A stretch of 64,000 nt of DNA. Source: Bacillota bacterium. Its GTDB lineage: Bacteria; Bacillota; Clostridia; Peptostreptococcales; Anaerovoracaceae. Made by a program: the position numbers and the translations under genes. Shown here piece after piece: positions 1-64,000 of the stretch (positions are counted from its first letter, which is position 1; each line of letters starts with the position of its first letter). The stretch covers positions 32,325-96,324 of the forward strand of contig JAFSHN010000050.1 in NCBI GenBank assembly GCA_017440275.1, in the 5' to 3' direction. The notes under the pieces were generated by a model. The model did no database searches. It saw only the letters and a list, made by a program, of their open reading frames with translations, and was not told the DNA's origin.

Positions 1-1
1 T

Positions 2-688
2 GACTACCAATCGAAATATTCTTCTCTGTATGTAGATAATGACTTTAACTTTGTTGATAAAGAAGGAAAGGTTTGCTATCTTACTTTCGATGACGGTCCA
101 AACAAAAATGTGACACCTCAGGTCTTGGACACTTTGAAGAAATATGATGTCAAAGCCACTTTTTTCGTGGTATATAGAGATGGCAGTGCTGAACGTGCCT
201 TATACAAAAGAATTGTAGAAGAAGGGCATACTTTGGCGGTTCACACAGCAAGCCACAACTATACAAAAATTTATTCTTCAGTTGATGCATATCTGGACGA
301 CTTTGAAAGAATAACAAAACAAATCGAATCCACTACAGGCATCAAGCCAACACTGTTCCGTTTCCCGGGTGGTTCCATCAATTCATACAATATGGAAATC
401 TACCGTGAGTTGGTTGCCGAAATGATCAGACGAGGATATGTGTATTATGACTGGAATGTGTCCAGCGGTGATGCATCGTCTTCTCGTGTGAGTGTAAGTA
501 CAATTACTAAAAACGTTCTCAACGGATGCAGCAAGGGCTCCGACGACAAAATCGTCCTCATGCACGATGGTTCAGGTCACGGCAACACAGCAGATGCCCT
601 GCCGGGTATTATAGAAGGTTTAAAAAAGCAAGGCTATACATTCTCAGGCCTTGATAACACTGTTGCACCTGCAATGTTCGGATTCTAA
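2..688 (+). CDS. Polysaccharide deacetylase (NodB domain), 5'-truncated by window edge
   Basis: The reading frame is open from base 2, so the gene starts before the window; a GTG at 110 is internal. About 228 residues are visible. The family removes N-acetyl groups from peptidoglycan GlcNAc or similar glycans outside the membrane, with a divalent metal. All five NodB motifs are readable: TFDDGP (catalytic Asp, metal Asp), HTASHNY (metal His), RFPGGS, DWNVSSGD and LMHDGSGH (catalytic His). The protein is a close paralogue of the complete gene at 44931-45767, which has an N-terminal membrane anchor; by analogy this one is probably also anchored or secreted. It is followed directly by a strong terminator. 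The exact glycan substrate cannot be told from sequence. Confidence 0.93.
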   Translation, partial: DYQSKYSSLYVDNDFNFVDKEGKVCYLTFDDGPNKNVTPQVLDTLKKYDVKATFFVVYRDGSAERALYKRIVEEGHTLAVHTASHNYTKIYSSVDAYLDDFERITKQIESTTGIKPTLFRFPGGSINSYNMEIYRELVAEMIRRGYVYYDWNVSSGDASSSRVSVSTITKNVLNGCSKGSDDKIVLMHDGSGHGNTADALPGIIEGLKKQGYTFSGLDNTVAPAMFGF

Positions 689-706
689 TCATAACAAAAA
701 ATAACC

Positions 707-737
707 AGTCCCGCTTTTTTCAAAGCGGGACTTTTTT
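707..737. terminator. Bidirectional intrinsic terminator
   Basis: An 11-bp perfect stem (707-717 with 722-732) around a 4-nt loop, with T-runs on both strands. It ends the rightward deacetylase gene and the leftward MATE gene. Confidence 0.9.
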
Positions 738-2097
738 AATTCATTTTTTTCATTTCGTTCCGCAGCATAAACACGGCTGTCACGGCTGCCATAAAATCTG
801 CAATAGGACCTGCATACATTATTCCGTCAATGCCTAAGAACATCGGGAATAAGACAATAAGCGGAAGCAGAAATATTATCTGTCTTGTCAGACCCAGAAA
901 CAATCCTTTCATAGGTTTCCCGATTGAAGTAAAGAAAGTAGACGACATGGGCTGTACACTGTTTAAAAAAGTACAGAACAGATAAATCCTGAAATACCGC
1001 TCCGAAAAAGCATAATACATTTCTGAACCATCACCGAAAATACCGATTATCTGACGAGGAAATACTTGGAATATCAAGAAAGCAATAAAGCATATGACAC
1101 TTGCAGCTTTGATAGCCAGCTTAACCACTTCTTTAACTCTGTCGTTTTGTTCCGCCCCATAATTGAAACTGGAAATTGGCTGCATCCCGTGCGAAATCCC
1201 AATACAGAAGCAAAAGAAAATAAAACTTACTTTATTTATAATTCCGGCACAGGCTAACGGTACCGACTCTCCATAAACGGACATGGCACCGTAATAAGTG
1301 AGCGAGTTATTCATAACAATCTGCACAGTCATCATGGCAAAGTGATTAAAAAACTGAGCAAGTCCGAGACTCATAGCATATCCAGCCACATGACGATTTA
1401 CAACCAAATGCTTATGTTCAAGCTTTCCTGCTTTGAACTTAAAAAGATATGCAACCACCATTATGCCGGCAATTACCTGCCCTGTTATTGTGGCGATTGC
1501 CGCACCGGTCATTCCCATCCCTAATCCAAAGATGAGAATTGGATCTAAAATCACATTTATAACAGCTCCGGAAATGTTACACATCATAGAATACTTGGGG
1601 CTTCCATCGGCTCTTACCAGATGTGCTCCGCCATTAGAAAGAATCACAAAAGGAAAACCCAGTGCAACAATTCTTACATATTCTTTTGCATAGCCCAGAA
1701 CATTATCCGGCGAGCCGAAAAAGATCAGTAAGGGTTCTAAAAATATCTGTGTAACAATACACAGTACTATCCCAATACAAAACAGCAGTACGCTCGCGTT
1801 GCCGATATAGTAAAGAGCCTTTTCTCTATCTCCTCGACCCATTGTCAAATTGAACGCAGCTGAAGAACCAACACCCAGCATAAGTGCCATTGCTGTGCAA
1901 ATTGTTGTCAAAGGAAACGCCACATTTGTAGCCGCATTCCCCAGTTCACCTATAGCTTGGCCGATGAACACTTGGTCCACAATGTTGTATAGTGCGCCTA
2001 CCAACATGGCGATTATGCTTGGAACAGCAAACTTTCTTAGCATCGGTCCGATGGGCTGTGTGCCTAATGGATTTGTCATTACATTATCTTTTTCCAT
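736..2097 (-). CDS. MATE-family multidrug/Na+ antiporter
   Basis: This 453-aa, very hydrophobic protein has about 12 predicted membrane segments, the normal length for the MATE family, and the typical N-terminal region PIGPMLRKFAVPSIIAML followed by NIVDQVFIGQAIG. Members export cationic drugs or metabolites in exchange for Na+ or H+. It resembles the MepA/DinF-like branch common in Clostridia. The ATG start has an AAGGAT ribosome site lying in the last codons of the upstream flavin reductase gene (3-bp gap), so the two are co-transcribed and probably translationally coupled. The substrate is unknown. Confidence 0.93.
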   Translation of the reverse strand: MEKDNVMTNPLGTQPIGPMLRKFAVPSIIAMLVGALYNIVDQVFIGQAIGELGNAATNVAFPLTTICTAMALMLGVGSSAAFNLTMGRGDREKALYYIGNASVLLFCIGIVLCIVTQIFLEPLLIFFGSPDNVLGYAKEYVRIVALGFPFVILSNGGAHLVRADGSPKYSMMCNISGAVINVILDPILIFGLGMGMTGAAIATITGQVIAGIMVVAYLFKFKAGKLEHKHLVVNRHVAGYAMSLGLAQFFNHFAMMTVQIVMNNSLTYYGAMSVYGESVPLACAGIINKVSFIFFCFCIGISHGMQPISSFNYGAEQNDRVKEVVKLAIKAASVICFIAFLIFQVFPRQIIGIFGDGSEMYYAFSERYFRIYLFCTFLNSVQPMSSTFFTSIGKPMKGLFLGLTRQIIFLLPLIVLFPMFLGIDGIMYAGPIADFMAAVTAVFMLRNEMKKMN

Positions 2098-2100
2098 TTT

Positions 2101-2640
2101 TTATCCTTCTATAATGTAAGCACTGACGATTTCGCCATAATAAACTATGTGTGCATCCCTATTGGAGCCATAAAACAATCCGTCTACATTCTGCGGATAG
2201 TATTTTGCCTTTATTTCATCAGGAATCGCTGCAAGATCCTGCTTCTGGCGATACAGAACCTTACATTCCAGGGTCAACGGCAATTCTTTAATTCCGGGAG
2301 TATTTATCACATCCGGCGTTTCAAGCGTCAGCCCCAAAGTTCCCACTTTGTCTGTATCCCTGCCGGATTTGCTGCCGCAGAAGCCTATAATCTTTTTATC
2401 ATACTCGCCATAGGGCGTATTGACCGTGAATTCTAAAGTTTCGTCAAGCATACCTCTTGTGAATCTATTTTCGCGCACATATGCCACAAAAATCGGTTTG
2501 CCCCATTCTATACCTATATGCCCCCAACCGATGGTCATAGAATTAACCTTGTCACCGCATTTTGCAGTAAGCAAAATTCCGTCATCTAAAGATTTTATGA
2601 TATCACCCGCATAATCAAAGGCATTAATATACTTTTTCAT
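2101..2640 (-). CDS. Flavin reductase-like FMN-binding protein (flavoredoxin type)
   Basis: This 179-aa protein matches the split-barrel FMN-binding flavin reductase domain family. It has the LLTAKCGDKVNSMTIGWGHIGIEW-type N-terminal strand region (ligand loop around NSMTIGWG) and a long central strand block (FTVNTP). Such proteins bind FMN and pass electrons between NAD(P)H, flavin and acceptors in the cytoplasm. It is first gene of a two-gene unit with the MATE transporter. AGGTGG precedes the ATG. The partner monooxygenase or electron acceptor is not visible nearby. Confidence 0.85.
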   Translation of the reverse strand: MKKYINAFDYAGDIIKSLDDGILLTAKCGDKVNSMTIGWGHIGIEWGKPIFVAYVRENRFTRGMLDETLEFTVNTPYGEYDKKIIGFCGSKSGRDTDKVGTLGLTLETPDVINTPGIKELPLTLECKVLYRQKQDLAAIPDEIKAKYYPQNVDGLFYGSNRDAHIVYYGEIVSAYIIEG

Positions 2641-2715
2641 AATTCCACCTCACTTTTCTTGATACGATTTTACTCCCCGACAGGTGTGCTCGTCAATACG
2701 ATGGGATGCCAGACA

Positions 2716-2746
2716 TTAAAAAAGCCCCGGATTCTTCCGAGGCTTT
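2716..2746 (-). terminator. Intrinsic terminator of the AGCS symporter gene
   Basis: A stem of about 11 bp with one mismatch (2721-2731 with 2735-2746), followed on the minus strand by a T-rich tract, 15 bp beyond the symporter stop codon. Confidence 0.8.
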
Positions 2747-2760
2747 AATAGTCTTAAAAA

Positions 2761-4176
2761 TTATTTCCAGTATTCTAACTTAGAATCGTCAAGACCTGCA
2801 TTTCTAGCGATGAATTCAGGATTCTTACCTTCCTTCTTCTGCTTACAGTAGTCTTCCAGACAAGCCATAGCAGGCTTCATCAGGATAAGGATTACAGGAA
2901 CGTTAACGATTACCATCAGACCCTGAGTCATATCTGCCAGGTTCCATACAGTGCCTGCACTTGCAATAGCACCTACGAATACCAGTACGGTAGCAATGAT
3001 TCTGAAGATTAATAAACCGGTCTTGCTAACGTCTCTGTTGAGGATGAATCTTAAGCATCCTTCACAGTAGGAGTAGTTACCGATAAGAGTTGTAAATGCG
3101 AACAGTGACATTGCAACGCACAGGAAGATTGGACCAACACTGCCTAAGTTTGCAGCCATTGCAGACTGTACATAACCGGCTCCGCTTGTTGTTGTATCAA
3201 ATGCAACGCCGGAGGATAAGCACATGAATGCTGTTGCAGTACAAATCAGTAATGTATCGATAAATACGGAAAGCATCTGAACCAGACCTTGCTTTGCAGG
3301 GTGGGAAACGTCTGCAGTTGCAGCAGCATTAGGAGCAGAACCCATACCTGCTTCATTGGAGTACAGACCTCTCTTGATACCGTTCATAATGCAGGAACCC
3401 GCAAAACCACCGAAAATTGCTTTGAAGTCAAATGCGCTGTCAAAAATCATTCCAAACATTGCAGGAATCTGTTTTGCGTTCATAATCAGTACGATGATGG
3501 ATACTGCAACGTAGATAACGCCCATTACAGGAACCATTACACCTGTAACCTTAACCAGTCTCTTTGCACCGCCGATTACGATGATACCGAATAATACTGC
3601 TAAGATGACACCGATTACAACAGCAGTTGTTCTTCCGTAGAAGTCAAATGCGGAGAATGTATCCTGCAGGTTGTATGCAGCGAGCATATTATAACCTACA
3701 GCATATGTAGCGATAATCAGAACTGAGAAAATAACCCCCAGCCATCTCTGTCCTAGAGCATCTCTCATATAGAATGCAGGGCCGCCATAGCTTGTTCCGT
3801 CAGCATCTTTTTTCTTGTAAATTTGAGCTAATGTGGATTCTACGAAAGCGGAAGCACCACCGATAATAGCAGTTACCCACATCCAGAATACTGCACCTGC
3901 ACCACCTGCACAGATTGCAGTAGCAACACCAATGATATTACCTGTACCAACACGGGAAGCAGTAGAAACCATCAGTGCACCAAAGGAAGAAATACCGTTT
4001 TCTGACTTTGGCTTTTCCATAATTACTTTGAATGATTCTGTGAACAGTCTTACCTGAATAAACTTGGAACCAACTGTCAGAATAATTCCACCGGCAAGCA
4101 GAATCAGCGGAACACACCAAGGCTGGTATAAAACGCCGATTACTGCATTAATCACATTGTTAATTAAATCAACCAT
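2761..4176 (-). CDS. Alanine/glycine:cation symporter family protein (AGCS)
   Basis: This 471-aa membrane protein has about 11 predicted segments. Family hallmarks are visible: RVGTGNIIGVATAI, SYGGPAFYM and YSNEAGMGSAPNAAATA. Family members import alanine or glycine with Na+ or H+. The gene is monocistronic: it has its own promoter (-10 TATAAT, -35 TTGCAA), an AGGAGA ribosome site and its own terminator. Whether the substrate is alanine, glycine or another small amino acid is not decided by the sequence. Confidence 0.95.
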   Translation of the reverse strand: MVDLINNVINAVIGVLYQPWCVPLILLAGGIILTVGSKFIQVRLFTESFKVIMEKPKSENGISSFGALMVSTASRVGTGNIIGVATAICAGGAGAVFWMWVTAIIGGASAFVESTLAQIYKKKDADGTSYGGPAFYMRDALGQRWLGVIFSVLIIATYAVGYNMLAAYNLQDTFSAFDFYGRTTAVVIGVILAVLFGIIVIGGAKRLVKVTGVMVPVMGVIYVAVSIIVLIMNAKQIPAMFGMIFDSAFDFKAIFGGFAGSCIMNGIKRGLYSNEAGMGSAPNAAATADVSHPAKQGLVQMLSVFIDTLLICTATAFMCLSSGVAFDTTTSGAGYVQSAMAANLGSVGPIFLCVAMSLFAFTTLIGNYSYCEGCLRFILNRDVSKTGLLIFRIIATVLVFVGAIASAGTVWNLADMTQGLMVIVNVPVILILMKPAMACLEDYCKQKKEGKNPEFIARNAGLDDSKLEYWK

Positions 4177-4213
4177 AAACTTATCTCCTATTTGAATTTG
4201 TTCTCAGACACAT

Positions 4214-4243
4214 ATTATACAATATATTTTAGTTGTTTTGCAA
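4214..4243 (-). promoter_or_regulatory. Sigma-A type promoter of the AGCS symporter
   Basis: Minus strand -35 TTGCAA (4238-4243) and -10 TATAAT (4214-4219) with an 18-bp spacer, 38 bp upstream of the start codon. Confidence 0.7.
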
Positions 4244-4285
4244 CACTAACTTGCTAAAGCGTCACGTAAACATTGACAATTTTTC

Positions 4286-4322
4286 AAAAATAGACACCTT
4301 GTCTGGTTCAAACAGGGTGTCT
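4286..4322 (-). terminator. Intrinsic terminator of the EFR1-HD-M20 operon
   Basis: A stem-loop 4292-4322 (AGACACC arms plus extended pairing), followed on the minus strand by ATTTTTG, just downstream of the M20 peptidase gene. Confidence 0.75.
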
Positions 4323-4328
4323 TAGTAT

Positions 4329-5513
4329 TTATTTATTCATTTTAAGCCATTGGATAGCAACCTGTGCATAAACTGCAGCTCCTGACGCAAGTGCCTCTTC
4401 ATCCATCATAGCTTTAGGATGATGTAAAGGATAACAGTAACCTTCTTTTGTATTTCCGGCACTTAAAGAGAGGAATACACTCGGCACTTCGTTTGCAACA
4501 TAAGCAAAGTCTTCCGAACCCATAGCGACTTCAGCCTTACCGGTTTCATCCAGATCTATTACAGCAACTCCTTCTAAGTCTCCAAGAAGTTCCTTCACTT
4601 GGTCATACACACCTGCATTTTCAGTTAACACAGGGCACCCTGCACCGTATACTACATAAGCTTCAGCATTGAAGGATGCTGCGATTCCTTCCACAATATC
4701 ACACATTCTGGCTTTAACTCTTGCTCTTGTTTCATTTTTGAGCGTGCGGATCGTTCCGGACATAAATGCTTCTCCCGGTATTACATTAGAAGTAGTTCCG
4801 CCATGCATCTGTCCGATAGTAACTACCAGGTTGTCTGTTGGATCCAGCTCACGTGCATTCAGCGTTTGCAGAGCCAGATGTATATGCACCATAACATTCA
4901 ATGGATCTACACCCTGATCAGGTTCAGCCCCGTGACATCCTTTTCCTTTAATTATTATTTCAAACCAATCGACTGCAGCCATTCTAGCATTTTTGCCTCT
5001 TAGCGTTACAGCACCGGCAGGTGTATCTAAATTAGTAAAAACATGCATACCTACTGCAGCATCAACACCTTGACAAACACCTGCTTCAACCATAGACCTT
5101 GCACCTTCCATAGTTTCTTCAGCCGGCTGAAACATCAATCTTACTTTGCCGCAAAGTTCATCTTCATGTTTTTTAATGAGTCTTGCAGCACCCAGCAGAT
5201 TTGCGGTATGACAGTCATGTCCACAAGCATGCATCTTACCATTTGTAGCTTTGAATGGGACATCTGTTTGTTCCTCAACAGGAAGCGCATCCATATCAGC
5301 TCTCAGCAAAATACATTTGCCGCCTTCATTTCCTGCTTCTGCAACAATACCCCCGCCTAGCCTTACTGGGCTATATCCCATTTCTTTGAGTTTTTTCTCA
5401 ACGAAATCAAGAGTTATGGGTAAGTCAAACCCCAATTCGGGATTTTGATGTAAAAATCTGCGGTCTTGAATTATTTCTTCCTTGATGTCCAATGCTTCTT
5501 GATAAATTCCCAC
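4329..5513 (-). CDS. M20 family amidohydrolase (aminoacylase/hippurate hydrolase type)
   Basis: This 394-aa cytoplasmic zinc hydrolase belongs to the M20D branch that removes acyl groups from N-acyl amino acids. Visible metal and catalytic motifs are MHACGHDCHTANLLG, FQPAEE and GMHVF. The dimerisation (lid) domain sits in the middle, and GSEDFAYV plus a late LHHPKAMMDEEAL region carries the last metal ligands. The start is GTG at 5511-5513, chosen because AGGAGA lies 7 nt upstream. It is last gene of a three-gene unit with the HD-domain protein (12-bp gap) and the EFR1 protein. The exact amide substrate is unknown. Confidence 0.93.
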   Translation of the reverse strand: MGIYQEALDIKEEIIQDRRFLHQNPELGFDLPITLDFVEKKLKEMGYSPVRLGGGIVAEAGNEGGKCILLRADMDALPVEEQTDVPFKATNGKMHACGHDCHTANLLGAARLIKKHEDELCGKVRLMFQPAEETMEGARSMVEAGVCQGVDAAVGMHVFTNLDTPAGAVTLRGKNARMAAVDWFEIIIKGKGCHGAEPDQGVDPLNVMVHIHLALQTLNARELDPTDNLVVTIGQMHGGTTSNVIPGEAFMSGTIRTLKNETRARVKARMCDIVEGIAASFNAEAYVVYGAGCPVLTENAGVYDQVKELLGDLEGVAVIDLDETGKAEVAMGSEDFAYVANEVPSVFLSLSAGNTKEGYCYPLHHPKAMMDEEALASGAAVYAQVAIQWLKMNK

Positions 5514-5525
5514 AGTTATTCTCCT

Positions 5526-6590
5526 TTACAACGAATAAAAAACGTATTTTATATTCTGTTCTTTGCAGAAATCCATAAATTTTGAAAAGGCCTTAGGTCC
5601 GCCGAAGTTCTCTGCAAGCAACGCTGCAAAGTCTTTGTCTATTCCGCCTTTCATACGCAGCTGACAGATGAATTCATAAGTCTCATCATAATCGAGTCCC
5701 ACAAAATACCTATATTCATCGCCGCCTGTAATTATATTGCATCCAAGACCGATGTCATACCCTTCAAACTTCATCTGTCCATCTTCAATTACGATTTTAG
5801 CAGACTGGGTTTCTTCATCTGCAAGGACACATTCCAGGTCCTCCAGATCGGCTTCACACTTGTCCCAGAAAACTCTGCTCCAGGCTTCTTCCAGTTCTTC
5901 AGCCTCACTTCTGGTAATGTCTTTAGTAAATACAGAAGGTTCTTCGTCAGTCAGTTCCCAATTTGGAAAACCTTTTGACAAGATATATGTTTCTGTAGGT
6001 GAAACCTGGAACAGCACTCCCGCTTCACTATCCACTTTGTATGTAACAAATATGTCTTTAAACAAATCTGTCATTTCTTCATATACAGGCGCAATGTCAT
6101 CAAATTCACTGATGTCCCAAAGAGCATCCATAATTGCACCATAATACCAGCACTGCTTTTCTTTAGGTGCATTAAAGCGTTCCCAGAGTTTCTCTCCAAC
6201 TTCAAGATAATTAGAATACATACTTCTGAGATTTGAAACCTTGTCAGCCAAAACAAGCATCTTTGTACGTTTATCCGCCCTTTGAAGCTGGTCTACGACC
6301 TGGGATTTTCTTTCCATCCACGGCTGACTTTTGTCCTGAGTGTGATTGCCGACCAGAGCTGCCACTTCATCGCCGAAGATTCTTTCAATATCATCAAGAG
6401 TTGTAGCAGTATCTTCAATGGTATCGTGAAGAACTCCCGCAATAATCAGCTTGTCATCTGCTCCCATAGCAGTAAGAATCTGCATCACTTCCATTGGATG
6501 TGAAATATAGTCGATGTCTGTACCTTTTCGCAGTTGACCCTTGTGAGCCTTGTTTGCAAAAACGATGGATTCATGTAGTAATTGCTTCAT
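5526..6590 (-). CDS. SpoT-like HD hydrolase domain fused to an unrecognised C-terminal domain
   Basis: The start is set at ATG 6588-6590, because GGAGGG lies just upstream inside the end of the EFR1 gene; the frame is open further upstream but overlaps that gene. The product is 354 aa. Residues 1 to about 130 match the ppGpp-hydrolase HD fold of SpoT/small alarmone hydrolases: AHKGQLRKGTDIDYISHP, AGVLHDTIEDT and ADKVSNLR supply the metal ligands. No synthetase or TGS domain follows. Instead there are about 200 residues of acidic alpha/beta sequence I do not recognise. It may hydrolyse (p)ppGpp or another nucleotide; this is inferred from the motif only. Confidence 0.82.
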   Translation of the reverse strand: MKQLLHESIVFANKAHKGQLRKGTDIDYISHPMEVMQILTAMGADDKLIIAGVLHDTIEDTATTLDDIERIFGDEVAALVGNHTQDKSQPWMERKSQVVDQLQRADKRTKMLVLADKVSNLRSMYSNYLEVGEKLWERFNAPKEKQCWYYGAIMDALWDISEFDDIAPVYEEMTDLFKDIFVTYKVDSEAGVLFQVSPTETYILSKGFPNWELTDEEPSVFTKDITRSEAEELEEAWSRVFWDKCEADLEDLECVLADEETQSAKIVIEDGQMKFEGYDIGLGCNIITGGDEYRYFVGLDYDETYEFICQLRMKGGIDKDFAALLAENFGGPKAFSKFMDFCKEQNIKYVFYSL

Positions 6591-6592
6591 AA

Positions 6593-7345
6593 TTATCCCT
6601 CCAATCGATAACGCGGCTTTCCTTTGCTGATTTTGCCGTACTCGATAGCCTCCTGCGGACATTTGCAAATACACGCCATACAATGGGTACAGTTTCCGTG
6701 CCACACAGGTTTCCCATCTTTGATACTGATATTATTTAATACACAAAGCTCTTCACACTGACCGCATCCTATGCAGGCGTCAGTGGCAAAAAAAGCTTTG
6801 TCTTTAACGAAAAATTTATAAAAAACCGGATTTGTAGGGCCTGTCTTGATTTTATCAATAAATCCGACTTTGTTCTCAGGGAAGTTCGCGCCCTCGGATA
6901 TATATTTTATACTGCGTTCAACCGTGCGTATCCCCGCCTTAATAAGGCGCTGGGCTTCTTCATCTTCCGGTGCATCAAACATAGCGATATAGTTTTCAGG
7001 CATAACCACTTCAAGTACGCCTTTGTAATTCAAACCCTTTGTTACACAAAGTTTTTTGAGGGTTGCTCCCGCATTGCCGATCTCACCACCGCAGGTCATA
7101 ACAAAGTATGCTTCGACAGTACCGTCGAAATTAGCTGTTTTGATAAAATCTTCGAAAATATGCGGCAGTCTCCAGCAATAGGTCGGTGCAACAAAGATCC
7201 ATGGTTTGCCGGAAACAAATTCTCCGGCTATCCCATTTTTAATGTATCCAAATGAGTCTACACACTCATCGTCTAACTTCGATGCGATAAGCTGTGCACA
7301 GTATTTGCTGTTGCCTGTTCCGCTAAAATATATAACCATTTCCAC
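6593..7345 (-). CDS. EFR1-family flavodoxin-ferredoxin fusion protein
   Basis: This 250-aa protein has an N-terminal flavodoxin fold with the phosphate loop YFSGTGNSKY. It also has a C-terminal pair of 4Fe-4S clusters: CIGCGQCEELC and CTHCMACICKC. Such proteins carry low-potential electrons in anaerobes; the EFR1 name denotes this architecture. The redox partner is unknown. It is first gene of a three-gene operon with the HD and M20 genes, driven by a good sigma-A promoter at 7371-7399. Its stop codon is 2 bp from the next start, which implies translational coupling. Confidence 0.93.
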   Translation of the reverse strand: MEMVIYFSGTGNSKYCAQLIASKLDDECVDSFGYIKNGIAGEFVSGKPWIFVAPTYCWRLPHIFEDFIKTANFDGTVEAYFVMTCGGEIGNAGATLKKLCVTKGLNYKGVLEVVMPENYIAMFDAPEDEEAQRLIKAGIRTVERSIKYISEGANFPENKVGFIDKIKTGPTNPVFYKFFVKDKAFFATDACIGCGQCEELCVLNNISIKDGKPVWHGNCTHCMACICKCPQEAIEYGKISKGKPRYRLEG

Positions 7346-7370
7346 CTCACCGTATAAATAGGGTATGTAT

Positions 7371-7399
7371 ATTATACTTTTACAAAATGGTAATGTAAA
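7371..7399 (-). promoter_or_regulatory. Sigma-A promoter of the EFR1 operon
   Basis: Minus strand -35 TTTACA (7394-7399) and a perfect -10 TATAAT (7371-7376) with a 17-bp spacer, 25 bp before the EFR1 start. Confidence 0.75.
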
Positions 7400-7455
7400 C
7401 CTTTTTTATTTGTGTTAAAATGGATGTAATTCAAATCAAACGAGGTAATTATATA

Positions 7456-7893
7456 ATGGAAAATGAAGCAATAGTAAAAGGACTTCTTAAGAATATTATG
7501 GAGGAATTGGCCGGCGGCAAGTCGGAAGAGTATGCATTCCGTGCCTTCGAAATGGGACAGCAATATGCAGGCACACATCGTTTTGACAACTCCCGCTTTT
7601 ATCACAATTATCAATACAGACTCGATGACGGAACCAGAATTTCATCAACTTCCTATTTCAACCAGTTTATGAACCGCAATCAGACCGGTGCATATATGGA
7701 TGCTGAAGCTGCAGTAAAGGAATTCTTTGACGATGAAAAAGATATACTCTTCCATATGGTGCGCGATCAGCGTTTCGGTATCAACGGAGTATTCAAAGCT
7801 GTTATCTCAAAAGATGAGCCGCAGCAGCTTAATTACGTTGATTACGTTTTAATCATTGCATGCTTCTGTGCAGGATTCATGAGCAGTAAGTAG
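7456..7893 (+). CDS. Hypothetical protein, 145 aa
   Basis: I do not recognise this protein. The start at ATG 7456 is chosen because GAGG precedes it; the frame is open 12 codons further upstream without a ribosome site. It is a soluble acidic protein with an aromatic-rich middle (residues about 40-60, several Tyr and Phe) and a hydrophobic C-terminal helix. It has no signal peptide. It runs with the downstream GNAT gene (11-bp gap), so the two are probably co-expressed. No catalytic motif is visible. Confidence 0.8.
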   Translation: MENEAIVKGLLKNIMEELAGGKSEEYAFRAFEMGQQYAGTHRFDNSRFYHNYQYRLDDGTRISSTSYFNQFMNRNQTGAYMDAEAAVKEFFDDEKDILFHMVRDQRFGINGVFKAVISKDEPQQLNYVDYVLIIACFCAGFMSSK

Positions 7894-7904
7894 GAGGCCT
7901 CTAA

Positions 7905-8342
7905 ATGGAACTTGTTGTTAAACATTTCAGCGAGCTGACCGCTGAAGAACTTTTTCATATATATAAACTGCGTGTTTCAGTCTTTGTTGTTGAGCAAACT
8001 TGCCCTTATCAGGAAGTAGACGACTTTGACCGCAGCGCATATCACGTATGGCTGCAAGATGAAAATAAAATAGTTGCTTATGCAAGAGTTCTACCTCCCG
8101 GTATGGCTTTTAAAGAGGCCGGAATCGGCCGTGTGATTGCAGTTAAACGCCGCAAGGGCCTCGGTACACAAATCGTACAGGCTGCAATTGAAACAGCTGT
8201 ATCCAAACTGGGTGCAAATAGTGTTACATTAGAAGCACAGGTCTACGCCCGCGGATTATACGACAAACTGGGATTCGTTGCAACTTCCGAAGAGTTTCTG
8301 GAAGATAACATTCCGCATATACAGATGAAATTGACTATTTAA
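7905..8342 (+). CDS. GNAT acetyltransferase, ElaA-like
   Basis: This 145-aa protein has the ElaA-type GNAT pattern: LRVSVFVVEQTCPYQEVD near the N-terminus, GRVIAV, and the acetyl-CoA loop RRKGLGTQIV. Members transfer an acetyl group to an amine acceptor; the physiological substrate of ElaA proteins is not well defined. A strong GGAGG lies 8 nt before the ATG. It is second gene of a two-gene rightward unit closed by a strong terminator. Confidence 0.9.
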   Translation: MELVVKHFSELTAEELFHIYKLRVSVFVVEQTCPYQEVDDFDRSAYHVWLQDENKIVAYARVLPPGMAFKEAGIGRVIAVKRRKGLGTQIVQAAIETAVSKLGANSVTLEAQVYARGLYDKLGFVATSEEFLEDNIPHIQMKLTI

Positions 8343-8376
8343 AAATTCTGCCCACAAATATGCGGGCAGAATTTTT
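8341..8376. terminator. Bidirectional terminator between the GNAT gene and the T7SS operon end
   Basis: A 12-bp perfect stem (arms AAAATTCTGCCC and its complement) with a 10-nt loop and T-runs on both strands. It ends the rightward GNAT unit and the 14-kb leftward secretion operon. Confidence 0.9.
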
Positions 8377-8383
8377 GTTTTCA

Positions 8384-10465
8384 TTAAAATCTTTTACCGA
8401 ACAGTCCCTTTTTAGGAGCGGTTTTCTTTAATAATCTGGCTCTGAATTTTTCCGTTGTTATTCTGTCGAAGCCTGCAGCTTCTGCTGCCCCGAGAGCCTT
8501 ATCAGCTTTTTCATAATAAGATTTGTCGTCGCTATTGTCGCTAAGATACATTAAGCATTCAATATAAGAAACAAAAGTCTCTTTATATGAAGGATCATTT
8601 TTGAGTACATTTACCTTGTCAAGCAACTTACCTTTTTCAAAGTACCATATAGCATTCATGTAGTCCCAGTTAGGATACTTTTTGTTTACAGGGAATTGCT
8701 TGTAAAACTTGCACGCCTCTTGATAAGCAAGGTAATCATCGGGGGCTGTCAGCAAAGCAACTCTCATATCATATTCTTTTTGCTCTTCACCATGTAAAGT
8801 CGTCAAAGGAGCTACCGTATGGATAGTCTTTAAAAGCTTGTTCGCCTCTTCATTAAATGGATCATAGTAAAATACCATTTTGAGTTCGCGCCAAATAAGT
8901 CCGCTCACACTTTTACTAAAGCCTTCATTGTGCTTGAGGATAATTGATTGATTGCCAACACCCTTGCCCCAATCTTTTTGCTCATAAGCCTTCTTCAAAT
9001 GTAATGCGGCATTATGGCAATAGTTCTCAAGGTTACCCGACTTTATTGCATTACATTTTGCAATAATATCCATGTAACCTTTTTCATGAGATCTTTCATT
9101 TGCCTTTGCTAAAACTGCATCCACATTGGTGCTATCAACAAAGTATGCTTCCAAACCAAAAGCTGTAAAAGGCTTTCTTGCCCAGCCTTCATATCTGTAT
9201 TCTGTCACCGCTTCTTTTACTGATGTAACAGGAGTTATAGGTGTAGCCGGGACAGGCTCAGCCTTATGAATCACCGGCTGGACAGGAATTCTTTCCACCT
9301 TCGGAGCAGCTTTTGGTACATTGTCTACACCGACAGTCTCTTCTGCCTGAAAGTCATTAAGCATATTTCCAAATTCAGGACCTACTGACCCTTCATCAAA
9401 GGACCAAGCATTGCCTATAGTTCCTTCCGCAGGTGCAATAGGTTCTACTGACTGGTCGAAACCAGAGCCTACTGTACCTTCAAATCCGGCAAAATCGGCA
9501 GCAATTTCTTCAACTGCTGGTTCGTCGTCTTCTTCTATAGCTACCTTTGGCTGTCCTCCAAACTGAAGTAATGCCATAAGGGCATCTCTCATTGCTTGAG
9601 GAGATTCAAATCTATCCTTTGGATTATGAGCAATCGCCTTTAATACTATAGCCTTAAGTCCGTCACTGCCGTTTGCAGGCATTGGAATAGGCTCGCTTCC
9701 ATTCATACGCTTTGCTCTTGCTTCTTCTTCCTGACCGGCAGTTGGAATTGCAGGAGGTGCCGGCATGAACGGAACTCTTCTGTTATTTAAAATCCAATAC
9801 AGAACCATTCCCAGGGAATACTGGTCTAGAGCAGTCCCCTGTGGCTGGTTGTTATACACTTCAGGTGCCATATAATTATACGTACCGGTTCTTGTTCCAC
9901 CCATTGTACGCTCGATAGATTTAGCAATACCAAAGTCACCCAATTTGTATGTACCATCGTCTGATACGAATAAATTCTGAGGTTTGATATCTCTATGGAT
10001 GATGCCTTTTTCTTTGCAGAGAATGAGGGCATTACAAATATCTATCCCGATTTTGATGACTTGCTGTTCATCTACCGGCATAGCAAGAGCTGCAGCCAGT
10101 GGCTTCAAAAGTTCCATCTTGATATAGATGTCCCAGCCGATGCCATTCTCATCTTGAATGTATCTAACATCTTCACAGTAAACTACGTTTGGGCAGCCCT
10201 TCAGCTGTGCCATCAGGTTATACTCTTTTACGATATCCGCAAGATGATTCTTAAAATGTTCTGTGATGCTGGCATCGTCATAGCCGTTATATCTCAGTTC
10301 CTGGATATCGCTTTTATTCTTTGGAATAGAAAGGACTTTTAATGCTGCCTTATCTATCTGCCCAAAGATATCTCTATGAATTTCATATACCTGGCCAAAG
10401 GAACCACCACCCAGATTGTCGGCAACGTCCCAGTCCGGCCACATTTTCTTGATTTTTTCTATCAT
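8384..10465 (-). CDS. Soluble Ser/Thr protein kinase 1 of the T7SS operon
   Basis: This 693-aa protein is a complete Hanks-type kinase over residues 1 to about 300: G-loop GGGSFGQVY (19-27), Lys43, HRDIKPQN (157-164), DFG (177-179) and APE (200-202). It should therefore be active. Unlike PrkC-type kinases it has no membrane segment and no PASTA domains. A linker at about 325-380 repeats an acidic-Thr/Ser-Gly motif (EGTVG, EGTIG, EGSVG, EETVG). The C-terminal 260 residues are helical, somewhat TPR-like, and unrecognised. It is last gene of the Esx operon and a tandem duplicate of the kinase at 10484-12679. FHA domains of EssC are plausible readers of its phosphosites (inference). Confidence 0.93.
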   Translation of the reverse strand: MIEKIKKMWPDWDVADNLGGGSFGQVYEIHRDIFGQIDKAALKVLSIPKNKSDIQELRYNGYDDASITEHFKNHLADIVKEYNLMAQLKGCPNVVYCEDVRYIQDENGIGWDIYIKMELLKPLAAALAMPVDEQQVIKIGIDICNALILCKEKGIIHRDIKPQNLFVSDDGTYKLGDFGIAKSIERTMGGTRTGTYNYMAPEVYNNQPQGTALDQYSLGMVLYWILNNRRVPFMPAPPAIPTAGQEEEARAKRMNGSEPIPMPANGSDGLKAIVLKAIAHNPKDRFESPQAMRDALMALLQFGGQPKVAIEEDDEPAVEEIAADFAGFEGTVGSGFDQSVEPIAPAEGTIGNAWSFDEGSVGPEFGNMLNDFQAEETVGVDNVPKAAPKVERIPVQPVIHKAEPVPATPITPVTSVKEAVTEYRYEGWARKPFTAFGLEAYFVDSTNVDAVLAKANERSHEKGYMDIIAKCNAIKSGNLENYCHNAALHLKKAYEQKDWGKGVGNQSIILKHNEGFSKSVSGLIWRELKMVFYYDPFNEEANKLLKTIHTVAPLTTLHGEEQKEYDMRVALLTAPDDYLAYQEACKFYKQFPVNKKYPNWDYMNAIWYFEKGKLLDKVNVLKNDPSYKETFVSYIECLMYLSDNSDDKSYYEKADKALGAAEAAGFDRITTEKFRARLLKKTAPKKGLFGKRF

Positions 10466-10483
10466 ATTAAGGTCTCCCTTAAA

Positions 10484-12679
10484 TTAGTTTTTTTCGTAAG
10501 ACACCTTTATATCCAGTTTATGTCCCGGTGATGGTCTTGTGGCTCTGAGTCTTGTTGTATATCCCTCTTTCACCTCAAACTTCACCGGCCCGAATTCGTG
10601 AACAATACGTCCCTTACATTCCGGGTCACTATATGAGTAAATTTTCAAATTTACCTTGTGAGTTTTTCCTATTGTAGCGGAACCGACAACTTTTTCTTCT
10701 TTTCTGCCGCACTTTACAATGTAGTTATTATATTCAGTGACCTTTCCATCTACAATCTTATTGCCGCCGTCTACGGTAAACTTATAGAAGCATCCGTGAG
10801 CCAGCGAGAGCGGTGAATGGCTGTCGTTGAGAGCAGAAAAAATTACGGTTCCCTTCTTTTCTGCCGGTGCAGCTTTTTTAGATTTCCCAAAGAATTCTTC
10901 AACAGTCATCGACGAAGATGGATTATTGTCAAAAATATCTTTGAATATTTCAGCAAAACCTTTTTGAGCCATAGCTTTTTCCAAGTCAACGGAGGAGCTA
11001 TCTACTCCGGTTACCGTAACCGGCGCCCCAAAGTCACTTGATACCTCAACACTCATAGGGGTTTTACTGGTCGGTCTTGTAACCTTGATTTTTGTAGTCT
11101 GCTTTGGTCTCACTTCGAAGTTCATAGGACCGCAGCTGTATGCCGGCTGTCCCGTACAATTAGGATCCTTCGGATCAAACATTTTCACAGTTAGCTGATG
11201 AATCCCGGATTGCGCAGGCAAAGGTGCAAACTGGCTGCCTTCATCACAGGTAATTTTAGGTTCGTTGAAGTAATAGGTTGCTGTATTTCCCTTGTCCACA
11301 TAGAACAGGCACTTGTACCCACTCAGTGAACATGCGGGATCGAATCTGTCTTCTTTCAGAACTTCATAGAAAACCATGCCGTTGTCGGCATTTTCATTTA
11401 TACTGATTGGTTTTAAGCCATGTGCTGCTTTTTCTGCAGGTTTTTGCGGCGGTTCTGCTTTTGGCTTAATTTCTTCAGGATTTTCTTTCTTTGGAATTTC
11501 ATTCTTAACTCCAATTGTGCCTTCCGACTTAAAGTCATCAAATAAATCATTAAATCCTGCAGTAGGGCCTACTGAACCCTCATCAAAGAACCAGGAGTTA
11601 CCTACTGTGCTGTCAGCAATCGGTATTTCTTCCTCCCTCTTTTCGTCTTCAAAACCAAAGTCATCACTAAGGTCCTCAATTACAACCATCGCCGGATCTA
11701 TTGAAGGTTCATAGGATTCCTCAACAAAATCTGCTTCCACTTTTTCTGCAGGTTCTGTAGAAACATAGCCGCTTTCGATTTGTTCAAGCATTCTTAAAGC
11801 ATTCTTTAAGTCTGTCGGAGTAGGAAATCTATCCGCCGGATTCGGTGCAATGGCTCTCATTACGATAGCTTTCAGTTCTTCACTGCCGTGTTTTGGTGCA
11901 GGAGGAACTTCCCCTGACATTCGGCGCTGACGAGCCTGTTCTTCCTGAGTTGCAGTCGGAACTTCCGGAGGTAATGGGAAGAATGGCATTCTTCTTTCAT
12001 TGAGAAGCCAATAAAGCACCATCCCAAGTGAATACTGGTCTGCTGCCGCTCCGTAAGGCTGGTTGTTATACACTTCAGGAGCCATGTAGTTAAAGGTCCC
12101 AGTTTTAGTACCACCCATGGTTCTCTCAGCAGTTTTAGCAATACCAAAGTCCCCAAGCTTAAAGGTACCATCGTCAGATACGAATAAGTTTTGAGGCTTT
12201 ATATCTCTGTGGATGATATTCTTGTCCTTGCAAAGTTCAAGAGCGTTGCAAATATCAATACCTATTTCAATTACCTGCTGCTGGTCAACAGGGTTTTTGA
12301 GTACAGCAATAAGAGGACGCAGCAACTCCATCTTGATATGAATATCCCAGCCGATTCCATCAGGGTGCTGCACATAACGGATATCATCAGAATATACAAC
12401 GTTGGCACAACCCTTAAGTTCTGACATAAGGGCGTATTCTTTGACGATATCCTCAAGGTGGTTTTTAAATCTTTCTGTAATAGATTTCTGGTCATATCCG
12501 TTGTATAAAAGTTCCTGAATGTCACTTTTACTCTTTGGTATGGAAAGTACTTTCAACGCTGCCTTATCTGTATGGCTGAAAATCTTTCTATGTATTTCAT
12601 ATACTGTTCCGAATGTCCCGCTGCCCAGATTGTCGACAACTTCCCAGTCGGGCCACATTTTTTTCACTTTATCAATCAT
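10484..12679 (-). CDS. Soluble Ser/Thr protein kinase 2 with two C-terminal beta domains
   Basis: This 731-aa protein has a kinase domain closely similar to its downstream neighbour: G-loop GSGTFGTVY, Lys43, HRDIKPQN at 157, DFG and APE are all intact. The linker repeats the motif DSTVG / DEGSVG / SEGTIG around residues 358-392. The C-terminus carries two related beta-rich units of about 110 residues (about 450-555 and 615-731), each ending in FEV...TRPS. A third copy is the separate 131-aa protein encoded just upstream. There is no membrane segment. GAGGAA precedes the ATG. A role in phospho-control of the secretion system is inferred from the operon. Confidence 0.93.
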   Translation of the reverse strand: MIDKVKKMWPDWEVVDNLGSGTFGTVYEIHRKIFSHTDKAALKVLSIPKSKSDIQELLYNGYDQKSITERFKNHLEDIVKEYALMSELKGCANVVYSDDIRYVQHPDGIGWDIHIKMELLRPLIAVLKNPVDQQQVIEIGIDICNALELCKDKNIIHRDIKPQNLFVSDDGTFKLGDFGIAKTAERTMGGTKTGTFNYMAPEVYNNQPYGAAADQYSLGMVLYWLLNERRMPFFPLPPEVPTATQEEQARQRRMSGEVPPAPKHGSEELKAIVMRAIAPNPADRFPTPTDLKNALRMLEQIESGYVSTEPAEKVEADFVEESYEPSIDPAMVVIEDLSDDFGFEDEKREEEIPIADSTVGNSWFFDEGSVGPTAGFNDLFDDFKSEGTIGVKNEIPKKENPEEIKPKAEPPQKPAEKAAHGLKPISINENADNGMVFYEVLKEDRFDPACSLSGYKCLFYVDKGNTATYYFNEPKITCDEGSQFAPLPAQSGIHQLTVKMFDPKDPNCTGQPAYSCGPMNFEVRPKQTTKIKVTRPTSKTPMSVEVSSDFGAPVTVTGVDSSSVDLEKAMAQKGFAEIFKDIFDNNPSSSMTVEEFFGKSKKAAPAEKKGTVIFSALNDSHSPLSLAHGCFYKFTVDGGNKIVDGKVTEYNNYIVKCGRKEEKVVGSATIGKTHKVNLKIYSYSDPECKGRIVHEFGPVKFEVKEGYTTRLRATRPSPGHKLDIKVSYEKN

Positions 12680-12697
12680 TTTGTTTCCTCACAAATT

Positions 12698-13093
12698 TTA
12701 GGAATTATATATTTCTTCAGGGATCATAGCCACATCTACATTAAGCTTAGCCGGTATTCCCGTAATTAAAGTGGTCTTTCCCATTTCCGGCCTATAGGCG
12801 GTTATTTTAGTCACATAACCTTCTTTTACTTCAAATTTAATTGTGCCGGATTGAAATGTTGTTGGTGTAATTGCTGCTTTATCAAAAGCACTATGCATGG
12901 AGACACTTACAGTATGAATACCCTGAGGATAATGCTGCGATTCAAGATTGGTATCTCTGTTTTTAAAAGGAACCACGAATTTATCCTTTTTATCAACCTT
13001 AAAACAGTACTGTGCTCCCATAGGCAGCTTTATTAATCTTTTTCCGTCATCTACTACAGCAAAAACTACTTTTACCAGATTTTCTTCTTGCAT
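12698..13093 (-). CDS. Stand-alone beta-domain protein, 131 aa (T7SS operon)
   Basis: There is no named family that I recognise. The sequence is beta-rich and ends IKFEVKEGYVTKITAYRP, which clearly matches VKFEVKEGYTTRLRATRP at the C-terminus of kinase 2. It is therefore a free copy of the domain repeated in that kinase. It has no signal peptide. It lies between the phosphatase gene and kinase 2 with short gaps and a good AGGAGA ribosome site. It could be an adaptor or a kinase substrate that competes with the kinase's own domains; this is inference. Confidence 0.85.
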   Translation of the reverse strand: MQEENLVKVVFAVVDDGKRLIKLPMGAQYCFKVDKKDKFVVPFKNRDTNLESQHYPQGIHTVSVSMHSAFDKAAITPTTFQSGTIKFEVKEGYVTKITAYRPEMGKTTLITGIPAKLNVDVAMIPEEIYNS

Positions 13094-13103
13094 GATTGTC
13101 TCC

Positions 13104-13871
13104 TTAATGAATTTTTGCCAAAATTACGGTCACATTATCTCTGCCACCTTTTTCAAGGGCAGCTTCAATAAGAGCTTCCGTGCATTTTTCACTGCTGTTA
13201 TAATCCAGCATAATTCTCAAAATATCTTCATTGGAAAGCATATCTGTCAGACCATCGCTGCAAATCAAAAAGCGATCGCCCCTCTTCATTTCCAGTTTTA
13301 CAATATATGGCTCCAGCCTGAGCATTTCAGGATCAATTCCAAGATGCTGAGTCAGGCGCGGTCTTCTGTTAATGTTATGTGCCTTAACATGAGCAGCATC
13401 AGTATGGTCCTGAGAAACTTGCATAAGCTGGTTATCCCTCACACAATAAACTCTGCTGTCGCCTAGGTTAAAGGAATACATATAGTCTTTATAAACATAA
13501 AGTCCTGCTACAGTCGACCCCATATGAGTGCACTTGAGTTTTCTCTGCTTGTCAAAAACCTTCTGATTCATAATCAGGCAAAGGCTTTCGAGAAACTCAT
13601 GAACTGAATCGTATGAGTCTGCAGTTTTCAGCAGTTCTTCCACAGAGGCTGCCGCTTCAAAAGAAGCTACTTCACCGTTGTCACCTCCGCCCATACCATC
13701 AAAAACCGCCAGACAAGTACCGCTCTTTATCATACGCTGAAAGCCGACAACCCGAGAAGTTCCCAGGTTATCAGCTTCTAAGTATCCACCGCTAAAATAG
13801 AAATTATCTTCGTTGTTTTCACGAATTTTTCCTACATGACTGCCGCAAGCAGCATCAATCATGCCAATCAT
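13104..13871 (-). CDS. PP2C-family Ser/Thr protein phosphatase
   Basis: This 255-aa protein has the PP2C metal-binding motifs in order: RENNEDNF (residues 17-24), VFDGMGGGDNG, LGDSRVY, CSDGLTD and GGRDNVTVIL. The enzyme removes phosphate from Ser/Thr using two Mn or Mg ions. It lies in the Esx operon immediately upstream of the beta-domain protein and both kinases, so it is the natural opponent of those kinases. Length and motifs are complete, so activity is expected. AGGAGA lies 9 nt before the ATG. Confidence 0.95.
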   Translation of the reverse strand: MIGMIDAACGSHVGKIRENNEDNFYFSGGYLEADNLGTSRVVGFQRMIKSGTCLAVFDGMGGGDNGEVASFEAAASVEELLKTADSYDSVHEFLESLCLIMNQKVFDKQRKLKCTHMGSTVAGLYVYKDYMYSFNLGDSRVYCVRDNQLMQVSQDHTDAAHVKAHNINRRPRLTQHLGIDPEMLRLEPYIVKLEMKRGDRFLICSDGLTDMLSNEDILRIMLDYNSSEKCTEALIEAALEKGGRDNVTVILAKIH

Positions 13872-13873
13872 CT

Positions 13874-14158
13874 TTAGATTTCTCCTTTTTCGTGACCAAG
13901 CTTTCTGATGGCAAGCAATGCTTCCATTGGTCTGAATTCTTCTGTCTTGTAACCTTCGAACAACACTTCGGTTATGTCTGTCATCTGGAAACCAAGCTGA
14001 AGTGCCATATGAACATTGCCGCCCGGATAAGGTACTGCAACATAATCCACAACTTCGTTTGGACGGCTTGATGACTGCTGCAGGTAACCGAAAATCATAA
14101 CCGGCTTTTCAACATTTTTTATTTTTACTACTGAACCAATTGGTAAAATTGTATTCAT
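13874..14158 (-). CDS. DUF4176 family protein (T7SS-associated)
   Basis: This 94-aa protein begins LPIGSVVKIKNVEKPVMIFGY and continues with DYVAVPYPGGN, the pattern of DUF4176 small proteins, which are commonly encoded near Firmicute type VII secretion substrates. No enzymatic motif is visible; it is predicted to be a small beta-rich cytoplasmic protein. It sits between the 459-aa candidate substrate and the phosphatase gene, with a 2-bp gap to the latter. Its role may be as a chaperone or accessory, but this is not established. Confidence 0.85.
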   Translation of the reverse strand: MNTILPIGSVVKIKNVEKPVMIFGYLQQSSSRPNEVVDYVAVPYPGGNVHMALQLGFQMTDITEVLFEGYKTEEFRPMEALLAIRKLGHEKGEI

Positions 14159-14169
14159 AATTGTCTCCT

Positions 14170-15549
14170 TTATTTCTTACCCTTAAGAATATCTACTGTT
14201 TCCTTGCTGAAAATAGAATTCCACACGCGGCTGGCTGTATCTGTGATTCCATTCCATGCATCTTTCGCTGCAGTTTCGATGAATTCACCGGTAGCTTTGT
14301 AAACACCGCCTTGTTCATCTACAAAGTCTCCCACATTTTCAACCCATTCTTTGCCTTCCTTCCAAAGGATTTCAGCATTTTCTACATTATGATCCCAAGC
14401 CTCCTTGGTATCTTTCCAAGCAGTTTTGGAGTAGTTTTTGATAGCTTCTCCCCAGCCGCCGGAATCCTTGACAAAGCTCATCCACTCTTCGCCGCCTTGC
14501 CACATACCTTCCCAAATGCCACCGGCTTTCTCATAATACGTTGAAGCATATTCTTTCATTCCGGGGTCCGGTGAAATCATTCCGTACCAGTCACCTAAAG
14601 CAACATTTCCCATGTCGCCTGCGTCTTTACATCCTTTTTCATCAATGTAATATTCACTTGTACCCGGAATCAGCTTAATGACATCAAACATTTTGTCGCT
14701 TGTAGTGTCCAGAATAGGCTGTGCTGTAAGATTCCAGCCTAATTTTCCAACATTTTCAAAGGTAGGTCCTTCATAAGCGATTTCTGTAACACCTTCAACG
14801 CCGTCTTTGAATAAGTTAAGGCCGTATTTTGTGTACCACTCAACTTTCTTTCCTGTAACGTAATCTGAAGTGTCAATGCCCATAACTTCACAGTATTTTT
14901 CAACAAGCTCATCAACGCCTTCTTCGCCCAGTTTTTCCATGGCACCTTCCCAGTCGCCTTTAATAAGTTTTTCTGTTACATCATAGGCAAGTTCAAAGTC
15001 TTTAATCTTGTCATTTGTTCCTTTTCCAAAAAGACCGTCTGCGCCTTTACCGGTAAGCTTTCTTGCTTTCTTTTGAAGGAGTTCAAGCCAAGCTTCCTGT
15101 GAAGAAGTCAGTTCACCTTCGTAATTGGCTTTAATCTTATCGATTTTATCAAGCCATTCCTTGGCATCTTCTATTGCATCTCCCACCATCTTGTCTCCAA
15201 AGGTGAAATTATACATCGTTCTGGCCTGACTTGTAATATTGGAGATATCTGCGGCCGAACCCCCAATTAACTTGCCTAACGTAGTATCCATTCCGCCAAG
15301 ATCGTGAGCCGCTAAAATTGCCGCATAGCTGCCATTTTCCAACATTTTTGCAACACCGGCAAATCCCTTTTGGGCACTTGAAATCTTACCGGAAAAGTTA
15401 TTGGAAAGGTTAGGACTCCAACTGGCATTCATGCCTTGCAAATCTTTCAGAAGATTATCGAATAACGTTTCGTATTGAGTTTTTAAAGTCATCATCTCCT
15501 GACTTTGCTGCATAAGCAGCTCGGGAGTGAGTTCTAAGTATTCTTTCAT
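14170..15549 (-). CDS. Large WXG-like protein, candidate T7SS substrate
   Basis: This 459-aa protein has a helical N-terminal 100 residues that look like an Esx/WXG-type hairpin with ASWSPNLSNNF in the turn (Trp present, but Pro-Asn where the Gly would be). The remainder is not recognised. It has a Lys/Glu-rich helical middle and a C-terminal third with a Trp every 10-15 residues (for example EGMWQGGEEW, KEGKEWVENVGDF, DAWNGITDTASRVWNSIF). There is no signal peptide. Position and architecture resemble LXG-type substrates with a variable C-terminus, but no toxin motif is seen and no obvious immunity gene is adjacent. Effector or structural status is open. Confidence 0.85.
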   Translation of the reverse strand: MKEYLELTPELLMQQSQEMMTLKTQYETLFDNLLKDLQGMNASWSPNLSNNFSGKISSAQKGFAGVAKMLENGSYAAILAAHDLGGMDTTLGKLIGGSAADISNITSQARTMYNFTFGDKMVGDAIEDAKEWLDKIDKIKANYEGELTSSQEAWLELLQKKARKLTGKGADGLFGKGTNDKIKDFELAYDVTEKLIKGDWEGAMEKLGEEGVDELVEKYCEVMGIDTSDYVTGKKVEWYTKYGLNLFKDGVEGVTEIAYEGPTFENVGKLGWNLTAQPILDTTSDKMFDVIKLIPGTSEYYIDEKGCKDAGDMGNVALGDWYGMISPDPGMKEYASTYYEKAGGIWEGMWQGGEEWMSFVKDSGGWGEAIKNYSKTAWKDTKEAWDHNVENAEILWKEGKEWVENVGDFVDEQGGVYKATGEFIETAAKDAWNGITDTASRVWNSIFSKETVDILKGKK

Positions 15550-15562
15550 TTTATTTCCTCCC

Positions 15563-16069
15563 TTACTTTGTCAGTGATGAAAGTATTCCCTTAAAGTCAC
15601 AGATGTCAACGGATTTATCAAGACCGCCGAGAGTTGCCAATTTGGATTTGTTGTCATTGGCTTCTTTAAGGTATTTAATTGTAGTCTGTCCTATTGCATC
15701 TGTGAAACCGCCGATTACAGGTTCTCCTCCAAAGTCTGCACCTTGAGGAACCAGTGACAGGAACTGACCCAAAGGTCCGTCTACCATGCCCAGCATCTGC
15801 TCAATTTCGTTTTCCACCTGTACGAAGCGATCTGCTGCATATAGAATGTTCTTATAAAACATTTCTGAATTATACTGCATAGTCTCCGCTGCTTTTCTGT
15901 TTTCAATTGTATTTCTATTGATTGAATCACGCTCAGGACAGCCCCAGTCATCGTGGATAACCACTTGATTCAGGCACTGCATGGCGTCAGTCAGATGTGT
16001 ATTGGCACGCTGTGCTATATTTACTGCACTGCGTAATTCTTCTGTATTGATATCAATTAAATATGACAT
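15563..16069 (-). CDS. WXG100-like helical protein, 168 aa
   Basis: This protein has an N-terminal helical hairpin with the turn DDWGCPERD (Trp-Gly rather than Trp-x-Gly), then helical sequence KAAETMQYNSEMFYKNI. Its tail after residue 110 is unlike canonical 100-aa Esx proteins. It is probably a secreted partner or a heterodimer mate of the adjacent WXG100 or of the 459-aa protein. GGAGG is 6 nt before the ATG. It lies between a canonical WXG100 gene and the large candidate substrate, with 12-13 bp gaps. The function is inferred from context only. Confidence 0.82.
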   Translation of the reverse strand: MSYLIDINTEELRSAVNIAQRANTHLTDAMQCLNQVVIHDDWGCPERDSINRNTIENRKAAETMQYNSEMFYKNILYAADRFVQVENEIEQMLGMVDGPLGQFLSLVPQGADFGGEPVIGGFTDAIGQTTIKYLKEANDNKSKLATLGGLDKSVDICDFKGILSSLTK

Positions 16070-16081
16070 ATTTACCTCCGC

Positions 16082-16381
16082 CTAAAATGAGCTTCTGATT
16101 TTTGCAGCACATTCGGTATCCGCAGAATCGAACAAATCCGCTGCCTTTTGTGCATAATTTTTGAATTCGCTGAGTATTTCCACCAGTTTTTCGGCATTAA
16201 CAACATAGTTTCCCATCATTTCACCGAAGGCGTCACTGGCTTCTCCGTGCCAGGTTGCAATAACACTGTCTTTCATGGATGCCATACGATCATTTAATGT
16301 TTCATACTCCTGAATTCTTCCTTCGATTGTATTCGCGAAATTTCTCAATGAATCAATCTCTACTCTTGTTCTCGTACTCAT
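16082..16381 (-). CDS. WXG100 family protein (EsxA-like)
   Basis: This 99-aa, all-helical protein has a central WHG turn (ATWHGEASDAF), the length and pattern of the WXG100 family. Such proteins are secreted as helical-hairpin dimers by the EssC motor and are needed for secretion of larger substrates. Its start codon overlaps the stop of the preceding gene by 1 bp (TAATG). Its ribosome site is provided by the Gly-codon run at the end of that gene, a sign of translational coupling. Confidence 0.93.
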   Translation of the reverse strand: MSTRTRVEIDSLRNFANTIEGRIQEYETLNDRMASMKDSVIATWHGEASDAFGEMMGNYVVNAEKLVEILSEFKNYAQKAADLFDSADTECAAKIRSSF

Positions 16382-16815
16382 TAGAAGCTTCTACCTCCCC
16401 CGCCGCCGGAACCTTTGCCTAAAACATCATTCAAAATTCCGACTACATTATCCTGGCTTGTATACTGATTTGTTCCTGTATGTCCGCTTGAAACACCTGC
16501 GCTGGATGCCTGCTTTGCAATGTGGCTTGCAAGCTGTGCATCTATCTGCTGGTATCTCTTAACTGTAGCACTTATAAGTTGTCTGGACTGAACAAGCTGA
16601 TTGTTGAGTCTGTCAACCTGAGTCTGAAGTTCATAAGCCTTATCTCTGATAGCATCTGCTGTCTGTCCTGTCATTCTTTCCGCCAAATCCATCAACTGAA
16701 GGATTGCACTTCTTGACTGGGCCAGATAGCTTTCCGCTTCCTGTATTCTTCTTATATCGTTTGCCGCTGCCACTTCATCGATAGTAATAGCACCGGACCC
16801 ATCCCTGTATGCCAT
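16381..16815 (-). CDS. Small coiled-coil protein with Gly-rich tail, 144 aa (T7SS operon)
   Basis: The start is set at ATG 16813-16815, because AGGAGA lies 6 nt upstream; the frame is open further upstream but that would overlap the previous gene. The sequence is almost entirely helical (residues 15-110, many Gln, Ala and Leu) and ends in a flexible tail with GKGSGGGGGRSF. I recognise no named family. A helical hairpin of this size beside WXG100 genes suggests an Esx-like secreted or chaperone protein, but no clear WXG turn is seen. Confidence 0.85.
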   Translation of the reverse strand: MAYRDGSGAITIDEVAAANDIRRIQEAESYLAQSRSAILQLMDLAERMTGQTADAIRDKAYELQTQVDRLNNQLVQSRQLISATVKRYQQIDAQLASHIAKQASSAGVSSGHTGTNQYTSQDNVVGILNDVLGKGSGGGGGRSF

Positions 16816-16817
16816 GG

Positions 16818-17450
16818 TTATTCTCCTTTCAGTATCTGCACTGCTTCGGCTGTTGCATCCTCTATGGATGTAACAACAGGTTCGCCCTTGTGGTCTCCTG
16901 CGAAAAGAACCCCGTCTGCTATGCACCAGGTCTGTTCTTTTGCTCCGACCCTCACGATTCCACTCTTAACCTTTACAATATCTGTTATATCGTCTATTGC
17001 CAATTTAGAATCTTCCATCGGATTAGTTGCAGCACCGTCGAATAATGTCTTTGCAAATGCTTCTACTTCTACTAAAGCTTTCTTTTCTATATTCAGAAGG
17101 CCATCTTCCATAGTAATGCAAGTTATGTCGGCATCTTTGAAGTGGAAAAACTTCGTATATGCTTCCTGTTTAGCTCCGTTTCTGAGAACTACCGCCACCG
17201 TTTCCTTTTCTCCAAAGAAAACAGGCCCAAACAATTCTTCAGCCACCGGTTTAACCTTTAGTCTTCCGCTGATGCTTTCTTTCACCAGACCCTTTTCACC
17301 AAGGCCTGCAATTGCATCCTTTTTAGCAACATCAAAGTTTTGCTGCACGTCTTCCATAGCTTGAATGTAGCTATAGTCGATATATTCAGCTTCCATTATT
17401 TCGCCCAGGAAAAACAGTTCTTCGGGACGAATGGTCATTAAGCTTGCCAT
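16818..17450 (-). CDS. Hypothetical T7SS accessory protein, 210 aa
   Basis: This mixed alpha/beta protein begins with the segment MTIRPEELFFLGEIMEAEYI, followed by beta-strand-rich sequence (SISGRLKVKPVAEELF, ETVAVVLRNG). The overall look is compatible with an EspG-like chaperone that binds secreted Esx or PE/PPE-type pairs, but I cannot confirm that by eye. It has no signal peptide or membrane segment. It lies between two Esx-type genes, 2 bp from the next start, and has its own AGGAGAGG ribosome site. I assign no enzymatic role. Confidence 0.82.
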   Translation of the reverse strand: MASLMTIRPEELFFLGEIMEAEYIDYSYIQAMEDVQQNFDVAKKDAIAGLGEKGLVKESISGRLKVKPVAEELFGPVFFGEKETVAVVLRNGAKQEAYTKFFHFKDADITCITMEDGLLNIEKKALVEVEAFAKTLFDGAATNPMEDSKLAIDDITDIVKVKSGIVRVGAKEQTWCIADGVLFAGDHKGEPVVTSIEDATAEAVQILKGE

Positions 17451-17471
17451 AATATCCTCTCCTTTTCAGGG

Positions 17472-17777
17472 CTAAATACGTCCCAGTTTTCTAATTGAAG
17501 CTGCTGTATCAAGATCCTTACCTGGCAGGTCATTTAAAGTCTTCTGCATGCCTTCGATATATTCACCGATTTCAACAGAAAATGCATCAAATGTTTTCTT
17601 ATCGTTATAGTAGCGGTTGTACATGGAAACCTGAGAATCCCCTTCCCATACTAACTGCAGGTCATCGATTACACTTTTGATTGTCTGCATTGCTTCGTCG
17701 TATTGATTCTTTGCTGTTTCTACTCTTTTCATTGCCGCTGTTAAACCCGGCTGATCTAATTTTACGTGGGATGCCAT
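17472..17777 (-). CDS. WXG100 family protein
   Basis: This 101-aa, all-helical protein has a central WEG turn (LQLVWEGDSQ), an amphipathic helix on each side, and the expected length. It is the second canonical WXG100 in the operon and directly follows the esaB-like gene, so it may dimerise with itself or with the other Esx proteins. The canonical YxxxD/E export signal is not obvious at the C-terminus, which ends in IRKLGRI. Confidence 0.93.
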   Translation of the reverse strand: MASHVKLDQPGLTAAMKRVETAKNQYDEAMQTIKSVIDDLQLVWEGDSQVSMYNRYYNDKKTFDAFSVEIGEYIEGMQKTLNDLPGKDLDTAASIRKLGRI

Positions 17778-17794
17778 AATGTGTTCCGCCTTTC

Positions 17795-18055
17795 TTAATT
17801 TCCTAAAAGAATATAATCGCCGTTCCAGATCCCTGCCATATCGAAAGTTTCATCCGGGCTCAATCTGCGTCCCAGTCTCTGACATGTCAGGGTCATTCCC
17901 TCTGAACTAAGGAACAGCCCGGGATTGTAGTCGTTTAACGTTTCTACGATATTCTCTGCCGCCTGCTTGGCTGTGATATTACACGGAATTTCCATATCAT
18001 ATCCTTTTTTCTTGCCGCCGGCGGAAAATATTACTGTTACAATTACTTCTCTCAT
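17795..18055 (-). CDS. EsaB/YukD ubiquitin-like T7SS protein
   Basis: This 86-aa ubiquitin-fold protein has the features YDMEIPCNITAKQAAENIV and the ending WNGDYILLGN, as in YukD/EsaB of Firmicute type VII systems. Family members are small cytoplasmic proteins needed for or regulating secretion. It sits 10 bp downstream of essC with a strong GGAGG before ATG. It replaces the usual order in which esaB precedes essB and essC. Confidence 0.92.
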   Translation of the reverse strand: MREVIVTVIFSAGGKKKGYDMEIPCNITAKQAAENIVETLNDYNPGLFLSSEGMTLTCQRLGRRLSPDETFDMAGIWNGDYILLGN

Positions 18056-18065
18056 TTCCGCCTCC

Positions 18066-21000
18066 TTACTTCATCGGTCTTACTTTAACGGCTCTGCCGT
18101 TTTCTATAAACAATACTTCGTCTTCTGCAAGCTCTGCCTTCTTTTCTTCGTAGCTCAAGTTGTTCTTGAAGCAGGAATATTTTTCGGCTTTACCTGTTAC
18201 AATCAAAGCATTCTGAGAAGCTATCAAAGTCTTCGCAAGTGGCTCTCCTGCGCTGTTAGCTATGAGTCCTTCTTCCCCTGCTGTAGCAATGGCCATAAGT
18301 CCAAGGTCCTTGGAGAGTCTACACATACATTCAAGGGCGTCTCTCACATTGTCGGCTACTGAATCTGCAAATGTAACCACATCGTTGATTACGATGCAAA
18401 TCTGCTTGTTTTCTGCAAGGAATCTACCTTTGTTAAAGTTACCCTCTGCTTCGAAGATTCTTTCTCGTTCTTCTTCTCTCCATTCCATAGCGTCTATTAT
18501 GGAATTGACATTGTCTTTGAGTGCCTGGCCATCATAGTCTGAACTGTAGCAAGCGACTTTGTCTGCATACTCTGCTAATGCCTTTGACTTTGTATCAAAT
18601 ATATGTATCTCGTTGTCATTTTTCGAGATTAAAATGTCTAGTACAGATTTTAGCATATCCTCTGTCTCATAAACATTTTGACCTGTAATAACTCCGGTAA
18701 ATCTCTGGCTCAGATCCACATATGCAGGTTCACAGTTGTCGAATCTGATACCTACCGGAATCTGCTCACGGTTCTTGTACTGGCTAATCATATCGCCTGT
18801 CTTAACTTCCTTCGGAAGTACCGGAATCGCTTTTGCTTTGATTCCCTGACTGAATGGTTCCATCTTTTCCTTCAGAGCTTCTAACATACTTCTGCCGGCT
18901 GTATCATCGCCTGAGGAAGCATAGATGGCTGTCTGGAACTCAATCGGGCTCTGAGGAGGGACATTCTTAATAAGTGCCCTACCAGGGTTATTAGGCATTG
19001 TAGCCGGTCTTGAGCTTAACAATGTCTGATAATTTGAAATATCATTTTGCTGGAAAGTAATTACTCCGGAAACGCCATTTGTAATCTTGTAGTTAATTCC
19101 TGTAGTCTGATGACTTGTAAATACCACATGAATCCCGTAAGTCGAACCTTCACCTGCCAGCATGATTAAAAGTGCCTCAAGTCCATTGAAAGTTGCCATT
19201 GCTGGTACCAGATTATCGATTACGATGAAGATATCCGCCATATCGCGTGCAACATTTCGTCTGTATGCACCGATATTTCCTACATTACAATCCTGGAATC
19301 TGAACTTTCTGTACTGAAGTTCCCTCTGGATAAGCTCACTCAGTTTCTCCCATTTTTCTGCTTCGTAGTCTAAGACTACTCCGCCTACGTGAGGAAGTCC
19401 TTCGAATCCTCCCATAGTACGTCCACCGCAGTCGATGGCATAAATATTTACATCACGCGGTGAGTAATTGAGAACCATAGACATCATCAGTGTCTTTAAC
19501 AATGTTGTCTTGCCTGTTGCTCCACCGCCGTATATTGCAAAATGCGTATCCTTTGAGAAGTCCAGGTACTGAACACCCTGGTTCTGTTCTTGAGGTCTGT
19601 CGAACATACCAACCGGTACTGAAACAGTATCGTCCATAGGACTCCATCCGAAGTCTCCAAATACTCCTGTAACAGGAAGATCTGACAAGTGTACTTCTTC
19701 CGGAAGTTCCGGCATCCATAGTCCCGGAAGCTTTTTGATTCCACGACTTTCTGCCACTTGGTTAATATGTTCAATTATTACTGTAAGTTCATCTTTGCCC
19801 TTATCAGTCTTTTTCTTCTTTTTCTTCAGGTCAAGACGGCGTCCGTTGATATCAACCACCCTAACCTTATTTTCCGAATGTTCGGAAACCTTCTTGTCGC
19901 CCATATACTCTGCGCCACTCCAGTAGGACTGAACCAGTGCATATACTTCGTCGTTACCAACTCTTACATAGGCTCTGCCCGGCTGAGTAATGGTCGCCGC
20001 ATCAGGCTTCTTGATGATTTCTCTTGAATCAGAAACATCGTTGACCTTCATACAGATTCTGAATCTTGAGTTTGAATCAATCTGGTCGTTTACAACGCCT
20101 GTAGGTTTCTGAGTTGCCAGAACTATGTGGATACCAAGGCTTCGTCCTACACGGGCGAAACTTGTAAGCGCATCCATGAATTCCGGTTCTTCTTTTTTAA
20201 GTTCTGCAAATTCGTCAGAAACGATAATCAAATGGGGCATCGGTTCTTTTACCATTCCGGATTTGAAAAGTCTCTGATAGTCTCCTACTGTGTTGACGCG
20301 GTTTTCACTCATGAGTCTTTCACGTCGCTTGATTTCAGCTTCAATAGAAACTAAGGATCTGCCGATATTTGCATCAATATTAGTAAGTTTGTTAACTACA
20401 TGCGGCAATGGCTCAAGAAGCTGTGCCATACTTCCGCCCTTGTAGTCGATAATTACAAAATTCACATCATAAGGGTGATAATTGATTGCCATAGAGAGAA
20501 TCCATGACTGGATAAGTTCACTCTTACCGGAGCCTGTAGTACCTGCTATCAAGCCGTGGGCACCATGCACTTTTGAATGGATATCCAGCATAAACGGCTT
20601 TCCTCCCGGCATTACACCAATCGGAGCTGCCAGACTGTTTGCTGCATCGTTCTGACTCCAACGTCTCAGAACATCAAGCTGCTCTACGGTTCTTACTCCA
20701 TAACCTTCCATAAAAGTAACAGAGTTTGGAAGAGTATTATTTACCTTAAAGTCTTCCACTTCTACCGCTGCCATCTTGCGGGCGAATTTATCAAAATCAC
20801 TTCCGCTGACAGGCTCATCCGGTGTAAAGAAAAACTTCTCATTTGCACTCATTCTGTCATAAGCACATGGATTGTTGTTCAAATCTATAATGTATTGGCA
20901 GTGCTGAGGCAGCCAATATATATCGTCATATAAGAAAAGTGCTGTGATTCCAAGTTCAGGATGGTTGGTTGAAAGATAATCCATAATGGATTCTCTTTCT

Positions 21001-22625
21001 GTCATAGCCTTGTCACCTAAAATGAACACATAATGCGGAGTTGCTCCTGCACCCCTGTTCATTCCGTTATTCTGACTGGCTGCTTCCTGACGTCTGACCA
21101 ACATTTCCTTCATCAGTTCGCAGATATTGTGAGCTCTGTCATAATCAAATGCCAGAAATCTGAACTGGTGATTTTCATCCCAAATATGCGGAAGCCATCT
21201 CAGTGATGACCATTCATTTCTTTCGTTTTCGTTAAAAATACCAACAATATGAACTTCTTCTGCAGAATGGAGAGCAGACAGATTGATGAGCATATTGCGA
21301 ACAAAATGAACAGTTTTCTTTCTTTCGCCCAAGATACCTACAGTGCTCAAATTGCGGAGATTAACTCTTGCGGGCACATAGTCTACGATTCGGTTTTCTT
21401 CGGCAATCTGCGCACAAAGTTCTTCCATTTCGTCGGTTTCCATCTTGAAACCACGAACTTCAGCTCTGCTCTTGATGTCTACACAAAGCTGGTCGTAACC
21501 CATACCTACACGCACAGATAAAAAGTCATTATCTGACGGCATTCTTTCCCACAGATTTCTCTTCATCTGTCCCACAATCGAAAGACATTCCTGTGGTGTT
21601 GGGTTTTCTTCGGTGATAATGGTTCTCTGGGATTCCATTACCTTTTCAATCTTAGCCTGCTGATCTGCAATGTAAGCTGTATATTTTTCTTTTCTTTCTC
21701 TCTGATATGTCTCTATTCTTTCTTTAAGTTCTTTTTTGCGTTTCTTGGAAGAGTATAAATTTACTCCCGTTGAAATAGTTCTGAACGCTGCCATGGCAGG
21801 CGAATACATACCCATAATTGCACTTGAACCTAAAGAGGTGGCAATGTTGACTGCTTCCAGCAATCCGTCGCCGCCATTATATTCCTGACCCGGCGAAGGC
21901 GGAGCTGCCAGAATAATATCTTCATAAGGAAGTCTCGCTCTTGTTCTCGGAGATCTTCTGTATTTGATTGTTTTGCCTTGTTGTGGCTGCTGCTGAGGTT
22001 GCTGACTTCTTTGACTTTGGCTGGCACTTGCTCCAAGAGCAATGGCATTATCTGTGTTTTCGAAATACAGAACACCGTTCACCAAACTGATTTTTACTGT
22101 CAGGATATTCAAAACATCTTCGTTTCGCATAACAGCATTTTTGATTCTGCGCCCATTCAAATAAAGTCCATTTGTGCTGTCTGCATCGTCAACTCTCACG
22201 TTGCCGCCTGAACATGTGATGTTAAAATGTCTTCCGGAAACAAAAGGCAGTCCCAGAATAATATCGTTCTTGTCACTTCTTCCCACGCTGAAATGACCAT
22301 CATATGGCAGCTTAATGGATTTGCGTCCTGTCTGATTTACGTTGTGGAAAAAGATAACGGCGTTTTCGCCATTACCCGCCTGAATCTGAAGGGGTCTTCC
22401 CACCGGAATATTTTCTCTCGTAACAGGCAAAGAACCTCCGAGCCCCAGTGCAATGCTTCCCGCATTATAAGAAACAGTAATTTGATTTTGTGGCATCTCC
22501 TGAATCTGTACTGTGTCTTTTGCACCCGAACCGAAGGTTACTTTCTGATTTGAGTTAATCTCTCTTATATATAGATTGTTTCTGAATTGTAGTGACATTA
22601 ATAAAGGCATAAATGCACCGTCCAT
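18066..22625 (-). CDS. essC: EssC-type FtsK/SpoIIIE secretion ATPase with N-terminal FHA domains
   Basis: This 1519-aa protein is the motor of type VII (Esx) secretion. The N-terminal ~95 residues are FHA-like. A second, clearer FHA domain at about 105-205 shows SVGRSDKND, SGRHF and DSTNGLYLNG. A Gln-rich linker and a weakly hydrophobic stretch (about 255-285) where the membrane pair should be lead into the ATPases. D1 has Walker A GTTGSGKSE (about 693) and the Walker B-like IIVSDEFAEL (about 808). D2 has GGGATGKTT (about 1033). In D3 the P-loop is degenerate (GVITGQNVYE, about 1311). The start at 22625 has no ribosome site and lies about 13 nt from the predicted transcription start; Met6 or Met10 are alternatives. 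The gene name reflects family and context. Confidence 0.95.
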   Translation of the reverse strand: MDGAFMPLLMSLQFRNNLYIREINSNQKVTFGSGAKDTVQIQEMPQNQITVSYNAGSIALGLGGSLPVTRENIPVGRPLQIQAGNGENAVIFFHNVNQTGRKSIKLPYDGHFSVGRSDKNDIILGLPFVSGRHFNITCSGGNVRVDDADSTNGLYLNGRRIKNAVMRNEDVLNILTVKISLVNGVLYFENTDNAIALGASASQSQRSQQPQQQPQQGKTIKYRRSPRTRARLPYEDIILAAPPSPGQEYNGGDGLLEAVNIATSLGSSAIMGMYSPAMAAFRTISTGVNLYSSKKRKKELKERIETYQRERKEKYTAYIADQQAKIEKVMESQRTIITEENPTPQECLSIVGQMKRNLWERMPSDNDFLSVRVGMGYDQLCVDIKSRAEVRGFKMETDEMEELCAQIAEENRIVDYVPARVNLRNLSTVGILGERKKTVHFVRNMLINLSALHSAEEVHIVGIFNENERNEWSSLRWLPHIWDENHQFRFLAFDYDRAHNICELMKEMLVRRQEAASQNNGMNRGAGATPHYVFILGDKAMTERESIMDYLSTNHPELGITALFLYDDIYWLPQHCQYIIDLNNNPCAYDRMSANEKFFFTPDEPVSGSDFDKFARKMAAVEVEDFKVNNTLPNSVTFMEGYGVRTVEQLDVLRRWSQNDAANSLAAPIGVMPGGKPFMLDIHSKVHGAHGLIAGTTGSGKSELIQSWILSMAINYHPYDVNFVIIDYKGGSMAQLLEPLPHVVNKLTNIDANIGRSLVSIEAEIKRRERLMSENRVNTVGDYQRLFKSGMVKEPMPHLIIVSDEFAELKKEEPEFMDALTSFARVGRSLGIHIVLATQKPTGVVNDQIDSNSRFRICMKVNDVSDSREIIKKPDAATITQPGRAYVRVGNDEVYALVQSYWSGAEYMGDKKVSEHSENKVRVVDINGRRLDLKKKKKKTDKGKDELTVIIEHINQVAESRGIKKLPGLWMPELPEEVHLSDLPVTGVFGDFGWSPMDDTVSVPVGMFDRPQEQNQGVQYLDFSKDTHFAIYGGGATGKTTLLKTLMMSMVLNYSPRDVNIYAIDCGGRTMGGFEGLPHVGGVVLDYEAEKWEKLSELIQRELQYRKFRFQDCNVGNIGAYRRNVARDMADIFIVIDNLVPAMATFNGLEALLIMLAGEGSTYGIHVVFTSHQTTGINYKITNGVSGVITFQQNDISNYQTLLSSRPATMPNNPGRALIKNVPPQSPIEFQTAIYASSGDDTAGRSMLEALKEKMEPFSQGIKAKAIPVLPKEVKTGDMISQYKNREQIPVGIRFDNCEPAYVDLSQRFTGVITGQNVYETEDMLKSVLDILISKNDNEIHIFDTKSKALAEYADKVACYSSDYDGQALKDNVNSIIDAMEWREEERERIFEAEGNFNKGRFLAENKQICIVINDVVTFADSVADNVRDALECMCRLSKDLGLMAIATAGEEGLIANSAGEPLAKTLIASQNALIVTGKAEKYSCFKNNLSYEEKKAELAEDEVLFIENGRAVKVRPMK

Positions 22626-22645
22626 TTAAATAAATATTTGGAATA

Positions 22646-22674
22646 ATTATACCAAAATAGTTCTTCGTTTACAA
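22646..22674 (-). promoter_or_regulatory. Sigma-A promoter of the T7SS operon
   Basis: Minus strand -35 TTGTAA (22669-22674), a 17-bp spacer and a perfect -10 TATAAT (22646-22651). The expected transcript start leaves only about 13 nt before the essC ATG, with no Shine-Dalgarno sequence, so translation would be nearly leaderless. Confidence 0.72.
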
Positions 22675-22725
22675 GGGTAGAGCACTTCTCGGTCATTGTT
22701 TTTGGCGCTGCACTCGTCGCTTTTG

Positions 22726-22935
22726 AAACTGTCCTATTTTTTAAAAAAACTTTCAAAATAGGATAGTTTTATATGTTTTAGGATATCAATTATCCCACAT
22801 TTTAGTTTTTTCGTTGTTTTGGGATGAATTTTACGGCAAAATAGTTCTTTTCTAAGCTCAAACTATCCCTTTTTTTGCTTTTCTTCCCATTTTAGGATAA
22901 TTTTACACTCATAAATACAAAAACTGTCCCATTTT
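22726..22935. repeat. Four copies of a 15-bp AAACT(G/A)TCC motif upstream of essC
   Basis: Near-identical units are at 22726-22740, 22755-22769 (inverted), 22860-22874 and 22921-22935. The first two form a 15-bp hairpin with one mismatch. Further partial copies (TTTTAGGATA, TATCCCAC) lie between them. The whole gene-free stretch 22626-22978 is AT-rich and otherwise holds only the essC promoter and the nitroreductase terminator. Confidence 0.6.
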
Positions 22936-22965
22936 TGCTTTTTTTAAAAGCATTTGGGACAGTCC
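22921..22965 (-). terminator. Intrinsic terminator of the hexuronate operon
   Basis: A stem-loop whose arms contain ACTGTCCCA and TGGGACAGT plus a second paired block around TGCTTTT, followed on the minus strand by TTTTTG. It lies 14 bp beyond the nitroreductase stop codon. Confidence 0.75.
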
Positions 22966-22978
22966 GCTATTTGCACTA

Positions 22979-23698
22979 TTAAATTCTAAAGCTTCCCATA
23001 TAAGTGTGGTCTTTGACAGGAACAGGGTTCTCAACTACAAAAAACTCGAAAGTTTCTTCATTTGCCACATACATATGAGCAAGGGCAATTCCCACATCCA
23101 TCTGATTGGTACTGCCGAGACTCTTATTCAGCAAGCCTTTGTGGGCACAGTATACGTGAATCACATCGTCTTCGTGAGTGAAATACCATGGCTGACTATT
23201 GGCGCTTGACGGTGCAAGTCGTGCCGGAACAAGACGTGCGTCTTGAATATCACTTATCTCAGTCATATTTTTACGCTTGAATTTAAGAACGTCATCCCGC
23301 TGACCTTCGCCCTTAGGTTTACCAAAAGCCATAGTCATCACAAACTTAAGACCATCTTCTCTTTCTTTTTCTCCTTCCCACTGAGCCATGCCAAGCCAGC
23401 AAGCTCCAAGACCGATGTCCGCCAGATATAAATCAAGCTGCTGGAACATAAATCCAACATTGATAAGCGCCCCCGGTTTGTCTTCAGTGAAGATGGCCAC
23501 CACCTGTTTCGTAGTCCAGGGACAAATACACTTAACCGATTCTCTATCTACTATTTCTGCTCTGACTTTTATGTCCGGATAAAGAGGTTTTATTCCGTTA
23601 ATGAATTTTTCAATTCTCGCTATGCTATTGGGGCCTATGGATGCATTGACAAAGCTTCGCACCGATTTGCGTTTGAAAATCATTTCTTTTAAAGACAT
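22979..23698 (-). CDS. Nitroreductase-family protein
   Basis: This 239-aa FMN-dependent oxidoreductase fold has the N-terminal FKRKSVRSF motif, GFMFQQLDLYLADIGLGACWLGMAQ in the middle (quoted only as position 82-106) and RLAPSSANSQPWYF, all typical of the nitroreductase superfamily. The natural substrate is unknown. It is last gene of the hexuronate operon, 11 bp after uxaC, and is followed by the operon terminator. Its metabolic link to sugar-acid breakdown is unclear; it may supply or consume reducing equivalents. Confidence 0.9.
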   Translation of the reverse strand: MSLKEMIFKRKSVRSFVNASIGPNSIARIEKFINGIKPLYPDIKVRAEIVDRESVKCICPWTTKQVVAIFTEDKPGALINVGFMFQQLDLYLADIGLGACWLGMAQWEGEKEREDGLKFVMTMAFGKPKGEGQRDDVLKFKRKNMTEISDIQDARLVPARLAPSSANSQPWYFTHEDDVIHVYCAHKGLLNKSLGSTNQMDVGIALAHMYVANEETFEFFVVENPVPVKDHTYMGSFRI

Positions 23699-23709
23699 CT
23701 TTCACCTCA

Positions 23710-25101
23710 TTATTTCAATTCAAAGCCAAAGTAATTCACTGCATTTTTCCAGCAGATGTCTTCTACCAACTTTCCAAGGTATTCAATATCGTATGGATAC
23801 TGTCCGCTTTCGACCAAAAGTCCGATTTTGTTACAAAGGATTCTTCTGAAGTATTCGTGGCGGACAAAAGAAGTAAAGCTTCTTGAGTCTGTCAGCATAC
23901 CTACAGAACCTGCCAGAGTACCTGTTTCCATAAGCTGATCAATCTGTGCTTCGATACCTCTGATGTGGTCGAGAAGCCACCAAGCCGCACCATACTGAAC
24001 CTTTGCGCCGTCGGCTGCAAAATTCACAGCCATAGTTGCCAGCATTGTGTTGTCAGCCGGGTTCAGATTATAGAGAATAGTCTTTGGAAGTGCATTGGCA
24101 CCTTCGCAGTCTCCGAGGAAAGCTCCCAGTTTGAACGGGTCTGTCGTATAGCCAACACTGTCCCCACCGGCATCGGCACCGAAATATTCCACCAGTTTAG
24201 GAGAATTATTTCTGATAGGTCCCATATGAAGCTGCATAGCCATATTTCTCTTTGCGTATTCGCCTGCCAGGAAGTAGAGAAGTTCTCCCTGATAAATAGC
24301 TACTTCGTTTTCTGTAAGAGGTTTGCCGAGGAGGGCTTTTAAAACAATTGGTGCTGCGTCTCCGCGTTCATATCTGAACTTGATGAAACCGTGGTCTGTA
24401 ACTTTACATCCTGCTTCCAAGAAGAAGTCGAGAGACTTACAAAGAGCATCCTTAAGGCTTTCCCAGTCTGTAACTTCGCCATATTTTGCTCCCAGTTGAC
24501 CTGCTGCAATTACGAATGCAGGCTGATCAATATGCAGAAATCTGTCAGGTCTGAATGATGGCAGAACCTTAAACGGAACTGTATCGTCCCCCGCCAGTTT
24601 CAAATGCCACTCCAGGGAGTCTGCAGGATCGTCTGTAGTGCAGAGAATTTTTGCCTTTGCCTTATCCAACAAGGAAACAGCATCAAAGCCTTCACTTTGG
24701 AGCATCTTGCTTGTCTTCTTCCAGATTTCTTCAGCAGAATCTTCGCATAGCGGCGTTTCAATACCGAAGTATCTCTGAAGTTCAAGATGTGCCCAGTGAT
24801 AAACAGGGCTTCCGATGAGTCGAGGCATAATCTTTGCAAACTCATAAAACTTTTCATAGTCTGTTGCATCACCTGTCACATATTTTTCAGGCACGCCGGA
24901 AACTCTCATGCAACGCCACTTGTAATGGTCTGCTTCCAGCCAAAGCTGAGTGATGTTTTCGTAAGTTCTGCGTTCAAAAATTTCCTTTGCGGAAAGGTGA
25001 TTGTGATAGTCGATAATCGGACAATCTTTAGCATATTTGAAGAATAAATCTTCTGCAGTTTCTGTGGTCAGCAGAAACTTATCATCCATAAATTTTCTCA
25101 T
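23710..25101 (-). CDS. uxaC: Glucuronate isomerase
   Basis: This enzyme interconverts D-glucuronate and D-fructuronate (also galacturonate and tagaturonate), the first step of hexuronate catabolism. The start is ATG 25099-25101 with AGGAGA upstream; this gives 463 aa, the normal UxaC length. Hallmarks are PIIDYHNHLSAKEIF near the N-terminus (metal His pair), MQLHMGPIRNN, and LTDSRSFTSFVRHEYFRRIL near the C-terminus (position about 395-420). Its ribosome site lies inside the last codons of the larA-like gene, so the two are coupled. It is a cytoplasmic member of the amidohydrolase superfamily. Confidence 0.97.
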   Translation of the reverse strand: MRKFMDDKFLLTTETAEDLFFKYAKDCPIIDYHNHLSAKEIFERRTYENITQLWLEADHYKWRCMRVSGVPEKYVTGDATDYEKFYEFAKIMPRLIGSPVYHWAHLELQRYFGIETPLCEDSAEEIWKKTSKMLQSEGFDAVSLLDKAKAKILCTTDDPADSLEWHLKLAGDDTVPFKVLPSFRPDRFLHIDQPAFVIAAGQLGAKYGEVTDWESLKDALCKSLDFFLEAGCKVTDHGFIKFRYERGDAAPIVLKALLGKPLTENEVAIYQGELLYFLAGEYAKRNMAMQLHMGPIRNNSPKLVEYFGADAGGDSVGYTTDPFKLGAFLGDCEGANALPKTILYNLNPADNTMLATMAVNFAADGAKVQYGAAWWLLDHIRGIEAQIDQLMETGTLAGSVGMLTDSRSFTSFVRHEYFRRILCNKIGLLVESGQYPYDIEYLGKLVEDICWKNAVNYFGFELK

Positions 25102-25102
25102 A

Positions 25103-26377
25103 TTAGAACTTCTCCTTGTTAATCCAAAGACCCAGTGCAGGGTTTGGAATGAAGTAAACTTCTTCGCCGTCAGGCAAAGTATTGTAACCGTATTGTAAAG
25201 TTTCAGGATTGTAGCGCTTAATCGCCTCGTCGTAGTCGCAAGCACCGAAGCCAACGCCTTCAACTTCTTCTTTTGTAATATTTTTCACAGCATAAGTTAT
25301 GCTGAATCTATCATCAGAAGAACCGTGAATCAGGTGCGCTGCAGCTCCCATATTGTCCCGAAGATCCTGATTTTCAGGCTTTTCGAACTCTTCAAGAGTC
25401 TTGATTCTGCCTCTGTAACCGTACTTTCTGATAAGCACATCCACCTGATCGTCTTCGCCGAAGCGTTCGATTCCCGGTGCAAGAACTAAGAGTTCCCCTC
25501 CGTCTGCGATTGCCATACGGGTTCTGTAAACTGACTTGTTTCCGAGCCATGTGCTCTTAAATTCTGCAGGATCAAGATAAACTACACACTTCTTGATTCC
25601 TGTATCAACGAAGTCTATGTTCTTTTCCTGTGCCAGTTCGATGGCTGCTTCAAGGGCTTTTCTTGTATCGCCTATAAACAATCCGTGGGTATTTATAACG
25701 CCTCCCGGTGCCGTACATACTGTCAGCACGAAAAGAATAGGTCTTTCGTTCAAGAAGTGTTCCATACCGTAGTCGAAAATCTTGCGGACAGGAGTGTGGT
25801 CCTTGCCCATCATTCTTTCCATACCGTAAACGGCACCCACCATATGGCTCTTGTTGATCATGTCACTGCCGCCTACCCCTACGAAAAGGTTCTTTGCCTG
25901 GTTTGCCATACCGATAACTTCGTGAGGTACAACCTGTCCTACGGAAAGAATCAAATCGTACTTTTCGTCCATTACCATGCGGTTGATTTCAACACTTACA
26001 GGGTCATGCCAAAGACCTTCTGTAATCTCTTCCAGATATTCTGCCGGAACTTCGCCCAGCTTCATAACATCAGTTCTCCAATTGTGAGGAAGAAACTTTT
26101 CAAAAGGAATGTCACCGAACATAACTGTTACTTCTTCTTCGGTAACGGGCACATGAGTTCCAAGAGCCGGAAGTATGTCAACCTCCACCCCTGCCTCTGT
26201 CAGTGCATGATAATAAACGTTTGTTATATATCCGGCATTGGAGTGAAAACGAGTAAAATCAGGAGGAATGATAAGAACATTTTTCAGTTTCTTTCCTTCC
26301 AGACTCTTCAAAAGAGCTTCTTTTATTTCGCCCTGAGACAGTCCGCTGCCGCCTTTGTCATAAACAAAATGTTCCAT
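25103..26377 (-). CDS. LarA-superfamily nickel-pincer racemase/epimerase, candidate mannonate-gluconate 2-epimerase
   Basis: This 424-aa member of the lactate racemase family uses the nickel-pincer nucleotide cofactor. Residues matching the LarA catalytic set are present: Arg43 (DFTR), His75 (GTHVP), and His152, Lys162 and His178 with spacings of 10 and 16, exactly as LarA His174, Lys184 and His200. Lys162 would tether the cofactor. Some superfamily members epimerise aldonates at C2, including gluconate. Here the gene lies between mannonate oxidoreductase and uxaC in an operon that has 6-phosphogluconate dehydrogenase but no mannonate dehydratase, so mannonate-to-gluconate epimerisation is a strong inference. 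No larB, larC or larE is in the window. Lactate racemase is the alternative. Confidence 0.9.
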   Translation of the reverse strand: MEHFVYDKGGSGLSQGEIKEALLKSLEGKKLKNVLIIPPDFTRFHSNAGYITNVYYHALTEAGVEVDILPALGTHVPVTEEEVTVMFGDIPFEKFLPHNWRTDVMKLGEVPAEYLEEITEGLWHDPVSVEINRMVMDEKYDLILSVGQVVPHEVIGMANQAKNLFVGVGGSDMINKSHMVGAVYGMERMMGKDHTPVRKIFDYGMEHFLNERPILFVLTVCTAPGGVINTHGLFIGDTRKALEAAIELAQEKNIDFVDTGIKKCVVYLDPAEFKSTWLGNKSVYRTRMAIADGGELLVLAPGIERFGEDDQVDVLIRKYGYRGRIKTLEEFEKPENQDLRDNMGAAAHLIHGSSDDRFSITYAVKNITKEEVEGVGFGACDYDEAIKRYNPETLQYGYNTLPDGEEVYFIPNPALGLWINKEKF

Positions 26378-26388
26378 AAGAGTCTCCT

Positions 26389-27237
26389 TTATACTCCGCT
26401 GTATGCTGAGAATCCACCGTCTACAGGAATTACGATACCTGTAACGAAGGAAGCTGCCTTTTCATCAACCAGGAAAAGCAGTGCTCCAAGCAGTTCTTCC
26501 GGTGTGCCGAAGCGACCCATCGGCGTTGCTGCCAGAATCTTTCCTGTTCTTGCAGTTGGTGTTCCATCTTCGTTCCAAAGGAGCTTCTTGTTCTGTTCAG
26601 TTGAGAAGAATCCCGGAGCAATTGCGTTTACTCTGATGCCCACCTTGCTGAAATGAACTGCAAGCCACTGTGTAAAATTGGAAATAGCCGCTTTTGCACC
26701 TGAATATGCAGGAATCTTCGTCAGCGGTGTATATGCGTTCATTGAGCTTACGTTGAGGATTGTACAGCCTTCGCGGCCGATCATATCCTTAGCAAAAGCC
26801 TGAGTAGGAATGAGAGTGCCTGAGAAATTCAGGTTGAAAACATATTCCACATCTTCGCTGGACATATCGAAGAAAGTTTTTGTTTCTTCATCCAGGTCTC
26901 CCATCTCAAAATATTCTTTATCTGTAGTTGCTCTAGGATTGTTACCGCCTGCTCCGTTGATTAAGATATCGCAAGGACCCAGCTTTGCCAGAACTTCTTC
27001 GTGAGCAGTCTTTACGCTTTCTGCGTTAGTAACGTCTACGGAAACTGCGATTGCTTCGCCACCCATAGCCTTGATTTCTTCAGCTACTGCTTCAGCCTTG
27101 GAAAGGGTTCTTCCAAGTATAGCAACCTTTGCTCCGCACAGTGCCATAGCCTTTGCAAACTCGCTGCAAAGAACTCCCGCGCCGCCTGTAACAACAGCAA
27201 CTTTGCCTTCCAGATTTGGTTTATAACATAAATTCAT
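26389..27237 (-). CDS. uxuB: SDR-type D-mannonate oxidoreductase (fructuronate reductase)
   Basis: This 282-aa short-chain dehydrogenase has the cofactor motif VVTGGAGVLC, the NGAGGN loop, catalytic Ser-Tyr-Lys in NVSSMNAYTP / PAYSGAKA, and the ending PMGRFGTPEEL...VDGGFSAYSG. That ending is characteristic of the Bacillus-type UxuB enzymes that reduce D-fructuronate to D-mannonate with NAD(P)H. ATG 27235-27237 is chosen because GGAGG lies just upstream; the frame is open further. It follows uxaC chemistry directly. The gene name is by family resemblance. Confidence 0.92.
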   Translation of the reverse strand: MNLCYKPNLEGKVAVVTGGAGVLCSEFAKAMALCGAKVAILGRTLSKAEAVAEEIKAMGGEAIAVSVDVTNAESVKTAHEEVLAKLGPCDILINGAGGNNPRATTDKEYFEMGDLDEETKTFFDMSSEDVEYVFNLNFSGTLIPTQAFAKDMIGREGCTILNVSSMNAYTPLTKIPAYSGAKAAISNFTQWLAVHFSKVGIRVNAIAPGFFSTEQNKKLLWNEDGTPTARTGKILAATPMGRFGTPEELLGALLFLVDEKAASFVTGIVIPVDGGFSAYSGV

Positions 27238-27250
27238 AATAGACCTCCGG

Positions 27251-27282
27251 CATATGCTTGAGCGATTTGGCAAAAGCATATG
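27251..27282. repeat. 9-bp inverted repeat ahead of the uxuB-like gene
   Basis: CATATGCTT (27251-27259) and AAGCATATG (27274-27282) are perfect inverted repeats 14 nt apart. They lie in the only sizeable gap (68 bp) of the hexuronate operon, just upstream of the ribosome site. This could be an operator or a transcript-stabilising hairpin. Confidence 0.5.
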
Positions 27283-27305
27283 AAGTTATTAACATCGTAA
27301 AATAA

Positions 27306-28139
27306 TTAATCAAATATAAAATGTGTCAAGCCAACAGCAACACCATCTTGGTCACATGATGTAGTTACCCAGTCTGCTGCAGCCTTGACCTGCGCGCAGG
27401 CATTTTCCATAGCGATTCCCACACCTGCTGCCTCAATCATAGTCAGATCGTTAAGGCCATCCCCGAAAGAGTATGTATTTTCGCGGGGAACACCCAGATA
27501 ATCGGCAAGAGCCATAAGCGCCTCACCTTTGTTGGCGTAGCACTGATTGATTTCTACGTTCTGAATGTGGGAACTTGAAACCGCGATATTAGGAAAACGC
27601 TTCGGGAGTTCATCAAGAAGCTCAAGTCTCAAGATAGGTTCTTTGGTGAAAAACTGAATTTTCTGCACGTCCTGTCCCCGTTCTATGATGAACGCTTTCA
27701 ATTCAGTAACAGGCCTTCTCAGTTCGTGGAACATCTTGCGGTAGTGAGCATCGTCTATAGTTTCATCAATTTTTTCTTTGAGGGCTTCTGTCATCCATCC
27801 TGCGTTATCCATATAGCAGTCATAAATAACAGGCATGGTATCTAACCATGCCATGATATCCACCGCCTGTGCCCATGGAATTTCGGCTCTGTACAGATTA
27901 TGGTCATTCACAAGGTCAGCTACGGCCGCACCGTTGATGGTGATGGCATAGTTGATGAAGGAAAGACTGCGGATGCTTTCAGGCATACCGCCATAGAAGC
28001 GGCCCGTAGTCGGTACCACTTCGTAACCCATTTGTGCCGCGCGCTCCAGCGCCTTTAAATTAACTTCACTTAATTCTTTGGAAGAATTGAGTAAAGTTCC
28101 GTCCAGATCCAGGGCGATGATTCCTTTTATTTTATGCAT
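27306..28139 (-). CDS. Cof-type HAD phosphatase
   Basis: This 277-aa haloacid dehalogenase-like protein has motif I ALDLDGTLLNSS, motif II TTGRF, and motifs III/IV NKGEAL...SFGDGLNDLTMI. The C2B cap typical of Cof proteins is in the middle. It removes phosphate from sugar phosphates or similar small molecules. The ATG at 28137-28139 overlaps the end of gnd by 8 bp, indicating translational coupling. Within a sugar-acid operon it may relieve accumulation of a phosphorylated intermediate, but the substrate is not evident from sequence. Confidence 0.9.
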   Translation of the reverse strand: MHKIKGIIALDLDGTLLNSSKELSEVNLKALERAAQMGYEVVPTTGRFYGGMPESIRSLSFINYAITINGAAVADLVNDHNLYRAEIPWAQAVDIMAWLDTMPVIYDCYMDNAGWMTEALKEKIDETIDDAHYRKMFHELRRPVTELKAFIIERGQDVQKIQFFTKEPILRLELLDELPKRFPNIAVSSSHIQNVEINQCYANKGEALMALADYLGVPRENTYSFGDGLNDLTMIEAAGVGIAMENACAQVKAAADWVTTSCDQDGVAVGLTHFIFD

Positions 28140-29583
28140 TGTACTGTCCTGCAGAAGTATTGCCGCCGTGGCCTGTCCAGTTAGTGTGGAAGAACTTGCC
28201 TCTTGGCTGGTCGATACGTTCATAAGTGTGAGCACCGAAGTAGTCACGCTGAGCCTGCAGCAGGTTAGCAGGCAGAGTTTCTGTAGTATATCCGTCAAAA
28301 TAGCTCAGTGCAGAAGAGAATGCCGGCATTGGAATTCCTGCCTTTACTGCGTAAGCAACAACTTCTCTCCATGCAGGAACTAATGATTTGATTGTTTCTG
28401 CAAAGTAATCATCAAGGAGCAGATTTTCCAGTTCAGGATTCTTGTCATAAGCTTCCTTAATCTTACCCAGGAATACGCTGCGGATGATGCAGCCGCCTCT
28501 CCACATAAGAGCGATTCCGCCGTAGTTAAGGTTCCAGCCGTTAGTTTCAGCAGCAGTTCTCATAAGAGTATAGCCCTGTGCATAGGAAATAATCTTACTT
28601 GCGTAAAGAGCCTTTCTGATAGCTTCAATGAAAGCAGCCTTGTCGCCTTCAAATGCAGGGATTTCCTTAGTGAAAACCTTGGAAGCAGTCACTCTCTGGC
28701 TCTTCATTGCGGATAAGCATCTTGCAAATACTGCTTCTCCGATGAGTGTCAAAGGAACACCTTCATCCAGAGCTGAGATTGCAGTCCACTTACCTGTACC
28801 CTTCTGGCCTGCAGTATCTAAAATATAGTTTACAGTTGTTTCACCGTTTTCATCCTTGTAACCTAAAATGTCACGAGTGATTTCGATAAGGTAACTGTCT
28901 AATTCTGTTTCGTTCCATGCAGCGAATACTTCGTGCATTTCTTCAGGAGACATTCCAAGACCATCCTTCATCAGCTGGTAAGCTTCGCAGATGAGCTGCA
29001 TGTCACCGTATTCAATTCCGTTGTGAACCATCTTTACGAAGTGGCCGGCACCGTTTTCGCCAACCCAGTCACAGCAAGCCTGTCCGTCTTCAACCTTTGC
29101 ACAGATTGCCTGGAAGATAGGTTTTACATGCGGCCAAGCTTCTACTGAACCGCCGGGCATCATGGAAGGGCCGTTTAAAGCACCTTCTTCACCGCCGGAA
29201 ACGCCGCAGCCAACATACAGTAAGCCCTTGCTTTCTACGTAAGCAGTTCTTCTGATTGTGTCAGGGAAGTGGCTGTTGCCGCCGTCAATTAAGATGTCGC
29301 CTTCTTCAAGATGTGGCAATAACTGTTCGATAAGATCGTCAACTGCCTGTCCTGCCTTAACCATCATCATGATTTTACGAGGCTTTTCCAGGTTTGCAGC
29401 CAATTCTTCAAGAGAATAAGTGCCGATGATATTCTTACCGGCAGCTCTGCCTTCAACAAAGTTCTTAACCTTGTCTGAAGTACGGTTGTAAACTGCAACT
29501 GTGAATCCTTTGGATTCCATATTCATAACCAGGTTCTCACCCATTACGGCAAGACCTACGAGTCCGATATTTGCTTTATTCAT
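28132..29583 (-). CDS. gnd: 6-phosphogluconate dehydrogenase, decarboxylating
   Basis: This 483-aa, full-length long-form enzyme oxidises and decarboxylates 6-phosphogluconate to ribulose 5-phosphate with NADP+. The N-terminal Rossmann motif GLVGLAVMGENLVMNM is followed by NRTSDKV. Active-site stretches CGVSGGEEGA, KMVHNGIEYGDMQ and the C-terminal FHTNWTGHGG are present. Its place inside a hexuronate operon, next to a sugar kinase, is unusual. It points to a route that delivers gluconate rather than 2-keto-3-deoxygluconate. An 18-bp gap separates it from the kinase gene. Confidence 0.97.
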   Translation of the reverse strand: MNKANIGLVGLAVMGENLVMNMESKGFTVAVYNRTSDKVKNFVEGRAAGKNIIGTYSLEELAANLEKPRKIMMMVKAGQAVDDLIEQLLPHLEEGDILIDGGNSHFPDTIRRTAYVESKGLLYVGCGVSGGEEGALNGPSMMPGGSVEAWPHVKPIFQAICAKVEDGQACCDWVGENGAGHFVKMVHNGIEYGDMQLICEAYQLMKDGLGMSPEEMHEVFAAWNETELDSYLIEITRDILGYKDENGETTVNYILDTAGQKGTGKWTAISALDEGVPLTLIGEAVFARCLSAMKSQRVTASKVFTKEIPAFEGDKAAFIEAIRKALYASKIISYAQGYTLMRTAAETNGWNLNYGGIALMWRGGCIIRSVFLGKIKEAYDKNPELENLLLDDYFAETIKSLVPAWREVVAYAVKAGIPMPAFSSALSYFDGYTTETLPANLLQAQRDYFGAHTYERIDQPRGKFFHTNWTGHGGNTSAGQYNA

Positions 29584-29601
29584 AATTAATTCCTCCGGAA
29601 A

Positions 29602-30681
29602 TTATCTCTGTACGCGAGCGGTGCCTGCGTAAATGTCCCAAACCTGTTTTTCGTCTGCAGGTTCAGCATAGTCGTTTAAGCTGCTTGCTGCAAGAACGCC
29701 GCTTGCCCATCCGAACTGCAGGCACTTAGCAGGTTCCCAGCCCTGAGTTAAGCCGTAAAGCAGACCGCCTGTGAATCCGTCACCGCCGCCGATTCTGTCC
29801 ATTACAGGAATTGGACGAGGTTCTTCTACACACCAAGTATCGTCTGCCAGCAGGATTCCGCCCCACAGGTGTTCGTTTGCACTGATTACCTGACGGAGGG
29901 TTGTACCGAATACCTTAGCATTGGAGTACTTTTCCTTAACCTGAGTAATCATTTCCTTGAAGCTTTCAATCTTGGACTTTAAGTCCTTGCCGCCTGCTTC
30001 AGGACCCTTGAATCCCAGACAAAGCTGGAAGTCTTCTTCGTTGCCAACCAGTACGTCAGCTACAGATGCGATTTCGTGGAACGCAGCTCTCAGTTCTTCT
30101 TCTCTGCCCTTCCAGAAAGTAGCTCTGTGATTTAAGTCAAAGCTTACTAAAGTTCCGTGAGCCTTTGCAGCTTTTGCAACATCCAGACAGAACTTAGTTG
30201 TTTCTTCACTCATTGCTGCAATAAGTCCGGAGATGTGAAGAATACCAACGCCTTCTTCTCCGAAAATTCTTTCAATATCAAATTCTTCAATGGAAAGAGT
30301 TCTTCCTACTTCTCCTGCACGGTCATTCCAAACTCTTGGCGCTCTCAGACCGAAACCGGAGTCAGCGATATTGAACTGATGACGGTAGCCCCATGGGCCG
30401 CCCTGTTCTGCATCTACGCCTTCGTAACGGATGTTACGGGAACGCAGTTCACTCTTGATAAAATCTGCAATTGGGCTTCCTTTAACGAACTTTGTCAATA
30501 CGAGACATTCGTGTCCTAAAGAAGCCGCAACATTTAATACGTTGCTTTCAGCGCTTGTGCACTGCATGATAAAACGATTGCTGTTATGTACAGCCATTCT
30601 GTTTTCAGGTGTGATACGCACGCCGATAGAAGTTGGGCATGCAATTGCATAACGATAGTTGCTGCGGAGATTCAGTTCCAT
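29602..30681 (-). CDS. PfkB-family sugar kinase (gluconate or KDG kinase)
   Basis: This 359-aa ribokinase-fold protein has the C-terminal signature DRIGGGDGFTGGLLYG (anion hole and catalytic Asp) and an N-terminal half resembling 2-keto-3-deoxygluconate kinases (YRHQFNIADSGFGLRAP, VWNDRAGEVGRTL). The start is ATG 30679-30681 after AAGGAA. It is first gene of the hexuronate operon. Sequence resemblance alone suggests KDG kinase, but the operon lacks mannonate dehydratase and has gnd next to it. A gluconokinase of PfkB type giving 6-phosphogluconate fits the context better. It is divergent from the AraC regulator gene. Confidence 0.88.
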   Translation of the reverse strand: MELNLRSNYRYAIACPTSIGVRITPENRMAVHNSNRFIMQCTSAESNVLNVAASLGHECLVLTKFVKGSPIADFIKSELRSRNIRYEGVDAEQGGPWGYRHQFNIADSGFGLRAPRVWNDRAGEVGRTLSIEEFDIERIFGEEGVGILHISGLIAAMSEETTKFCLDVAKAAKAHGTLVSFDLNHRATFWKGREEELRAAFHEIASVADVLVGNEEDFQLCLGFKGPEAGGKDLKSKIESFKEMITQVKEKYSNAKVFGTTLRQVISANEHLWGGILLADDTWCVEEPRPIPVMDRIGGGDGFTGGLLYGLTQGWEPAKCLQFGWASGVLAASSLNDYAEPADEKQVWDIYAGTARVQR

Positions 30682-30799
30682 TGTAATAATTCCTTTCTGT
30701 ATACGAAAAATTATTGTCATCTAATTTATTAACATATTTCGACACTTTATTTTACAACATAATCTATTTCAATTCCATTGCATTTTATGCCAAAGAATA

Positions 30800-30828
30800 T
30801 TGCAAAAAGGCGCATATAGTTATATACT
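30800..30828 (+). promoter_or_regulatory. Sigma-A promoter of the AraC regulator gene
   Basis: -35 TTGCAA (30800-30805), 17-bp spacer, -10 TATACT (30823-30828), 27 bp before the ATG. The 174-bp divergent region it lies in must also hold the leftward hexuronate operon promoter, which I could not assign clearly. Confidence 0.6.
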
Positions 30829-30855
30829 TTAGAAAAAGGAGAGGAGGATTTGCAA

Positions 30856-31662
30856 ATGCCGCATATTTTTTCACATAAGGGCACAAAAATATACAGTCAC
30901 CACAGTGTGGATTCCTATCCTGATGCCAATGTTTTCAATATGCACGCCCACGACTGGCTTGAAATATTGTATTGCATTTCCGGCAAAGGAAACTACATTG
31001 TAGAAGACAGTATTTACTCCCTGGAGCCGGGAGATATCTTCATTATCCGTCCCGGCGAAATGCACAAATTGCAAATTGATTCATCGAGTGCCTACGAAAG
31101 AATTGTCATCCGTTTTTCGCCTGATTTATTTGATGATTACAGTGCAAAAGATGCACTCTTAAAAATTTTTTACGACAGACGTAAAGGTCAGCACAATCGT
31201 CATCGGATTGACGATTTAAATATTGTGAAGACGGCATTTTCAAACTACGAGTTTAAGAATATTTATAATATAGAATTAAATCTGCTAGGGCGCCTCATAC
31301 TGATTTTGACCGCTTTGGAAGGGATATATACCTCCTCTGAGGAGTCTGTTTCTTCAAACATTCAAAGTAAACTGCTCTCTTATGTTGACGAGCATCTTTT
31401 CGATAATATTTCCGTCGGTGATATAGCAGAAGCCTTCGGCAAAAGCCGTTCTCAAATCAACAGAATTTTCAGCCGTATGACAGGAAAAAGTCTTTGGGAT
31501 TACGTTATTACCAAAAGACTTATGGCAGCCCGCACAATGATACAAAGCGGAGAGTCAGCTCACGAAGCCTGCAACGACTGCGGTTTTTCAGACTACTCGG
31601 CCTTTTACAGAGCATATAAGGCAAGATTCGGCAACTCTCCTCGTGACGATGCACCAAAGTAA
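30856..31662 (+). CDS. AraC-family transcriptional regulator
   Basis: This 268-aa protein has an N-terminal cupin sensor domain (HAHDWLEILYCISGKG, LEPGDIFIIRPGEMH) and a C-terminal double helix-turn-helix (VGDIAEAFGKSRSQINRIF, and HEACNDCGFSDYSAFYRAYK). It likely binds a sugar acid and controls the divergent hexuronate operon. ATG 30856 is preferred over a TTG six bases earlier, because GGAGG then has normal spacing. Downstream genes for plsC and ABC-F run in the same direction but are probably functionally unrelated. Confidence 0.92.
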   Translation: MPHIFSHKGTKIYSHHSVDSYPDANVFNMHAHDWLEILYCISGKGNYIVEDSIYSLEPGDIFIIRPGEMHKLQIDSSSAYERIVIRFSPDLFDDYSAKDALLKIFYDRRKGQHNRHRIDDLNIVKTAFSNYEFKNIYNIELNLLGRLILILTALEGIYTSSEESVSSNIQSKLLSYVDEHLFDNISVGDIAEAFGKSRSQINRIFSRMTGKSLWDYVITKRLMAARTMIQSGESAHEACNDCGFSDYSAFYRAYKARFGNSPRDDAPK

Positions 31663-31719
31663 TCGAATTGCCACAAACAAAAAAATTTGGTATTATAGAT
31701 TATTATGGAGGTATTTCCT

Positions 31720-32436
31720 ATGAATAGAATTGTATTAATGGTAATGAAAAATATTGTAAAAGTGCCGGGTATGTATGCCAAACTCTGTCACTACGCAAAA
31801 CATAATGATGAGTATTCCGAAGCCGAAAAATACGCTCACATCAGACACATTCTCACTTTGGGCGTAAAATCAGGCAATATTGATATGCAGATTTTCGGAG
31901 AAGAAAACGTTCCTAAAGAAGGAGGACTTCTTCTCTATAGCAATCACCAGGGGCTTTTCGATGTGGTTGCAGCAGTTGTGGCATGCGAAACTCCTATTTC
32001 CGCAGTTTACAAAAAAGAAATTGAAGGGGTTCCTTTCATCAAACAAATCGCCACTTGTCTAAAGGGACTGGCTATGGACAGAAAGAATCCACGTCAATCT
32101 CTTGAAGTCATTCAGACAGTGACAAAAGAAGTTATGGCCGGCCGTAGATATATTATCTTCCCTGAAGGTACAAGAAGTAAGCTGGGTAATAAGATGATCG
32201 ACTTCCACGCAGGAAGCTTCCGCTGCGCGGTTAAAGCAAAATGTCCAATCCAGCCAATTGCAATGGTTGATACATATAAAGTATTTGACCAGAAAAACAG
32301 CAAAACTGTCAGCTGCCAGCTTCATTTCCTGCCTGTCATCAAGCCGGAAGAATTCGAAGGCATGAAGGCCGGTGAAGTTGCCGAAATGGTCAAAGCAAGA
32401 ATTCAGGAAACTTTAGATAAGTACGCGGAGGTTTAA
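31720..32436 (+). CDS. plsC: 1-acyl-sn-glycerol-3-phosphate acyltransferase (PlsC)
   Basis: This 238-aa enzyme acylates lysophosphatidic acid to phosphatidic acid at the membrane. Motif I (H-x4-D) reads NHQGLFDV at about residue 75, motif III FPEGTRS at about 146, and motif IV is near PIQPIAMV. ATG 31720 is chosen with GGAGG 8 nt upstream; the frame is open five codons earlier. It is followed 3 bp later by the ABC-F gene, so both share a transcript. Confidence 0.93.
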   Translation: MNRIVLMVMKNIVKVPGMYAKLCHYAKHNDEYSEAEKYAHIRHILTLGVKSGNIDMQIFGEENVPKEGGLLLYSNHQGLFDVVAAVVACETPISAVYKKEIEGVPFIKQIATCLKGLAMDRKNPRQSLEVIQTVTKEVMAGRRYIIFPEGTRSKLGNKMIDFHAGSFRCAVKAKCPIQPIAMVDTYKVFDQKNSKTVSCQLHFLPVIKPEEFEGMKAGEVAEMVKARIQETLDKYAEV

Positions 32437-32439
32437 CTT

Positions 32440-34239
32440 TTGATTTTACTCAATGCAACCGATATTTCAAAATCATATACAGCCACTCCGCTCCTTTCAA
32501 ACCTGTCCTACGCCATCAACGAGGGCGATAAGATAGGTTTGATCGGTGTCAACGGCACAGGCAAATCCACCCTGCTCAGAATCACTGCAGGAACGGAAGA
32601 TGCAGACAGCGGCAGAATAGTATTGACCGGCGGTGTCCGCATAGGTTATCTGCCTCAATCGCCTGACTACAATCCTGAGGCCACAGTACTTGAGCAAGCC
32701 ACAAGTTACCTATGGCCGGAAGTCCTTGCCGAGGGGGATTTCAGATGCAAATCTATGCTGTATCAGCTTGGAATCAACGACCTTGAAGCAAAGATGGGTA
32801 ATTTATCCGGCGGTGAACGCAAACGCGTTGCAATGGCAGGAATTCTGACTAATCCTTGTGACATACTGATTCTCGACGAACCAACTAACCACATAGACAG
32901 TGAGACTGTAGTATGGCTTGAAGAATTCCTAGCAAAGTTCCGCGGTGCCATCTTTATGGTAACCCACGACAGATATTTTCTCGACCGTGTTACCAATGTA
33001 ATATTGGAACTGACTGACGGCAAACTCTATCGTCACGAAGGAAACTATCAGTATTATCTTGAAAGCAAAGCTGCCCGCGAAGAAATGGCAATTGCTGCAG
33101 AGCGCAAACGCCGCACCCTTTACAGACGTGAACTGGAATGGATGAGACGCGGTGCACAAGCGAGAACAACCAAGGCTAAGGCAAGAATAGATCGTTTTCA
33201 TGAACTAGAACAAGGAAAGCTTGTTATCGACGAGTCCACCATAGAGATGTCCTCTGTAGCTTCCCGCCTTGGCAAAAAGGTAATAGATCTCAAAAATGTA
33301 AGCAAGGCCTATGATGACAAAACCCTCATCAAGGACTTCACATACACAGTACTTCGAAATGACCGCCTTGGGATTCTTGGAGAAAACGGCAGCGGCAAAT
33401 CCACAATGCTCAAAATGCTTTGCGGTGAACTGAAGCCGGACAGTGGCACAGTGGAGATAGGTGAAACTGTTAAAATCGGTTATTTCTCACAGGAAAATGA
33501 ACATATGGACAAATCTCGCCGCCTCATCGAATATGTCTGCGACATTGCCTACAATGTTAAAACCAATGACGGCTATATCAGTGCATCACAGATGCTGGAA
33601 AGATTCCTGTTCCCACCTCATATGCATTCTATTCCTGTGGGCAGGCTTTCAGGCGGAGAGCAGCGCCGACTTTATCTGCTGGGAATCCTCATGAGCGCAC
33701 CGAATGTGCTCCTTTTAGACGAACCGACCAATGACCTTGACATAGACACTCTATGCATTCTTGAAAACTATCTGGACACATTTGCAGGAGCAGTCATTGC
33801 CGTATCACACGACAGACATTTTATCGACCGAATTGCGAAACATTGCTTCGTATACGAAGGTGACGGCCGTATAGGTCATTACTTCGGCGGCTATACCGAC
33901 TGGGCAGAAACTCGCAAGGCGTTAGACGAGGAAAAAGCCGCAAAAACAGAAACGCCGAAAGTTTCTCAGGACACTCGCGGGGAAAAGCAAAAGAAACTGA
34001 AATTCTCTTTCAAAGAACAAAGGGAATTCGAAACAATCGACGATGACATCGCCTCTCTCGAAAATGAGATTGCCGGTGTCGATGAAGAAATCAATTCCGC
34101 CGGAAGCGATTTCAGTAAACTGCAGAAGCTCACTGCAAGGCGCGATGAACTCCAGACAGCACTGGACGAAAAAATGGAACGATGGGTTTATCTCAACGAC
34201 CTGGCCGAACAAATTGAAGCACAGAAGAACAATAAATAG
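32440..34239 (+). CDS. ABC-F family ATPase (Uup/EttA-like), TTG start
   Basis: This 599-aa protein has two ABC domains without membrane segments: Walker A GVNGTGKST and GENGSGKST, signatures LSGGERKR and LSGGEQRR, and Walker B LILDEPTNHID and LLLDEPTNDLD. A Lys/Arg-rich linker lies between the cassettes and a coiled-coil tail follows residue 520, as in the Uup branch. ABC-F proteins act on ribosomes, and some protect against antibiotics. The start is TTG 32440, set by GGAGG eight bases upstream within the end of plsC. A housekeeping translation role is more likely than resistance. Confidence 0.93.
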   Translation: MILLNATDISKSYTATPLLSNLSYAINEGDKIGLIGVNGTGKSTLLRITAGTEDADSGRIVLTGGVRIGYLPQSPDYNPEATVLEQATSYLWPEVLAEGDFRCKSMLYQLGINDLEAKMGNLSGGERKRVAMAGILTNPCDILILDEPTNHIDSETVVWLEEFLAKFRGAIFMVTHDRYFLDRVTNVILELTDGKLYRHEGNYQYYLESKAAREEMAIAAERKRRTLYRRELEWMRRGAQARTTKAKARIDRFHELEQGKLVIDESTIEMSSVASRLGKKVIDLKNVSKAYDDKTLIKDFTYTVLRNDRLGILGENGSGKSTMLKMLCGELKPDSGTVEIGETVKIGYFSQENEHMDKSRRLIEYVCDIAYNVKTNDGYISASQMLERFLFPPHMHSIPVGRLSGGEQRRLYLLGILMSAPNVLLLDEPTNDLDIDTLCILENYLDTFAGAVIAVSHDRHFIDRIAKHCFVYEGDGRIGHYFGGYTDWAETRKALDEEKAAKTETPKVSQDTRGEKQKKLKFSFKEQREFETIDDDIASLENEIAGVDEEINSAGSDFSKLQKLTARRDELQTALDEKMERWVYLNDLAEQIEAQKNNK

Positions 34240-34241
34240 CA

Positions 34242-34276
34242 AATAGCCCCTCCTGAATTAACAGGAGAGGCTATTT
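34242..34276. terminator. Bidirectional terminator between ABC-F and sigma factor genes
   Basis: A 14-bp stem with one mismatch (arms beginning AATAGCCCCTCCTG) around a 6-nt loop. It is followed by a TTTTATTT tract on the plus strand and is also suitable for the leftward sigma gene. Confidence 0.85.
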
Positions 34277-34309
34277 TATTTGGAGAAGTGAATATAACAA
34301 CAAACAATT

Positions 34310-36043
34310 TTATGTCAGAGATGCAAAAGTCTCATCAGTGCTTACAAGTTTAATTGAATCAAATACATTGTCTTCTGTAATATCAAACTGCAAGTAATAG
34401 GTAACACCGCCTTCCAGCTGGTCACCTAATTCATCTGCAAAATACATATAATGTATTCCTTTTGTGTCGTCTGTAACAGCACTGATTCCAAATCCGACTA
34501 TGTCGAACTGAGTGGTCTTGGACTTGTATGTAAACAAAGACTCTATATTTTCCGCTATTCTTCCTGAACCTCCTGCAGCTTCCAATCTGTAAATTCCTGA
34601 TGTCTCAGGAGTGAATACAAACCATGTTTCACCCTTTTTCAGATTAGCAGCAAAATCTTCACCTTCTGCAATTTCGATGGCGTCAGCTTTGTTCTCAAGC
34701 TGCGGTGCCGTCGGAATTTCTTTTCTTGTTGCAGTATCCAGATACATTGAAGTTATACCATTGTCCGCAAAGTACTGGATTCGGATATAATATGTTGAAT
34801 TCGCATAAAGCGTACCCGTTTCATCTACCTGGAGAACATAGTTCCTGTTATTGGTTCCGGAACTGATGGTTCCGGGCGTGAAAGTCATCTTGTTCTCATC
34901 GATTTTTCCTCTGAAAACCGTAAAATCAATATTATCGGCATCTAAAGGTGAACTCATTTTTGCTCTGAAAACGTAAAAGCCTGTTTCTTCAGGGGTGAAT
35001 TTGACCCAAATCCCCTCGTCTCCGATTTGAAGTTTGTCGGCAATATCTTCGCCAATTGCGATTTCATCAACCTCTTCTTCCACAATTGTATCGTAATACT
35101 TCTGCTCTTCGCTTGGCTCACCACCAAAAATGAAAGGATGGGTTGCACTGTAGTAAGTGCCTCCGCCCACCAAGGCTACCGCAATAACGCCTGCTGCCAC
35201 TTTAGCCGCAGTTGTTTTGAGCACTGCACCCAGGCCTGTCTTAGCCGCTGCCGCACTTACGCTGCTTGCTGCAGCTTTTGCTGTGCCAACCTGTTCAAGC
35301 ACCCTTGCAAAGATATTTTCCTGTGCTGCAGCGCCAAAGGCATAAGGCATCGAAATATCGTCCAGCAAGGAAGACAAAAATGGCACAGTGAGAAGACCGT
35401 GTAGTCTGACATCGTGTTTCTTTTCAAATTCATTCAGGGAGTCATAGAGATTTTTTCTTGCCGCATTTAAAGTTGCCTTGACCGTATTTTCAGCAATGTC
35501 TCTTTCAGCAGCAATCTCTTTTATCTTCATATTCTCAAAATAAAAATCCCAAAGGATTGCTCTCTGTTTTTCAGACAGCCCATTTATTGCGTCCATCAAA
35601 ATTTGATTTCTTTCCTTAACATCATAATTATCTTCAGGAATCCAGCTGCCGTCTTCCTCCCGAATTGTTTCCATAAAATCATCGGAAAAACCCTCGTCTC
35701 CGCTTGCCGAATCATAATCAGTCAGCATTTCTTTATCTGCCTGCTTTGAGTATTCCTTAATATCATCAAGCATCACATTGAACATTATTTTTTTAGTGAA
35801 TGCGAGAAACTCATCAGGTTCTTCAGCGTTGTGAACGCTTTCCAGGCCCCTCACGAAAGCTTCAACTACCAAATCCTCCGCCGTATAATTGACCAACTTA
35901 TTGTTTGCAGCCAGGGAAATCGCTCTTTTTTTCAGTTCCGGCCACATAAGTTCCATCATTTTATTGGTAACGGTTTTGTCACCGTCTCTGTATGCTATGA
36001 CAAGTTGTCCTAATAATTTTTTATCCTCTGTCGTTAAGCTCAT
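34310..36043 (-). CDS. ECF-type sigma factor fused to a membrane anchor and extracytoplasmic domains
   Basis: This 577-aa protein has sigma region 2 at about residues 10-100 (YTAEDLVVEAFVRGLESV) and region 4 at about 145-205 with the helix-turn-helix MKIKEIAAERDIAENTVKA. A single membrane helix lies at about 281-299. About 275 residues follow, holding two related beta-rich units that each begin with an IAxGED...FTPE pattern, resembling PPC-like domains. The protein would be a membrane-tethered sigma factor carrying its own external sensor. Its start overlaps the upstream small gene by 23 bp. No separate anti-sigma gene is seen. Release by proteolysis would be needed for nuclear-type access to promoters; this is inference. 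Confidence 0.9.
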   Translation of the reverse strand: MSLTTEDKKLLGQLVIAYRDGDKTVTNKMMELMWPELKKRAISLAANNKLVNYTAEDLVVEAFVRGLESVHNAEEPDEFLAFTKKIMFNVMLDDIKEYSKQADKEMLTDYDSASGDEGFSDDFMETIREEDGSWIPEDNYDVKERNQILMDAINGLSEKQRAILWDFYFENMKIKEIAAERDIAENTVKATLNAARKNLYDSLNEFEKKHDVRLHGLLTVPFLSSLLDDISMPYAFGAAAQENIFARVLEQVGTAKAAASSVSAAAAKTGLGAVLKTTAAKVAAGVIAVALVGGGTYYSATHPFIFGGEPSEEQKYYDTIVEEEVDEIAIGEDIADKLQIGDEGIWVKFTPEETGFYVFRAKMSSPLDADNIDFTVFRGKIDENKMTFTPGTISSGTNNRNYVLQVDETGTLYANSTYYIRIQYFADNGITSMYLDTATRKEIPTAPQLENKADAIEIAEGEDFAANLKKGETWFVFTPETSGIYRLEAAGGSGRIAENIESLFTYKSKTTQFDIVGFGISAVTDDTKGIHYMYFADELGDQLEGGVTYYLQFDITEDNVFDSIKLVSTDETFASLT

Positions 36044-36356
36044 GATGTCTCCTTTGTCTGTACATTTCTATCATTTCCTCGATAACTTCTTTGATTATAT
36101 CATCTGACTTTTCATTTATGAAGTACCCTGTTTCATTATCATCCGCATATTTGTCCCAATCCTCCGGCGAGAACAAAAAATTTTTGAATTGTCGTCGCAG
36201 TTGGGCTTCTGTATTTAACTTATTTTTGTATTCGACTTCAAATTCCGCCATAACCTCATCTGTCAGACGGGGATTTTGGAAAACAAAGTCCCCGTACACT
36301 TCCAGATATTCTTTCAAATCCGTCCATTTCTTATGATCATTAAGCATATTTGACAT
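36021..36356 (-). CDS. Hypothetical acidic protein, 111 aa
   Basis: I recognise no family. The sequence is helical and strongly charged, with no membrane segment. The ATG at 36354-36356 is preferred because AAGGGG lies 7-8 nt upstream; an ATG ten codons earlier is possible. It overlaps the sigma gene start by 23 bp, so the two are translationally coupled and may be functionally linked, perhaps as a regulator of the sigma factor. That role is inference from the overlap only. Confidence 0.72.
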   Translation of the reverse strand: MSNMLNDHKKWTDLKEYLEVYGDFVFQNPRLTDEVMAEFEVEYKNKLNTEAQLRRQFKNFLFSPEDWDKYADDNETGYFINEKSDDIIKEVIEEMIEMYRQRRHHELNDRG

Positions 36357-36386
36357 ATTATTACCCCTTCTCATTAACTTTCTCAT

Positions 36387-36767
36387 TTATGCCTTTAAGA
36401 GTTTCTTACACTGTACAATGTTGTAGATGTAATATCCAAAACTTACAACAGTAAAAGCGATAAGTCCTAAAATTGCAATCGGAGCCAATACAGTATCCAT
36501 TAAAAAAGCTGCCAAAGACAATCCACCCGCAAAAGTGAGTGCCATCATAATAAAGCTTCCTCTGAAGAGTAACATAAATCTTACTATCGGATAGAAGAGC
36601 AGTGCGATAAACCAATATGAGTAGTCAAAAACTCCCTCTGTTAAAGAAACTCCCTGAGAACCGCTGATTGCTATCATAATAATTAACATTGTTACAGAGT
36701 GACCGATTAACTTCTTTACGTTTGCCTTTAAAACTTCTCTTATTTCCATCTTTTCAAAATTGTTCAT
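36387..36767 (-). CDS. Small membrane protein, 126 aa
   Basis: This protein has about four hydrophobic segments (residues about 22-38, 48-68, 72-90 and 93-115), preceded by a short cytoplasmic N-terminus. No family is recognised. It is first gene of the unit that contains the 111-aa protein and the membrane-tethered sigma factor, so it may be part of the same envelope-sensing module. No charged or catalytic signature is visible. Confidence 0.75.
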   Translation of the reverse strand: MNNFEKMEIREVLKANVKKLIGHSVTMLIIMIAISGSQGVSLTEGVFDYSYWFIALLFYPIVRFMLLFRGSFIMMALTFAGGLSLAAFLMDTVLAPIAILGLIAFTVVSFGYYIYNIVQCKKLLKA

Positions 36768-36895
36768 TTTTCTACCTCTTTCATTTTATTGTTTTTCTCA
36801 TCAACTGTGAGTTCTTGGCCTTTACATTACCTAGTAAAACTATTTCAAAAAAGGTTTAGTCAAATTTTGAATTTTTTTAATATTTTTTCAAAAAA

Positions 36896-36932
36896 TAAAA
36901 AACTGCTTCTGAGTCAACAGAAACAGTTTTTT
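36896..36932 (-). terminator. Intrinsic terminator of the aminotransferase-ccdA-tlpA-SDR operon
   Basis: A stem-loop with arms AAAACTGcTTCTG and CAGAAaCAGTTTT and T-rich flanks on both strands, about 70 bp beyond the SDR stop. The rest of the 36768-37001 gap is AT-rich with no other clear signal. Confidence 0.75.
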
Positions 36933-37001
36933 CGATTATTTCCTTTCAAGGCTGAATCATATATAATTATACCTCTGCAGCCTGAAAATCCACCTCTCAT
37001 G

Positions 37002-37760
37002 CTATTTTCCCTGCTGATTGCACCAAATTTTCATTACAAGACTTACAGGGAGGAATTTTATTGCCCTAACCTGCATTCTTACAGGGAAGCCTAGAATTGA
37101 AACCTTCTTGCCCTTTCTAAGATCTTTCATTGCCTGATCGATAACTTCCTGAGAAGTGTAAAGTCTGTCATAATATTTAATTGTATCATCATGAACTGCA
37201 GTATCGAAGAATTCAGTCTTAATCCATCCGGGAGCCACTGCCATTACGTGAATACCCTTATCCTTAATTTCAACACCAAGAGCTCTTGAGAAGTTCATAA
37301 CGAAAGCCTTTGACGAGCCATATACATTGATATAAGGTACAGGCTGCCAGGATGAGTTTGACGCCAGGTTGATAAGCTTACTGCCATTTGGCATATAAGG
37401 GATAGTAGCATGGCACATAGCAATGAGGGCTCTTGAATTTAAATCCACGATGTCCATCTGCTTATCCATATCCATTTCTGTGAAAGTTCCAAAGAGTCCA
37501 AAACCTGCTGCATTTACCAGCACCTGAACTTCAGGTTTTTCAGATTCCAGAAGTTCTTTATACTGATAAACACTTTCACGTTTCAAAAGGTCCAATGCCA
37601 GCGGACGGACTTTAGCACTGCAGTCTTTCTGTAACTCAATCAGTCTTTCTTCACGACGTGCGATTACCCAAATTTCATCGAGCTCATACTCTTTATCAAT
37701 AGCGAATACGAAATCGCGGCCCATTCCGCTTGATGCACCTGTAATTACTGCAATTTTCAT
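37002..37760 (-). CDS. Short-chain dehydrogenase/reductase
   Basis: This 252-aa protein has TGASSGMG for NAD(P) binding, NAAGFG, and the catalytic Ser-Tyr-Lys set in NLASNSSWQPVPYINVYGSSKAF. The C-terminal tail is basic and hydrophobic (RMQVRAIKFLPVSLVMKIW), suggesting membrane association. It is the classical SDR type with unknown substrate. It is last gene of a five-gene operon, 14 bp after the tlpA-like gene. Confidence 0.92.
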   Translation of the reverse strand: MKIAVITGASSGMGRDFVFAIDKEYELDEIWVIARREERLIELQKDCSAKVRPLALDLLKRESVYQYKELLESEKPEVQVLVNAAGFGLFGTFTEMDMDKQMDIVDLNSRALIAMCHATIPYMPNGSKLINLASNSSWQPVPYINVYGSSKAFVMNFSRALGVEIKDKGIHVMAVAPGWIKTEFFDTAVHDDTIKYYDRLYTSQEVIDQAMKDLRKGKKVSILGFPVRMQVRAIKFLPVSLVMKIWCNQQGK

Positions 37761-37774
37761 TGTTTTCTCCTTTT

Positions 37775-38338
37775 TTATAAAATATCTGCTATGTTTTCTT
37801 CAAGAGAAACTATATTCATAGCGCCCGTGATTCCTGCGATAATATAGCCGTCTTCATTTATGAACAAAGTAGCCGGAATGGATGATACGCCGTATGTTGC
37901 AGCCGCATCCATATCCACATCATAAAACACAGGAAAATTATATCCTTTTTTAGTTACAAAGTCATCTACTTTTTCTACCGTATCTCTGTAGCCATCAGTC
38001 ATATTTACCATTAAGAAATTCACTTCATCTTTGTACTTTTCATACGCTTTTTCAAATGCAGGAAGTTCCCCAAGACAAGGGTTGCACCAGCTTGCCCAGA
38101 AGTTAACCACAATAGGCTTACCTGCATAATCAAAAAGATTTACCTCATTACCATCGGCATCGTAAACTTTAAAATCCAGCATGACAAACTTTTCAGATTC
38201 ATGGTCTTCTTTTTGCTCTCCGCTCTGTTCCTTAAGCTGCGACGGGTCATAGCTGTTACCCAGATAATCATACAGAAGGGCTGCTCCAACCATTATAATC
38301 AAGAAAGCTGCCAGCAAAATTATAGTTTTCTTTTTCAT
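37775..38338 (-). CDS. TlpA-like membrane-anchored thiol-disulfide oxidoreductase
   Basis: This protein has about 187 aa. An N-terminal membrane anchor (residues about 4-22) is followed by an acidic linker and a thioredoxin fold with active site FWASWCNPCLGELPAF and the cis-Pro region SSIPATLF. It would act outside the membrane, reducing or oxidising thiols with electrons from the CcdA protein encoded immediately upstream. A GTG one codon earlier is an alternative start. The ribosome site is an uninterrupted run of eight G residues (minus strand, 38348-38355), which is unusual. Confidence 0.92.
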   Translation of the reverse strand: MKKKTIILLAAFLIIMVGAALLYDYLGNSYDPSQLKEQSGEQKEDHESEKFVMLDFKVYDADGNEVNLFDYAGKPIVVNFWASWCNPCLGELPAFEKAYEKYKDEVNFLMVNMTDGYRDTVEKVDDFVTKKGYNFPVFYDVDMDAAATYGVSSIPATLFINEDGYIIAGITGAMNIVSLEENIADIL

Positions 38339-38355
38339 CACCGTTTTCCCCCCCC

Positions 38356-39018
38356 TTAACTAAGCAACGCAAGAAACTTGCCCATAGCTCCGGTTGCCAT
38401 CAACAAACCTATAATAATCAGGAATCCTCCGCATAACTTGTTGATAATTTCGTAATGTTTCTTAATCCAGTCGAATGCTCCTTTCAGGTGGTCGATAAGA
38501 ACAGCACTGATTAAGAACGGTACACCAAGTCCGAGGGAATATGCAAGAAGCATCAGAATCCCCATCACAAAACTTCCCTGTTGAGATGCCAGCATCAATG
38601 CTGAACCAAGAAATGCACCTACGCAAGGCGTCCATCCAAGGGCGAATACGAATCCAAACAGCAGTGAAGAGAAAAATCCCAAATCAGAAGTATTCACCTG
38701 TCTGCCTGTACCTTTAAAGAATCTTATATTGAACACTCCCATATAACTGAGACCGAATAATATGACGATAGCTCCGCTTACAAGGTTCACTATCAGAGAA
38801 TATTCTTTCACAAAACTTCCAAGGCTTCCTGCCAATGCCCCCATTGCCACAAACAGCACAGTAAATCCTGACACAAATCCAAGCGCATTAATCACAGTAC
38901 GCTTTGTCGTCCTCTCACCGCCGCCTGCGAAATATGAAATGTATATGGGCAGCATAGGTAAAAGGCAAGGTGATATAAATGTAACTATTCCTTCAAGAAA
39001 AGAGATTATATATTGCAT
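38356..39018 (-). CDS. ccdA: CcdA-type cytochrome c biogenesis/thiol transporter
   Basis: This 220-aa protein has six membrane helices and conserved Cys residues in SPCLLPMLPIYISY and LGWTPCVGAFLGS. It moves reducing equivalents from cytoplasmic thioredoxin across the membrane to external thioredoxin-like proteins. The neighbouring TlpA-like protein is its evident partner (14-bp gap). No c-type cytochromes are encoded nearby, so maintenance of extracellular disulfides is more likely than cytochrome maturation. Confidence 0.95.
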   Translation of the reverse strand: MQYIISFLEGIVTFISPCLLPMLPIYISYFAGGGERTTKRTVINALGFVSGFTVLFVAMGALAGSLGSFVKEYSLIVNLVSGAIVILFGLSYMGVFNIRFFKGTGRQVNTSDLGFFSSLLFGFVFALGWTPCVGAFLGSALMLASQQGSFVMGILMLLAYSLGLGVPFLISAVLIDHLKGAFDWIKKHYEIINKLCGGFLIIIGLLMATGAMGKFLALLS

Positions 39019-39045
39019 TAGTTCTCCTTCCTACGCGCTCACCGT

Positions 39046-40209
39046 CTATATTTGCGCCATAACATTCTCAATTCTGTCAAAAGCCTCTTTAAGCTTTTCT
39101 CTGCTTACGGTACAGCAGATTCTTATATGACCTTCGCCGCAGCTGCCAAAAGCATTGCCCGGAAGCACAAGTACATGTGCTTCTTTCAAAAGAAACTCCG
39201 CAGTTTCTTCTGATGTCATTCCTGTCTGCTTAATGCTTGGGAATAGATAAAAGCTCCCCTTTGGCGGTTCAATTATATGCATGCCTTTAATCTTATTGAT
39301 ACGTCCGGCAGCATAGGTCATACGTGCTTTAAATTCTTCTGTTATCGGAGGCTGAATTTCGTCACAGTGAGCAAGTGCATAAATACCGGCTCTCTGCGAA
39401 ATAGACGGAGCCGTAAAAACAACATTTTCGTTAATTTGCTGGACTACTTCAATTATGTAATCCTGTGCAATTATATTACCCACACGCCAGCCAGTCATAA
39501 CAAAGTTTTTTGAAAAACTGTTAATAGTTATTGTTCTTTCTTTCATTCCCTCAAGGCTTGCAAAAGGAACAAATACGTGCTCAAAGCTGAATCCCGTATA
39601 GATTTCATCGGAAATCACAATTAAATCGTATTTTTCAGCAATCTGTGCAATCTGCTTCATTGTTTCAAGAGTAAGGCAGCTTCCGCATGGATTATTAGGT
39701 GAATTGATTATAATGGCCTTTGTCTTTTCGGTTATGAGGCTTTCCATACGCTCAATGTTCACCTGGAAGTCTTCATCTTCGTAGGTAGGAAGTTCAACAG
39801 GAATACCTCTCGCCAATTCTACCTGCTGTGGATAAGGGGTGAAATAAGGTGCCTGAATCAGAACCTCATCACCATCATCAATGATGGCTTCCAAAACAAG
39901 ATACATGGCAAGACAGCCTGAAGCAGTGACAAAGATTTCTTCATCTGCCACTTCCATACCGTACTTTTTCTTGTAGTATTTTATAATCTCGCTGCGAAGT
40001 TCCGGATCTCCTCTGAAATCCGTATATTTTGTATGACCTGCCAGAGCATCTTCAAAAGCTTTTTCTATAATCGGCCTTGGCGTAATCATATCCGGATCCC
40101 CCAGACTCAAATCTATTACGTCATCAAAGGCTTTTGCCATAACATCCGACTTACCCATTGCAGTGGATTTATCCTGCCAGTACCTCTTCGCTATAAATTT
40201 ATGTTCCAT
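39046..40209 (-). CDS. PLP-dependent aminotransferase (class I/II)
   Basis: This 387-aa fold-type I enzyme has INSPNNPCGSCL, VISDEIYTGF and the PLP lysine in NSFSKNFVMTGWRVGN; the C-terminal arginine region is HIRICC. It transfers amino groups between amino acids and 2-oxo acids. The substrate range cannot be called from motifs. It directly follows another aminotransferase gene (9-bp gap) with which it shares a transcript. The pair may act on different steps of one pathway. Confidence 0.94.
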   Translation of the reverse strand: MEHKFIAKRYWQDKSTAMGKSDVMAKAFDDVIDLSLGDPDMITPRPIIEKAFEDALAGHTKYTDFRGDPELRSEIIKYYKKKYGMEVADEEIFVTASGCLAMYLVLEAIIDDGDEVLIQAPYFTPYPQQVELARGIPVELPTYEDEDFQVNIERMESLITEKTKAIIINSPNNPCGSCLTLETMKQIAQIAEKYDLIVISDEIYTGFSFEHVFVPFASLEGMKERTITINSFSKNFVMTGWRVGNIIAQDYIIEVVQQINENVVFTAPSISQRAGIYALAHCDEIQPPITEEFKARMTYAAGRINKIKGMHIIEPPKGSFYLFPSIKQTGMTSEETAEFLLKEAHVLVLPGNAFGSCGEGHIRICCTVSREKLKEAFDRIENVMAQI

Positions 40210-40218
40210 AAAAATCTC

Positions 40219-41340
40219 CTAGAGTTCTTTAAGAAAATCGGCAAATACATCAAGCCCTTCTTTTAAAAGTTTAGAGTCAAAAGCATATCCGATTCTTACA
40301 GCGCCTTCCATCTCAAAGGCTTCACCCGGAGTAAACAAAAGACCCTTTTCTTTAATCAGTCTTAAGCAAAGGTCATAGGATGGAATATCTGCATCATAAT
40401 AAACCAAGGCAGTGGTTCCTGCAACAGGTTTTAAGTAATGTACTCCCGGCGTTTCATTAACCCATTTATCAAGAATCTCTCTGTTTTTGTGAAGAATTTC
40501 TCTGTTTCTTTCAAATATTTTTTCCTTGTTTGCTAAAGCAATTGCTGCCAGCTTATCATCAATTACGCCACAGCTGATAGTGTTGTAGTCACGACGTTCC
40601 AGAATTTCCTGAACTGCATATTCGTCTCTCGTTGCAACCCAGCCCATACGAAGCCCTGCCAGCGAGAAAATCTTTGACATACTTCCTACTGAAATTCCTT
40701 TTTCGTACAGATCAGTAACTGAATACATATATTCACCATCTTCAGATATTCCTCTGTAAACTTCGTCGGAAAGCAGATAAGCATCTACGGATTTTGCCAC
40801 TTCAACTATCTGCATCATAATTTCTTCAGGAATCCAAGAGCCTGTAGGATTGTTAGGATTGTTTACCGTAATCATTTTAGTGTTTTCATCCACCAATTTC
40901 TTTAATTCATCAATATCCGGCAGATATTTATTTTCTTCCGTAAGCTGCAGTATTCTCACTTCGGCACCGATGGCCTCAGGGATTGAGTAATGCTGCTGAT
41001 ATGTTGGCATTACAGAAATCATATTATCTTCAGGGCTTATCAGAGTTTCGAGAACCATTGCATTGGCGCCCGTTGCCCCATGGGTTGGAATTACGTGCTT
41101 CGGCTCAATTTTCTTATATAATGAAGCAATTCCGCTCTTAAGTTCCGGCGAGCCGAAAATATGACTGTATGTCAGTCTTGTATCCTTGAGGGACTTGAGA
41201 TATTGGTCGGCATCATATCCTCCAAGTTCTAAAAGTTCTCCTATAGTAAGTGAGTCTATGCAGGTTTCACCTAAATTGTAAACTGCATCATCTTCGTAGT
41301 CATTCATCCATCTTTCAACTTTAAAAGTTTTAATTTTCAT
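40219..41340 (-). CDS. PLP-dependent aminotransferase (class I/II), leader-controlled
   Basis: This 373-aa fold-type I enzyme has HGATGANAMVLETL (phosphate loop), VNNPNNPTGSW, LLSDEVYRGI and the PLP lysine in GSMSKIFSLAGLRMGW. It belongs to the MalY/AAT-like group; the precise reaction (transaminase or C-S lyase) is undetermined. It is first gene of the five-gene operon that also encodes CcdA, TlpA and an SDR. It is preceded by a stably folded RNA leader at 41368-41462 that could control the whole operon. Confidence 0.93.
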   Translation of the reverse strand: MKIKTFKVERWMNDYEDDAVYNLGETCIDSLTIGELLELGGYDADQYLKSLKDTRLTYSHIFGSPELKSGIASLYKKIEPKHVIPTHGATGANAMVLETLISPEDNMISVMPTYQQHYSIPEAIGAEVRILQLTEENKYLPDIDELKKLVDENTKMITVNNPNNPTGSWIPEEIMMQIVEVAKSVDAYLLSDEVYRGISEDGEYMYSVTDLYEKGISVGSMSKIFSLAGLRMGWVATRDEYAVQEILERRDYNTISCGVIDDKLAAIALANKEKIFERNREILHKNREILDKWVNETPGVHYLKPVAGTTALVYYDADIPSYDLCLRLIKEKGLLFTPGEAFEMEGAVRIGYAFDSKLLKEGLDVFADFLKEL

Positions 41341-41367
41341 TTCAAACCTCCACTTTCCTTATTTTAG

Positions 41368-41462
41368 AAAAGGCACCCCGAGCCACACCTTATAACGTAA
41401 TTGCTTACGCCGTACCTACGGTGAGGCTCGGGATGCCTTTTAACCCACACCCGGTGGTGCGG
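41368..41462 (-). promoter_or_regulatory. Structured 5' leader of the aminotransferase operon
   Basis: On the minus strand the transcript first forms a 7-bp hairpin (41445-41462). It then forms a 17-bp helix between 41425-41441 and 41368-41384, enclosing CACC/GGTG pairing and a CGTAA-GCAA-TTACG hairpin. Both helices need G-U wobbles that exist only in minus-strand RNA, so the RNA fold is favoured on that strand. It ends 27 nt before the start codon. I do not recognise an Rfam class; it has neither a T-box nor common riboswitch consensus. Confidence 0.6.
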
Positions 41463-41601
41463 AAGGATTACAATCTTAATTTATTCTATTATATGACTTC
41501 ATAATGATTGTTGCAATATTTTTTTAACACTGCGTTTTCAATTAAAAGTACCCATTAGCCTCATGTTATGGTATAGTCTCTAATATAAATGGAGGTACAA
41601 T

Positions 41602-42345
41602 ATGTTCAAAATACTAGAAAACACAGGCACAAAATTTGTTTTTTTCATCTTGGGCGCAATTTTTCTCATTAATGCCATAATTGCCACTTTGACATCTGAC
41701 ACGGGACTTGGGGTAATATGCACCTATGTGACCGGAATACTTTTCTTGCTCTCAGCATCGAATGAAAAATTCCTCAATACCAAAACACTGCATATAGCCA
41801 AAATATGTCTTTTTACAATACTGATTCTGCTCCTCGCAGGGGGTACAGTTCTCTATGTCCTTGGTGCAGCTGACAACACAGACTTTGAAGAAGATGCTGT
41901 AATAGTCCTTGGAACTACAGTAAAAGGCGACCAGCCCACAAAATCTCTCCAGAACAGACTGGATGCTGCCATCGAATATCACCAAAAGAATCCTCAGGCT
42001 TCCATCATTGTCACAGGCGGCCAGGGAACTGACGAAAACGACACAGAAGCATCCGTAATGGCTTCTTATCTTGAAAAAGCCGGTATCCCTAAAGACCTTA
42101 TAATCAAAGAAGACAAAGCTACAAGCACGGTGGAAAACTTTGAATTATCCAAATCATATTTAAATGAAGGCGACAGAGTCTGCTTCATCAGCAATGATTT
42201 TCACATTTACAGAGCCGGAGTTCTTGCAAAAGAAGCCGGTATAGACGATGCCACTCATTACAGTGCAGAAACACCTTTGTTTATGACAATTCCAAACGCT
42301 TTCAGAGAATCTATCGTAGTACTTAAAATGTGGTTTATAGACTAA
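41602..42345 (+). CDS. DUF218 (YdcF/SanA-like) membrane protein
   Basis: This 247-aa protein has three N-terminal membrane helices (within residues about 10-90). They are followed by a DUF218 domain with AVIVLGTTVKGDQP, TGGQGTDENDTEAS, KATSTVENF and FISNDFHIYRA. DUF218 proteins of this type are linked to cell envelope processes, with SanA and ElyC as known examples. The domain would face outside after the third helix. It has GGAGG before ATG and its own terminator, and is monocistronic. Confidence 0.9.
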   Translation: MFKILENTGTKFVFFILGAIFLINAIIATLTSDTGLGVICTYVTGILFLLSASNEKFLNTKTLHIAKICLFTILILLLAGGTVLYVLGAADNTDFEEDAVIVLGTTVKGDQPTKSLQNRLDAAIEYHQKNPQASIIVTGGQGTDENDTEASVMASYLEKAGIPKDLIIKEDKATSTVENFELSKSYLNEGDRVCFISNDFHIYRAGVLAKEAGIDDATHYSAETPLFMTIPNAFRESIVVLKMWFID

Positions 42346-42373
42346 AAAACGCGTCCTCACAGGACGCGTTTTT
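42344..42373. terminator. Bidirectional terminator
   Basis: A 13-bp perfect stem (AAAAACGCGTCCT arms) with a 3-nt loop and T-runs on both strands. It separates the DUF218 gene from the leftward histidine kinase gene. Confidence 0.9.
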
Positions 42374-42374
42374 C

Positions 42375-43646
42375 TTATAAAATTATCTGAACCGTGAACT
42401 GTCCTTTATCGGCACTAAACTGACAGTTGCCGTTCAACTTTTCTACCGTATATCTGATACTCTGGGTTCCATAACCATGGTCTTCATTACAAGATACCGG
42501 CATGTCACCGATGAATTTCGGTTTTACTTTGTATGGGTTTCTCATAGAAATCAAGAGTTTTTCATTTTTCTGAATTATTTTCAATTCTATTTTTCTTGGT
42601 TTTCCTTCATCAAAGGAAGAAACCTCTTTAATTGCATTCTCCAGACAATTTGATAAAATTGAAGTCATATCCACATCAGAAATTGCTATTTCTGCCGATA
42701 CCTGCAAGGTATACTGAAAATCTATATTGTTTTCTTCAACATATGATTCATAACAAGAAAGAATCATATTAATATTTTCATTACTGCAATATTTTTTTCT
42801 TGTTGTCTTGTCTAAAGATTCAACAACATCATATATATAGTCTCGGGCTTTATCAGTTTCTCCATTATCAATGTATTCAGAAAGCACACTGAGAAAATGT
42901 CTCATATCATGTCTGATCAACGCAAGGTCTTTTTCATTTCGTTTTATTGTCTCTATTTCTTTCTTTGAATGTTCAAATTTCATCTGTACGAGACGATTTC
43001 TGTTATCAACCTCTTGCCTTTGCTCATATTGCTTAAAATATGTGGCACAAAACACAATGTACAGGATACAGAGCAGCAATGGCGAAAATTCCACAGCAAT
43101 CATATTTCCTTCATAAAGAAGTTCGGTATATATAGTAACAATATAGTCGAATACATAATAGGCGATAGGTATAATACCAAATGTAATTAACGATTTATCA
43201 GGCTTGTTCAGAAGACCTGCAATAGGCTCCGCCACATATTTCAAAATAACAATGAATGTCATCACAAGCGACAATGAGTATATGACATCCTCCGTTACAC
43301 CTTCCATCCCTAAAGTAATGGCTATAGTCGACATCCAGTTTGCAATCTGACAGCTCATATACGCCGCGGTTACAGATATAGTGGCTGCAAAAATACGTTT
43401 TTTAAATGCAATAATAAATAGCAATACGAGGGGTAAATGTGTTATCAATGGATAAATCGCTACAATTTCAGAAAAACCAACAGAATAATACAACGCCCCC
43501 TGTAATATTCCATCAATTGCAAAGAATGCGAACAAAATCTGCAGGCTCTTTTTTTCTGCTCTTATATCCAGAAAAAGTGCTGCTGTAAAGATTCCAAAAG
43601 AAAGGGTCAATACGTAGCGTATCATTTCAAAAATAAGATCAATCAT
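42375..43646 (-). CDS. GHKL sensor histidine kinase, AgrC-like
   Basis: This 423-aa protein has six or seven N-terminal membrane helices (residues 1 to about 195), a coiled-coil with the phospho-acceptor region ALIRHDMRHFLSVL, and a GHKL ATPase with SNCLENAIKE (N box) and DHGYGTQSIR (G box). This architecture is typical of peptide-sensing kinases paired with LytTR regulators. The response regulator gene is 2 bp upstream. No agrB/agrD-like peptide genes are in the window, so the signal is unknown. Confidence 0.93.
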   Translation of the reverse strand: MIDLIFEMIRYVLTLSFGIFTAALFLDIRAEKKSLQILFAFFAIDGILQGALYYSVGFSEIVAIYPLITHLPLVLLFIIAFKKRIFAATISVTAAYMSCQIANWMSTIAITLGMEGVTEDVIYSLSLVMTFIVILKYVAEPIAGLLNKPDKSLITFGIIPIAYYVFDYIVTIYTELLYEGNMIAVEFSPLLLCILYIVFCATYFKQYEQRQEVDNRNRLVQMKFEHSKKEIETIKRNEKDLALIRHDMRHFLSVLSEYIDNGETDKARDYIYDVVESLDKTTRKKYCSNENINMILSCYESYVEENNIDFQYTLQVSAEIAISDVDMTSILSNCLENAIKEVSSFDEGKPRKIELKIIQKNEKLLISMRNPYKVKPKFIGDMPVSCNEDHGYGTQSIRYTVEKLNGNCQFSADKGQFTVQIIL

Positions 43647-43648
43647 AT

Positions 43649-44371
43649 CTAATCCCTTTCTTTTCTAAACATATATTCAAAATAAGCGTCTTTAAATGGC
43701 TTACCGAAACCTCTTGCAATGGGTACAGATGCTCCTGATTTAGTCACCGCCTCCTGCGAGTTAAAACGGTCAATTTTAGAAAAACCTACAATATAACTGC
43801 GATGACATTTGAAAAAACCTTGTTCCAATGTTAAAACATCAAAATAATCAGATATTTTGCCAATGGCTTCGATATTATTGCCGCCATCAACGGTAAAAAT
43901 AACCTTTCTGTTTTGTGCTTCTATACACTCTATATTATCAATGTATATTTTACGATATCCGGCAACTGTTTTTACAATCAAATGTTCAGGTTCATAATTG
44001 ACCTGCTGCATACAATCATCAAGAATGCTTTTTATTTTTTCGTATTTTATAGGTTTTAAAAGGTATCCGCTGGCCTTTACGTCATATGATTCTACCGCAA
44101 ACTCAGGTGCAGATGTAAGGAAAACAATTTTTACAACCGTGCTGTTTTTACGAAGTTCTTTTGCCGCATCTATACCATTTAAGAGAGGCATCATTATATC
44201 CAATATTATAATATCCGACGGTGCTGCTTTTTCATGCGTAATCATCGCATCGCCATTATCAAAAGTCTTTATGAGCACAGCAATCCCTGAGTCTTCAGCC
44301 CACTGACTCACACAATTTACCGCTTCGCTCTGGCATTGCACATCATCATCGCAAATAGTAATCTTAAGCAT
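43649..44371 (-). CDS. LytTR response regulator, AgrA-like
   Basis: This 240-aa protein has an N-terminal receiver domain with DDDVQCQSEA and phospho-Asp in IIILDIMMPLLNG. The C-terminal LytTR DNA-binding domain has KIYIDNIECIEAQNRKV and FFKCHRSYIVG. It is activated by the histidine kinase encoded downstream. LytTR regulators bind paired direct repeats, which I did not locate here. The promoter at 44401-44429 drives both genes. Confidence 0.94.
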   Translation of the reverse strand: MLKITICDDDVQCQSEAVNCVSQWAEDSGIAVLIKTFDNGDAMITHEKAAPSDIIILDIMMPLLNGIDAAKELRKNSTVVKIVFLTSAPEFAVESYDVKASGYLLKPIKYEKIKSILDDCMQQVNYEPEHLIVKTVAGYRKIYIDNIECIEAQNRKVIFTVDGGNNIEAIGKISDYFDVLTLEQGFFKCHRSYIVGFSKIDRFNSQEAVTKSGASVPIARGFGKPFKDAYFEYMFRKERD

Positions 44372-44400
44372 TTCCCTTTTCCTTTCAATAATACACTTAT

Positions 44401-44429
44401 ATTATACGAAAAGGTGCTCGCGAATTCAA
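44401..44429 (-). promoter_or_regulatory. Sigma-A promoter of the AgrA/AgrC-like operon
   Basis: Minus strand -35 TTGAAT (44424-44429), 17-bp spacer, perfect -10 TATAAT (44401-44406), 29 bp before the regulator start. Confidence 0.72.
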
Positions 44430-44550
44430 TTATTCCAAAATCATTTCGCGACATCAAAACGACATTTGACACATAAAAACCTTTTAATTCAATTAAATGT
44501 ACTATATTAATAGAAGATTTACATTTCTTTTGTGGAGGCGCCGACAGAGA

Positions 44551-44928
44551 ATGAGTTTTGATTCAGAAAATATAACTCCCGAATTTTCAGCTGCAAATAT
44601 ATCCGCGCAAATGGCTGTCATCGGGCCTAATACGAAAATTATCGGTACCATTAAAACCAAAGATTCCCTTTCTGTCTACGGCAAATTTGAAGGCAACATT
44701 GAATCCACTGGTTTTCTTTCCCTCCAGAAAGATTCATTTGTAAAAGGAACCATCAATTGTCACGATGTTTTAATTGCCGGAAAAGTACTAGGCGATATAA
44801 ACTCAACAGGCAAAGTCGGCTTCACCTCTACAGCAGTAATGAAAGGTAAAATAAGGGCAGCATTTATGTGTTCAGAGTTCGGAGCAAAATTAGAATGCCC
44901 TGTTTCATTAAATAATAACGGAGAATAA
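44551..44928 (+). CDS. Bactofilin family cytoskeletal protein
   Basis: This 125-aa protein starts at ATG 44551, with GGAGG 12 nt upstream. The sequence carries the repeating beta-helix pattern of bactofilins (GTIKTKDSLSVYGKFEGNI, KGTINCHDVLIAGKVLGDI). These proteins polymerise without nucleotide and localise envelope enzymes at the inner membrane face. The following gene, a membrane-anchored polysaccharide deacetylase, starts 2 bp later. A joint job in local peptidoglycan modification is likely. Confidence 0.9.
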   Translation: MSFDSENITPEFSAANISAQMAVIGPNTKIIGTIKTKDSLSVYGKFEGNIESTGFLSLQKDSFVKGTINCHDVLIAGKVLGDINSTGKVGFTSTAVMKGKIRAAFMCSEFGAKLECPVSLNNNGE

Positions 44929-44930
44929 AC

Positions 44931-45767
44931 ATGAGCGTCAAACAGTGGAAGCAAGTGATAACTTTAACTGTAATAGCAATAATTTTGATACTGCTTATAC
45001 TTGTTATCATTCTTGGAATAAAATTAGCACAATATAAAGACCCTGTGATAGATGAGGCTTTCGCTTCCGAAAATCTACAATCATCATATCAAGACCTTTA
45101 TCCGGATTTGTATGTAGACGGTGCCTTTGAGTTTAAAGATGTACAAGGTAAAGTCTGCTATCTGACTTTTGATGACGGTCCTAATGTGCAGAATACAACT
45201 AAAATTCTTGATACGCTAAAAAAGAATAATGCAAAGGCGACCTTCTTTGTTATATATAGAGAAGGAGCCGATGCCGAAGCCCTATATAAACGTATAGTAA
45301 ATGAAGGTCATACCATAGCTGTTCATACAGCAAGCCACAATTATAATCAGATTTATTCTTCCGTAGCCGCATATCTGGCTGACTTCGAAAAGATATCTTC
45401 TCACATAGAAAAAATCACCGGTGTGAAGCCTGAAATTTTCAGATTCCCCGGTGGCTCAATAAATACATATAATGTGGCCGTATATCACGAAATAATCGCT
45501 GAAATGTTAAGGAGAGGCTATACATATTATGACTGGAATGTTTCCAGCGGTGACGCCTCCGCTTCCTGGGTTTCTGTGAAGAACATTACCAATAATGTAG
45601 TTTCCGGTTGTTCAAGACAAAACCAGCCTATAGTCCTGATGCATGACGGCGCCGGCCACGGTAATACAGCTGACGCCGTGCCTGAAATAATCAAACAGCT
45701 TAAGACACAAGGTTTCAGTTTTGAAGGCCTTGATAAAACAATCAAACCTTTTTGCTTCGGATATTAA
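44931..45767 (+). CDS. Membrane-anchored polysaccharide deacetylase (NodB domain)
   Basis: This 278-aa protein has an N-terminal membrane helix at about residues 11-33, then a short spacer and a NodB domain with TFDDGP, HTASHNY, RFPGGS, DWNVSSGD and LMHDGAGH. All catalytic and metal residues are present. It should act on the outer face of the membrane, probably on peptidoglycan. It is coupled to the bactofilin gene. It closely resembles the truncated gene at the left edge of the window, indicating a family of paralogues in this genome. Confidence 0.94.
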   Translation: MSVKQWKQVITLTVIAIILILLILVIILGIKLAQYKDPVIDEAFASENLQSSYQDLYPDLYVDGAFEFKDVQGKVCYLTFDDGPNVQNTTKILDTLKKNNAKATFFVIYREGADAEALYKRIVNEGHTIAVHTASHNYNQIYSSVAAYLADFEKISSHIEKITGVKPEIFRFPGGSINTYNVAVYHEIIAEMLRRGYTYYDWNVSSGDASASWVSVKNITNNVVSGCSRQNQPIVLMHDGAGHGNTADAVPEIIKQLKTQGFSFEGLDKTIKPFCFGY

Positions 45768-45801
45768 CACTTTTTCAATCCATTTCAAAATACTTTCATC
45801 T

Positions 45802-45830
45802 AAAAAGCCTCCCGGATTCGGGAGGCTTTT
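45802..45830. terminator. Bidirectional terminator
   Basis: An 11-bp perfect stem (AAAGCCTCCCG arms) with a GATT loop between the deacetylase and nagB genes. A T-run follows on the plus strand and an A-run precedes it. Confidence 0.88.
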
Positions 45831-45857
45831 AACATTTCTTTTATATGATATTTTGAA

Positions 45858-46571
45858 TTATAACAGGCTTGCTGCTTCGTGGTCTAAGAACACTTCTACA
45901 TCTGGGTGTAACTGCAGTACTGAAGCAGGAACTTCTTCAGTTACAGCTCCCTTGATGAATTCACGAACGATTGGAGCCTTTGCCTTACCTGTTGCGATAA
46001 GGATAACTTTCTTTGCGTTCATAACAGTCTTAATGCCCATTGTTACTGCATGAGTAGGAACCTCGTCGATGGATTCGAAGAATCTTGCGTTTGCCTGACG
46101 AGTTGATTCTGTTAATTCAACCACGTGAGTGATGGAACCAAAAGGTGTTCCCGGTTCATTGAAACCAATGTGTCCATTATTACCGATGCCAAGAAGCTGC
46201 ATATCAATGCCGCCTGCTGCTTCAATTTCTTTATCATATTCAGCAGCGATTTCAGTGTTGATTCCGCTTGGTACGCGAGTGTTTGCCATATCAATATCGA
46301 TGTGTTCAAACAGATTCTTATCCATAAAGTATCTGTATGATTGATCGTGTGTTCCGTCAAGTCCTACGTACTCGTCTAAGTTAAAGGATTTTGCCTTTGC
46401 GAAGGAAACTTCCCCTGCCTTGTTTAATCTTGCCAGTTCAGCATATAAAAGCAGTGGTGTTGAACCTGTTGCTCCCCCTAAAATTGCATCAGGCTTTTCC
46501 TTTAATAATTCTACATATCTCTGTGCAGCCATTTCTGCAACTTTTTCCGGTGTGTCAATGATAATTTTCAT
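45858..46571 (-). CDS. nagB: Glucosamine-6-phosphate deaminase
   Basis: This 237-aa enzyme converts glucosamine 6-phosphate to fructose 6-phosphate and ammonia. Family motifs are LGGATGSTPL (phosphate binding), FNLDEYVGL (catalytic Asp), GIGNNGHIGFNEPG (catalytic His) and TMGIKTVMNAK. The length is that of the short, non-allosteric Gram-positive type. It is monocistronic with a good promoter and a very strong GGGGAGG ribosome site. It fits amino-sugar recycling from cell wall or host glycans. Confidence 0.96.
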   Translation of the reverse strand: MKIIIDTPEKVAEMAAQRYVELLKEKPDAILGGATGSTPLLLYAELARLNKAGEVSFAKAKSFNLDEYVGLDGTHDQSYRYFMDKNLFEHIDIDMANTRVPSGINTEIAAEYDKEIEAAGGIDMQLLGIGNNGHIGFNEPGTPFGSITHVVELTESTRQANARFFESIDEVPTHAVTMGIKTVMNAKKVILIATGKAKAPIVREFIKGAVTEEVPASVLQLHPDVEVFLDHEAASLL

Positions 46572-46606
46572 TTGTTTTCCTCCCCTGAAGTTTTTTTAAC
46601 GGAGTT

Positions 46607-46635
46607 ATTATACTACCATCATGTTCGTTGCACAA
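46607..46635 (-). promoter_or_regulatory. Sigma-A promoter of nagB
   Basis: Minus strand -35 TTGTGC (46630-46635), 17-bp spacer, perfect -10 TATAAT (46607-46612), 35 bp before nagB. Confidence 0.7.
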
Positions 46636-46685
46636 GTTTTTTTTGCTGGAAATGAACAGGAAAACTTCAAAAATTTACAGAATGC

Positions 46686-48026
46686 CTACTCACCTACTGC
46701 TTTGTTTGTAAGCATAGTTTTAATAAGTTTTGGAAGATTGGCTCTGCCCATTCTCGGAGTTTTTTCTCCCAGTATCAGAACTTTTTTCCGACCCATTATA
46801 GGCACAATGGCTTTCCAGATTGGCAGGTCATCGCCGTCCGGATTACCTTTCTTGGCAAAGTTACATAGGTAAGATGTCATTTGGTCGCTAAGTCGGTAAT
46901 CATTTTCCTCCATAGGTCTCCAGCAGTTTGGCAGCGTGCCGAACCAGTACCAAAGGTCGCTGGAATGCCATGCACCGTTCTCATCTCCAGGAAGCATGCG
47001 ATCAAATAGCCATACAAAAGTAGGCTCGTTCTTACAACCCCATTTTTTCGCCATTGAGTGAATTACGGGAGGCGCCATATCGTGGCTTGTGGAACCAACC
47101 ATATACGGAATTACTTTTGGTTTTGCTCCGCTTACAATAAACAGCTCATCCTTCACAGGAAAAGTTGACATTGCACCGCCTTTCACTTCGTTCTTGGCTG
47201 CAAGCCACGCTTCGTAAAGCTTTTCCGGTGCAAGATTTCTAAACTGCTGCAGGCTGTCGCAGCCTGTGCGCTTCATCACTTCCCGCCAAAATCCGTAGGA
47301 TTTTTCTGCAGTTCCTATAAGAAAATTGTTTAATCCGCATCCACTTGACATAACTGCCTTGTGAAAAAGACCATCACTGAGGGGACTGGTGCAGAGATGC
47401 TGAACGCTCATCGCTCCCGCACTCTGACCCATAATTGTGATGTTATCCGGATTCCCTCCAAAAGCTGTGATATTGTCGCTGACCCACTTGATTGCCGTCA
47501 GCTGATCAAAGAGTCCATAGTTTCCTGTATGCCCTGCCTCTTCTTTTAGCTCAGGTAAGCAGGCAAATCCCCAAGGTCCCAGACGATAATTGATTGTTAC
47601 CGCTATTACACCTTTAGTTGGCCATACAGGCCCGTCAAAATGTTTCTCAAAGCCGCAGCCGCCGGTGTAACTGCCACCGTGAATATATACAATTACAGGA
47701 AGATTATCTCCTCTATTGGCAGTTTCTGGTGTCCAAATGTTCAAAAACAAACAATCTTCGCTGTATGTGTAGGTTTCCCCTTTTCGAAATTCCGTATAAT
47801 AAAAGTATTTTTTAGGATTTTTTGATTCGTCATAAAAAGCTCTGGCCTGATAAGCACAGTGACCATACTCGGTTGCATCATAAATTCCTTCCCAGCTTTT
47901 CACCTGCTTTGGATATTCCCATCTCCCCGCTGTTGCATAGCGGATGCCTTTGTAGGCGATGGTATCCGGGACATTGCAAGATGTGCCTTTTATCTCTCCG
48001 CAAGGAGTAGCTATTATTTTCTCCAT
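46686..48026 (-). CDS. Type-B carboxylesterase
   Basis: This 446-aa alpha/beta hydrolase has the oxyanion-hole motif YIHGGSYTGG, nucleophile motif IMGQSAGAMSVQ, and SEDCLFLNIWTP, the family signature. It has no signal peptide, so it works in the cytoplasm. It is last gene of a unit with a GPH symporter (12-bp gap) and near a GH79 glycosidase. It may de-esterify imported glycosides, but substrates of this family are hard to predict. Confidence 0.93.
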   Translation of the reverse strand: MEKIIATPCGEIKGTSCNVPDTIAYKGIRYATAGRWEYPKQVKSWEGIYDATEYGHCAYQARAFYDESKNPKKYFYYTEFRKGETYTYSEDCLFLNIWTPETANRGDNLPVIVYIHGGSYTGGCGFEKHFDGPVWPTKGVIAVTINYRLGPWGFACLPELKEEAGHTGNYGLFDQLTAIKWVSDNITAFGGNPDNITIMGQSAGAMSVQHLCTSPLSDGLFHKAVMSSGCGLNNFLIGTAEKSYGFWREVMKRTGCDSLQQFRNLAPEKLYEAWLAAKNEVKGGAMSTFPVKDELFIVSGAKPKVIPYMVGSTSHDMAPPVIHSMAKKWGCKNEPTFVWLFDRMLPGDENGAWHSSDLWYWFGTLPNCWRPMEENDYRLSDQMTSYLCNFAKKGNPDGDDLPIWKAIVPIMGRKKVLILGEKTPRMGRANLPKLIKTMLTNKAVGE

Positions 48027-48038
48027 AAAGTTTCTCCT

Positions 48039-49421
48039 CTATTTTTGTGCTTTGTAAGCATTAACCTTTGCTCTTGTTTCCGCATCCATATTCCAAAGGA
48101 ATCTGAAGGCTGCCCATGATCCAATGACGAAAATTCCCGGTAATAAAATTCCCAGGAACTTGATGCCAAAGACTGCCATTGCAGGCTGCACTGCAAGATT
48201 TGCATCATATCCAAACCACCCCAGCATCAGAATCGCTGCAGAGTTTCCTATTGTCTGTCCTACTCTGCGGGATAAATTGAATGTTCCGTATATAGAGCCT
48301 TCTGTGCGCTTGCCTGTAAGCATCTCGTTATAATCGATGGCTTCACCTACCAGACCCCACTGCATATAAATGGAAATACTCGCAAGACCCATAGCAACTC
48401 CGCTCCAGATTACGTGAACCCAAGGATTTACTTTCGTAACCATATGCAGTGCAAATAAGGACACATACAGAAGCGAGCCTGCCAAAAGACAATTTCTGAT
48501 CATATTTTCCAGTCCGAACTTCTTGGCCAACTTAGAGCCAAAAGCGAATATAACAAGCATGAACGGCGCAGAAACAATTGTAGCGTATGTAATGAATCCC
48601 AGATCTCCCAGCACCGTTGAATACAGGTAGTTGTTCATGGTGTTGCCAACGTACTGCATCATACAGATGAACAGTCCGTGCATACAAAGCGCTTGGAAAG
48701 GTCTGTTGATTTTAAACACATTAAGAATATCTGTCATTTTGACGCTTTGCGCCTGTTCTGCAGATGTCGGTGTTATGTTACGTTCCTCTGTCAGTTTATA
48801 ATGCATAAAGCACATTACAAACCCGATTACGGCGCATATTACTGATCCGATGGCATAACCTGTCGCATTGGTTTGTCCATACATCTTAATCATCTGCGGC
48901 ATAATAACCATCGGCAGCATATTTCCCACTCCGGAACCTATTCCTCTTGCTGCTGAAAGTGATGCACGCTCTGCGTCATCATTAGCCATTGCTGACAGCA
49001 GCGAGCCCATTGGAATGTTAAACATAGTATATGATAATTCGTAAATAATTTTCAGTCCAAAGAGACACCCTACCAGTGCCAGCCCATCAAAGAACTGCGG
49101 CACTGACCACAATGCGATAAAGGTCACGCAAACAAGCGGTGTTGAACGCAGCAGCCACGGACGGAATTTGCCCTTTGGATTTTTGTTTTTTGCAAAATGC
49201 TGGTCCATCAGTGCCCCCATCATAGGGTCATTGATGAAGTCCCATACGTTCCACACCAGCAACAGTGTCGCTAAAAGTGTAGTATCTATTTTGAGTGCAT
49301 CGGTACAGTACATGGCAAAAGTGCTTCCCATCAGCGCGAAGGTCATGCATCCACCCGCATCGCCAAGACCGTATCCAAATTTGTGTTTCATAGTCAGTTT
49401 CCCTGTTGATTTTGAATTCAT
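48039..49421 (-). CDS. GPH-family glycoside/glucuronide:cation symporter
   Basis: This 460-aa protein has 12 predicted membrane segments and the MelB/GusB-type N-terminus FGYGLGDAGGCMTF, followed by ENIxNDPMMG-like NDPMMGALMD (residues about 55-65). Members import melibiose, xylosides or glucuronides with Na+ or H+. The start at ATG 49419-49421 follows GAGAGG. The GH79 enzyme encoded in the same cluster suggests a glucuronide as cargo (inference). It is co-transcribed with the downstream carboxylesterase. Confidence 0.92.
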   Translation of the reverse strand: MNSKSTGKLTMKHKFGYGLGDAGGCMTFALMGSTFAMYCTDALKIDTTLLATLLLVWNVWDFINDPMMGALMDQHFAKNKNPKGKFRPWLLRSTPLVCVTFIALWSVPQFFDGLALVGCLFGLKIIYELSYTMFNIPMGSLLSAMANDDAERASLSAARGIGSGVGNMLPMVIMPQMIKMYGQTNATGYAIGSVICAVIGFVMCFMHYKLTEERNITPTSAEQAQSVKMTDILNVFKINRPFQALCMHGLFICMMQYVGNTMNNYLYSTVLGDLGFITYATIVSAPFMLVIFAFGSKLAKKFGLENMIRNCLLAGSLLYVSLFALHMVTKVNPWVHVIWSGVAMGLASISIYMQWGLVGEAIDYNEMLTGKRTEGSIYGTFNLSRRVGQTIGNSAAILMLGWFGYDANLAVQPAMAVFGIKFLGILLPGIFVIGSWAAFRFLWNMDAETRAKVNAYKAQK

Positions 49422-49438
49422 AACAAACCTCTCAATTA

Positions 49439-50329
49439 TTAAATCTGCAATTGCTGTTCTTTTTTTGGTTCGGCCGGCAATTCCATACCGCAGTACGGGC
49501 AATAGTGATAGGAAACCCTCTGGTTTGAATCAACCATAGCTTCTTGAAGCGTTATAACGTGTTTTGACTTTTCTAATTCCTCAAGTCGCTTCAGTTCATT
49601 TGCTTGTTCTATAAACCCCGCAGAAAGAATACCTGTTGGAATCGCCACCATACCAACGCCCAGAAATGTAAGCACTATTCCACAAATTTTTCCTGCTATT
49701 GTTATTGGAACAATGTCCCCATACCCTACAGTAAGCAATGTATTAACTGCCCACCAAAGCCCGGAAAAGGCATTGCTAAAAGCCCCAGGCTGCGCTTCGT
49801 GCTCAAGATTATACATTAAAAGCGATGCCGTCATCATTAAAATCATAACTATGAAGCACGACGATAATAATTGACCTTTTTTCTTTTCGAGTACTTCGGC
49901 GATAACCCTCATAGGATCCGTATAGTGATGCACGCGAAATACTCTTAAAATTCTAATAATTCTAAACATTCTAAGCATACCTGCACCCATCGGAATGAAA
50001 AGGGGTATACAAGACAAAAGGTCTACAATTCCAATCCATGAAAAAATATATTTTAGTCTGGCTCTTTTGGGAGTCTTAGTTGGATAAAGTTCATCAGCCG
50101 TCCAAATTCGCAGCACATAGTCTATAGCAAAAAAACCAAGTGAAATATATTCCAGTGCCTTGAGCACACCAAACCACTCTTTCATCTGCGGAAAAGTTTC
50201 CAATATTGCAATCACAACCGTCAGTAATATAAACCCAATTAGAGTGAAATCATAGGCTCTGCTTGGACCATCATGTAAGTTTCCTACTTGTATTATTGTA
50301 TGAACGCGATGTTTACTGTATTTTTTCAT
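49439..50329 (-). CDS. Voltage-gated K+ channel with C-terminal Cys pair
   Basis: This 296-aa six-helix channel has an S4 voltage sensor with regularly spaced Arg (RMFRIIRILRVFRV), a selectivity filter TVGYGD at about residue 197-202, and a coiled-coil tail. The C-terminus ends with YCPYCGMELP, a half zinc-ribbon. It belongs to the ion-transport-2 type common in bacteria and conducts K+ across the membrane. Its stop is only 17 bp from the symporter start, an unusual partner that may simply be shared transcription. Confidence 0.93.
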   Translation of the reverse strand: MKKYSKHRVHTIIQVGNLHDGPSRAYDFTLIGFILLTVVIAILETFPQMKEWFGVLKALEYISLGFFAIDYVLRIWTADELYPTKTPKRARLKYIFSWIGIVDLLSCIPLFIPMGAGMLRMFRIIRILRVFRVHHYTDPMRVIAEVLEKKKGQLLSSCFIVMILMMTASLLMYNLEHEAQPGAFSNAFSGLWWAVNTLLTVGYGDIVPITIAGKICGIVLTFLGVGMVAIPTGILSAGFIEQANELKRLEELEKSKHVITLQEAMVDSNQRVSYHYCPYCGMELPAEPKKEQQLQI

Positions 50330-50419
50330 TTTATTTCCACCTTGTAAAAGTTGTTTTCTATATTATACATTATATTATACACTTTTTATAGACATTATGT
50401 TTCATCAAAAAAATAGGAA

Positions 50420-50454
50420 CACCCCGGCGGACCTAAGGGTCCCTCGCCGGGGCT
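50420..50454 (-). terminator. Intrinsic terminator after the GNAT gene
   Basis: A GC-rich double stem (CCCCGGCG arms, inner GGACC/GGTCC) followed on the minus strand by TGTTCCTATTTTTTTG. It separates the GH79-M81-GNAT unit from the channel-symporter-esterase unit. Confidence 0.72.
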
Positions 50455-50571
50455 GTTTATGATTTATTTATTAGGAGCTTATGGTTTGGGTTGGTTTATG
50501 GTCTTATAATACCAATGAGTTCTGAAGAAAAAGTGAAGATATTTCTAAAGAATTCTGAAGGTTTGAGGAAT

Positions 50572-51084
50572 TTAAAGCAAATTCCAGGTCAAAATTTCGG
50601 AATAAGAAATCTCACCCGTAAAATTGTCCACCTTGTCCTTGTAATGAACTGCTCCCAGTTTTGTATAAAGAGTTCTGGCATTATCATTTCCTTTAACCAG
50701 ACATACTGCCATCTGTCCGTAGTTCTCTTCTTTGCCTACAGCGTAGATGTGCCTGATAATGGTACTGCCTATTCCCTGTCCTTGACACGATTCATCTACG
50801 TGCAAAGACTCAATATAGATGCAGTCATCAATTCTATGATATGGCTTGAATGCGCCAAATCCCAGAACCTTTTCCTTCTCCGAAACTGCCACAAAAATTC
50901 CGTGGCGAGGTTCTTTGATATAGTTGTTCCAGCGTTCTCCGACAGATTCCTCTGTCAAAGAGTCCAGATATTCCTGATTAAGCAATCCTTTGTAAGTCTT
51001 ATGCCAGCTCTTGATGTACAGTTTTGCAATCTGTTCTATATCCACTGCACCGGCAAGGCGAATATTGTACTCAATTGCAGCCAT
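50572..51084 (-). CDS. GNAT-family N-acetyltransferase
   Basis: This 170-aa protein has VDIEQIAKLYIKSWHKTY, the ESLHVDESCQGQGIGSTII region with acetyl-CoA loop QGQGIG, and a C-terminal NDNARTLYTKLGA motif, all typical of GNAT enzymes. The substrate is unknown. ATG 51082-51084 is chosen over a GTG three codons earlier, because AAGGTGG then has normal spacing. It lies 18 bp after the M81 peptidase gene and ends at a terminator. Confidence 0.92.
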   Translation of the reverse strand: MAAIEYNIRLAGAVDIEQIAKLYIKSWHKTYKGLLNQEYLDSLTEESVGERWNNYIKEPRHGIFVAVSEKEKVLGFGAFKPYHRIDDCIYIESLHVDESCQGQGIGSTIIRHIYAVGKEENYGQMAVCLVKGNDNARTLYTKLGAVHYKDKVDNFTGEISYSEILTWNLL

Positions 51085-51102
51085 AATTGCCACCTTTATT
51101 AA

Positions 51103-52587
51103 TTAAAAAGTTGTTTCCTTATCCAGCGGATAAATGGGATGTTTCAGATTATTATACGTCAACTGATTGAAATTAGCAGTGTGTATTCCAGGTGGGTCAG
51201 CAGTTACTATTGCTTTAGCACGAGGCTGGAAAAACGCTCTGAAATGAGCACTGGATTTAACACCTACTATGCGGTATTGTTCCACATCAGCTCCAACAAC
51301 CATAAACGGACGGTCGTCAAAAGTCTGTTGCGGCAGTTTTTCAGCAACAATTACTTCTACATTTCCAATACGCAGGCGGGCAGTTTTACCGTAATAAACA
51401 GGCAACCCTTTGTACATAGGAGAAGTATAAACAGCATGGCCGTCGCTGAGTGCAATAACCTTTGCATTTTCAAGAGCAATTGGTTCTCCGTGTATATTAT
51501 CAGTCTTGCCGCCCAGCAGTCCTGATATGGTTGCACCCACTCCCGCCGCATGAGCTTTGAGGGCGATTTCTTCGTCATGGATATAGCCCAAAATTGCACC
51601 TTCCAAATCACGGCGCAGGAATTCCCTTAGCAGATGAGTTCCATCCCCCGGAGTTCCTCCTCCCGGATTATCGGAAGTTTCGTTTATTACCACGTACCCT
51701 TCGCCTTCTTTTGCAAGTTCCACCAAGGCTTCATCCACTGCCTCTTCAGCACTGAGACATATCGGATCCAGCTCATATCTGTTTTCCCAAACCCAATGTG
51801 CCAGCTCATCTGCTGCTTCCTGGGCACCCTTTTCTGCTACAACAACAATGGAAGCACCTGCACATGGTACGTCTCCATAAGGGAACCCATGGAATAAAGT
51901 TGCATCAAGAAGTCCCTTTTCTTTGGCATAGGCTGCCACATGTTCTGTAAATCTTTGCATAGGCATCTTGAAAGTTGAGCCTACAGCACAGGCAATCAGC
52001 AGAGGAATTTTGCATAAAGCAGTCTCTGGCTTTGATTCACCTCTCAGTATGCGAATCAACGTTTTCATTGCCAGATAACCCGCCTCAGCCTGATCCACAT
52101 GAGGATACTGCTTAATACCAAAAAGACCATCTGAAAGGCGAACCATATCCTCAGAGATATTTCCGTGGAGGTCTAAAGATACGGTAATCGGCATATCACT
52201 GCCCACAATCTTACGGATTTCTTTTAACGTGTATGCTTCTAAATCATCTATACCTTCGGCAACACCGGCACCGTGCAAGCCAAGGCAAATGCCGTCAAGC
52301 TCGTCTTTGTGCTTTTCTACATAGCTGAGCAGAGTACCAACCGCGTAGTCTAAGGCTTCTTTAGTGATGAGAGGACCCGCATTAAAGAGCACAACTGTAG
52401 GAATCAGTTCCACACCTTCCTCACGTCCGGCTTTAATCATACCACCCGGATAATCGGGCGCACCATCATATACGCGAAAAATATCCTCACCGACAGTCCA
52501 GCCGCTTTGTGCCCAGCGTTCAAAGTTTCCTTCGTCAGAAGCGAAGGTATTTGTCTCATGGCCTAACATACCGAATAGAATTTTCAT
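51103..52587 (-). CDS. M81 family metallopeptidase (MlrC-like)
   Basis: This 494-aa protein has the N-terminal GMLGHETNTFA, SLDLHGNISEDM and the C-terminal domain with ADPPGIHTANF, as in MlrC/M81 proteins, whose first described member degrades linearised microcystin. In other bacteria the family is widespread with unknown substrates. ATG 52585-52587 after AAGGAAG is chosen over a TTG eight codons earlier. It lies directly downstream of the GH79 gene (24-bp gap) and may cleave amide bonds in the same imported conjugates (inference). Confidence 0.9.
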   Translation of the reverse strand: MKILFGMLGHETNTFASDEGNFERWAQSGWTVGEDIFRVYDGAPDYPGGMIKAGREEGVELIPTVVLFNAGPLITKEALDYAVGTLLSYVEKHKDELDGICLGLHGAGVAEGIDDLEAYTLKEIRKIVGSDMPITVSLDLHGNISEDMVRLSDGLFGIKQYPHVDQAEAGYLAMKTLIRILRGESKPETALCKIPLLIACAVGSTFKMPMQRFTEHVAAYAKEKGLLDATLFHGFPYGDVPCAGASIVVVAEKGAQEAADELAHWVWENRYELDPICLSAEEAVDEALVELAKEGEGYVVINETSDNPGGGTPGDGTHLLREFLRRDLEGAILGYIHDEEIALKAHAAGVGATISGLLGGKTDNIHGEPIALENAKVIALSDGHAVYTSPMYKGLPVYYGKTARLRIGNVEVIVAEKLPQQTFDDRPFMVVGADVEQYRIVGVKSSAHFRAFFQPRAKAIVTADPPGIHTANFNQLTYNNLKHPIYPLDKETTF

Positions 52588-52611
52588 AGATGTCACTTCC
52601 TTATTTGTCAA

Positions 52612-54102
52612 TTAAAGAACGATAAATGCACAGTTTGTAGCAGGAATCTGGATTTCTCCTGATACCTTTACAGGTTCCAGGGAAGGGAGCTGGTCGTCTT
52701 CACCAAGCACCAGTACCTTGCCGTTTAAAGTCATATTTCTTGAACGAAGTTTTTCTTCTCCTGCAAGCAGATAGAGTTCTGCTTCCTTTGGAAGATTTAC
52801 AGTAGTTGTTTCATTAGAATTGTTTACAATCAAGTATGCAACACCCTCTTTGCCGTCTCTGCGAGAATGAGCATATACATGAGAACCTTCTTCTCTGCTG
52901 CCGGCATCATAAACTGTAGTACCCATGATGCGGTTCCAAAGCAGTACTGCGAAATAATTTGGTCTTGGAACAAAAGTACCATGCTTTAAGTAGCCATAAT
53001 CAGAAGAAGCTAATGTGTTATGGAAAATGATGCCGTCTGTTACGGTTGCAAATTCACCCAGTTCGTTTAATGTACGAGGGACATCTGCATATGTTGATGC
53101 CCATGTGTTGCCGCCGCAACCGGCATCGCCTGATTCAGTTACCCACATCTGTCCGCCCGGAACGTATTTATCACGTTTTGGAACATACTGTCTTGCACAG
53201 TGAGCAGGCACTCCCAGATACTTTTCTGTAAGAATAGCTTCAAATGGCCAATGTCCGCCCATAGCTGCACCACGTTCTGAAACTCCGTTATAATAATGGT
53301 AGCTGAATACATCCATCTTTGTCTTGTATTCACCCAGTAAGTCTTCAGTAGTAACCATTTCGAAACCTGCTGCCATACCGCCGCCGGCACCGTCCATACC
53401 TACGCCGAACATGTCGATATCGCCTACGGTACAAGGTCCTACAAATAAGCAGTCAGGATATTCTTCTTTTATCCAAGCGCCAAAGGCATCGTGGTCACGC
53501 GCATGGTCTGCTGCTGTGTAGCCCTGTGGCAGACCGGAAAGAGCGATTAAGTTTGGTTCGTTTGTAAATTCCACAGCATTAACAGGCACACCGTACTCAA
53601 TGCTGTAATCCATAAGCATCTTAGCCTGTGTGTTATCCCATGGTTCGTCCTTGCTATGGTTTCCGGGACAGTTGGCAAAGGAAACCAAAAGCTTTCCGTC
53701 TATAGCTCTTACAAAATCCAGAAGGTTTGTCCATTGTTGCTTTGTTAAGAGATTCTGGTAGCCTTCCGGAACCTGTCCGTTAGTGTGTCCGTCAAAGTCG
53801 TAATATGTCTTGTTTGCCCATGTTCCGGAAACTCTTACCCATGCTGTGCCCAGCTCTTTTGCCAGTTTAATAAGTCTAGGGTTAGTTGTGTCGATTGGGT
53901 CATACCACTGCTGCAGATTTCCCATGTTTGACCAATCTTTTATAACCGGAAATTCTTCAGTGCCGTCGACCTGTGCATCTGTATAGGCCTTCCAGAAAGT
54001 ACCGCCTGTTACTTCTGTCATTTCTACATTGTAGGATACCAGGCGTTTGTCTATTTGACGTAATTCATTTAATTCAGTTGAAAGTGTAACAAATTTTCCC
54101 AT
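52612..54102 (-). CDS. GH79-type glycoside hydrolase (beta-glucuronidase/heparanase family)
   Basis: This 496-aa (beta/alpha)8 enzyme has the acid/base Glu182 in EFTNEPN and nucleophile Glu323 in WVTESG, then a C-terminal beta domain ending IQIPATNCAFIVL. This matches the clan A heparanase-like family, whose members release glucuronic acid or methylglucuronic acid. It has no signal peptide, so it would act on imported glycosides. AGGAGA precedes the ATG. Downstream genes encode the M81 and GNAT proteins. GH79 is my best family call; a related GH30/GH39-like enzyme cannot be ruled out by eye. Confidence 0.8.
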   Translation of the reverse strand: MGKFVTLSTELNELRQIDKRLVSYNVEMTEVTGGTFWKAYTDAQVDGTEEFPVIKDWSNMGNLQQWYDPIDTTNPRLIKLAKELGTAWVRVSGTWANKTYYDFDGHTNGQVPEGYQNLLTKQQWTNLLDFVRAIDGKLLVSFANCPGNHSKDEPWDNTQAKMLMDYSIEYGVPVNAVEFTNEPNLIALSGLPQGYTAADHARDHDAFGAWIKEEYPDCLFVGPCTVGDIDMFGVGMDGAGGGMAAGFEMVTTEDLLGEYKTKMDVFSYHYYNGVSERGAAMGGHWPFEAILTEKYLGVPAHCARQYVPKRDKYVPGGQMWVTESGDAGCGGNTWASTYADVPRTLNELGEFATVTDGIIFHNTLASSDYGYLKHGTFVPRPNYFAVLLWNRIMGTTVYDAGSREEGSHVYAHSRRDGKEGVAYLIVNNSNETTTVNLPKEAELYLLAGEEKLRSRNMTLNGKVLVLGEDDQLPSLEPVKVSGEIQIPATNCAFIVL

Positions 54103-54176
54103 GATAATCTTTCTCCTATATTTTCATATTGTTGCCCTTATTATAGCAGAGAACTGCATTAATTGCACCCGCCATA

Positions 54177-54995
54177 TTACAAAGCTTTCTCAGGGCAGGC
54201 TTTGACGCATTCAAAGCACAAAATACAATCAGTTCCGTTTCGGCGGTTTCTCGAATTGTCCGTCATATCCACATCCATCGGACAGACTTTTTTGCATTTT
54301 CCGCATGATATGCATTTGCTCGTATCGCACTTTATCCGAAGCAGTGAAAAGTAACTCATCGGTTTCATAAACACTGTAACCGGACAGATGTATTTGCAGA
54401 ATGCACGGTTATCCTTTAACATAATGGCCAGCACAATCCCCGTTACATAATATGCAACATTACCGGTTATGAATGCCCAAAACATTATTTTTTCAATATT
54501 TGCAACCTGCGCCAAGAAAAGTGAAGAAACAAACACCAGCGAAATAACAAAAGTGACGTATCTGATCCATACCCATTTCTTACGAGGATATGATGGTGTC
54601 TTGTATGGCAAGAAATCCAGCACCATGGCGGTCCAGCAAGCATAGCCGCACCAACCCCTTCCAAAAACTAAAGGGCCGAATATCTTAGCTACTGCATAAT
54701 GAATGGTAGCTGCCTCAAAGACTCCGGTAAACAAATAGTACCAAAATCCCTCAATCTGCATATTTTCATTGCAGATCACGCCCAGATAAATCAGCATATA
54801 TGTACCTACCAGGACTTGTGTAACCCGCCTTGCATTTTTGTATTCTCCGATAAATAATGCCAAACCTATTGCAAGGGCAAAGCCTATGTAACTAAAGTTT
54901 AACAGATAAAACACATTGTCTTTTGCCAGCCAGAGCACTATTGCAATCGTTTCAAATATTACAAGCATCGTGATTGACATAGTATATTTCTTCAC
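54177..54995 (-). CDS. Membrane polyferredoxin (NapH/NosR-like 4Fe-4S protein)
   Basis: This 272-aa protein has about five membrane helices and cytoplasmic Cys motifs GRGWCGYACWTAM and FCKYICPV. It ends with two ferredoxin clusters, CISCGKCKKVCP and CILCFECVKACP. Proteins of this type pass electrons between the membrane and soluble reductases. No specific partner gene is adjacent. It stands alone between the GH79 unit and the restriction island. Confidence 0.92.
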   Translation of the reverse strand: MKKYTMSITMLVIFETIAIVLWLAKDNVFYLLNFSYIGFALAIGLALFIGEYKNARRVTQVLVGTYMLIYLGVICNENMQIEGFWYYLFTGVFEAATIHYAVAKIFGPLVFGRGWCGYACWTAMVLDFLPYKTPSYPRKKWVWIRYVTFVISLVFVSSLFLAQVANIEKIMFWAFITGNVAYYVTGIVLAIMLKDNRAFCKYICPVTVFMKPMSYFSLLRIKCDTSKCISCGKCKKVCPMDVDMTDNSRNRRNGTDCILCFECVKACPEKAL

Positions 54996-55052
54996 TGTAG
55001 TTCTTCTCCTTAAATGATACTATTTTCTAAAGTATACAACATTTTCCTGTAA

Positions 55053-55110
55053 CGAAAAAAGGCTTTTGTTGGAGTTTCGCACTTGTTTTGCGAAACTCCC
55101 AAAAGCCTTT
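55053..55110 (-). terminator. Strong intrinsic terminator downstream of the RM island
   Basis: A stem of about 22 bp with a 2-nt bulge (arms 55058-55080 and 55088-55109) followed on the minus strand by TTTTTTCG. It is 270 bp past the hsdR stop. The gap 55111-55381 also contains a 12-bp repeat (55171-55182) and two GTTGCA copies (about 55282-55306), and nothing else I can read. Confidence 0.85.
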
Positions 55111-55170
55111 GGGTTCATTGTTTATGATTGTCAAACACGAGGACTTACTGCAAAAGCAGATGCGTCCGTC

Positions 55171-55182
55171 CTATTCCCACTC
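55171..55182. repeat. Left copy of a 12-bp direct repeat flanking the RM island
   Basis: CTATTCCCACTC; its complement equals the usual 3' end of guaA (Glu-Trp-Glu-stop), a known integration site for genomic islands. An identical copy is at 63346-63357. No guaA coding sequence is attached here. Confidence 0.4.
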
Positions 55183-55381
55183 TTTTTTGGTTTCTTCTTT
55201 AGCTTATTTGCACCCTATATTGTATTTTAAAAGGCGATTTTAACATCGATTTTCCGCCCATTGTTTTGCTTGTCGAAATTTTTGTTGCAGAAAAAGTTGC
55301 AAATTTGCTTACAGAATAGTGCCAAGTGGTTCAAATCACCGAAAACAATAACTTCCACGAAATGTTTTACTTCTACTCTTC

Positions 55382-58300
55382 TTATGCCACTGCGTTCGCA
55401 TTTATCTGATCTATTACCTTACGTATACCCATCCATACATTAATGTCCTGGAACAGTTCTACTACGCTTCCCTTGTCGGTGAATGGTGATTCTTGAAGTA
55501 CTGACAGGTCTTTCATCATGCCATTGTGAACAATGTATTCAACGATCTGGTTAACAAAATATATCTGTCTACTGTCAAGATTTGTTTCATCTAAGAATTC
55601 AGAGAAAGCCTCCTTAGCTGCATTCATATCAAGGCCTACTATTTCACGAACAAATTCGCCCAGTGGCTTTTCACCAATCTCTTTCTCGTAATCTTCTTTT
55701 GAACCCACTTCGCCCCAAAGAATGCCCTCAAGGGTTTTAACATCCAGTTCTGTGAGGGGTTTATTAGTCTTCAGTTTTGCGATTACTAAATGGTCCTGAT
55801 GCTGTCTTACATAGAATTCAGCTTTCGCCTTATAATTCTTCAGCTCATCATTTTCAAGTTCAGACTCTCTCCACTCTGACGATAGAATATCATCATCAAA
55901 GTGAGTATCATAAATAATCTTAGGACCTTTTGGAATGTATTTCATCAAATGACGAAGTTCTGTTCTTATATGTTCAAAATCATTTATGTCTGCATTGTCA
56001 ACATAATTAGTTTCTATTATGTTTTTGATCAGGTCAGATTTAGCCTGAATTTCTGGTATGTTTGCAACGCCTGCAACTGCAGTCACACGCTTTAATAAAT
56101 CATTTCTTGCACGATTATTTTTGTGCCCGGCAAGATAGGCAAGCTCAATTGCATATACCAAAGCGTCAAATCTGACAGCAGAAATCTCATCTTCTTCCGG
56201 AAGAATCAGCGGTGCAAGTTCTTCTCTGACCACTAATGTATCTTCATACGTCAACGCATCATAGTTCGTGTCATGCGAATACATGTCCACATATTTCAGA
56301 TGTTGTCTTACAGCAAAGTTTTCTCTGTTCAATCTACTTACGTTTTCAACAAGAATATTTACAAGATCCTTCCTGTATGAAATCAAGTAATCTGTCTGAT
56401 AATGAATATCCTGAAGCTTGTACGCCATCTGGAACCTTAAGTTGAATATTGCACCCTGAAGCGCAATCATATTAGCAGTAGCCTTGCCTTTATTCATTCT
56501 GAAAAACTCGAAGTTACCACAGAAATCAAAGATGTAGAACTTATCTTTGTTTTCCCCATCAATAAGACCTTCACAAAGTCTTGTCCCTCTGCCTATCATC
56601 TGCCAGAATTTTGCTTTACTCATTACCTTCTTAAAGAATACCAAATTGACCACTTCCGGCACATCGATTCCAGTATCCAGCATATCAACAGATATTGCTA
56701 TCTGTGGTAACTTTGCAGGATCCGAAAACTCATCAATCGCACTCTGTGCATATGTCATGTAGTTATCGATAACCCTTGCAAAACCAGGAAGCTGCGGATA
56801 TTCCTTATTGAATACCTCGAGAATTTTTTCTGCATGATCATGATTCTTTGCAAAGATAATTGTCTTTCCTACACGTTCTCCGTAATCAATGCGAATGCCT
56901 TCTGTCATCAGAATATGAAGCACATGCTTTATAGTGTCAACATTGAATATCCAAGTGTTGAGCGCTGAAGATTCTATTCTTTCCGGAAGTTTTCCGTCTT
57001 CATCTTCGAAAGTGTTTTCGTATTCTTCCTTTTCTTCTTCTGTCAGATCTTCGTATGCAATGCCCTGCTCAATAAATTTAAGCTTGGTTTCTACTGAAAG
57101 ATAGTCAACCAGATAACCATCTTTTACAGCCTGTGCCAGCTCATAACCATAAGTAGGAACACCATTTTCAAGTTCGAAAATCTCATAAGTATTTTTATCG
57201 ATTTCGTCCTTTGGTGTCGCTGTCAAACCAACCAGCGGAGCATCAAAGTAATTAAAGATGTCCTTATATTTGTTGTAAATCGATCTGTGCGCTTCATCGC
57301 ATATAATCAGGTCGAAATGCCCGCATGTAAACAGCTTACCCTGATTATCCTGTACAGAATCAATGCAGTTCATCATTGTCTGGTAAGTTGAAAACACGCA
57401 ATGTGCATTATAGTTATCCTTTTCTTCGCAGAGATTCGTAACAGAAAGATCCGGCAGCAAGTTCGCAAAGCTTCTCTTAGCCTGTGTAACCAGAGAGTTT
57501 CTGTCTGCAAGAAACAGGACATTCTTTATCCATCCGGCATTAAGCAGCACATCCGTTAAAGCAATTACTGTTCTAGTCTTGCCTGAACCAGTGGCCATTA
57601 CAAGCAGTGCCTTCCTGCGGTTCTTTTTATCAAAGTTCTCACACACCGCTCTTATTGCAGCTTCCTGATAATATCTGCCTGCAATATCCTTCTTTACATC
57701 AATAAATGCCAGACTGTTCTTTGTTGACTGAAGGTTAAACAGCTTTTCCAGGTCTCTTTTAGAATAAATGGCTGCAATCCTTCTTTCAGGATACTGGTTA
57801 TCTACAATGCGGGTTTCAAAGCCATTAGTTAGGAATATAACCGGTCTTCTTCCACACTGTTTTTCAATTATATCCGCATACAGTTTCGCCTGTTGTCTGC
57901 CTTTTGCAACATCTACACAAGTCCTTTTAGCTTCTATTACTGCAAGCGGTTTGTGTGCATCATCGTACAAAACATAATCTGCAAATCCCACTTCGGACTT
58001 GTTTGGCATTCCCGGAAGTTCAACTTCATTAAGCCAGTTGCTTCCCTCCTGCCATCCTGAATCCTGAAGCATTGTATCTATATATATCTTTCTTGTCTTA
58101 TATTCTGATAAATCAAGCGGCTTTGGATTGTATGTCTCCTGCTGTTTTTCTCTCTTGCCTGTCAGTTCTTCCCTGAGTGCTTTGTTTTCGGCCATCAGAG
58201 TTTTTAAATCAAGCTCTAGCTGTGCAGTCGCATCTCCTTTTGCAGGTTCTGAAGCCGATAGCAGTTTTTCATCAAACTCAGTTTCGATATAGTTCTCTGC

Positions 58301-58675
58301 ATAGCAATATGCCACAAAATCCAGGAAGATGTGTAAATTTTTCAGGCATAACTCCGCCTGATCATAAGTTATCTTCTTGTTTGTATGTGCTGCATTATTA
58401 CCAATTCGTCTTATGAGGTCAAGTCTTCTCCAAATATCCATGCCAACAATTTCTCGGAAGTCTTCGTTATTCATAAGACTTAGAAGGTTGTCCTGATATG
58501 GCATTTCAAGAGAAGCATCAACAGAATACATCCACTTGACCGCAAATTCCATTGCACGTCTGCAGTTAATCGCACTGGCTTCTGTATCAATGCTTATTAT
58601 CCTCTCAGCTGAAATCGCCACATTGGCAAAAGCTTCGAACTGTTTTTCATTTGTTAAGAAGTCAAAATTACTCAT
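55382..58675 (-). CDS. hsdR: Type I restriction enzyme R subunit
   Basis: This 1097-aa protein is the translocating and cutting subunit. Residues 1 to about 120 are a DUF4145-like helical domain. The nuclease core has LAVIEAKRT at about residue 245. Helicase motifs are MATGSGKTRT (about 360), CDEAHRS (about 458), LTATPKDE, and a second RecA domain ending MIGRGTRLCEG. The C-terminal 300 residues match the EcoEI-type HsdR end that binds HsdM and HsdS. It is last gene of the island operon. All motifs are intact, so it should be functional. Confidence 0.95.
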   Translation of the reverse strand: MSNFDFLTNEKQFEAFANVAISAERIISIDTEASAINCRRAMEFAVKWMYSVDASLEMPYQDNLLSLMNNEDFREIVGMDIWRRLDLIRRIGNNAAHTNKKITYDQAELCLKNLHIFLDFVAYCYAENYIETEFDEKLLSASEPAKGDATAQLELDLKTLMAENKALREELTGKREKQQETYNPKPLDLSEYKTRKIYIDTMLQDSGWQEGSNWLNEVELPGMPNKSEVGFADYVLYDDAHKPLAVIEAKRTCVDVAKGRQQAKLYADIIEKQCGRRPVIFLTNGFETRIVDNQYPERRIAAIYSKRDLEKLFNLQSTKNSLAFIDVKKDIAGRYYQEAAIRAVCENFDKKNRRKALLVMATGSGKTRTVIALTDVLLNAGWIKNVLFLADRNSLVTQAKRSFANLLPDLSVTNLCEEKDNYNAHCVFSTYQTMMNCIDSVQDNQGKLFTCGHFDLIICDEAHRSIYNKYKDIFNYFDAPLVGLTATPKDEIDKNTYEIFELENGVPTYGYELAQAVKDGYLVDYLSVETKLKFIEQGIAYEDLTEEEKEEYENTFEDEDGKLPERIESSALNTWIFNVDTIKHVLHILMTEGIRIDYGERVGKTIIFAKNHDHAEKILEVFNKEYPQLPGFARVIDNYMTYAQSAIDEFSDPAKLPQIAISVDMLDTGIDVPEVVNLVFFKKVMSKAKFWQMIGRGTRLCEGLIDGENKDKFYIFDFCGNFEFFRMNKGKATANMIALQGAIFNLRFQMAYKLQDIHYQTDYLISYRKDLVNILVENVSRLNRENFAVRQHLKYVDMYSHDTNYDALTYEDTLVVREELAPLILPEEDEISAVRFDALVYAIELAYLAGHKNNRARNDLLKRVTAVAGVANIPEIQAKSDLIKNIIETNYVDNADINDFEHIRTELRHLMKYIPKGPKIIYDTHFDDDILSSEWRESELENDELKNYKAKAEFYVRQHQDHLVIAKLKTNKPLTELDVKTLEGILWGEVGSKEDYEKEIGEKPLGEFVREIVGLDMNAAKEAFSEFLDETNLDSRQIYFVNQIVEYIVHNGMMKDLSVLQESPFTDKGSVVELFQDINVWMGIRKVIDQINANAVA

Positions 58676-58693
58676 AGTATACCTCTTAATTAT

Positions 58694-59182
58694 CTATCTT
58701 TTTTTATTGGGATTCTTTTTCGTATTATTACCTAGCCCACCAATAGCATTAGCACATAATTGTGTTAACGGCTCTCCTATAGCAGCTTTATAGTTGAATC
58801 CTAATAGCTGCATAGTTTTCAGAGTGTCAACACTAATCAAGTCTTTTAATGCTTGTAAGCTATCAGTATCTAATTCTGGAGAAAACTTTTTTAGTATATC
58901 TAACACTCTAGTCGCTGTAGCATTCAAATTTTGAATATCCTCGTCACTGATTACTATTCTGTCTAATTCAGATTTGTATGCCTGAGCTAGACGCACAGCT
59001 TCATCTCTCTCTGATAAAAGTTCGTTTATGATTTCATCATATGTATTTCGAACCTTTTCAGTATTCTTTTCATTTTTAACCGCTTTAACTTTGTTAGCAA
59101 CTGCAGTTGCCGTTCCTTTCACTGCCAATTCAGTTAATGCAACACCCATTTCAACTATCGGTTGTGTATAATATGTCTCCAT
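58694..59182 (-). CDS. Unrecognised 162-aa protein embedded in the RM operon
   Basis: The start is ATG 59180-59182 after AGGAGGG. The sequence has an N-terminal mildly hydrophobic stretch (residues about 10-30, MGVALTELAVKGTATAVANK), a charged coiled-coil (35-90) and a C-terminal region with a hydrophobic Gly/Ala segment and a basic Asn/Lys tail. No family is recognised. It sits between hsdS and hsdR with small gaps. It could modulate restriction, act as a separate defence gene, or be a passenger. Confidence 0.8.
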   Translation of the reverse strand: METYYTQPIVEMGVALTELAVKGTATAVANKVKAVKNEKNTEKVRNTYDEIINELLSERDEAVRLAQAYKSELDRIVISDEDIQNLNATATRVLDILKKFSPELDTDSLQALKDLISVDTLKTMQLLGFNYKAAIGEPLTQLCANAIGGLGNNTKKNPNKKR

Positions 59183-59255
59183 AATCCCTCCTATGTTCTG
59201 AAACTTCACCTTATTTCTACAGAATTAATATTTGTCAAATCCATCCTTTACACCC

Positions 59256-60398
59256 TTACCCGAAATATTTCTGCATTAATGAATCCATTAAAATTTGTGT
59301 TTCATCTAACGACTGTTGCACTTTAACTTTCAATTTGTCGATGTGATGCACAAAGCTCTCAAATTCACGTTGCTCATTTATTTCAGGTGCAATAACCTTA
59401 AGTTCGCTTAAAATTTTCAGATTAATATTCTTTTGTGCTGACTCAGGAGCCTGTGCTTCTAATATAGCCTGGAAGAAAGTAAACCAATAATGTACAAAAA
59501 CTTCATTTGTTCTTTCATTTGCTTTGAATCCCACTACACTATCAGGAAAACATGCATCAAAAGTCAGAATAGATGTTTTTGCAATATTCGCTGCAATAGT
59601 TATGCATAATGTTCCTGTAGGCCACATCTTACTTTGCTTCAGTCCCAGTTCTGAATATGTGTTCTCATACTCACATATATACAAACTAGCATTGGCTACT
59701 TCACCAGTCTGAATAAGTGGATATCTCCCGCCCAAAAGTTCTGGAGCATTTCTTGGTCTGTGCTTTGAAACACCTCGTCCAAATTCGCCTAATTCAGGTA
59801 AAGTCATTTCCTTTAATCCTTTTGAATTACTCACAGGATCTCCAAACATCTCAACAAATCGGGCTTTGATAAGATCGTCTAGTTGACACAATTCTTGTTG
59901 ACGCAATGAGATAACAGATTCTATACACCGTAACTGCTTTATAATTGTAGTACGTTCAAATTCTGTTTTCATATCTATTTCTAAATTTCCTATATCCGAT
60001 AAACTTATAGATGGATATGCTGTATCTTTTACCAATCTATTCGGCCTATGGAAATTAAAATAAAATCGCAAATACTCAGATACATCATCGTTAGGAGTAA
60101 TACAAGCAAGATGACTTACGACATGTGCCTCTTGTGGTAATACATATACAAATCCTTTCATGCAAGACATTCCACTTTTAGCAAAAAGTATCGTTCCTTT
60201 AGGGTATAGTTTTAATTTATGTTTTTGGGCTACTTCTTTTGATACTTGTTGAATATTATTAATGTCCTTTCCATCTAGCAGTTCCTGAAGATTCCCTGCT
60301 TTTACAAAGGGGATCCCTTTATTACAATAATTCTCATCACCTTGAGGCGCACCTTGTCCAGCGCCTATTGTAGCAATATCTTTTAGTAATTGTTTCAT
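59256..60398 (-). CDS. hsdS: Type I restriction-modification specificity subunit
   Basis: This 380-aa protein determines the DNA target. Two target-recognition domains are separated by conserved helical spacers: the first spacer near QLRCIESVISLRQQELCQLDDLIKARFVEMFG (residues about 150-180) and the second near the C-terminus (HIDKLKVKVQQSLDETQILMDSLMQKYFG region). TRD1 has PFVKAGNLQELL and TRD2 has YPLIQTGEV. Only one hsdS copy is present and no inverted partial copies are seen, so recombinational switching is not indicated. Confidence 0.93.
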   Translation of the reverse strand: MKQLLKDIATIGAGQGAPQGDENYCNKGIPFVKAGNLQELLDGKDINNIQQVSKEVAQKHKLKLYPKGTILFAKSGMSCMKGFVYVLPQEAHVVSHLACITPNDDVSEYLRFYFNFHRPNRLVKDTAYPSISLSDIGNLEIDMKTEFERTTIIKQLRCIESVISLRQQELCQLDDLIKARFVEMFGDPVSNSKGLKEMTLPELGEFGRGVSKHRPRNAPELLGGRYPLIQTGEVANASLYICEYENTYSELGLKQSKMWPTGTLCITIAANIAKTSILTFDACFPDSVVGFKANERTNEVFVHYWFTFFQAILEAQAPESAQKNINLKILSELKVIAPEINEQREFESFVHHIDKLKVKVQQSLDETQILMDSLMQKYFG

Positions 60399-60421
60399 TC
60401 TACATCCCTACAAATCCGAAT

Positions 60422-61924
60422 TTATAGTTGCAATAACTTCTCCAATTCATCCATTTCCTTACTGATTTCTATTTCCAATTCTCGAATATTGGTCATAATT
60501 TCAAGCGTCGATGGATATTCTACCGGCACATACTCAATTTCTTTATACTTATTAATTGATAGATCATAATCATTTTCTTTGATTTCGTCTTTCGTTACAA
60601 AGAATGATTTTTCTGTACGTGCTCTATCTGACTCTTTATCTCTGTTCCTGAATCTTTCAATGATATCAGGAATGTCATTTTCATTTACTGGTGAACGTTT
60701 ATCATCAAGACTTAGGCCATCTGCCTGCATATCGTAGAACCATATATTATCAGTTCCACCATGACCTGTTTTAGTAAAAATCAGGATAGCTGTTGATACA
60801 CCGGCGTATGGCTTGAACACACCTGACGGCATTGATATTACAGCTTCAAGTCTGTTCTCTTCAACAATCTGCTTTCTAATATCTTTGTGAGCCTTTGATG
60901 ATCCAAAGAGCACCCCGTCCGGAACAATGCATGCGCAGCTTCCTCCCACTTTAAGCATTTTGATGAACAACGCCAGGAACAGTAATTCCGTCTTTTTCGT
61001 CTTGCACATTTTTAACAAGTCTGGTGTAACGGAGTCATAATCCAAACTCCCCTTAAAAGGCGGATTAGCAAGGATAAGTGAATACTTATCTCTGTCCGTA
61101 TTCTGATCAGATAAACTATCTCTGTATTCAATGAAAGGATTCTCTATACCATGAGTCATCATATTCATCGCACCAATACGCAGCATTGTTCTGTCCATAT
61201 CAAAGCCATGGAACATACTACTCATGTAATGATCCTTCTTAGCTTTATTATAAAAGATTTCTTCTTTCTTAGTTTCTTTTAGATACTCTGCCGCAGATAC
61301 AAGGAATCCTGATGTTCCGCAAGCAGGGTCGCATATAACATCATCTGCCTTTGGATCCATCAGTTCAACCATCATTCTAATAATGTGACGCGGTGTTCTA
61401 AACTGCCCATTTCTTCCAGCTGATGCAATCTTGGATAGAAGATACTCATATACATCTCCTCTGATATCCATCCCTTTTACTTCTTTCATTGATCTATAGA
61501 TTTCATCAAGACTGTCAACCACCTTAGAAAGTACGAGCGGAGTCGGAAGCTTAAAGATCGCATCGCCCATATATTTTGAATATGCACTCTCCTTATTCCC
61601 GTGAAGTTCTTTAATAAACGGGAATACCCATTCCTGCATAATGGAATACATCTTTGCTGCAGGCATATCACGGAACACTGACCACTTTAACTGGTTACCA
61701 TCAATAGTTCTTCCTCCAATTTCAACTTCATCTGAAAAAATACTCTTATACGGTAAGCCTAGCATTGCACTTTCCTTTGCTCTGGTATTATCCGTATCGT
61801 CTAAATCGTGAATAAACATAAGATATGTGATTTGTTCAATTACTTCTAATGGATTCACTAATCCGCCTGCTGCGAATATATTCCAAAGTCCATCAATTCT
61901 GTTTTTTAGTTCTCCAGTAATCAT
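60422..61924 (-). CDS. hsdM: Type I restriction-modification DNA methyltransferase subunit
   Basis: This 500-aa N6-adenine methyltransferase has the HsdM helical N-terminal domain (VIEQITYLMFIHDLDD), SAM motif CDPACGTSGFLVSA (about residue 198) and the catalytic LANPPFKGSL (about 284). It ends in a coiled-coil that binds HsdS. Its ATG directly abuts the stop of the Fic gene, so translation is coupled. It modifies adenines in the HsdS-chosen target. Confidence 0.96.
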   Translation of the reverse strand: MITGELKNRIDGLWNIFAAGGLVNPLEVIEQITYLMFIHDLDDTDNTRAKESAMLGLPYKSIFSDEVEIGGRTIDGNQLKWSVFRDMPAAKMYSIMQEWVFPFIKELHGNKESAYSKYMGDAIFKLPTPLVLSKVVDSLDEIYRSMKEVKGMDIRGDVYEYLLSKIASAGRNGQFRTPRHIIRMMVELMDPKADDVICDPACGTSGFLVSAAEYLKETKKEEIFYNKAKKDHYMSSMFHGFDMDRTMLRIGAMNMMTHGIENPFIEYRDSLSDQNTDRDKYSLILANPPFKGSLDYDSVTPDLLKMCKTKKTELLFLALFIKMLKVGGSCACIVPDGVLFGSSKAHKDIRKQIVEENRLEAVISMPSGVFKPYAGVSTAILIFTKTGHGGTDNIWFYDMQADGLSLDDKRSPVNENDIPDIIERFRNRDKESDRARTEKSFFVTKDEIKENDYDLSINKYKEIEYVPVEYPSTLEIMTNIRELEIEISKEMDELEKLLQL

Positions 61925-62980
61925 TTACTCGTCCTCTCTGTTCCAAATATATGAAGTATAGCGTCCGCCTCCGACTTTGATTATCTCGTTTGATTCCTGT
62001 AAGTTTACAAGTGTTCTTTCGATTGTAGTCTTACTTATATCAGGACACACTTCTATAATTTCTTTTTTAGTTATCTTGCCTATCTTATTCTTTATCACTT
62101 CTCTGATACGATCTGGTTTGGACAGATCTTTTGTAATAAGCACATTGACTCTTTCAGAGAATTCTCTATACGCATTTAAAATTATTCCCAGCGTATACTC
62201 AACAAACGGCTTATAATCATTTTCTTCATCGTACCAGTTTAATGAACTTTCCTGTAAAGAATCATAGTAAGTGTCTTTTGTCTTCTCTATAATTTTTTCC
62301 AAACTGATATATTTACCAACTATATATCCGGATTTATAAAGCAGCAATAATGTAAGTAATCTGCTCATTCTTCCATTACCATCACCGAACGGATGTATGC
62401 ATAAAAAATCCAGGACAAACACAGGGATAATCAGTAACGGATCAATCTTTTTATCATTGATTGCTCGTTCATATGCATCACACAATTTCTGTATTGAATC
62501 TGCAGTCTCCCATGCAGGTACTGGTCTGAATCTGACCTTTTTATTTCCTGCAGAATCTGTTTCCTCAATGATATTGTCTGTTGTTTTGTACTTGCCGCCA
62601 CTCTCACTGCCACCAAATTTATATAAATCCCTGTGGAGCTGAAGAATAATTGATGATTTGACCGGTATATGTTCATAATTGTCATGTATTGTATTCAACA
62701 CATCCCTGTATCCTGCAATTTCCTCTTCACTTCTAGTCCTAGGCGTTGTTTTATCCATTACAATTTGTCTAAGTCTCTCATCGGAAGTGTAAATACCTTC
62801 AATCTTGTTTGACGCCTCAGTACTCTGTATTCTGGCTATCTCCACGAGTTCAGCAAGTGCATCAGGATTAGCCTCTATAAACAAGTTCTGTTCACCCTTA
62901 TATTCATGAATCTGCGTCAGCATATATATTATATTTTTTGTAAATAAATGTTCCCATTTTTCAAAATTATAATTACGCAT
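61925..62980 (-). CDS. Fic-domain AMPylator with winged-helix tail, first gene of the RM operon
   Basis: This 351-aa protein starts at ATG 62980 after GGGGAG; the frame is open upstream. The Fic active site is HPFGDGNGR (His196 to Arg204), which binds and transfers AMP to hydroxyl groups. An N-terminal inhibitory motif SNKIEG (Ser57, Glu61, Gly62) marks it as a class II self-inhibited Fic protein. The last 70 residues look like a winged helix (TKKEIIEVCPDISKTTIERTLVNLQES). It heads the hsdM-hsdS-hsdR transcript, suggesting a regulatory or second-line defence role; that is inference. Confidence 0.93.
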   Translation of the reverse strand: MRNYNFEKWEHLFTKNIIYMLTQIHEYKGEQNLFIEANPDALAELVEIARIQSTEASNKIEGIYTSDERLRQIVMDKTTPRTRSEEEIAGYRDVLNTIHDNYEHIPVKSSIILQLHRDLYKFGGSESGGKYKTTDNIIEETDSAGNKKVRFRPVPAWETADSIQKLCDAYERAINDKKIDPLLIIPVFVLDFLCIHPFGDGNGRMSRLLTLLLLYKSGYIVGKYISLEKIIEKTKDTYYDSLQESSLNWYDEENDYKPFVEYTLGIILNAYREFSERVNVLITKDLSKPDRIREVIKNKIGKITKKEIIEVCPDISKTTIERTLVNLQESNEIIKVGGGRYTSYIWNREDE

Positions 62981-63010
62981 AATCTCCCCATCCTTATCAT
63001 TTCTAATTGT

Positions 63011-63039
63011 ATTATACAAAACAACTCTGTCATTATCAA
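63011..63039 (-). promoter_or_regulatory. Sigma-A promoter of the Fic-hsd operon
   Basis: Minus strand -35 TTGATA (63034-63039), 17-bp spacer, perfect -10 TATAAT (63011-63016), 30 bp before the Fic start. Confidence 0.78.
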
Positions 63040-63042
63040 CAT

Positions 63043-63076
63043 CAATTCAGTCATTTTCGCCAAAAAGACTGAATTG
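63043..63076. promoter_or_regulatory. Inverted repeat operator next to the Fic-hsd promoter
   Basis: A perfect 10-bp inverted repeat (CAATTCAGTC, 63043-63052; complement at 63067-63076) with a 14-nt centre, 3 bp upstream of the -35 box. A second small palindrome, TTAATT-AATTAA, follows at 63081-63097. It is well placed for a regulator of the RM operon. Confidence 0.55.
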
Positions 63077-63099
63077 AATTTTAATTGACGGAATTAACA

Positions 63100-63345
63100 C
63101 AACATATATAATTCCCATTTTCAATAAAAAAAGCAATCTTGCATTTAGCAAAACTGCTTTATAAACTCTTAGTAAAAGTCGCTATTGACTCTATTCGCAC
63201 AAACCTTTTTGCACCATTTCATCTGTTGTAAAAGTTTTTTTAGTGATAATCGTTGCAAAATCGTTGCAACAGACATTTTCAAAAAATACAAAAGCCCGAA
63301 ATCCTTGATATTACAGGGTTTCGGGCATATGATAGCCTTTAGGGT
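63100..63345. other. Gene-free stretch with tandem and hairpin repeats near the island edge
   Basis: Two adjacent 11-bp copies of AATCGTTGCAA are at 63248-63258 and 63259-63269, and a hairpin (arms 63294-63304 and 63316-63326) follows. Similar GTTGCA pairs occur at the other island end (about 55282-55306). No credible coding sequence was found between 63020 and 63556. Confidence 0.5.
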
Positions 63346-63357
63346 CTATTCCCACTC
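63346..63357. repeat. Right copy of the 12-bp direct repeat flanking the RM island
   Basis: CTATTCCCACTC, identical to 55171-55182 and in the same orientation. The bases 63358-63556 between it and the next gene are non-coding, with only a small TCTAAAC/GTTTAGA palindrome at about 63375-63394. Confidence 0.4.
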
Positions 63358-63556
63358 GCCAGATTAAATCCATTTCTAAACTTTTCTGTTTAGAGAATAT
63401 AATACGTGGTGGTTTTATTTGATACCAATTATACTCATCCTACGGTCTATACGGATTTTTGCTATCAAAAATCTATCACCGCAGAATATCACTGATCACT
63501 CTTGAGACCGGTGTACGGCTGGTTTGCATGTATTATAGCACAACGACATCGTTATT

Positions 63557-64000
63557 TCAATCGATCTTGAAAAAATATGGACCGCAATATTCTTCGTGAG
63601 GTTTGATATAGGTCCATCTGTTTGCTGGATCGAAAAAATACATATCCGAGAGGTTTAGTGGACTGTTTTCACGCAATGCTTCTATATCTGCAGCGGTAAG
63701 CATATGTGCATTTTTGATTAGAAATGCCTGATCTGAATAATCGAAGAATAAGAGCAGATCTTGCTTTGGCATGCTGTCAAAAACAGCGCGAGCCTCGTCC
63801 TCCTTGATGGCATCAAGTAAATCAAAGCTAAACAAGTGCCACCGGAATTGATCTGAGTAATGGGGTGCTGATTGCTTTGCTTTTTCTGAAACCATACTGT
63901 CAAACAGCTGATCCCATGCGTTTACAACAGTAGCTCTATCAGTTGGAGCATAGGTGATGCCACGGTTAACCAGGGATTGAATTGCTTGCTGATAAGCATA
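63557..64000 (-). CDS. DUF4275-like protein, 5' end outside the window
   Basis: The frame is open through the last base of the window, so the gene starts beyond it; the ATG at 63895 is internal. About 147 residues are visible. The C-terminal block DMYFFDPANRWTYIKPHEEYCGPYFF resembles what I remember of DUF4275 proteins (quoted at residues about 115-140). The visible part is soluble and rich in Asp, Phe and Trp. No function is known. It lies outside the right-hand repeat of the restriction island, so it is probably host chromosome. Confidence 0.75.
   Translation of the reverse strand, partial: YAYQQAIQSLVNRGITYAPTDRATVVNAWDQLFDSMVSEKAKQSAPHYSDQFRWHLFSFDLLDAIKEDEARAVFDSMPKQDLLLFFDYSDQAFLIKNAHMLTAADIEALRENSPLNLSDMYFFDPANRWTYIKPHEEYCGPYFFKID

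Follow-up and report, generated by a model that had tools for sequence, protein, structure and literature searches.

In the gut, uronic acids derived from pectin, xylan, and host glucuronides serve as an important nutrient source. The canonical isomerase pathway for hexuronates proceeds through UxaC, UxuB, UxuA, KdgK, and KdgA, and other routes from mannonate have been described. For Thermotoga maritima, a route was proposed (Rodionova 2012, cited in PMC7583248 and PMC6978723) in which hexuronate is converted to mannonate, mannonate is epimerized at C2 to gluconate by the LarA homolog GntE, and phosphorylation gives 6-phosphogluconate, from which pentose phosphate is formed. In Lactobacillus suebicus, a hexuronate-phosphoketolase route leads from mannonate to 6-phosphogluconate without KDG and is redox-neutral to ribulose 5-phosphate; the kinase precedes the epimerase, and the genes were not identified in that account (PMC6978723). 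The epimerase reaction has already been shown for related LarA groups (PMC7583248, PMC6978723), and members of groups 19 and 20 are reported to epimerize free D-mannonate (PMC7583248). The usual signature of GntE enzymes is given as E, V, A, H (PMC11770544).

The operon and its proposed route

The window, which is the whole 64,000-nucleotide stretch of DNA that was analyzed, harbors an operon on its minus strand between positions 30681 and 23710. It is read in the order PfkB kinase, Gnd, HAD phosphatase, SDR, LarA homolog, UxaC, and its genes are closely spaced with intact reading frames. The operon and its flanking genes are:

30850..31662, plus strand: divergent AraC-family regulator located before the kinase gene (PF12833 and PF02311)
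29602..30681, minus strand: PfkB-family sugar-acid kinase, candidate gluconate 6-kinase (ATG at 30681; Pfam PfkB 72 bits)
28132..29583, minus strand: gnd, decarboxylating NADP-dependent 6-phosphogluconate dehydrogenase (TIGR00873 771 bits, cut-off 427)
27306..28139, minus strand: Cof-type HAD-IIB phosphatase (TIGR00099 163 bits, cut-off 137)
26389..27237, minus strand: SDR-type fructuronate reductase/D-mannonate oxidoreductase, UxuB function (NF006132 446 bits, cut-off 281)
25103..26377, minus strand: LarA-superfamily group 18, putative nickel-dependent hexonate (mannonate/gluconate) 2-epimerase (NF052594 627 bits, cut-off 500)
23710..25101, minus strand: uxaC, glucuronate isomerase (NF002794 513 bits, cut-off 387; Pfam UxaC 559 bits)
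22979..23698, minus strand: nitroreductase-like protein, 11 bases downstream of uxaC (PF14512 140 bits)

An earlier note on this DNA had listed glucuronate isomerase, fructuronate reductase, a LarA-like protein, a PfkB kinase, and Gnd, and had stated that mannonate dehydratase and KDPG aldolase are absent from the operon. All five genes were recovered intact on the minus strand, and profile searches of the operon's genes returned neither UxuA nor KDPG aldolase. The HAD phosphatase at 27306-28139 had been left unmentioned. Its gene lies between gnd and the SDR gene and shares 8 bases with the end of gnd, and 18 of 80 related loci have a relative at most 9 kb from the epimerase. The phosphatase possibly has a role in clearing dead-end phosphates. 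The nitroreductase-like gene has no over-threshold relative in the other related loci compared and is probably outside the pathway. A divergent AraC-like gene occupies the equivalent position in three further loci (L023, L049, and L087), and the AraC-family gene of the window is a candidate for the operon's regulator.

The operon probably encodes a full set of enzymes for hexuronate catabolism that circumvents the KDG branch, with the epimerase acting before the kinase. The route would start with the conversion of D-glucuronate to D-fructuronate by UxaC, followed by reduction to D-mannonate by the SDR. Subsequently, the group-18 LarA homolog would invert C2 through a proton-coupled hydride transfer via the nickel-pincer nucleotide (NPN), and the resulting D-gluconate would be phosphorylated to 6-phosphogluconate by the PfkB kinase. 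Oxidative decarboxylation by Gnd would then yield ribulose 5-phosphate and recover the reducing equivalent that the SDR had consumed, rendering the route redox-neutral if the cofactors match. We infer the individual reactions, the direction of each, and the order of epimerase before kinase; the gene identities, the catalytic residues, the association of the genes, and the UxuA exchange come directly from the computation.

The gene association was assessed in 46 wide-flank loci, in which the sequence reaches at least 5 kb upstream and at least 2.5 kb downstream of the epimerase. Gnd occurs at most 9 kb from the epimerase in 38 of them and PfkB together with Gnd in 32, so that the association exceeds chance; it extends across phyla. 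These 32 loci include UxaC in 20 cases, fructuronate reductase in 23, and UxaE in 10. The reductase is of either the SDR or the long-chain type, and the two never occur together in any of the 46 loci. Two groups of loci count against the route: eight lack PfkB as well as Gnd within this 9-kb distance, and another six have Gnd without PfkB. The neighbors of PfkB/Gnd-less epimerases (L053, L058, L061, L070, L098, and L099) revealed no consistent alternative partner. A PfkA-type protein (cluster C17, in L100 and also in L101 and L104) was considered as a stand-in kinase where PfkB is missing; a role in glycolysis is more likely, since the L100 protein scores 372 bits (cut-off 273) against the NCBIfam model for diphosphate-fructose-6-phosphate phosphotransferase. 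Some epimerase loci have GH2 hydrolases and MFS_2 transporters nearby, GH2 not being specific for glucuronides.

The putative epimerase and the candidate kinase

The LarA homolog exceeds the cut-off of the NCBIfam model NPN_18_hexonate, which is labeled “group 18 putative hexonate epimerase”, and its sole match among solved structures is GntE2 (4nar, E 8.5e-32). Across 85 aligned group-18 proteins, D40, R43, H75, H152, E153, V154, K162, H178, W277, K281, and H348 are invariant, and A347 is present in 84. The GntE catalytic set (D40, H75, H152, and K281) and the NPN-binding set (R43, K162, and H178) are therefore both complete in 85/85, which bears out the previous claim of a LarA-superfamily protein with all catalytic residues. 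E153, V154, A347, and H348 represent E-V-A-H at the positions of LarA F175, F176, W358, and T359, the last two positions being assigned by eye via the 4nar alignment. Judged by its sequences, group 18 carries the catalytic, cofactor, and E-V-A-H marks of D-gluconate 2-epimerases. The literature covered by our search contained no assayed group-18 member.

The PfkB kinase reaches no NCBIfam cut-off. Its top score is 169 bits to a KDPG-aldolase/kinase fusion (cut-off 700), and it scores 86 bits against the KDG kinase model NF041332 (cut-off 440) and 23 bits against the KdgK model NF052444 (cut-off 400). As the T. maritima KDG kinase is its top solved-structure match (2afb, 114 bits), an identity as KDG kinase was considered and rejected. 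With seven KDG-kinase-like proteins from related loci, the operon kinase shares 27-33% identity; these seven share 48-57% identity with the T. maritima enzyme. In place of the G, G, G, Y, and Y of KDG kinases, 42/42 operon kinases carry T42, S43, Q102, N104, and N119, at positions which we take to be KDG contacts in the Thermus kinase. Arginines at positions 121 and 186 of the window's kinase are common to 2afb. Locus L030 encodes UxuA, long-chain UxuB, and KdgK-like and KdgA-like proteins plus an operon-type PfkB (assigned by similarity to scanned members), and the presence of both kinases marks the operon PfkB as distinct from KdgK. By these sequence comparisons, the kinase is not a KDG kinase ortholog. 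From the adjacent Gnd and the missing zwf, we infer that it is a candidate gluconate kinase of a distinct PfkB clade.

UxuA, zwf, and rival readings

The search for mannonate dehydratase covered the family PF03786 and that for KDPG aldolase the family PF01081, the latter within a 119-genome family sample; T. maritima as a control matches both. No match to either was found in the window's own assembly, an absence that is weak when taken alone because the assembly is 75% complete. The earlier note had named a uxuA-kdgK-kdgA set elsewhere in the genome as evidence that would speak against its route; in a search that covered two of these three, UxuA and KdgA, neither turned up.

Among 61 genomes that carry the epimerase, 48 have no UxuA match over the cut-off, and 13 have one, which counts against the route. 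In 63 UxaC genomes, UxuA is missing in 9/11 carriers versus 3/52 non-carriers (Fisher p 5e-7, uncorrected for kinship), and in the window's own family alone it is missing in 9/9 carriers versus 3/13 others (p 5e-4). Carriers without UxuA include four genomes that are at least 92% complete (G281, G045, G339, and G106). G281 encodes UxaC, epimerase, SDR, HAD phosphatase, and Gnd as far as the contig end, and G338 from the same genus encodes UxaC-KdgA-KdgK and UxuB-UxuA instead. The epimerase module and the KDG branch thus exchange for each other within one genus. In G159 and G167, the epimerase adjoins an SDR and UxuA, and the 19 kb examined contain neither PfkB nor Gnd, which suggests a gluconate-to-KDG flow in these genomes. 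G299 harbors UxaC with KdgA-like and KdgK-like genes, yet has no UxuA and no group-18 epimerase, so that PF03786 absence alone does not exclude a KDG route. zwf, the gene for glucose-6-phosphate dehydrogenase, was not found in 53/61 carriers, where Gnd consequently needs another source of 6-phosphogluconate.

In an ordinary KDG route, PfkB would be a KDG kinase, the dehydratase and aldolase would be encoded in the quarter of the genome that the assembly lacks or come from families other than PF03786 and PF01081, and LarA would feed gluconate into mannonate. The closest solved structure of the kinase, its best NCBIfam scores to KDG-kinase-type models, the UxuA next to the epimerase in two carriers, and the KdgA next to UxaC in the PF03786-free G299 are in line with such a route. 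It is nevertheless very improbable given the low identity of the operon kinase to KDG-kinase-like proteins, its deviation at conserved positions in every member compared, the coexistence of both kinases in L030, the nearly complete carriers without UxuA, and the zwf-less genomes in which Gnd would have no evident 6-phosphogluconate source. It is also highly unlikely that the operon serves a related sugar acid and that its epimerase interconverts a different pair of hexonates or uronate-derived acids. A native substrate other than mannonate is suspected for group 19 (PMC7583248), our literature search found no group-18 assay, and the eight wide-flank loci without PfkB or Gnd fit this idea as well. 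Against it, two unrelated reductases substitute for each other in one setting, and the acid pair is set by the neighbors, since UxaC and fructuronate reductase make mannonate and Gnd uses 6-phosphogluconate.

The identical gene inventory would be required if PfkB first phosphorylated D-mannonate and group 18 then epimerized 6-phosphomannonate to 6-phosphogluconate, the order demonstrated in L. suebicus cell extracts (PMC6978723). R285, R287, and R357 are also invariant in group 18 and could act as phosphate binders, and the operon contains a phosphatase. The E-V-A-H signature, however, belongs to enzymes acting on free mannonate, and no LarA acting on a phosphorylated acid was found in the literature searched, making this order unlikely. 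Epimerization before phosphorylation, as in the earlier note's route from glucuronate via mannonate and gluconate to ribulose 5-phosphate, appears to be the best reading: it offers a gene per step and agrees with the epimerase signature, the UxuA exclusion, and the scarcity of zwf.

Cofactor genes and comparison with described systems

The epimerase mechanism needs larB, larC, and larE. All three are present in 25/61 carriers; none is over its cut-off in 29/61, which counts against the route. In the window's own assembly, where the 75% completeness limits what an absence can say, the genome search proposed in the earlier note found neither uxuA nor kdgA, and none of larB, larC, and larE over cut-off. 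The 36 carriers beyond the 25 were called incomplete by curated cut-offs, and many of them have weaker matches, which mostly cover parts of the models. Six carriers have LarC alone, and G424 has no more than an incomplete LarE at the edge of a contig, slightly below cut-off. No carrier genome with LarB or LarE over cut-off lacks the other two. Among the 25 complete sets, 10 have their three genes spread over separate contigs. Fragments account for five of the 25 LarC matches (G396, G446, G053, G281, and G439), and two of these fragments contain stops. LarC from L. plantarum requires a frameshift. All three genes are missing in G045 (95% complete), in G339 (92%), and in every one of the six spirochaete genomes covered by the search, a set that does not include a seventh spirochaete locus, L066.

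An origin of this lack on a single branch was rejected, as it is scattered on a tree of 85 epimerases (28 rows lacking, 21 having, and 36 unlabeled) with 16 changes versus 16.1 in shuffles. The scatter fits repeated loss or assembly gaps. Gaps alone are disfavored because of the separate contigs, the all-or-none occurrence of LarB and LarE, the spirochaetes, and G045 and G339. The lack in many carriers raises the question of NPN sharing: about half of the carriers, the window's genome included, might conceivably use an NPN enzyme without the known LarB-LarE-LarC pathway, through uptake from gut neighbors or unknown enzymes, a tentative idea toward which we do not lean. If true, NPN would be a shared vitamin-like compound in herbivore guts.

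The operon shares the first two steps of the canonical isomerase pathway, and the last three are exchanged for epimerase, kinase, and Gnd. Replacing the KDG branch would supply pentose phosphates and probably NADPH in genomes where zwf is mostly not found. The Thermotoga-type gene set of fructuronate reductase, LarA epimerase, kinase, and Gnd is present, with a different kinase family and epimerase group. The Thermotoga kinase of the GntE route is of the FGGY type, whereas the operon kinase is of the PfkB type, and the epimerase belongs to group 20 there and to group 18 here. The T. maritima KDG kinase shares the PfkB family with the operon kinase, in which its G-G is changed to T-S, two Tyr to Asn, and a Gly to Gln. 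GntE1, GntE2, and LarAH15 have the catalytic and NPN-binding residues and E-V-A-H in common with group 18 (PMC11770544), which is separate and has its own NCBIfam model. The operon would assign a natural substrate and direction to this group and provide a candidate for a novel type of gluconate kinase. The idea of the route itself is not new; new are the group-18 epimerase in a complete operon, the PfkB clade as candidate gluconate kinase, the exchange with the KDG branch, and the puzzle of the lar-less carriers.

Operon organization and the putative group-18 epimerase

The minus-strand operon that the earlier note described is present and intact with the genes it named, and UxaC, SDR, LarA, and Gnd score above curated NCBIfam cut-offs:

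30681-29602, minus strand, PfkB-family kinase (Pfam PfkB match, below every NCBIfam cut-off)
29583-28132, minus strand, gnd, 6-phosphogluconate dehydrogenase (Gnd)
28139-27306, minus strand, HAD phosphatase
27237-26389, minus strand, SDR, fructuronate reductase/D-mannonate oxidoreductase
26377-25103, minus strand, LarA homolog
25101-23710, minus strand, uxaC, glucuronate isomerase (UxaC)

Because the spacing from the kinase to uxaC amounts to 18 bases, an 8-base overlap, 68, 11, and 1 bases, the six genes likely form a single transcript. A nitroreductase-like gene starts 11 bases after uxaC, and a divergent AraC regulator lies upstream of the operon. Positions 18066-22625 of the window encode a 1519-aa protein with an FHA-like start and FtsK-like ATPase motifs, which by eye resembles EssC of type VII secretion.

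The LarA protein matches NCBIfam NPN_18_hexonate, “nickel-dependent putative hexonate epimerase” (627 bits, cut-off 500), and its only solved-structure match is 4nar, the T. maritima enzyme titled GntE2 in PMC7583248. That paper shows that enzymes of groups 19 and 20 epimerize D-mannonate to D-gluconate, and it presumes that group 18 acts on a hexonate. The usual GntE signature is E, V, A, H according to PMC11770544, which adds an oomycete GntE; a word search of that paper found neither “group 18” nor “LarAH18,” and its group numbering may differ. All catalytic residues are retained, as had been noted earlier: in 85 group-18 proteins aligned from 87 loci (L026 and L078, which have no full protein, were left out), the catalytic and cofactor residues as well as E153, V154, and H348 are invariant, and A347 is found in 84. 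The window's own genome encodes another, distantly related LarA-like protein (Lar_N domain, 44 bits; G000:C3:15429-16010; L002; L027:6758-8017) next to genes that by eye resemble histidine degradation.

Gene neighborhoods and exchange with the KDG branch

Of 575 loci confirmed by scanning the species genomes of GTDB, the best 80 were used, many on cut contigs. These 80 stem from Clostridia, Bacilli, an Acholeplasmataceae bin, spirochaetes, Kiritimatiellae, Verrucomicrobia, and Victivallales, many with a herbivore-gut source by record title. Within 9 kb of their epimerase lie Gnd (58/80), PfkB (38/80), SDR (31/80), UxaC (24/80), HAD (18/80), UxaE (15/80), a long-chain reductase of the mannitol-dehydrogenase family (11/80), and UxuA (4/80), with UxaE, the long-chain reductase, and UxuA named via scanned members. 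Among the 46 of these best 80 that extend at least 5 kb upstream and at least 2.5 kb downstream, Gnd is present in 38, together with PfkB in 32 and without it in 6, and 8 have neither; SDR and the long-chain reductase never co-occur (0/46). The 32 loci with both genes contain UxaC in 20, a reductase in 23, UxaE in 10, and UxuA in 1, and 9 are devoid of UxaC, reductase, and UxaE.

Some spirochaete loci, L092 and L090 among them, carry UxaE, the long-chain reductase, PfkB, Gnd, the epimerase, and UxaC in a row, a set that would also make galacturonate usable. Adjoining the spirochaete operon, KdgA-like and KdgK-like parts are seemingly fused in one frame (L092:12673-14397 and L093, ~575-600 aa). 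In L100, L101, and L104, PfkB is missing, and a diphosphate-dependent phosphofructokinase-like gene and a HAD-type protein adjoin Gnd. The UxaC beside the epimerase in L138 (G396, 4054-5373) appears broken, with separate matches and stops, which may be an assembly error. GH2 glycoside hydrolases (L028, L032, L044, L091) and MFS_2 sugar transporters (L023, L026, L044) near the operon possibly supply glucuronate.

UxaC is found in 62 of 393 genomes of the order. The set compared here comprises 63 UxaC genomes, 61 of the order sample plus G044 and G053, in which UxaC was seen at their loci (G269 was excluded at 19.6 bits, under the cut-off). UxuA occurs in 51 of them and the group-18 epimerase over cut-off in 11; LarA matches at E 0.001 occur in 42, the weaker ones being left uncounted. 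Nine genomes have the epimerase without UxuA, 49 UxuA only, two both (G159 and G167 of one genus, the G159 copy with one stop inside), and three neither (G299, G374, G418). Without correction for kinship, Fisher's test of this exclusion gives p = 5e-7 (63 genomes), 9e-6 (61 drawn), and 5e-4 (22 of the own family). The exchange is visible within one genus, in which G281 carries UxaC, epimerase, SDR, HAD, and Gnd up to the contig end and G338 carries UxaC-KdgA-KdgK with UxuB-UxuA. In a first family sample (119 genomes), UxuA was not found in any of the six epimerase carriers over cut-off, and KDPG aldolase was found in one, G009, whose epimerase is divergent. Across 61 carriers, UxuA is over cut-off in 13, in some partially.

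Against a strict exchange reading, G299 (L142) combines UxaC with KdgA-like and KdgK-like genes in the absence of UxuA (PF03786) and the group-18 epimerase; a KDG route can therefore exist without PF03786, which points to another dehydratase step. L140 (G167) and L141 (G159) place the epimerase beside SDR and UxuA, with no PfkB or Gnd match in their 19 kb, and gluconate there possibly flows into the KDG route.

The kinase and the source of 6-phosphogluconate

The window kinase shares 57-91% identity with operon kinases of related loci (47% with a second copy in L091). Seven KDG-kinase-like proteins from such loci share 27-33% identity with the window kinase and 48-57% with the KDG kinase of T. 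maritima. T42, S43, Q102, N104, and N119 are found in 42/42 operon kinases versus G, G, G, Y, Y in KDG kinases (the first four in 8/8, the last in 6/8, with gaps in two incomplete rows); arginines at 121 and 186 are common to both. The matching positions in the Thermus KDG kinase presumably contact the substrate, in which case the altered residues would fit one that carries hydroxyls at both C2 and C3. In L030 (upstream of 2877 to 11272), the KDG branch (UxuA, UxuB, KdgK-like, KdgA-like) lies beside the gluconate branch (the operon PfkB kinase, Gnd, HAD, epimerase).

Zwf (PF02781) is detected in 8 of 61 carriers and was not found in the window's own assembly (75% complete). In the other 53, the substrate of Gnd must therefore come from a sugar-acid kinase, barring a zwf that escaped detection or falls into an assembly gap.

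Cofactor synthesis and comparison with known routes

LarC (PF01969), one of the known synthesis proteins of the nickel-pincer nucleotide, is present in 31 of 61 carriers. LarB (NF033503) and LarE (TIGR00268) are over cut-off in the same 25, all with LarC; LarC stands alone in six, and G424 has a partial LarE under cut-off. At these profile cut-offs, 29 carriers show none of the three, among them the window's genome (75% complete), for which the earlier note had proposed this search, G044 (83%), G339 (92%), and G045 (95%). All 28 aligned epimerases from these 29 carriers retain the twelve signature residues (G339 is outside the alignment), and the absence is scattered over the epimerase tree. 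Cofactor uptake, another synthesis route, or assembly gaps may each explain the absence. The accessible part of PMC11796402 mentions genomes with larB, larE, and larC that lack larA, and not the reverse; a search by title and abstract start found no report of larA carriers without cofactor genes.

Gene association, the exchange with UxuA, and the rarity of zwf make the route proposed earlier, from glucuronate via fructuronate, mannonate, gluconate, and 6-phosphogluconate to ribulose 5-phosphate, the best reading of the operon, and we regard it as probable. Its main rival, phosphorylation before epimerization, is rather unlikely here, and this order was shown in L. suebicus extracts (PMC6978723). 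Beyond the supposition in PMC7583248, no paper on the operon or on group-18 function was found in the open-licence literature. The idea of the route itself is not new: a chain from mannonate through gluconate to 6-phosphogluconate had already been put forward for T. maritima (Rodionova 2012, as cited in PMC7583248 and PMC6978723). The interest of the operon thus lies less in the route than in its completeness, in the way it trades places with the KDG branch, and in the puzzle over its cofactor. In L. suebicus, for which PMC6978723 identifies no genes, the kinase acts before the epimerase, whereas in the route proposed for the window the epimerase would precede the kinase.
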